Below, piece by piece: positions 1-21,270 of a stretch of 21,270 nt of DNA. The position numbers and the translations under genes were made by a program. Source of the stretch: a virus; the IMG/VR virus record IMGVR_UViG_3300029448_000040, positions 36,868 to 58,137 of that record. One strand, 5' to 3'. Each line of letters opens with the position of its first letter. Position 1 is the first letter of the stretch. Under the pieces are notes generated by a model, which was not told the origin of the DNA, ran no database searches, and saw nothing but the letters and a program-made list of their open reading frames with translations.

Positions 1-162
1 TGAAGTTCCTTCAAGGTCAACTACACTACCGTATCCACCACCTAACGCAAGGTCTACTGCACCTTGGTCATTTGGGGGTGGGACAAATGAGGGAACTTCT
101 TCGGTTTTCTTGATTTCGTCTTCTACTCGACCAATACGAAATCCGAATAAATCTATTGCCAT
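1..162 (-). CDS. gp20: Portal vertex protein gp20, N-terminal fragment (runs off the left edge)
   Basis: This entry is the first 54 codons of a gene that continues past the left edge. The start ATG is at 162, with AGGTG upstream on the minus strand as ribosome-binding site. The peptide opens MAIDLFGFRIGR, followed by an acidic/lysine stretch, then SFVPPP and a glycine-rich GGGYG/VDLEGT segment. From memory this opening is typical of marine T4-like portal proteins. The portal is the dodecameric ring at the DNA-packaging vertex; it docks the terminase and later the neck. The position directly after gene 19 is the canonical T4 order and is strong support. A terminator and a putative late promoter separate it from gene 19. 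Only the N-terminus is visible, so integrity cannot be judged. Confidence 0.88.
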   Translation of the reverse strand, partial: MAIDLFGFRIGRVEDEIKKTEEVPSFVPPPNDQGAVDLALGGGYGSVVDLEGTS

Positions 163-173
163 TGTATACACCT

Positions 174-214
174 AAAAAAATGGGAGTTTCCCTTATATTT
201 AGGGTCACTCCCAT
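174..214 (-). terminator. Intrinsic terminator after gene 19
   Basis: On the minus strand the arm ATGGGAGT (214-207) pairs with ACTCCCAT (187-180). A second inner stem, CCCT/AGGG (204-201 with 193-190), lies beyond a 2x2 internal loop, and a T tract follows at 179-174. It sits 23 bases after the tail-tube stop codon. It should end transcripts coming from genes 18/19 before the portal gene. The loop also contains a late-promoter-like box, listed separately. Confidence 0.82.
196..202 (-). promoter_or_regulatory. Putative late promoter box for the portal gene, inside the terminator loop
   Basis: The minus strand reads CTAAATA from 202 to 196, a variant of the T4-type late box TATAAATA. With T4-like spacing the transcript would start near 190, inside the right arm of the terminator. 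It could then not re-form the hairpin. The box is imperfect, and a CTAAATA also occurs inside the coding sequence at 12503-12509, so chance occurrence is possible. Confidence 0.45.
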
Positions 215-237
215 CGCACGGTTTTTACTCGTCTTAG

Positions 238-801
238 TTATAAACTGAAGTTGACGTTTAAATTCAGACCACTGCTTGAATCTGTGACTTCCCAATAATC
301 ATACACAAAGTTGACCGTGAAAGTCTCAATTGCGTCAGTTTCCCAACTCAAATCAATTGTTGATACTTCGGTAGGGAAGATATTCACAAACCGATATGTA
401 CGCAATTTAGCACCAGTTTTACTAAACTGAGTTACATTTGCTAAGGTTCTGTATTCGCCCAAAAGGTTCGTACCTTCTCTCAGATTACTCTGGAATGAAT
501 TGATCTTGTTCGACCACTGTTCCATTGCATTACGGACTCTGAAGTCTTCGTCGTTCAGAATAGTTGGTGTCCAATCAGCAAAGGTTCTGTTTCCTGCAAC
601 CTTGACCTGACGACCAAAGTAAGGAACATCAATTGATGCGACTGTTGCTGCCGGAATCTGTGCTCCCTGTACAACAAAACGCATTACATCGGCAACATTG
701 TCAACTCCTGTAGGAGTTTGAATGTCAACTTCAAAGAGGGACGGTCTCGCCCCTCCAAATGGAAGTCCTTGTGCTGCGAACTGAGTTACGCTAAATGCCA
801 T
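238..801 (-). CDS. gp19: Tail tube protein gp19
   Basis: This 187-residue protein is the inner tail tube of a contractile tail; it stacks as rings inside the sheath and conducts DNA at injection. The N-terminus (MAFSVTQF, then a PFGGARPSLFEVDI stretch), the RNAMEQW segment near residue 90 and the C-terminal SWETDAIETFTVNFVYDYWE region resemble gp19 of marine T4-like phages. T4 gp19 is 163 residues, so this one is slightly longer. The ATG at 801 has a strong AGGAGAG ribosome-binding site. A perfect late box lies about 23 bases upstream, overlapping the end of the sheath gene. The gene lies between sheath and portal as in T4. An intrinsic terminator follows the stop codon. Confidence 0.93.
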   Translation of the reverse strand: MAFSVTQFAAQGLPFGGARPSLFEVDIQTPTGVDNVADVMRFVVQGAQIPAATVASIDVPYFGRQVKVAGNRTFADWTPTILNDEDFRVRNAMEQWSNKINSFQSNLREGTNLLGEYRTLANVTQFSKTGAKLRTYRFVNIFPTEVSTIDLSWETDAIETFTVNFVYDYWEVTDSSSGLNLNVNFSL

Positions 802-823
802 GTGTTCTCTCCTCTAGTCCTTT

Positions 824-831
824 TATTTATA
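824..831 (-). promoter_or_regulatory. Late promoter of gene 19
   Basis: A perfect TATAAATA lies on the minus strand (831 to 824), the sequence read by the gp55-type late sigma factor in T4. The expected start is near 818, giving a very short leader ahead of AGGAGAG and the ATG at 801. The TAA stop codon of the sheath gene (829-827) forms the centre of this box. Confidence 0.82.
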
Positions 832-2791
832 CAGCACCAATGACTTCGTTGAACTCGACACCCGTTCTAACTGCAACAAAGTTCAACTGAATGAAGTTGA
901 TTGAACGATTTGGTTTGACAAATATGTCGCCCACAAACTCGTTACGATCAATCACTTCGCCAGTGTTATTCGACTCGTCGCAAATAACACGGAAGTCAGT
1001 AATACCCCGACGACCTTGTACTTCACGCAAGAAAGGTTCGACCAAATTGACAAATTGCGATCTTGTGATTTCATCATTGAACTCAAAGAGTGATTGTCTT
1101 GATGCGATTGATATTGTTTTTTCAAGCACAATGAACAAACGACGAACATTAATTCTATCGAATGCTGATGGTTGTGCAAGTAGTGTCTTGTCACCGAACA
1201 GCACAGTTCCCTGTCCTGGGAATGTAACAACAGGGTTAACACCTGCCGCATACAGAACTTCACGATCTGCTTTGCGTGGGTTAAATGCCAACTTGATAAC
1301 ATTCTTAACCTGACCACGAGAGAAACCTGCTGGTGAGAACCAAGGGTCTCTTTGTGTATCGGAACGTGCCATAATACCTGCTGTGTCACCATTCAGTGGG
1401 ACATAACGGTAGACATCGTTATATTTGTCGTACTGATACTTGAAACCAGAATCCATAATCGCAAATGAAGACGATGGAAGTGTATTACGGAATGTAACTA
1501 CATCTTCTGCTTCTTTTCCTGGGAACGATGAGTTGTTGACAACATCTGTTCTTTCTGGTGAAAGTACAACCACGCAGTCTTTTCTTTGTTCTGCAAGGTT
1601 ATTGATAAGATCAATTGCACGAGTTTGGTTTGCCCCTGAACCCAATACGAATGAAATATCAACATCTTCTGGATTATTGAATAAATCATAACCTGTCAGA
1701 TAGTCACCGTTTGTTGGTAAAGCACCATCACGACCGTAAATTAAACTGTCGGTATTGGCAACATCTGCACCACCAAATGATGTGGTTGATAATCCACCCG
1801 CTCCTGTCAAAGAACCAGAGTGTGATGCGAAAAACACATACTCAGATGATTCGTTGATAACCAATGGGTAGTAAATTGAAGAACCTTGTGGATTCTTTGC
1901 ATCTCTTGCCTTTGATACTGATTCATACACTTCAAGAACTGTATTTGCAGTGCCACTCCATTGACCGTTTTCATCAACTACAACCACATGCAATTGGTCA
2001 CCGGAACCACCACGAGACTGTACATAAGCAGAAGTTCCTGGTGCAGAGTCTACTAAACGGAAGTATTCCCACTTACGAACAGTTGCATTTGATCGATGTG
2101 CACTATTACCATCGACAATAGTGTTACCTTGGTAGTTTGATTGTAATACGACTGCTGTGTCTGAGGAAATCGTCTTGACTTTGATCTCTTCACGGGCAGG
2201 ACCTAATACAAGAATGTCTCCAGAACGGAGTTGATTTGTAAAGAACGTACCATTTCCTGCCAGTGCAGTTGTGCCTGATGTGATTGATACGTTACCAGTG
2301 ATTGCGTTTGAGAATGCAGTTGCGGTTGGGCAAATCGATACACGCAGTGAATTACCAAGTTCACCCGGATATCTTCCAATAAAAGGACCAACTCCAGAAA
2401 TTGCAGCAGAACCACCTAATACAGTTGTAAGGAACCGATCATCATAATCATCTTCTGATTTGACTAAGGTATTTTGAGTATTTGCCGCATTTGTAATTGC
2501 GTTTCTTGCATTTTCTGCGGTTGATCCACCTTCGTTAACAACACGAGTCGTAAACAACTGATTACCATATGCCAAAAAATTAGCAGCAGTAAAGAAATCA
2601 TCTGCTGTGTTTGCGTTTGGCGTTTGGAATGTTTTTACTAACTCATCTTCAGTCGTAATCAGTGCTCTTTCACCGACCGGACCCCAACGAAAATGACCTG
2701 CAATTGCTGCTTCGGTAGTACCGATTGCAGGAGTGACCGCAGAAAGGTCAATCTCACTGACGGTAATACCCGGAGATTTAGTGAATGCCAT
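827..2791 (-). CDS. gp18: Tail sheath protein gp18
   Basis: This 654-residue protein is the contractile sheath subunit; T4 gp18 is 659. The N-terminus (MAFTKSPGITVSEIDLSAVTP, then a GHFRWGPVGE segment) is the classic start of myovirus sheath proteins. It forms the beta-strand exchanged between neighbouring subunits. The C-terminal part has the conserved sheath fold signatures: SRGQVKNVIKLAFNP near residue 495, then NPVVTFPGQGTVLFGDKTL, the INVRRLFIVLEKTI helix, and the last strand NFIQLNFVAVRTGVEF. The middle is more variable and probably forms the surface-exposed domains. The ATG at 2791 has GAGGAGA upstream, with its own late promoter 44-51 bases further. It lies directly after the terminase gene, as in T4, and its stop codon overlaps the gene 19 promoter. 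Confidence 0.96.
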   Translation of the reverse strand: MAFTKSPGITVSEIDLSAVTPAIGTTEAAIAGHFRWGPVGERALITTEDELVKTFQTPNANTADDFFTAANFLAYGNQLFTTRVVNEGGSTAENARNAITNAANTQNTLVKSEDDYDDRFLTTVLGGSAAISGVGPFIGRYPGELGNSLRVSICPTATAFSNAITGNVSITSGTTALAGNGTFFTNQLRSGDILVLGPAREEIKVKTISSDTAVVLQSNYQGNTIVDGNSAHRSNATVRKWEYFRLVDSAPGTSAYVQSRGGSGDQLHVVVVDENGQWSGTANTVLEVYESVSKARDAKNPQGSSIYYPLVINESSEYVFFASHSGSLTGAGGLSTTSFGGADVANTDSLIYGRDGALPTNGDYLTGYDLFNNPEDVDISFVLGSGANQTRAIDLINNLAEQRKDCVVVLSPERTDVVNNSSFPGKEAEDVVTFRNTLPSSSFAIMDSGFKYQYDKYNDVYRYVPLNGDTAGIMARSDTQRDPWFSPAGFSRGQVKNVIKLAFNPRKADREVLYAAGVNPVVTFPGQGTVLFGDKTLLAQPSAFDRINVRRLFIVLEKTISIASRQSLFEFNDEITRSQFVNLVEPFLREVQGRRGITDFRVICDESNNTGEVIDRNEFVGDIFVKPNRSINFIQLNFVAVRTGVEFNEVIGAV

Positions 2792-2834
2792 TATTTTTCT
2801 CCTCAGAGGTCTGTATTATTCATCTTTACACCGA

Positions 2835-2842
2835 TATTTATA
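2835..2842 (-). promoter_or_regulatory. Late promoter of gene 18
   Basis: A perfect TATAAATA lies on the minus strand (2842 to 2835), in the 64-base gap between the terminase stop and the sheath start. The predicted start is near 2829, leaving a leader of about 38 bases with a GAGGAGA ribosome-binding site. It gives the abundant sheath protein its own late transcript. Confidence 0.85.
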
Positions 2843-2855
2843 AATTACATCTTTT

Positions 2856-4490
2856 TTACCAACGATCAGTATCTATCGCCCAACTATCTTGTCTCCACAT
2901 ATCACCGTTATTATCAATGATAACTTCTTCAGTTCCATCATCGTAAAAACCAAAAGGAAGCATCTCTTGTTCTAGTTGTCTTGCCTTTTCTTCGGCAAGC
3001 AGTTTCCGAACATCTTGGTCTGTCATTTCCTTGAAATACTCTTGACGAATCAACCAAGAAAATAACACACAAGTCATTACTAAGTCGTCGTGAGCACCCT
3101 CTTCTGCCATAAAACTGTTGCGTCTAGAAACGAAAGATGCGAGTTCTTCAAGTGTATCAAAGTCCTCAATCAGTAATTTGTCGTTCTCAATGAGTTCTTT
3201 GAGTGAGTTACAACCAATTCTTTTGACTTGCTGTGTAGTCTTGACACCAATCTGTGAATTCTTTGCGAATCCACCACCCACTTTTTGACCACCCCGACCA
3301 CGCACGGTGGTCATAATCATATTATCATACTCTAAGTCTCTATGTAATGTATCCGCAACTTGACCACCGATGTCATTGTTCTCAACTAGGACAAATGCGT
3401 CATTGTACTCTGTTGCGATACTACGAATAAGGTCTGGAAACACGGACGGTAGAATGTCTTTGTTTCGATATTTTGCCACCATCTTGTATGGAATAGTTGT
3501 CCCATCAAAGATTGTCAGTGCCGAATAGTCGAGTCCAATACCTCGTGCCGTATCTGCAATCGCAAAATAAATGTGATTGTTTATAGGAGGTTCAAATATA
3601 TCCAAATCACCTCTTTTTTCTTTAGGTGGTATGAATGGCATTTGTCGGAGTTTCATTCCATTGATGAGTGTGTTGTTACTACCAATAAACTCACAGTCAA
3701 ATTCTTGTCTGAACTGCTCTTCACTGGTGTTTTTGATAGTTTGATCACGCCACTTCTCATCACGACCAGGCACATCTTTCCAGTGAACCTCCAGTGTTTT
3801 GTATCCACTACGACCTTCAAGTGCATCAATCCACATCTTGTAAAAATGATTCATACCGTTTGGTGTAGAGACGATAATAACCTGTGAAGTGCTACCAGAT
3901 GAAATCGTTGGATACACAGACGCAAAGAAGTCTTCTGCTAGATTTCTTGGAACAAATGCAAATTCGTCAAGAAAGATAAGGTTGTATGATCCACCCCGTA
4001 CAGCAGACGATGATGTTGCTGCTGCAACAATCTTGGAACCATTCTCTAATTCCATAGACCCTTTATTCCACGAAACAATCCCTTGTTGCATCCACATTGG
4101 TAGGTTTTCGTATGCGAGTTGAATCCTATGTACCATTTCCCGTGCCAATGCACCTTTGTTTGCAAGGATTGCGATAGACTGACTGTCTGTAAATAGAATT
4201 CTCCATAGCATGTAGGCAACAACAGTTGTGGACTTGCCAGACTGACGAGGCATCTTTGTCAATACAAAACGGTTCTTAGTGAACAGATTCACCATATTTT
4301 CTTGGAATGGATACAAGTCAAATGGAACTAAACCACGGTCAACGTTAACAATCTTCACATATTTTTTTATGAAGTATACGATGTCCTTCGCACACTTGAT
4401 ATATTCTGCGACTTGTTCTTCAGTATATTCTACCTGAACCCCTGATTTTTTGAGATTGGGGTTCGCAAGATAAGTATCAGTCGTCGCCAT
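2856..4490 (-). CDS. gp17: Terminase large subunit gp17 (packaging ATPase/nuclease)
   Basis: This 544-residue motor drives DNA into the prohead and cuts the concatemer; T4 gp17 has 610. The N-terminal ATPase shows an adenine-binding-like FDLYPFQ segment at 57-63, Walker A PRQSGKST at 81-88, Walker B LIFLDE at 171-176 with catalytic Glu176, and the coupling motif STPNG at 208-212. The C-terminal RNase H-fold nuclease has its acidic triad at Asp313 (ADTARG), Glu370 (LVENN) and Asp469 (HDDL), so both activities look intact. The tail after about residue 490 is charged and probably flexible. The start at 4490 overlaps the end of gene 16 by 14 bases, which suggests translational coupling. A weak AAGGTAG lies upstream. 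No intein or intron interrupts the gene. Confidence 0.97.
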   Translation of the reverse strand: MATTDTYLANPNLKKSGVQVEYTEEQVAEYIKCAKDIVYFIKKYVKIVNVDRGLVPFDLYPFQENMVNLFTKNRFVLTKMPRQSGKSTTVVAYMLWRILFTDSQSIAILANKGALAREMVHRIQLAYENLPMWMQQGIVSWNKGSMELENGSKIVAAATSSSAVRGGSYNLIFLDEFAFVPRNLAEDFFASVYPTISSGSTSQVIIVSTPNGMNHFYKMWIDALEGRSGYKTLEVHWKDVPGRDEKWRDQTIKNTSEEQFRQEFDCEFIGSNNTLINGMKLRQMPFIPPKEKRGDLDIFEPPINNHIYFAIADTARGIGLDYSALTIFDGTTIPYKMVAKYRNKDILPSVFPDLIRSIATEYNDAFVLVENNDIGGQVADTLHRDLEYDNMIMTTVRGRGGQKVGGGFAKNSQIGVKTTQQVKRIGCNSLKELIENDKLLIEDFDTLEELASFVSRRNSFMAEEGAHDDLVMTCVLFSWLIRQEYFKEMTDQDVRKLLAEEKARQLEQEMLPFGFYDDGTEEVIIDNNGDMWRQDSWAIDTDRW

Positions 4491-4938
4491 TGTCTACCTT
4501 TACATCAATAATATTGCCATCTTCATCACGACGATTGATGAACTTCTGTAGTTCTGCCGTGCTACCCACAAACAGTGCATTGGTGACATTGTTGGTGACT
4601 CTGCCCTTTTCTTCTTGACGTAGTTTCTTTACTTTATTTTGGATTTCAAGTAAATCTTTGTTGGCATCAGACAGTGTTTTGACTAACTGTGACACTACCT
4701 CATAGGTTCGTGCTGACTCTGATGCCTTTGCAAGATGAACAAGTTCGTCCAATGCCGAACCACCTGCTTCAATAATCTGATACAAGTTCTGTCTGGCATA
4801 GGTGTAGTCATTTTCTATCTGTTGAGTTTCTGGAGGAACCTCTTTGGGTGGTTGGTCTTTGACAATTGCAGGAGATGGTGCTATACCTAGTGATTGTTCT
4901 ATACTTGTCTCAAAGTTTGTTTTTTTATCATCATTCAT
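4477..4938 (-). CDS. gp16: Terminase small subunit gp16
   Basis: This 153-residue protein should recognise DNA and stimulate the large terminase. The call rests mainly on gene order (15-16-17) and size (T4 gp16, 164 residues). The centre, about residues 45-115, is predicted helical and coiled-coil-like (YARQNLYQIIEAGGSALDEL, then LVKTLSDANKDLLEIQNKVKKL), which suits the oligomerising core of small terminases. The N-terminus is acidic and proline-rich. The open frame extends upstream to 5025. I chose the ATG at 4938 because it overlaps the gene 15 stop codon by eight bases and begins MNDDKKTNFETSIEQSLGI, while the longer reading would overlap gene 15 by nearly 100 bases. No strong ribosome-binding site is visible, so coupling to gene 15 translation is likely. 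Confidence 0.82.
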   Translation of the reverse strand: MNDDKKTNFETSIEQSLGIAPSPAIVKDQPPKEVPPETQQIENDYTYARQNLYQIIEAGGSALDELVHLAKASESARTYEVVSQLVKTLSDANKDLLEIQNKVKKLRQEEKGRVTNNVTNALFVGSTAELQKFINRRDEDGNIIDVKVDNGDD

Positions 4939-5779
4939 CAGAATCCACACCCGCAGTCGGACTGTATGTTCGACCATCGGTAAAGAAGAAGAAGTCCTCT
5001 GCAATACCAAAGTCACTATTCGCACTAATCAAACTAGACGCAATGGATGCCGAACTGTTGGTAGTCGGAGACCCATTTGCAAACAAACCAGGAGTCACCA
5101 CCACACGAGTTGACCGTGCGGTGTTTAAAGGAATATCGGTGTGTGTATCCACCTGAACACGTTTGATAACACCCGATGTCTGTACTGGACCCAAAATATA
5201 ACCCTTCATCATAAAGTTAAGAGTATATACTAATGCTCTACGTTCTTCAAAACCACCTTCGTAGGCATCTTCCATCGTCACACTTTGTAATATGACAGGA
5301 ATGTCAAATGTCAAATTCATTGTTGGAAGTAACTTGACAGACGGAGTAAAGTCTGGTGTAAAGAACGGTAAAATTTGTTCTATAATCTGTACACCATCGT
5401 CGGCATTCTTTACAAAGATTGACAACGCAAAGTCAATGTTGTATGGTGCGGAGTTAAATTGAGTTCGTAGGTTTTGATTACTGGTTCCAATCGCACGATT
5501 CTGTTGTGTTTTTGCTAACTTACGAGATGGGTCATAGGTCATCCCCGTCATCTCAAACCCGATACGAGGCAACTGAATTGCCACATCATCCTCTAAATCT
5601 GGGTTGGAGTTGATTCTAGCAAGGAACTTTTCTTTGGGACCATAGGCAATCGGTACTGCAATTGATTGAATGCGTGTACCCGCACTATTGAAACGTTGTA
5701 CAATAATGTCGTTGAATAGGTTGCCAAAAGTAATAACATACTTTCTCAACACTTGATGATAATATTGATGCCCAAACAT
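4931..5779 (-). CDS. gp15: Tail terminator / proximal sheath stabiliser gp15
   Basis: This 282-residue protein caps the head-proximal end of the tail tube and sheath and joins the tail to the neck; T4 gp15 has 272. Family features visible are the start MFGHQYYHQVLRKYVITFGNLFNDI, the IAVPIAYGPKEKFLARI stretch near 40-56, the LPRIGFEMTGMTYDPSRKL region near 70-90, and FALSIFVKNADDGVQIIEQILPFF near 115-140. These match the T4 protein in order and spacing. The C-terminal 70 residues are low in predicted structure. The ATG at 5779 has GAGGTGG upstream and overlaps the gene 14 stop codon (TAATG). Its own stop overlaps the start of gene 16, so genes 13-17 look like one translationally coupled block. 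Confidence 0.93.
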   Translation of the reverse strand: MFGHQYYHQVLRKYVITFGNLFNDIIVQRFNSAGTRIQSIAVPIAYGPKEKFLARINSNPDLEDDVAIQLPRIGFEMTGMTYDPSRKLAKTQQNRAIGTSNQNLRTQFNSAPYNIDFALSIFVKNADDGVQIIEQILPFFTPDFTPSVKLLPTMNLTFDIPVILQSVTMEDAYEGGFEERRALVYTLNFMMKGYILGPVQTSGVIKRVQVDTHTDIPLNTARSTRVVVTPGLFANGSPTTNSSASIASSLISANSDFGIAEDFFFFTDGRTYSPTAGVDSDE

Positions 5780-6642
5780 TAGTATCTATCCACCTCTGAA
5801 AACGGACTTTGCTCACTGAAGTCAATAATACTTGCTGCTTGTGTGGTAAAGAATGTATTGTTTGCTTGACTGTCAGTAGTTTCAACTGTGTATTCTTGCA
5901 TTACCGAATCACCGTCTTCTGCCAATAGTGTGGTGTCATCTTCAAGAGTCAACTCGTTGAAGAGAATATCCAATGACAGTTCATCTTCAATCACATCAAC
6001 ACTTGCATCACCTGTATTAATACGCTCACTACTGTACTCAAAGAGTTCGCATCGCAAGTCATATGTCTGTAGTCGCCCCATCTGATAGAATACTGCTTCA
6101 TGTTCTACAAACTTAATTTCAAATAGTTTATCTGTCAGAGGAAAATAAATCAAGTCCCCTTCATTCGGGCGATTGGCAGTGATAGTATAGTTATTCGCAC
6201 CCGCAGTGCCTGACTCTAACATAAAACCAAAGGTGTTTGCGGTGTCGGTCAAAAACTGACGAGATGGGTTGTTCGCATCATACTCTTCGGTTTGGAGTTG
6301 ATATCCAACCTCGTCTTGGAGTGACTCACCCCCACGCACTTGATCAAATCGTTTCTTTGCGATAGTCAGGGTTACTTGGTCTCGTATCTGAACTCCAAAC
6401 TTTGAGAGAAAATCCCCCTCACCCTCAAATCCTTCTACATTCTTGATGTACATCTCAACAGGAACGGAGTCGTTAAAACTAGACAGTTTTGCTTCACCAA
6501 ACAAATGATCTTGCTCAACTAGAGTGCGAGGAAGATATTTGACTTCGTGACCATACTGCTTGATGCTCTCGATAATTAAATCTTCAAGAACGTCTTGCTC
6601 ACGACTGTAGTTAAAATTGTTGAAATATTTGTTGGTGGGCAT
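5779..6642 (-). CDS. gp14: Neck protein gp14
   Basis: This 287-residue neck protein completes the head after packaging, together with gp13, and provides the site for tail attachment; T4 gp14 has 256. The similarity to gp14 is clearest in the N-terminal half: the FNNFNYSREQDVLEDLIIESI opening, KYLPRTLVEQDHLFGE near 36-51, and the run of VEGFEGEGDFLSKFG / QIRDQVTLTI near 70-95. The C-terminal third is acidic and more specific to this phage. The start at 6642 lies three bases after the gene 13 stop and has only a weak GGGATAAG upstream. The stop codon overlaps the gene 15 start. The position between genes 13 and 15 supports the call. Confidence 0.92.
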   Translation of the reverse strand: MPTNKYFNNFNYSREQDVLEDLIIESIKQYGHEVKYLPRTLVEQDHLFGEAKLSSFNDSVPVEMYIKNVEGFEGEGDFLSKFGVQIRDQVTLTIAKKRFDQVRGGESLQDEVGYQLQTEEYDANNPSRQFLTDTANTFGFMLESGTAGANNYTITANRPNEGDLIYFPLTDKLFEIKFVEHEAVFYQMGRLQTYDLRCELFEYSSERINTGDASVDVIEDELSLDILFNELTLEDDTTLLAEDGDSVMQEYTVETTDSQANNTFFTTQAASIIDFSEQSPFSEVDRY

Positions 6643-6645
6643 ATC

Positions 6646-7383
6646 TTATCCCATAAAATCAGCAACTGGAAGTGAGTATGAACTAATCATCTCCTCTTCT
6701 AATTTATTGATTTCCTCTGTTGCCTCTTCCCATATTTTCTGCCCATTGAATGTGATACCACCGGGTAATTGCATCCCCTCAAACTTTTTCAGGTTTTCGC
6801 CCCACTGTCGCTTGATGAGTGCAGTGGCATAGCGTCTCAACCAAATATCACCATACACTTCGGTAAATGTATCTGGGTCAAGAATACGATAGCATTCAAT
6901 GATGAGAAACTCACCTGGGTTTTGCTCAAACAAACTATCTACACGCAGTTTATTGGTGTGACGAGAAAAACGAATGGGTTTCTTACCGACAAAGATTTCT
7001 TCAAGCATCTCAATATGACGCATCGCATTCACATAGGGCACATAGGTTGTGCTAGTGAAGTCAAACAAGTCGTTGAGATGAATTTGATAGCGAATGTTGA
7101 ATAGATTAGACGACTGAACTGCGTCACCGATGTCAAAGATATTGACGACACCAATCACAGCATCTGGTACTGTAATTTCATCAGATGCAATTTCGTCTGC
7201 GGTAAGTTGATGCTTGAGAAAGATTCGTTCAGTTCCATCAAAGTGATAGTCCTGATAGTATTCTAGTGCGTCATCAATGCGGTCATCGACTTGTTCATCA
7301 TCAACATTGATGTCTACAACTGGCGAACCTAATCTTCTGAGACAGTAATCTTTGAGTTGTTGTCTTGACGCTGGGACTGCCAT
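6646..7383 (-). CDS. gp13: Neck protein gp13
   Basis: This 245-residue protein forms the head-completion (neck) ring below the portal, with gp14. The N-terminus (RQQLKDYCLRRLGSPVVDINV, then DDALEYYQDYHFDG) and the C-terminus (RRYATALIKRQWGENLKKF, then LPGGITFNGQKIWEEATEEI) match gp13 of T4-like phages. T4 gp13 has 309 residues, so the central part is shorter here. The gene opens the neck-terminase-tail block. Its ribosome-binding site CGGAGAA lies within a predicted hairpin whose loop carries a perfect late promoter (listed separately), so translation may depend on which promoter made the transcript. Confidence 0.93.
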   Translation of the reverse strand: MAVPASRQQLKDYCLRRLGSPVVDINVDDEQVDDRIDDALEYYQDYHFDGTERIFLKHQLTADEIASDEITVPDAVIGVVNIFDIGDAVQSSNLFNIRYQIHLNDLFDFTSTTYVPYVNAMRHIEMLEEIFVGKKPIRFSRHTNKLRVDSLFEQNPGEFLIIECYRILDPDTFTEVYGDIWLRRYATALIKRQWGENLKKFEGMQLPGGITFNGQKIWEEATEEINKLEEEMISSYSLPVADFMG

Positions 7384-7389
7384 GCTGTT

Positions 7390-7426
7390 CTCCGATACAT
7401 TTCTGTTCTATTTATATGTATCAGAG
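7390..7426 (-). promoter_or_regulatory. Hairpin sequestering the gene 13 ribosome-binding site
   Basis: In minus-strand RNA, CUCUGAUACAU (7426-7416) pairs with AUGUAUCGGAG (7400-7390). The stem has 11 bp with one U-G wobble and a 15-base loop. The right arm contains the Shine-Dalgarno GGAG of gene 13, seven bases before the ATG. There is no T tract, so a terminator is unlikely. Transcripts coming from the upstream propeller genes would hide the ribosome-binding site; transcripts from the late box in the loop would not contain the left arm. Confidence 0.68.
7409..7416 (-). promoter_or_regulatory. Late promoter of gene 13
   Basis: A perfect TATAAATA lies on the minus strand (7416 to 7409). With T4 spacing the transcript starts near 7403, just before the right arm of the hairpin, leaving a leader of about 20 bases. 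It drives the 13-14-15-16-17 block. Confidence 0.84.
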
Positions 7427-7434
7427 TAGGGGAG

Positions 7435-8424
7435 TTAGACCTGTTGTCCTTCCAATCGCTCTCTTGCCTGTGTAATATCACCGACATCTCTTGCATTTAC
7501 ATCCACAGCAAATGAAAACTTATCAATAGTGGTTATCCTACCTGATGCATCACCACCTGAAGCATATCCATTTTGAGTGGACGACTGTCCTGCTGGAGTA
7601 AAATTTTGTGTGGTCAAATCACCAACATCTGTCGCATTGGTGTCTGTCGCAAATGGAAATTTATCAATAGTATTGTATCGAGTGTTCGGTGGTATAAATC
7701 CACCACTGGAGTATCCACTTACATCTGAAGATTGTCCAGTGATCCCCGACCTTCCTTGAGTCAAATCACCAACATCTGTAGAGTTTGTATCAACAGAAAA
7801 TGGAAACTTATCAATAGTGTTTCCATTCGACCCCCCAGAAGAATATCCACTTACTGTCGATGATTGACCGGCATCGTATATTCTTGCTTGAGTTGAGTCG
7901 CCAACATCTGTCGCATTAGCGTCTACTGCAAATGGGAACTTGTCGATATTATTTACAGTAGGAGAAGCGGGCGGTGAAGAACCATTAGAAATATATCCGT
8001 GAGTTCTTGAGGACTGTCCAGATGCAGCACCTCTGTTTAGTGATAAATCACCGACATCTGAGGCATTTGTATCTACACTGAATGGAAATCTATCAATCGT
8101 GGAAACATCGGTCGATGAAGTGTAACCGCCAGAATTGTATCCACTCACAGAAGAGGATTGCCCCGCAGTTTTCCTTCTTGCTTGAGTCAAGTTACCAACA
8201 TCAACTGAATTATTTTCGGATGCAAAAGGAAACTTATCAATAGTGTCTACATCCCCTGGTCCATTATCACCACCAGAAGTATACCCACTCACACTACCTT
8301 GTATTCCATTTGTGCGAACAAACCCCGCAGTGTTTGCCTGACCAGTAAACTCAATACCCGTGTCAGTTTCTCTGAACTTGAAATTTCCGATCTGAATTGT
8401 TGTGGGGGTGATATTGATTGCCAT
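7435..8424 (-). CDS. Six-bladed Kelch-like repeat protein (propeller paralogue 8), probable adhesin
   Basis: This 329-residue protein has an N-terminal segment of about 46 residues (MAINITPTTIQIGNFKF...) and then exactly six repeats of 43-50 residues from residue 47 to the end. Each repeat runs GYxSGG, a variable loop of 4-14 residues, an IDKFPFATDTNATDVG-like stretch, DLTQAR, then AGQSS. The order matches the Kelch pattern (Y-x-x-G-G, then D/N-rich turn, then L-x-x-x-R). The last repeat stops at GQQV; the IQGSVS before repeat 1 could supply the closing strand of a six-bladed ring. Blade 5 has an aberrant TTQNF in place of TQAR. The N-terminus resembles those of the genes at 8424-9428 and 14235-15236. 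There is no signal peptide or membrane segment. A virion-surface or tail-fibre role is inference. Confidence 0.75.
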   Translation of the reverse strand: MAINITPTTIQIGNFKFRETDTGIEFTGQANTAGFVRTNGIQGSVSGYTSGGDNGPGDVDTIDKFPFASENNSVDVGNLTQARRKTAGQSSSVSGYNSGGYTSSTDVSTIDRFPFSVDTNASDVGDLSLNRGAASGQSSRTHGYISNGSSPPASPTVNNIDKFPFAVDANATDVGDSTQARIYDAGQSSTVSGYSSGGSNGNTIDKFPFSVDTNSTDVGDLTQGRSGITGQSSDVSGYSSGGFIPPNTRYNTIDKFPFATDTNATDVGDLTTQNFTPAGQSSTQNGYASGGDASGRITTIDKFSFAVDVNARDVGDITQARERLEGQQV

Positions 8425-9281
8425 TAGTTTTGTGCTCCCACTGAACTTGCAGTCGCCGCAAGCAAATCACCAACATCCTTCGCATTGACATCAGAGGAAA
8501 AAGGAATCTTATCAATTACAGTAGATTGAGAAGAGGGATCATTACCACCACTAGTATACTGGTTTGTAAGAGAAGACTGTGCAGACGCAAAATTTCTGGC
8601 GACAGTAAGGTTAGCAATATCTGTAGCATTAGTATCAGTTGCAAATGGTAATTTGTGAATTCTATCTACTTTAGTTCCTGCACCTGGATGACTGTAAGAA
8701 CCACCCATTACATATGCATTGACTGATGATTGCCCACCTACGCATTGTCGTAAAGTTCGTGATAAATCACCAACATCGGTTGCATTAGCATCTACCGCAA
8801 ATGGGTATTTGTCAATCGTATTACGCTCTGGAGACCAACCACCTGATGTATATCCATGAGTTCTAGAAGATGATCCAGCAGATAATACTCGTTCTTGGGT
8901 CAAATCTGCCACATTAGACGCATTTGTATCAGTAGCAAATGGGAACTTTTGAATATTGCCGGATGGTGAAGTGGGGTCGGGTGTACCTTGTGCATAACCA
9001 TGAGTATCTGAACTACTTCCAGTGTGATCTTTGGAGGCAGCAATGAGATTACCAACATCAGATGCGTCAGCATCAAGAGCATATGGAAACTTTTCGATAG
9101 TATCTACTGTTGATGGCGATGCCCCACCAGAAAAATATCCATGTGTTTTAGATGAAGCACCTGATGCTTGTTGTCTTGCTTGTGTTAGGTTAGCAACATC
9201 AGTAGTATTATTGTCTACAGCAAAAGGAAACTTCTGAATTGTATTAGTGATACTTGGGGCGTATCCACCAGACGCATATCC
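7438..9281 (-). repeat. Kelch-like repeat arrays of the left propeller pair
   Basis: Twelve units of about 130-155 bases (six per gene, 7438-8286 and 8427-9281) encode the propeller blades. The best-conserved DNA is the part encoding IDKFPFA, seen on the plus strand as variants of gcaaatggaaacttatcaat. The units are coding repeats, not spacer-separated elements. Confidence 0.85.
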
Positions 9282-9428
9282 AGAAATCTGACCTTGTACT
9301 CCTGGAGTTTTGTTATCAATAAACCCACGCTTGGCACGAATCTTACCATCAAAACTAAACCCTTCGGTATTCGCTGTCAGCGTAAAGTTACCAAAGTGAA
9401 TTGAAGTGTTGCTAATTCTGATGGACAT
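8424..9428 (-). CDS. Six-bladed Kelch-like repeat protein (propeller paralogue 7)
   Basis: This 334-residue member of the same family has an N-terminal anchor in residues 1-49 (MSIRISNTSIHFGNFTLTAN...) and six repeats from residue 50. It is more divergent than most: blade 3 has AQG in place of SGG, blade 5 starts AYVMGG, blade 6 starts QYTSGG, and the DLTQAR element is degraded in blades 2, 4 and 6. IQKFPFA, IEKFPYA and IHKLPFA variants replace IDKFPFA. The ATG at 9428 has a clear AAAGGAAAG ribosome-binding site just after the stop of a 43-codon gene. Its stop overlaps the next start (TAATG), coupling it to the following paralogue. Confidence 0.75.
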   Translation of the reverse strand: MSIRISNTSIHFGNFTLTANTEGFSFDGKIRAKRGFIDNKTPGVQGQISGYASGGYAPSITNTIQKFPFAVDNNTTDVANLTQARQQASGASSKTHGYFSGGASPSTVDTIEKFPYALDADASDVGNLIAASKDHTGSSSDTHGYAQGTPDPTSPSGNIQKFPFATDTNASNVADLTQERVLSAGSSSRTHGYTSGGWSPERNTIDKYPFAVDANATDVGDLSRTLRQCVGGQSSVNAYVMGGSYSHPGAGTKVDRIHKLPFATDTNATDIANLTVARNFASAQSSLTNQYTSGGNDPSSQSTVIDKIPFSSDVNAKDVGDLLAATASSVGAQN

Positions 9429-9437
9429 GACTTTCCT

Positions 9438-9569
9438 TTAGATTAGGTCATCAACAAGTTCTTTCAGCACACTATAAGCATCACGATCCGTTCTGTTGAG
9501 TTTTTCCAACAAGTCAGTCAACTCGTTGACTTCCATCTCAACGAGTTTCTGTGCTAACATTCTTTCCAT
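9438..9569 (-). CDS. Small acidic helical protein, 43 residues, unknown function
   Basis: This short open frame fills the gap between the 110-residue gene and the first propeller of the left pair. The product is leucine- and glutamate-rich (MERMLAQKLVEMEVNELTDL, then LEKLNRTDRDAYSVLKEL) and should form one or two amphipathic helices. Support comes from position: it starts 15 bases after the preceding stop, and its TAA is directly followed by AAAGGAAAG, which serves the next gene. Only a weak GGTAA precedes the ATG. A second in-frame ATG at 9560 has GGAAAG too close to be a good site. I do not recognise the family. A tail-associated or small chaperone-like role would be a guess. Confidence 0.6.
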   Translation of the reverse strand: MERMLAQKLVEMEVNELTDLLEKLNRTDRDAYSVLKELVDDLI

Positions 9570-9584
9570 TATGTATTACCGTTC

Positions 9585-9917
9585 TTATGAGTTCTTTGTG
9601 ACGAATGCGTCATACCAAGTTTCAGCAGTGGTTGTTACTTCTGTGTTTGACAACTCAACTGGTGTTTCATCTGGTTCGACACCTGTCATAAACGCATGAC
9701 CTTCGGTGTTGTGGATTGTCAACTGACGAGTCACGAACTCTGCCTTTGTCAAGGTTGTGACTGTATCAGGAACATAGTAGTCCCTAGCATCGTCAATCCA
9801 ACCGATGAATGATTTGTCAATAGGTGACTGCCAATGCCCCCGATCACCAATGAATTCAGGTACTGCTCTACGAGTACCGCCTTCGATACGGTGCATCATG
9901 TACTCTGCGACTGCCAT
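9585..9917 (-). CDS. Hypothetical protein, 110 residues, own late promoter
   Basis: This is a soluble, acidic protein with aromatic-rich patches (MHRIEGGTRRAVPEF, GDRGHW, SFIGWIDDARDYYVPD). I see no membrane segment or signal peptide and do not recognise a characterised family. Its ATG at 9917 has a strong GAGAGGAAG ribosome-binding site, and a perfect late promoter lies at 9966-9973, so it is probably made late and in quantity, as virion proteins are. It is followed by a 43-residue gene and two propeller genes that lack promoters of their own. It therefore heads a late transcript of four genes. A minor structural protein is the likeliest role, on context only. Confidence 0.72.
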   Translation of the reverse strand: MAVAEYMMHRIEGGTRRAVPEFIGDRGHWQSPIDKSFIGWIDDARDYYVPDTVTTLTKAEFVTRQLTIHNTEGHAFMTGVEPDETPVELSNTEVTTTAETWYDAFVTKNS

Positions 9918-9965
9918 TATTCTTCCTCTCCGTTGTTCGTTAGGATGTTTTCAATACAGTATGTG

Positions 9966-9973
9966 TATTTATA
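9966..9973 (-). promoter_or_regulatory. Late promoter of the 110-residue gene and left propeller pair
   Basis: A perfect TATAAATA lies on the minus strand (9973 to 9966), one base after the stop codon of the coiled-coil gene. The predicted start is near 9960, leaving a leader of about 43 bases to the ATG at 9917. No hairpin covering the ribosome-binding site is seen here. Confidence 0.83.
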
Positions 9974-9974
9974 A

Positions 9975-10958
9975 CTATTCTTCTTCGTCATCATCACGCA
10001 TTGTGTGTGGAAGTGCGAGTTTGTCTGTGTAAGACCAATCTTCGGATGGTTCTGGGTCATATCCCATCAGTTCCATACGCACATGGTCTACCTTGTGAAC
10101 TTCGGCAAGTTCTTCGGTCAATTGGTCAACAAACGCAATCAGTTCACGGTTGTCCCAATGCTCTTGCTCTGCTTCGGACGCAACATACTTCTGAATGAGT
10201 TTCTGAAGTTTCATCGGATTGACACCGATTTGCTCCACATACTCCTGCTCACCTTTTGAGATGCATCCGTACTGACGCACATCACGAATGGACTGAACGA
10301 TAGAACGCTTCAGGTGTGACTTGGTTTCTTCCTTTTCAACATCGTGTTCGTTGAAAGAGTTGACCTTGCCCTTGAGTTGTTCGTAGATTTCATTGAGTGC
10401 CATAACATCTTTCATCGCACCTTCAATGTACTTGGTTCCCTCAACCATACCTTCTTTGAGTTCGGCAAGTTTGATTTTGAGGTCAACTTCACGCCAATAG
10501 TCAATGTCCGTGCTATTGACAAGTTCATCTTCAATCTTACGAATCTTTGCTTCGTTCTTGACCTGTCGCCATTTTGCTTCGTTTAGTGCCGACTTCTTAC
10601 GAGCAATCTCTGCCGAAATCTGACGCATATTCTTCATCGGTGAATGGTACGAGAAGTTAATGTGCTTCCATGCCCACTGTGAGTGTGAGTGGTTCCAAAT
10701 GCTTTCCAACTGACCCACATTTTCCAATGCTTGGTCTACGAGTTGTGTGTTCTCGTTAAGTGTGCGACCCCCAAACGATGGGAGATTGCCTGTCGTGCCC
10801 CGACCAAATACCATCGCATTTGGTACTTTCATCTTTGCGGGATCAGACACCATCAGATTGGTGTTGGTACGAATCTCCTCAAAGATAGCAAGTGGTTTAT
10901 CTTGCTCTTCACTTTTCAACTGAAGTTCAGTCACTTTTTCGTTTGTCTTACTCGACAT
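9975..10958 (-). CDS. Helical, coiled-coil-rich protein of unknown function, 327 residues
   Basis: About residues 1-60 are polar and probably disordered, followed by a glycine-containing segment (VFGRGTTGNLPSFGGRTL). Then comes a long helical region, residues 110-250, with heptad-like runs (ARKKSALNEAKWRQVKNEAK, KIKLAELKEGMVEG). An EKEETKSHLKRSIVQSIRDVRQYGCISKGEQEY segment follows, and an acidic tail ends DDDEEE. From memory similar proteins are conserved in marine T4-like genomes, often as hypothetical or structural proteins; I cannot confirm this here. The ATG at 10958 overlaps the preceding stop (TAATG) and has TAGGAGAT upstream, so it is the last gene of the oxygenase cassette by coupling. 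It may nevertheless be an ordinary virion gene. Confidence 0.7.
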   Translation of the reverse strand: MSSKTNEKVTELQLKSEEQDKPLAIFEEIRTNTNLMVSDPAKMKVPNAMVFGRGTTGNLPSFGGRTLNENTQLVDQALENVGQLESIWNHSHSQWAWKHINFSYHSPMKNMRQISAEIARKKSALNEAKWRQVKNEAKIRKIEDELVNSTDIDYWREVDLKIKLAELKEGMVEGTKYIEGAMKDVMALNEIYEQLKGKVNSFNEHDVEKEETKSHLKRSIVQSIRDVRQYGCISKGEQEYVEQIGVNPMKLQKLIQKYVASEAEQEHWDNRELIAFVDQLTEELAEVHKVDHVRMELMGYDPEPSEDWSYTDKLALPHTMRDDDEEE

Positions 10959-12247
10959 TATTTGAATCTCCTAGACCCATGTATCCAAATCACAAGAGCG
11001 AACCGTTCACCCTTGCTAATATCAGTCACTGTATGTGGCATATAGGACGGGAACAAACTCACCGAACCTCGTTCTAATATACCCTTTACTTCATTACAGT
11101 GGTCATTCACAATCAACTCACATCCTTCATAATCTGTGGGGTTAGAGAGTTGTGCCGTAAATGAAATCTTCCGTGTCGCAGGTTCACCCCGACCCGCATC
11201 AATGTGCCAATCGTAGTGCCCTTTGATTTCTTCATCACAAGTGTAATGAATCAACTGAAGAGAATGCGTGATGCCAGTAATGTCATACTGAAAGTGTACC
11301 TTGTTGGCAACACCGACAATCTTCGCAACCTTTTCGTAGACCCACTTCCACTCATCATTATTCTCTATATTATATATGTCTGCTTTACGAATGTCTCTGG
11401 CAATACGAGAGTTGTCAGACGAACCACCGACAGACGCAGTAGATGGATACGAGTCCCGTGCCACCTGAATAAGACGGTCACACTCTTGGGGTGTAAACAT
11501 CAACTGTGGTAGATTCTCCGAAAAGATTGGGAAATATCCTGGGAAGAAGTCGTCTTCACTTGGAATCAAAGTCGCATTCGTAATCGGATTCTTGACTGAA
11601 ATATCCAACGGTTCAGGTTGTGGTTGCGTCAGCATCTGCTTGGGTTGCTCTACTTCAGCATTATTGCCTCGCAGATTGCCTTCAGACTTATCCATTCCGA
11701 TGCCCTTACGACCGTCAAATGCGTGGTCTGCGAACGGTCCATCGGCATCCACATAGTGTAAGAATACCTGACAGTGCCAGTTGCCCTTGAATGGTTTTCT
11801 CCAGTGTAGGACCTCACATCCTTTGTAGGCAACCATTTCACCGACTTCCATTTGAACCATCGTTTCTTTTTGTTCGTCCATATAGATTGGCCAGGAGTGC
11901 TTGGCATCCCAACCTAGTGTCAGTGTGGTTGAAATCTCACACGATGGGCGATCTTTGTGCTTCTTCAGCACATCACCCGGACGATAAATCCGTGCGTATG
12001 TGTAGGTAGGAAGCAGTCGTTTACCGATTTGCTTACCAAGTGGTTCGGCAAACTGCATCATCAGATTGTCAAATATCTCATCACCGTAGACCGCATCTGA
12101 TAGGGGGCATTGGTCATCTTTGACTAACGCACCTTTTTCATTCAAACTAAACATATGCTGAACGAGTTCATCACACTGCTGTTTTGTCAGTGCGTCTTTG
12201 AGTACGACATATCCATCTTTGTCAAATACTTCTTGGGGTGTCTTCAT
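10958..12247 (-). CDS. Tandem two-domain 2OG-Fe(II) oxygenase
   Basis: This 429-residue protein appears to be a fusion of two double-stranded beta-helix domains. The N-terminal domain (about 1-170) has a candidate HxD at His97-Asp99 and a distal His148 in the VLHWRKPFKGNWHCQVFLHYV segment. A Gln/Pro-rich linker at about 195-220 follows. The C-terminal domain (about 235-429) is of prolyl-4-hydroxylase type, with His348-x-Asp350 (HYDWHID), distal His405 (YMPHTV) and Arg415 ten residues later for 2-oxoglutarate. Both sites look intact. Likely chemistry is hydroxylation of a protein side chain or small molecule; the substrate is unknown. The start at 12247 overlaps the previous gene by four bases and has AGGTGAA upstream. 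Confidence 0.87.
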   Translation of the reverse strand: MKTPQEVFDKDGYVVLKDALTKQQCDELVQHMFSLNEKGALVKDDQCPLSDAVYGDEIFDNLMMQFAEPLGKQIGKRLLPTYTYARIYRPGDVLKKHKDRPSCEISTTLTLGWDAKHSWPIYMDEQKETMVQMEVGEMVAYKGCEVLHWRKPFKGNWHCQVFLHYVDADGPFADHAFDGRKGIGMDKSEGNLRGNNAEVEQPKQMLTQPQPEPLDISVKNPITNATLIPSEDDFFPGYFPIFSENLPQLMFTPQECDRLIQVARDSYPSTASVGGSSDNSRIARDIRKADIYNIENNDEWKWVYEKVAKIVGVANKVHFQYDITGITHSLQLIHYTCDEEIKGHYDWHIDAGRGEPATRKISFTAQLSNPTDYEGCELIVNDHCNEVKGILERGSVSLFPSYMPHTVTDISKGERFALVIWIHGSRRFK

Positions 12248-12795
12248 TTTTCACCTATATTAAAACTAATACTAATTCTTGGTTCGTCTGTTTGATTGGG
12301 TTCCACATAATGTTCTAACCAACTTGGAAACACAATACATGCCAATCGCTCTGGTTTGATACCATAGTTATTGTTTTTGATGACTGAATTGTGATTTCGG
12401 ACCGATGGGTCAACCAAAATCAAACGACCACTGTTCTCTGGCACTTGACAGTAATAAACTCCAGAGAGGACACCTTCATGCGTGTGGTGTGCGTTATAGT
12501 TATATTTAGTGTTGATATTCGCCCACATTGACTGAATTTCCATTCTTTTTGGAGTGTACTGTTCAGTGATACTTTCCATCGTTTTCATCAAACTAGAACA
12601 GAACTCCCGAAAGATGGGATGTGTGTGTAAGTCGTCCTTTGACTGCCATCCTCCAAAGTTTGACTTGGTTTCGCTTGGAGTCGTTTGTGACAATTCAATA
12701 ATGTAATCAGTGTAGTCAAATGTCTGATAGTTTGACTCACTGAAGATAAACCCCCAAACTGGGGTATGGAAAATGTTTTCCTGATTAGAGTGCAT
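12244..12795 (-). CDS. Putative 2OG-Fe(II) oxygenase of the TIGR02466-like type
   Basis: This 183-residue protein carries the recognisable run AHHTHEGVLSGVYYCQVPE (102-120), then GRLILVDP, then the C-terminal FPSWLEHYVEPN and PRISISFNI signatures. This pattern belongs to a family found in cyanophages and marine bacteria that is annotated as putative 2OG-Fe(II) oxygenase. Candidate iron ligands are within His103/His104/His106 plus the distal His162, with Arg173 for 2-oxoglutarate. The exact ligand set is uncertain because the usual HxD is not present. It opens with FHTPVWGF, typical of this family. The ATG at 12795 has AGGATGG upstream and overlaps the preceding gene by 11 bases. The substrate is unknown. 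Confidence 0.83.
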   Translation of the reverse strand: MHSNQENIFHTPVWGFIFSESNYQTFDYTDYIIELSQTTPSETKSNFGGWQSKDDLHTHPIFREFCSSLMKTMESITEQYTPKRMEIQSMWANINTKYNYNAHHTHEGVLSGVYYCQVPENSGRLILVDPSVRNHNSVIKNNNYGIKPERLACIVFPSWLEHYVEPNQTDEPRISISFNIGEK

Positions 12796-13378
12796 TACTA
12801 ATCCATCCTGTGATAATCAATTTGTCATCAGTTGGAGAAGGGCATCCCTTGTGGAGATGAGTCCATCCTGTGGGAAAAATCAGAGTCAATCCCTTGACAG
12901 GTCTGAACTTCAAGTTCTGAAACATAAACTGTGTTTCGCCCCCTTCTTCAACAGTATTGAGATAAGTCATAAAGACCATCTCCCTGTATGGACTGTCACC
13001 GACAATACCTCTGTCACAATGAATTTTGTGATACGCACCACCGCCCTTTGGATACCACTGAATATTGATGTGTTCTCGTATCCGTAGCGGAGGACCAAAT
13101 TCATCCAACCGAAAATACTGTTGATAACAGCGAACCACCTCATCTAATTGTGTTTGGTAGTTCTTCAACACATAGTTAGGTGGCAAGGATATATCATACG
13201 ACTCTTTTTTGCTTTTGTCAACACCTCCTGCGATGACTCCTTGATGTGGGTCAAGAACATTGAATGCTTGGATGACTTGATTACAGGCATCCTCACTAAT
13301 CATTGCCTTCGCAACAAAGGTAGGTTGACCGTTGACATTGACAGGTTCAAACGAGCACATCAGGGTAAAATCCTTCAT
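12785..13378 (-). CDS. PKHD-type 2OG-Fe(II) oxygenase (prolyl-4-hydroxylase-like)
   Basis: This 197-residue single-domain enzyme has the classic core: WYPKGGGAYHKIHCD with His120-x-Asp122, then FMTYLNTVEEGGETQF (136-151), then GLTLIFPTGWTHLHKG with distal His174, and Lys186 in the KLIITGW strand as the probable 2-oxoglutarate contact. These are the marks of the P4Hc/PKHD family, whose phage members are common in marine T4-like viruses; targets are mostly unknown. The first 80 residues are the usual helical support of the fold. The start at 13378 lies inside the end of the sulfotransferase gene (32-base overlap) and has no clear ribosome-binding site, so it probably depends on translation of the upstream gene. 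Confidence 0.88.
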   Translation of the reverse strand: MKDFTLMCSFEPVNVNGQPTFVAKAMISEDACNQVIQAFNVLDPHQGVIAGGVDKSKKESYDISLPPNYVLKNYQTQLDEVVRCYQQYFRLDEFGPPLRIREHINIQWYPKGGGAYHKIHCDRGIVGDSPYREMVFMTYLNTVEEGGETQFMFQNLKFRPVKGLTLIFPTGWTHLHKGCPSPTDDKLIITGWISNAL

Positions 13379-14177
13379 AGAACCATTTGTGGTTGGTAAT
13401 TACCTTGTTGTAGAAACCTTCGGACAGAGAGCGTGTGGGTTCCTTCCAAGGCATCAATTGGGGTTGAGTGTGGTGGTCTGTGCGTTCTCTAAAGTATGCG
13501 TGGTCATGCTCAAACAAATCGGACTGCTCGATGTGGTTCAAGTCGTGCTCGTAGTATGACAGTCCCAGAAACGCATAGATGTTCTGTAGCATCCCGTGTG
13601 GGTCTTTAAGTAAATCTTCGTACCGCACAAACTTGACACGAGATGGGTCTTGCTTGTATATTTCCATCAGTCTTGGAAGTTCTTGGTACAGACCCGCAGA
13701 GAATGCGTTGCCTTCCTTGAAGAAGTAGTCATACTTTTCTACTTCCATCATTGATGGATAGAGGTGTTGTGCGTCACCAAACGAGTGCAGTGCCTTGATT
13801 TTGGAGTTCACTCGCTCAAAACTTTCGATGATGTCTCGTATGTCACGCACACACGCAATCGTCTTGCTGTTCGGAAACAGATGATTGATGTCAGACCATC
13901 CTCTGTTCTTTGAGATGACGACAGGTTTGTCGGTCAGACCGTGAAACCAACCTTGGGATGCACCGTGGATAAGACCGTACATTGCGGCATCTGCTTGGTG
14001 TGTTGCCATTGCCTGAAAGCATTCACGAAACCGTGACTTGACAAGGATGTGGTCTTTGAGTAGAGTGGGAAGCGCACAAGTGCCCGTGGTGAACACTTGG
14101 GGGTTTTGCTGTAGAATATTCATTAGCACGGTGCTACCCGTTCGGGGTAGACCGCTACAGAAGTGGATTGTTTTCAT
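13347..14177 (-). CDS. PAPS-dependent sulfotransferase
   Basis: This 276-residue enzyme should transfer sulfate from 3'-phosphoadenosine-5'-phosphosulfate to a hydroxyl or amine. The 5'-phosphosulfate loop is at the N-terminus, SGLPRTGSTVL (8-18). The 3'-phosphate motif is at 110-120, VRDIRDIIESF, with Arg111 and Ser119 eight residues apart as in the family. A VRYEDLLKDP segment near 184-193 is also typical. Length is normal for bacterial and phage sulfotransferases, and both PAPS motifs are intact. The acceptor is unknown; cell-surface glycan, a small molecule or a virion protein are all possible. It is the first gene behind a consensus sigma-70 promoter and leads the oxygenase genes. Only a weak GTGAG precedes the ATG. 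Confidence 0.88.
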   Translation of the reverse strand: MKTIHFCSGLPRTGSTVLMNILQQNPQVFTTGTCALPTLLKDHILVKSRFRECFQAMATHQADAAMYGLIHGASQGWFHGLTDKPVVISKNRGWSDINHLFPNSKTIACVRDIRDIIESFERVNSKIKALHSFGDAQHLYPSMMEVEKYDYFFKEGNAFSAGLYQELPRLMEIYKQDPSRVKFVRYEDLLKDPHGMLQNIYAFLGLSYYEHDLNHIEQSDLFEHDHAYFRERTDHHTQPQLMPWKEPTRSLSEGFYNKVITNHKWFYEGFYPDVLV

Positions 14178-14204
14178 ACTATACTCACGAGTTGAAATAA
14201 TGAT

Positions 14205-14233
14205 ATTATACTAGATTAGGGTTGGGTTGTCAA
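14205..14233 (-). promoter_or_regulatory. Consensus sigma-70 promoter for the sulfotransferase-oxygenase cassette
   Basis: The minus strand has TTGACA (14233-14228), a spacer of exactly 17 bases, and TATAAT (14210-14205). Both hexamers match the bacterial housekeeping consensus without a mismatch. The expected start is near 14198, about 20 bases before the sulfotransferase ATG at 14177. The promoter fills the 57-base gap after the preceding propeller gene and is the only host-type promoter seen in a gap between genes here. It implies early, host-polymerase expression of the cassette. Confidence 0.88.
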
Positions 14234-14234
14234 G

Positions 14235-15236
14235 TTATACTTGTTGACCAGAACATCGTAATCTTGCTTGGAATAAATTACCGACATCAGAAGAATCTGA
14301 ATCAACAGCATATGGGAACTTTTCAATTACATTCAAATCTGTAGATGGTGCTGTATTCGTACCACCTGAAGCATAACCAGATGTAGTTGATGATTGACCT
14401 GCGTGGGAGTATTTTCCCTGTGTTAGATTACCAACATCTCCTGCATTATTATCACTAGAAAATATAAATTTGTCAATTGTGTTGGTAATCCCCGGTGATG
14501 CGGTGCTATAACCGCCAGAATTATATCCGTGAGTTGATGAGGAATGTCCTATAGCAGCATTTCTTGATTGTGTCAAGTCACCGACATCTGATGCGTTTGT
14601 GTCAATTGCAAATGGAAATTTATCAATTGTAACCACTCTAGGTGGAGCAAAACCACCCGATGAATATCCGTGAGTTGAAGAGGTATGACCCGAAAGATAC
14701 TGTCTTGCTTGCGACAAGTCACCGACATCTGACGCATTCGTGTCTGTTGCGAATGGAAACTTATCAATTGTGTTGAGTGTCGGATTTCCACCAGAAGTGT
14801 ACCCAGAAACTGTAGATTGTTGTCCTGCCACTTCCTTTCGTGCTTGACTCAAATTACCAACATCTGATGCATTAGTATCAGTCGCAAATGGAAACTTGTC
14901 AATCACATCAACAACATTAGAGGGGGACTCACCGCCAGATGTGTAACCATTTTCTGTAGAGGATTGTCCTGTTGATAGCATCCTATCTTGGAATAAATTA
15001 CCTACATCAGTCGCATTACCATCAGAAGTAAAAGAAAACTTATCAATTGTGTCAAGACGAGGTGTCGGTGAAGACAAACCTCCACTCGTATACCCACTCA
15101 CACTCCCCTGTGCTTGAGTCGCATCAACAAACTGACCGTTCGCAGTGAATGTACCGTCGATATAAATTCCGTCAGCAGTGTTTTGTATGCTGAAGTTTCT
15201 AAACTGGATTTTATCTTTGTTGATTTTTAGAGACAT
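14235..15236 (-). CDS. Six-bladed Kelch-like repeat protein (propeller paralogue 6)
   Basis: This 333-residue protein has an N-terminal anchor in residues 1-47 (MSLKINKDKIQFRNFSIQNT...), then six repeats of 45-50 residues that keep the family core well (IDKFPFATDTNASDVG in blades 2 and 3). Variants include HTSSTH and HSSSTH in place of QSST in blades 3 and 4. The ring would be closed by the AQGSVS stretch before blade 1 and the terminal SGQQV. The start at 15236 has AGGTGTA and lies two bases after the preceding paralogue's stop. The stop codon is followed at once by the -35 box of the sulfotransferase promoter, so this gene ends the right propeller block. The N-terminal anchor is closest to those of the two left-hand paralogues across the cassette. 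Confidence 0.76.
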   Translation of the reverse strand: MSLKINKDKIQFRNFSIQNTADGIYIDGTFTANGQFVDATQAQGSVSGYTSGGLSSPTPRLDTIDKFSFTSDGNATDVGNLFQDRMLSTGQSSTENGYTSGGESPSNVVDVIDKFPFATDTNASDVGNLSQARKEVAGQQSTVSGYTSGGNPTLNTIDKFPFATDTNASDVGDLSQARQYLSGHTSSTHGYSSGGFAPPRVVTIDKFPFAIDTNASDVGDLTQSRNAAIGHSSSTHGYNSGGYSTASPGITNTIDKFIFSSDNNAGDVGNLTQGKYSHAGQSSTTSGYASGGTNTAPSTDLNVIEKFPYAVDSDSSDVGNLFQARLRCSGQQV

Positions 15237-15238
15237 TG

Positions 15239-16243
15239 TTACACCTGTGTCCCAGAAGTTGCATCTTTTGCTTCAGTCAAATTACCAACATCTGTTATTG
15301 GCGTTTCGGCAGAAAATGGGAACCTTTCAATTGTGTTTACGAATGGTGGGTTATTACCACCGTTTGTATACCCATCTGTAGTAGATGAAGACCCAGATAA
15401 TCCATTTTTATCTTCTGATAAATCACCAACAAAAGTACCATCAATATCATTAGCAAATGAATATTTTTCAATCGCACTAATTCTTGGTGGCGGTACTCTA
15501 CCACCACTCACATATCCAGCAACTGTAGACGATTGACCCGCAGGATTTGTTCTACTAATCGCTAATGATGCTGTTGCTGTCGTTGATGTATCTGAAGCAA
15601 ATGGGAATTTTTCAATACTAGATTGTAGTGGGTCTGCGGAAGAACCACTAATACCACCCGCAACATAACCATTTGTTGCAGATGTTCCTCCAGCAGAACC
15701 ACCTTTTGCTGTAGTCATGTTAGCAACTAAACTTGTACCCACATCAGTAGCAAATGGAAACTTTTGTATATCGTCAGTTCTAGTTACAGGTACACTAATT
15801 CCACCACCTGATTGATATCCATCTGTGGTTGAGGACTGACCAGTTGTTTCAAATACATTGACATCCAAATCACCAATATTTGTTGCAGTGCCACCAGAAA
15901 TTGCAAAAGGAAACTTATCATTCACGATTGAAAGACCGGGACCTAGATATCCTCCAGATGCATATCCATTAGTTGCACTTGCATTACCTTCTTGTCCGGG
16001 TCCTCGTGCCTGAGACAAGTCCCCCACATCAGTGGCATTTGTATCTGACGAAAATGGATAACTTTCTATTTTTGTAGAGGCAGAAGGTGTCGCTCCACCA
16101 CTCACAAATCCTGATGTCTCACCTTGAAAATGAGAACCCGTGTCCTCAAACACCAACTGATTATTGACCGTCAACCCATTGAAAGTCGCAGAGAAGGTGT
16201 TGCTCGTGAAGATGTTGGTGTTGCCTACGGTGAAACCTGCCAT
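15239..16243 (-). CDS. Six-bladed Kelch-like repeat protein (propeller paralogue 5), divergent
   Basis: This 334-residue protein has an anchor in residues 1-44 (MAGFTVGNTNIFTSNTFSAT...) and six repeats. It is one of the two most divergent family members. The core becomes IESYPFSSDTNATDVG, IQKFPFATDVGTSLVA, IEKFPFASDTSTTATA and IERFPFSAETPITDVG. Blade 2 has the AISGGTA variant that also occurs in the gene at 17278-18306. The anchor resembles that of the 17278-18306 protein (VNGNTFIDNTGSAIFNANT), which suggests attachment to the same partner. The start at 16243 has AAAGGTA and overlaps the preceding stop (TAATG). Function as an adhesin is inferred. Confidence 0.74.
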   Translation of the reverse strand: MAGFTVGNTNIFTSNTFSATFNGLTVNNQLVFEDTGSHFQGETSGFVSGGATPSASTKIESYPFSSDTNATDVGDLSQARGPGQEGNASATNGYASGGYLGPGLSIVNDKFPFAISGGTATNIGDLDVNVFETTGQSSTTDGYQSGGGISVPVTRTDDIQKFPFATDVGTSLVANMTTAKGGSAGGTSATNGYVAGGISGSSADPLQSSIEKFPFASDTSTTATASLAISRTNPAGQSSTVAGYVSGGRVPPPRISAIEKYSFANDIDGTFVGDLSEDKNGLSGSSSTTDGYTNGGNNPPFVNTIERFPFSAETPITDVGNLTEAKDATSGTQV

Positions 16244-17274
16244 TACCTTTGACTCCCCTCTTCAGAACCCCTTGTTCTGGCAGCAACTAAATCACCGACT
16301 TCAGATGCATTTTCACTATCAGAAGCATAAGGAAATCTTTCAATTGAACTAATTGCACTTGGATTTTTACCTCCGGCAACAAAACCGTGGGTTGTGGAAG
16401 ATACACCATATGCTTGGTCTCGTCCATTGTTCAGTGAACCTACATTTGACGAATTTCCATCAGTAACAAAAGAAAACTTTTGATTGATGGTGTTGTAAGT
16501 CCCTGCCGGATGACTTCCACCTGTTGCCGCATACCCATGCGTTTCTGAAGATATTGATGCCGGACCTTTTACTGCTGTTCCTAAATCACCGACATCTCCA
16601 CCATCTCCTATATCATTTACAAAAGAAAAACTTTCTATGACATTGGTGACTGCGGTTGATGGAGAAGTAACTAATGCCCCAGACATATATCCTTTAGTAT
16701 CAGAAGAATGTCCACCATGCCTGTATCTACCTGGTGATGTCGTGTCGCCTGTTTTTACTGAGTTTGTATCAGATGCAAATGGAAATCTATCTATTTGTTG
16801 AGTAAACGATGGACCTAGATTACCTGACGCAGAATATCCATACGAATTCAGTAAAGAGGAATGACCACTTGGACCTTCTTTTGCTTGACTGATATCACCG
16901 ACATCAGATGCTCCAGCATCTGTAGCGAACGGAAACTTATCTATAACATTACTATCGGTAGGTCCGTCAGGTTGAAATCCTGCTGCTGTATATCCATGTG
17001 ACTGCGACGACTGCATTGAGTGATCAATTTTCAATTGTGTCAAAACACCGACTTCAGTTGCATTGGTAGAAGAGGCAAATGGAAACTTTTGGATTGATGC
17101 TCTTGGTACAGTATCACCGCCAGCAATATACCCACTAATCGTCCCTTGGAACCGAAACTCCACCGATGGGTCTTCGGGCATCACAAGATACGCACCACCT
17201 GTAAATGTGGTGTTCGCAAAACGACCCCGTAGGTCATCGGTAATTACGATTGTGTTTGCGACTTTCAATGACAT
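16243..17274 (-). CDS. Six-bladed Kelch-like repeat protein (propeller paralogue 4), divergent
   Basis: This 343-residue protein has an anchor in residues 1-47 (MSLKVANTIVITDDLRGRFA...) and six repeats. The diglycine is often lost: blade 2 has TAAG, blade 3 SASG, blade 4 MSGA and blade 5 AATGG. Blade 3 has an extra residue pair before GY, and blade 4 carries the insertion VNDIGDGGDVG. The N-terminal FQGTIS before blade 1 is identical to that of the 18779-20158 protein. The protein ends in an unusual charged stretch (RTRGSEEGSQR) in place of the usual GQQ ending, so ring closure may differ. The start at 17274 has AGGACT, three bases after the previous stop. Confidence 0.74.
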   Translation of the reverse strand: MSLKVANTIVITDDLRGRFANTTFTGGAYLVMPEDPSVEFRFQGTISGYIAGGDTVPRASIQKFPFASSTNATEVGVLTQLKIDHSMQSSQSHGYTAAGFQPDGPTDSNVIDKFPFATDAGASDVGDISQAKEGPSGHSSLLNSYGYSASGNLGPSFTQQIDRFPFASDTNSVKTGDTTSPGRYRHGGHSSDTKGYMSGALVTSPSTAVTNVIESFSFVNDIGDGGDVGDLGTAVKGPASISSETHGYAATGGSHPAGTYNTINQKFSFVTDGNSSNVGSLNNGRDQAYGVSSTTHGFVAGGKNPSAISSIERFPYASDSENASEVGDLVAARTRGSEEGSQR

Positions 17275-17277
17275 ATC

Positions 17278-18306
17278 TTAGTCCTGTTGTCCCGCACCTT
17301 GACTTCGTGCTACAGTCAAACTACCTACATCTGATGCGTTAGTGTCGGTTGCGAATGGATACTTTTGTATCATTCCCATTTGATTAGGTGCGGAATACCC
17401 ACCCGTCACATAACCGTGTTCTCTAGAATTCTGACCAGATGAATTGTTTAGAGTATCAACTAGGTTCCCCACATCTGTGGCATTCGTATCAGATGCAAAT
17501 GGAAACTTATCAATTGTATCGGTTTCTGCGGGTCCCGCATCACCACCTGACGCATAACCATTATTTTTAGATGACTGCCCAGAAACAGAACTTCTTGCTT
17601 GAGATAAGTCTGCTATGTCAGTTGCATTAGTATCAGATGCGAATGGAAACTTATCAATAACATTCAATGCTCCTGGCGCACTACCACCCGATACATAACC
17701 ATCATTTTCAGATGAATGTCCTGCAACACTAGTTTTGACTGCGGTCAGATCACCGACATCTGAAGCAGTTCCGCTACTAATGGCAAATGGAAACTTATCA
17801 ATAGTGTTTACACGACCCGGTGGAGGTGACTCTCCCCCTGATGTATATCCATCTGTTGACGATGACTGCCCCGATCCACCTCTCCTTTCTAAAGAAATAT
17901 CAGCAACATCAGTTGCATTTGACGTAGAAGAAAATGAAAATTTATCAATAACGTTTAGAGTTGACGGGGTTACTGGTGCATACAAACCACCAGTGACAAA
18001 TCCATCAGTATCTGACGACTGACCCGCAACTAATCGTTTTGCTGATGTTAGATTGCTGTGGTCTACCGCAGTGAGTTCGTTTGCGAATGGAAACTTGTCA
18101 ATGACATTCGTTTCTACAGGAGGTGAACTTCCGTCATTACCACCCGCAGTAAATCCGGCAACAGTGCCTTGCATCGGAGAGGTTGACTCTCGTGACACAA
18201 AGGGTGTTAATTGCACCGAAAAGTTATTGGCAACAATGGTGTTTGCGTTAAATATCGCACTACCTGTATTGTCAATAAAGGTGTTGCCGTTAACTTGAAA
18301 TCCCAC
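17278..18306 (-). CDS. Six-bladed Kelch-like repeat protein (propeller paralogue 3), GTG start
   Basis: This 342-residue protein starts at GTG (18306) with a good GGGAGAC ribosome-binding site that lies inside the last codons of the S74 gene. The anchor is residues 1-50 (MGFQVNGNTFIDNTGSAIFN...), ending MQGTVA, and six repeats follow. Blades 4-6 keep the family core closely (IDKFPFASDTNATDVG). Blade 1 has an aberrant ANELTAVDHSNL, and blade 3 the AISSGTA variant shared with the 15239-16243 protein. The end GAGQQD matches the GQQ endings of other members. It lies three bases behind the chaperone gene, so the two are co-transcribed and probably co-translated. Confidence 0.76.
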   Translation of the reverse strand: MGFQVNGNTFIDNTGSAIFNANTIVANNFSVQLTPFVSRESTSPMQGTVAGFTAGGNDGSSPPVETNVIDKFPFANELTAVDHSNLTSAKRLVAGQSSDTDGFVTGGLYAPVTPSTLNVIDKFSFSSTSNATDVADISLERRGGSGQSSSTDGYTSGGESPPPGRVNTIDKFPFAISSGTASDVGDLTAVKTSVAGHSSENDGYVSGGSAPGALNVIDKFPFASDTNATDIADLSQARSSVSGQSSKNNGYASGGDAGPAETDTIDKFPFASDTNATDVGNLVDTLNNSSGQNSREHGYVTGGYSAPNQMGMIQKYPFATDTNASDVGSLTVARSQGAGQQD

Positions 18307-18309
18307 GGG

Positions 18310-18738
18310 TTAGTCTCCCGCTAACTCAAGTGCTTCCACTCGTCTTTGAAGTTCTTTGTTTGCCTCAACCAAATAGGCAATCAATCCCAAGTATTTGAGA
18401 TACTTGACATCCTTGGTTTCGTCATGCTCAACCAACTCTGGTACAATCTTTTCAACCTCTTGTGCGATTAGACCGTATGCCCTTTCGCCATTCTCAATCC
18501 AATCAAAGGATACACCTTGGAGTTGGTTGATGACTGTGGTTGCGTCTGTCAATGCCTGAACATTCTGCTTGAGACGAACATCAGAAGTTGAGTTGAAGTC
18601 AACTGCGTTGATTTGCCCACCAGAAGTCACCGTGATATTGTTCGCAGTGACAATCATATTCGCAGTGCCAGACGGTGAGAATTCCATATTCTCGTTTGCT
18701 TGGGTGCTCGTGAAATTTTTTACAGCGATTGTGCTCAT
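18310..18738 (-). CDS. Small fibre-like protein with S74 intramolecular chaperone (endosialidase-type autoprotease)
   Basis: This 142-residue protein has a short N-terminal part (1-50) resembling the beta-rich anchors of the neighbours (SPSGTANMIVTANNITVTSG). From residue 52 it has an S74 domain. The marks are SDVRLKQNV, with the Ser52 and Lys57 expected for self-cleavage, then FDWIENGERAYGLIAQEVEKIVPELV, then KYLGLIAYLVEANKELQRRVEAL, the C-terminal trimer helix. S74 domains fold and trimerise the fibre to which they are fused, then cut themselves off. Here the mature product would be only about 51 residues, which is very short. It lies among the propeller genes and may chaperone a mini-fibre or act in trans. 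A GAGGTC ribosome-binding site precedes the ATG. Confidence 0.88.
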   Translation of the reverse strand: MSTIAVKNFTSTQANENMEFSPSGTANMIVTANNITVTSGGQINAVDFNSTSDVRLKQNVQALTDATTVINQLQGVSFDWIENGERAYGLIAQEVEKIVPELVEHDETKDVKYLKYLGLIAYLVEANKELQRRVEALELAGD

Positions 18739-18763
18739 CGTTGACCTCGTGAATTCTTCCTAC

Positions 18764-18770
18764 TATTTAG
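18764..18770 (-). promoter_or_regulatory. Possible late promoter of the S74 gene
   Basis: CTAAATA lies on the minus strand (18770 to 18764) in the 40-base gap between propeller paralogue 2 and the S74 gene, about 26 bases before the ATG. It matches seven of the eight late-box positions less the first base and has a C in place of T or A. It is the same variant as that ahead of the portal gene. Confidence 0.45.
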
Positions 18771-18778
18771 CATTCTTT

Positions 18779-20158
18779 TTAGTGTTGTTGACCCGCACCT
18801 TGATCTCTTGCTTGTGTCAAGTCACCTACATCTGTTGCATTTGTATCTGTCGCAAATGGAAACTTATCTATCGTAACCACAGTTGGGGGTGCGTTACCAC
18901 CCGATGTATAACCGTTCACAGTTGATGATTGACCTGCATTATTTCTTCTTGATTGCGTTAGATTACCAACATCTGTTGCGTTTGTATCAGTAGCAAATGG
19001 GAATTTATCAATAGTATTCAGTGCGCCTGGAGAATAACCACCAGAAGTATATCCGAATTCAGTGGACGATTGCCCTGCTGCTTGAGTTCTTGCTTGTGTC
19101 AAATTGCCAACATCTGTAGCATTCGTGTCGGTCGCAAATGGAAATTTATCTATAATATTTTGTGTTGTTGGAGGTGGCGAATTATATCCACCCGATGTAT
19201 ATCCGTGTGTGGTTGATGATTGTCCTGTGGCAAATACTGAAACTCTAGATAAATTAGCAATATCAGTTGCATTTGTGTCTGTAGAAAATGGATATTTATC
19301 AATTGTATTAAACTGACTAACGGGGTCATTACCGCCAGATACATATCCATTTTCAGTAGACGATTGTCCTGCAACAAATCGTCTTGCTTGTGATAAATTA
19401 CCAACATCCACGGCATTAGCATCTACTGCGAATGGAAATTTATCAATAACATCTGCACCTGGAGCATAACCACCTGAAGTATACCCACTAATTTCTGAAG
19501 ACTGCCCCGATGCTGCTCCTCTTCCTGCGGTGAGATCACCAACATCTGTCGCATTAGCATCTGAAGCAAAAGGATACTTATCTATCGTATTTCTACCAGG
19601 TGCACCACCACTCGTATATCCACTAATAGTTCCTTGGAATTTTGGAAGTGTGGTCTCTTGTTGCTTGCTCACCCAACCCGTGCCAGTATAGAACAACTTC
19701 ACACTCTCACGGTCTGTTGTCAGAGTCAGTTTCCGCACACCCCCATCAATCGTTTGAGTGGATGTACCGTTGGCAATAAAGATGTTGTTAGACGAACAGA
19801 ACCCTTCGTTGTCAATGACTTGAATGGTGTCACCGACATTCGCAGAAGCAGGGAGTGTCAGTGTCAAATCTGACTGACCACGAGTGTTCGCAAAGTAGTT
19901 CCGATTGATTGTGAGTGTGGTGTTGGAGTTGACAATATCCCACTTGTGAAGTCCTTGAACCGCACCTTCCAATTTAGTCGCACCACCAAATTTGAGTGAA
20001 CTACCCCCTTGACTGACAGTCAACAACGAACCATCAGACACCACGACATTACCCGATACATCAGGGAGCAACTGATATCGTGTAGAGTTGGTATTGGGTG
20101 CTGTGATTTTGACTTCACCAATACCAGAGTCGTTTGGTTTGACGATAAGTTTACTCAT
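18779..20158 (-). CDS. Tail-fibre-like N-terminal domain fused to a six-bladed Kelch-like propeller (paralogue 2)
   Basis: This is the longest complete family member, at 459 residues. Residues 1-178 form a larger anchor than in the others. They include the LTLTLPASANVGDTIQVIDNEG stretch (98-119) and the LTTDRESVKLFYTGTGWVS stretch (146-164), a module often found in phage tail fibres, where it forms a small beta domain. FQGTIS (174-179) leads into six highly regular repeats; blades 4, 5 and 6 each contain the identical IDKFPFATDTNATDVG. The end is GAGQQH. The ATG at 20158 overlaps the preceding stop (ATGA), with AGGTAAT upstream. The tail-fibre module strengthens the adhesin interpretation for the family. 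Confidence 0.8.
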   Translation of the reverse strand: MSKLIVKPNDSGIGEVKITAPNTNSTRYQLLPDVSGNVVVSDGSLLTVSQGGSSLKFGGATKLEGAVQGLHKWDIVNSNTTLTINRNYFANTRGQSDLTLTLPASANVGDTIQVIDNEGFCSSNNIFIANGTSTQTIDGGVRKLTLTTDRESVKLFYTGTGWVSKQQETTLPKFQGTISGYTSGGAPGRNTIDKYPFASDANATDVGDLTAGRGAASGQSSEISGYTSGGYAPGADVIDKFPFAVDANAVDVGNLSQARRFVAGQSSTENGYVSGGNDPVSQFNTIDKYPFSTDTNATDIANLSRVSVFATGQSSTTHGYTSGGYNSPPPTTQNIIDKFPFATDTNATDVGNLTQARTQAAGQSSTEFGYTSGGYSPGALNTIDKFPFATDTNATDVGNLTQSRRNNAGQSSTVNGYTSGGNAPPTVVTIDKFPFATDTNATDVGDLTQARDQGAGQQH

Positions 20159-21270
20159 ACTTGATTACCTGACACAAATTTTCTTGTTCCACTAAGATTA
20201 CCAACATCGGTGGCATTAGCATCTGAAGCAAATGGAAACTTGTCAATCACATCTATATCTCCAGGATTTTGCCCACCACTAGAATAACCATTAGAGATTG
20301 ATGAATGTCCCGCATTATTGTATCGTGTTCCAGTTAGGTCTCCAATATCAGTAGCATTAGCATCAGTAGCAAAGGGAAACTTATCGATAATATTTGTAAA
20401 TGGGGGAGCATCTCCACCAGCAGTATATCCAGAAACTGAAGATGAGCAACCACCGCCATTTTGTCTATTACCACTCAAGTCGGCAATATCTGTTGAATTA
20501 GTATCTGTGGCAAATGGAAACTTTTCAATTTTGTTTCCTACTGCGGGTCTTGGACCTCCTCCGCAAGCATATCCATTTACGGTGGATGATTGTCCCATTG
20601 TACCATACCGACCTGATGTCAAATTACCAACATCAGTCGCATTCGTGTCAACAGAAAACGGAAACTTATCAATAGTATCCAAATATCCACCCGCAGGGGG
20701 AGGGGTATATCCACCAGTGGCATATCCACTAACTTCAGATGATTGCCCCGATGGTCCTTGTCTTCCTATTGTCAAATCACCAACATCTGTTGCATTTGTA
20801 TCAACAGCAAATGGAAACTTATCAATATTTACCGACCGTAAAGTTGGTGGTGGTGACTCACCACTATAACCACCTGAAGTGTATCCCGAAACAAGAGAAG
20901 ATTGACCTGCCGCTTGTTGTCTACCTTGAGACAAATCTCCTATATCAGTAGCATTTGTATCCACCGCAAATGGAAATTTGTCAATAGTTGTTTGTCTGCC
21001 CGTAGTATACCCAAAACTCTCACCCTGTGCCTGTGTACCAAAGAACCGACCTTCTGTCTTTTGCTCTCGTGACACAAACCCAATATCGCCAGACACATAC
21101 ACCAACTCCACACCGTCTCTGTCAGTGCTAATCACCACATTACGGTCAAACCCATCAATCTTGTTGCCGTTGCGTGAAATCGTCACCACATTTGCAGACG
21201 CATGTCCTTCGTTGTCAAACACCCGAATCGTGTCGCCAATGTTTGCGGTTGCGGGTAGAGTGAGTGTCAG
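20155..21270 (-). CDS. Tail-fibre-like/Kelch-like propeller protein (paralogue 1), 5' end outside the window
   Basis: The reading frame stays open to the right edge. A GTG at 21222 could be taken as start, but the 16 codons upstream read LTLTLPATANIGDTIR, nearly identical to residues 98-113 of the next paralogue, so the true start lies beyond 21270. The visible part has the tail-fibre module (RVFDNEG, then ISTDRDGVELVYV), a QGESF linker and six repeats (from 21012). Blade 1 is short (GYTTGRQTTIDKFPFA), and blade 2 has a long SGESPPPTLRSVN loop. Two cysteines occur in blade 4 (GYACGG and GGGCSSS). The end is SGNQV. The stop overlaps the start of the next gene. Confidence 0.8.
   Translation of the reverse strand: MTLTLPATANIGDTIRVFDNEGHASANVVTISRNGNKIDGFDRNVVISTDRDGVELVYVSGDIGFVSREQKTEGRFFGTQAQGESFGYTTGRQTTIDKFPFAVDTNATDIGDLSQGRQQAAGQSSLVSGYTSGGYSGESPPPTLRSVNIDKFPFAVDTNATDVGDLTIGRQGPSGQSSEVSGYATGGYTPPPAGGYLDTIDKFPFSVDTNATDVGNLTSGRYGTMGQSSTVNGYACGGGPRPAVGNKIEKFPFATDTNSTDIADLSGNRQNGGGCSSSVSGYTAGGDAPPFTNIIDKFPFATDANATDIGDLTGTRYNNAGHSSISNGYSSGGQNPGDIDVIDKFPFASDANATDVGNLSGTRKFVSGNQV

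Follow-up and report, generated by a model that had tools for sequence, protein, structure and literature searches.

Six-bladed Kelch-type propellers with a hypervariable face, encoded as an eight-gene array in a T4-like virus and probably serving as adhesins

The window studied here, that is, the whole stretch of DNA that was analysed, comprises the final 21,270 bases of a virus record that is 58,137 bases long. It raises the question of why eight genes in one phage locus encode the same repeat exactly six times each, and what their products do. The minus strand carries most genes of the window. In order of increasing position, a T4-like virion block is followed by two of the repeat genes (K1 and K2), two ORFs without assigned function, three oxygenase genes, a sulfotransferase gene, K3-K6, a Peptidase_S74 ORF, K7 and K8. 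The array therefore begins beside the neck gene gp13, in a late virion cluster with gp13-gp19 nearby. The features are as follows:

238..7383, minus strand: T4-like virion block, with tail tube and sheath (both named by sequence and gene order), terminase gp17, a small ORF, the gp15 sheath stabiliser and the gp14 and gp13 neck genes
7435..8424, minus strand: K1, 329 aa, six-bladed propeller protein whose blades begin at residues 47, 95, 143, 193, 237 and 286; phrog_19111, E 5e-25
8424..9428, minus strand: K2, six-bladed propeller protein, 334 aa; six HMM domains of 47-77 bits
9585-9917 and 9975-10958, minus strand: two ORFs of 110 and 327 aa, recurring in the propeller loci of relatives
10958-12247, 12244-12795 and 12785-13378, minus strand: three 2OG-Fe(II) oxygenase genes (domain scan)
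13347..14177, minus strand: sulfotransferase gene adjoining K3 (domain scan); relatives abut propeller genes in other loci
14235..15236, minus strand: K3, six-bladed propeller protein, 333 aa (blade HMM; AlphaFold2 model)
15239..16243, minus strand: K4, six-bladed propeller protein, 334 aa (blade HMM)
16243..17274, minus strand: K5, six-bladed propeller protein, 343 aa, the most divergent (blade scores of 23-63 bits; identity to the other seven 34-44%)
17278..18306, minus strand: K6, six-bladed propeller protein, 342 aa, GTG start (blade HMM)
18310..18738, minus strand: Peptidase_S74 (chaperone-of-endosialidase) ORF, 142 aa, between K6 and K7; PF13884, 5e-16; a domain of phage tail fibres
18779..20158, minus strand: K7, 459 aa, an N-terminal domain of about 170 aa followed by a six-bladed propeller (blade HMM, AlphaFold2, PHROG)
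20155..21270, minus strand, open: K8, six-bladed propeller truncated at its 5' side by the contig boundary (blade HMM)

The initial annotation had described K1-K8 as eight paralogues of six repeats each that fill more than a third of the window. A blade HMM found exactly six repeats of about 47 aa in every one of these minus-strand ORFs (23-88 bits per blade), the truncated K8 included, and together the genes make up about 40% of the window. The repeat consensus of K1-K8 is GYxSGG-x(n)-N-x-IDKFPFASDxNATDVGDLTxARxxxAGQSSxxx. Because identity between paralogues within the propeller is just 34-58%, the six blades found in all of them do not result from recent duplication. Seven of the eight proteins matched phrog_19111, a family without functional annotation (E 5e-14 to 4e-27), and K5 had no match to it. 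Scans of Pfam and NCBIfam returned no Kelch family above threshold and only spurious sub-threshold matches, and no effector domain was found in the propeller proteins by the Pfam scan. The N-terminal domain of K7 has a weak likeness to tail fibres (phrog_972, tail fibre, 3e-8; phrog_9648, tail, 5e-8). K8 has no real start in the window, since its frame is open to the contig end, and the residues upstream of its apparent ATG (LTLTLPATANIGDTIRVFDNEG) match the N-terminal domain of K7.

The terminase was found to be nearest to those of Synechococcus phages, at 57-60% identity (59.6% for S-SRM01), and a megablast of the window against phages gave no matches. Judged by its terminase rather than by a host gene, this virus of aquatic bacteria is probably a T4-like, cyanophage-related phage with Synechococcus phages as its kin. 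Matches to bacterial genomes were confined to six contigs, four of them from one MAG; these could be binned phage contigs and did not enter the host assignment.

The fold was studied by structure prediction. The AlphaFold2 model of K3, computed with 99 relatives in the input, is a closed six-bladed propeller with a mean pLDDT of 93, rising to about 98 within the propeller. The same propeller was obtained for K7, mostly at pLDDT above 90, and the 170-residue N-terminal part of that protein was poorly predicted. When the K3 model was compared with the PDB by Foldseek, the best matches were all six-bladed Kelch domains (the designed protein SAKe6, KLHL12 and KEAP1), with E values from 2e-20 to 1e-18, target-normalised TM scores of 0.85-0.93 and rmsd of 1.9-2.6 A. 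The closed Kelch-type ring suspected from the repeats alone was thus recovered. An independent sequence-profile search of the PDB returned Kelch proteins exclusively, in register over profile positions 46-306, although the best E value, 5e-4, was weak. Across 1046 blades, the double glycine that closes strand B is present at positions 5 and 6 of the repeat in 95% and 97%, respectively. The eukaryotic KEAP1 and KLHL12 and the designed SAKe6 share with K1-K8 six four-stranded blades, this double glycine after strand B, a pocket side formed by the BC and DA loops and a fold match over the full length. However, sequence identity to them is only 16-20%, K1-K8 carry no BTB/BACK fusion, and their pocket loops are hypervariable. 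The conserved Tyr and Trp that mark classical Kelch repeats were also looked for, and no Trp was present in the blade consensus. Because of this and the lack of a Pfam Kelch match, the family is assigned to the Kelch fold and not to the canonical Kelch repeat.

As to ring closure, the initial annotation had noted that the last unit stops short and had attributed the missing strand to an N-terminal QGxxS segment. The first observation holds, since the last unit of the propellers is truncated and ends in GQQV or a similar motif, but the second was not borne out by the models. Both show a strand of four residues where strand A would be expected, made by the C-terminal GQQV (in K7, GQQH), and QGxxS contributes a bridge residue only. 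Read from the secondary-structure string of the models rather than from coordinates, the ring-closing strand appears to be the C-terminal one.

To what extent six is a fixed number was assessed from relatives. Six blades were counted in 173 of 186 complete genes, a non-redundant set drawn from 65 IMG/VR loci, S-SKS1 and one single-cell phage. Pairwise propeller identity among the relatives ranges from 26 to 99.7% with a median of 57%, and therefore they are not a set of recent copies. The exceptions are mostly distant members whose blades are partly seen by the profile, or frameshifted records. One complete relative (L055:1857-2894) has five strong blades and may be either a true exception or a case of a repeat collapsed in assembly.

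The S-SKS1-type relatives provide the decisive test of the ring because they are longer. Hypothetical proteins of phage S-SKS1 (SWZG_00001, 00287, 00289 and neighbours) and proteins of Marine virus AG-345-L05 and AG-345-O18 consist of homologous repeats (about 27-34% identity); each chain has 12 or 18 blades and so two to three rings, where K1-K8 have one. A scan of viral_contigs with the AG-345-L05 protein found no relatives. Among 92 complete genes from 73 further marine loci, 12 blades were counted in 70, 24 in five, 18 in four, six in three and another number in ten, that is, 82 of the 92 counts are multiples of six. With refined profiles, the odd-count genes L154 and one of L163 rose to 11-12 blades and L176 to 30, and part of the ten odd counts is accordingly due to detection losses; L152 and one ORF of L131 remained at seven, and a few diverged ORFs stand outside the count. 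Of the 79 proteins whose blade count is 12, 18 or 24, 68 have their longest steps from one repeat to the next precisely behind each sixth blade, where chance would place the boundary of a 12-blade protein in 1 case in 11. The median step is 59 residues at these boundaries versus 48 in other positions. Two S-SKS1 genes encode six blades, a spacer (GGASERIKGSRTY) and six blades, and each half flanking the spacer can be read without a frame break in one gene or more, despite frameshifts elsewhere in the record. The gene that runs across the record ends shows six blades, a spacer and then an uncertain five to seven, and was left out of the count. The AG-345-L05 and AG-345-O18 proteins have 18, 18, 18 and 12 blades, and reading by eye agreed with the profile count. 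Because the counts fall mostly in sixes and a spacer follows every sixth blade, these chains are whole rings strung together. As far as the sequences indicate, then, the length of the family changes mostly by whole rings. The expectation that the repeat number does not vary freely in homologues was thus upheld.

Several marine proteins carry additional parts. A 12-blade AG-345-L05 protein (L003:21838-24585) has a LamG-like domain, recognised by eye, between its two six-blade blocks. About 230 extra C-terminal residues follow the 12 blades in L129:2793-5342, L125:7792-10383, L174:7456-10083 and L175:1577-4168. L107 and L110, like S-SKS1, have three 12-blade paralogues distinguished by the short N-termini GIFGLDRVYKKQVQN, IFSLNEVRTEQIKN and DVFGLTSIYERQVEN.

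The distribution of sequence change over the blade was studied in 31 close pairs. Changed positions amounted to 60% in the BC loop and 71% in the core of the DA loop, whereas they made up 4-10% in the strands and 13% in the CD loop. The dN/dS ratio was 1.34 in BC (95% interval 1.02-1.74), 1.01 in DA and 0.08-0.09 elsewhere; the intervals are approximate, as the pairs have sequences in common and there are indels in the BC loops. For the nine closest pairs, the ratios came to 1.36, 0.81 and 0.09-0.14, respectively. Blade entropy exceeds 3 bits at positions 7-9, 12-13 and 38-40 and is mostly below 1.5 in the strands and the CD loop, with the AB loop intermediate (2.1-2.9 bits). In Kelch domains, the BC loops frame the ligand pocket and the DA loops form its floor (PMC7333892, PMC6650413). 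The propellers thus combine variable contact-side loops with a conserved scaffold, a feature of the adhesin type. The simplest reading is a fast-evolving binding face displayed on a conserved scaffold, in the manner of an adhesin. The variability of the loops could also stem from a lack of constraint rather than from selection, since a dN/dS near 1 fits both. A diversity-generating retroelement was considered as a source of the localised hypervariability and appeared unlikely, because no reverse transcriptase (PF00078) was found in 14 records, some of about 200 kb and most of them fragments (the present one included).

Starting from the computed fold, blade number, concatenation in sixes, hypervariable face and position in the late virion cluster, we consider it probable that K1-K8 are virion-borne, fast-evolving six-bladed Kelch-type adhesins of a T4-like, cyanophage-related phage. 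The late virion cluster, the neighbouring Peptidase_S74 gene and the fibre-like N-terminus of K7 all point to the virion. In such a scheme, the closed ring would fix the blade number, and the N-terminal 45 or so residues, or the longer fibre-like domain in K7 and K8, would attach the propeller to the particle. The ring face made of BC and DA loops would bind structures on the host-cell surface. Several paralogues with 12 fast-changing loops per face would amount to an adhesin repertoire, the loops diversifying by ordinary mutation while the scaffold stays constant. The adhesin family proposed initially is therefore backed by hypervariability confined to the ligand-binding face of the Kelch fold, and its placement on the virion and its binding role stay presumptive.

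A rather unlikely alternative is that the propellers are structural or decorative parts of the virion, such as neck or tail whiskers or head decorations, which mainly protect the particle or bind loosely to environmental material such as mucus or polysaccharide and are not host-specific receptor binders. The start of the array beside gp13 suits this reading. Copy number, moreover, differs between relatives, the larger freshwater-type records holding about 6 to 13 propeller matches each, and the Kelch-like CBB_552 is a virion protein of phage CBB, which has unexplained tail whiskers (PMC5259590). However, the restriction of change to the ligand side of the Kelch fold, at a dN/dS of about 1.0-1.3, fits selection for binding better. 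It is improbable that the propellers work within the host during infection, where they would capture or displace its proteins in the manner of the Kelch proteins of poxviruses. Although ubiquitin-ligase adaptors bind their substrates through Kelch domains of this fold, the scan revealed no effector domain in the propeller proteins, late virion genes and a gene for a fibre chaperone domain surround them, and eight rapidly varying paralogues suit surface contacts better. An enzymatic function (galactose-oxidase-like, sialidase-like or otherwise glycan-active) seems slightly more improbable still: propeller folds are common in glycan-active enzymes, and the viral fold library includes phage propellers labelled galactose oxidase, but the top fold matches are non-enzymatic Kelch domains, and it is the loops of the pocket face that vary most, unlike a catalytic site. 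Finally, that six is an accident of common descent, with a repeat number free of any ring constraint, can hardly be maintained, since, although all members are related by descent and the repeats within a gene are similar, six prevails among the 186 complete relatives, length shifts mostly by whole sixes and the predicted structure is a closed ring.

Adhesins of this kind may be modified by a product of the same locus. In 37 of 41 cases, no more than 200 bases separated the sulfotransferase gene from a propeller gene; among the remaining ORFs of these loci, 27% lay that close (Fisher p 5e-16, uncorrected for shared ancestry; loci including L001, L003, L005, L111 and L112). In S-SKS1, AG-345-L05 and AG-345-O18, the gene stands between or beside propeller genes, and these three propeller carriers are among just 10 of 50,697 phage records with relatives of the sulfotransferase. 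Others, those of S-SRM01 and S-SCSM1, sit in unrelated neighbourhoods. The nearest solved structures include protein-tyrosine sulfotransferases, at a weak E value of about 0.005. By the argument of gene linkage, the enzyme may modify the propellers. A more far-reaching scheme, which we regard as speculative, is a repertoire of variable receptor modules, in which about 6-13 Kelch rings per genome (in the marine phages, strings of 2-5 rings per chain) would each carry a mutable pocket, and the adhesin face would be modified by the sulfotransferase before virion assembly.

A special linkage between the 2OG oxygenases and the propellers was also considered and was dropped: the oxygenases are common in the loci, yet adjacency was 21% versus 27% for other genes. 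The two ORFs at 9585-9917 and 9975-10958, which had no Pfam or PHROG match, recur in 36 and 37 loci (the window included), about half of the freshwater-type propeller loci.

Kelch proteins of phages have been recorded before. Phage CBB encodes three Kelch-domain proteins (CBB_550, 552 and 554), one of which was detected in the virion by mass spectrometry (PMC5259590). They are phage-encoded propellers like K1-K8 and appear in the viral fold search; however, their Kelch signatures are recognised, they are distant in sequence, and neither an array of 6-13 copies nor concatenated rings was reported for them. Cyanophage P-HM2 was noted to have a Kelch-repeat protein (PMC3037559), and an enrichment of Kelch repeats has been described for marine long-read data (PMC9238414). 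A literature search, mostly without subscription papers, found no description of a multi-copy paralogous array, of concatenation in sixes or of a hypervariable face. The initial statement that no comparable phage system is known may stand for an array of this six-quantised, hypervariable family and does not stand for Kelch proteins in phage virions as such. A propeller platform serves in host recognition in the receptor-binding protein of Staphylococcus phage phi11 as well, a five-bladed, trimeric single protein that is not known to form a paralogue array.

With these results, an uncharacterised protein family found in aquatic T4-like phages gains a fold and a testable role. The relatives also supply a natural test in which ring closure, and not descent alone, sets the repeat number, as lengths change almost only by whole sixes. 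The fast-changing loops are where host-range determinants should be sought, and the linked sulfotransferase gene leads one to ask whether adhesins are sulfated by the phages that encode them.

Two minor observations concern the neighbours and the relatives. Two of the three oxygenases of the window were compared with known enzymes and showed a weak likeness to prolyl 4-hydroxylases or PKHD hydroxylases; the BC loops of the propellers are proline-rich. In S-SKS1, the propeller genes (L001, which is NC_020851.1, record positions 201,800-206,400; L002:1-1226) are broken by frameshifts and by the record ends, and some stretches are unannotated. These breaks are likely sequencing or assembly errors in the repeats.
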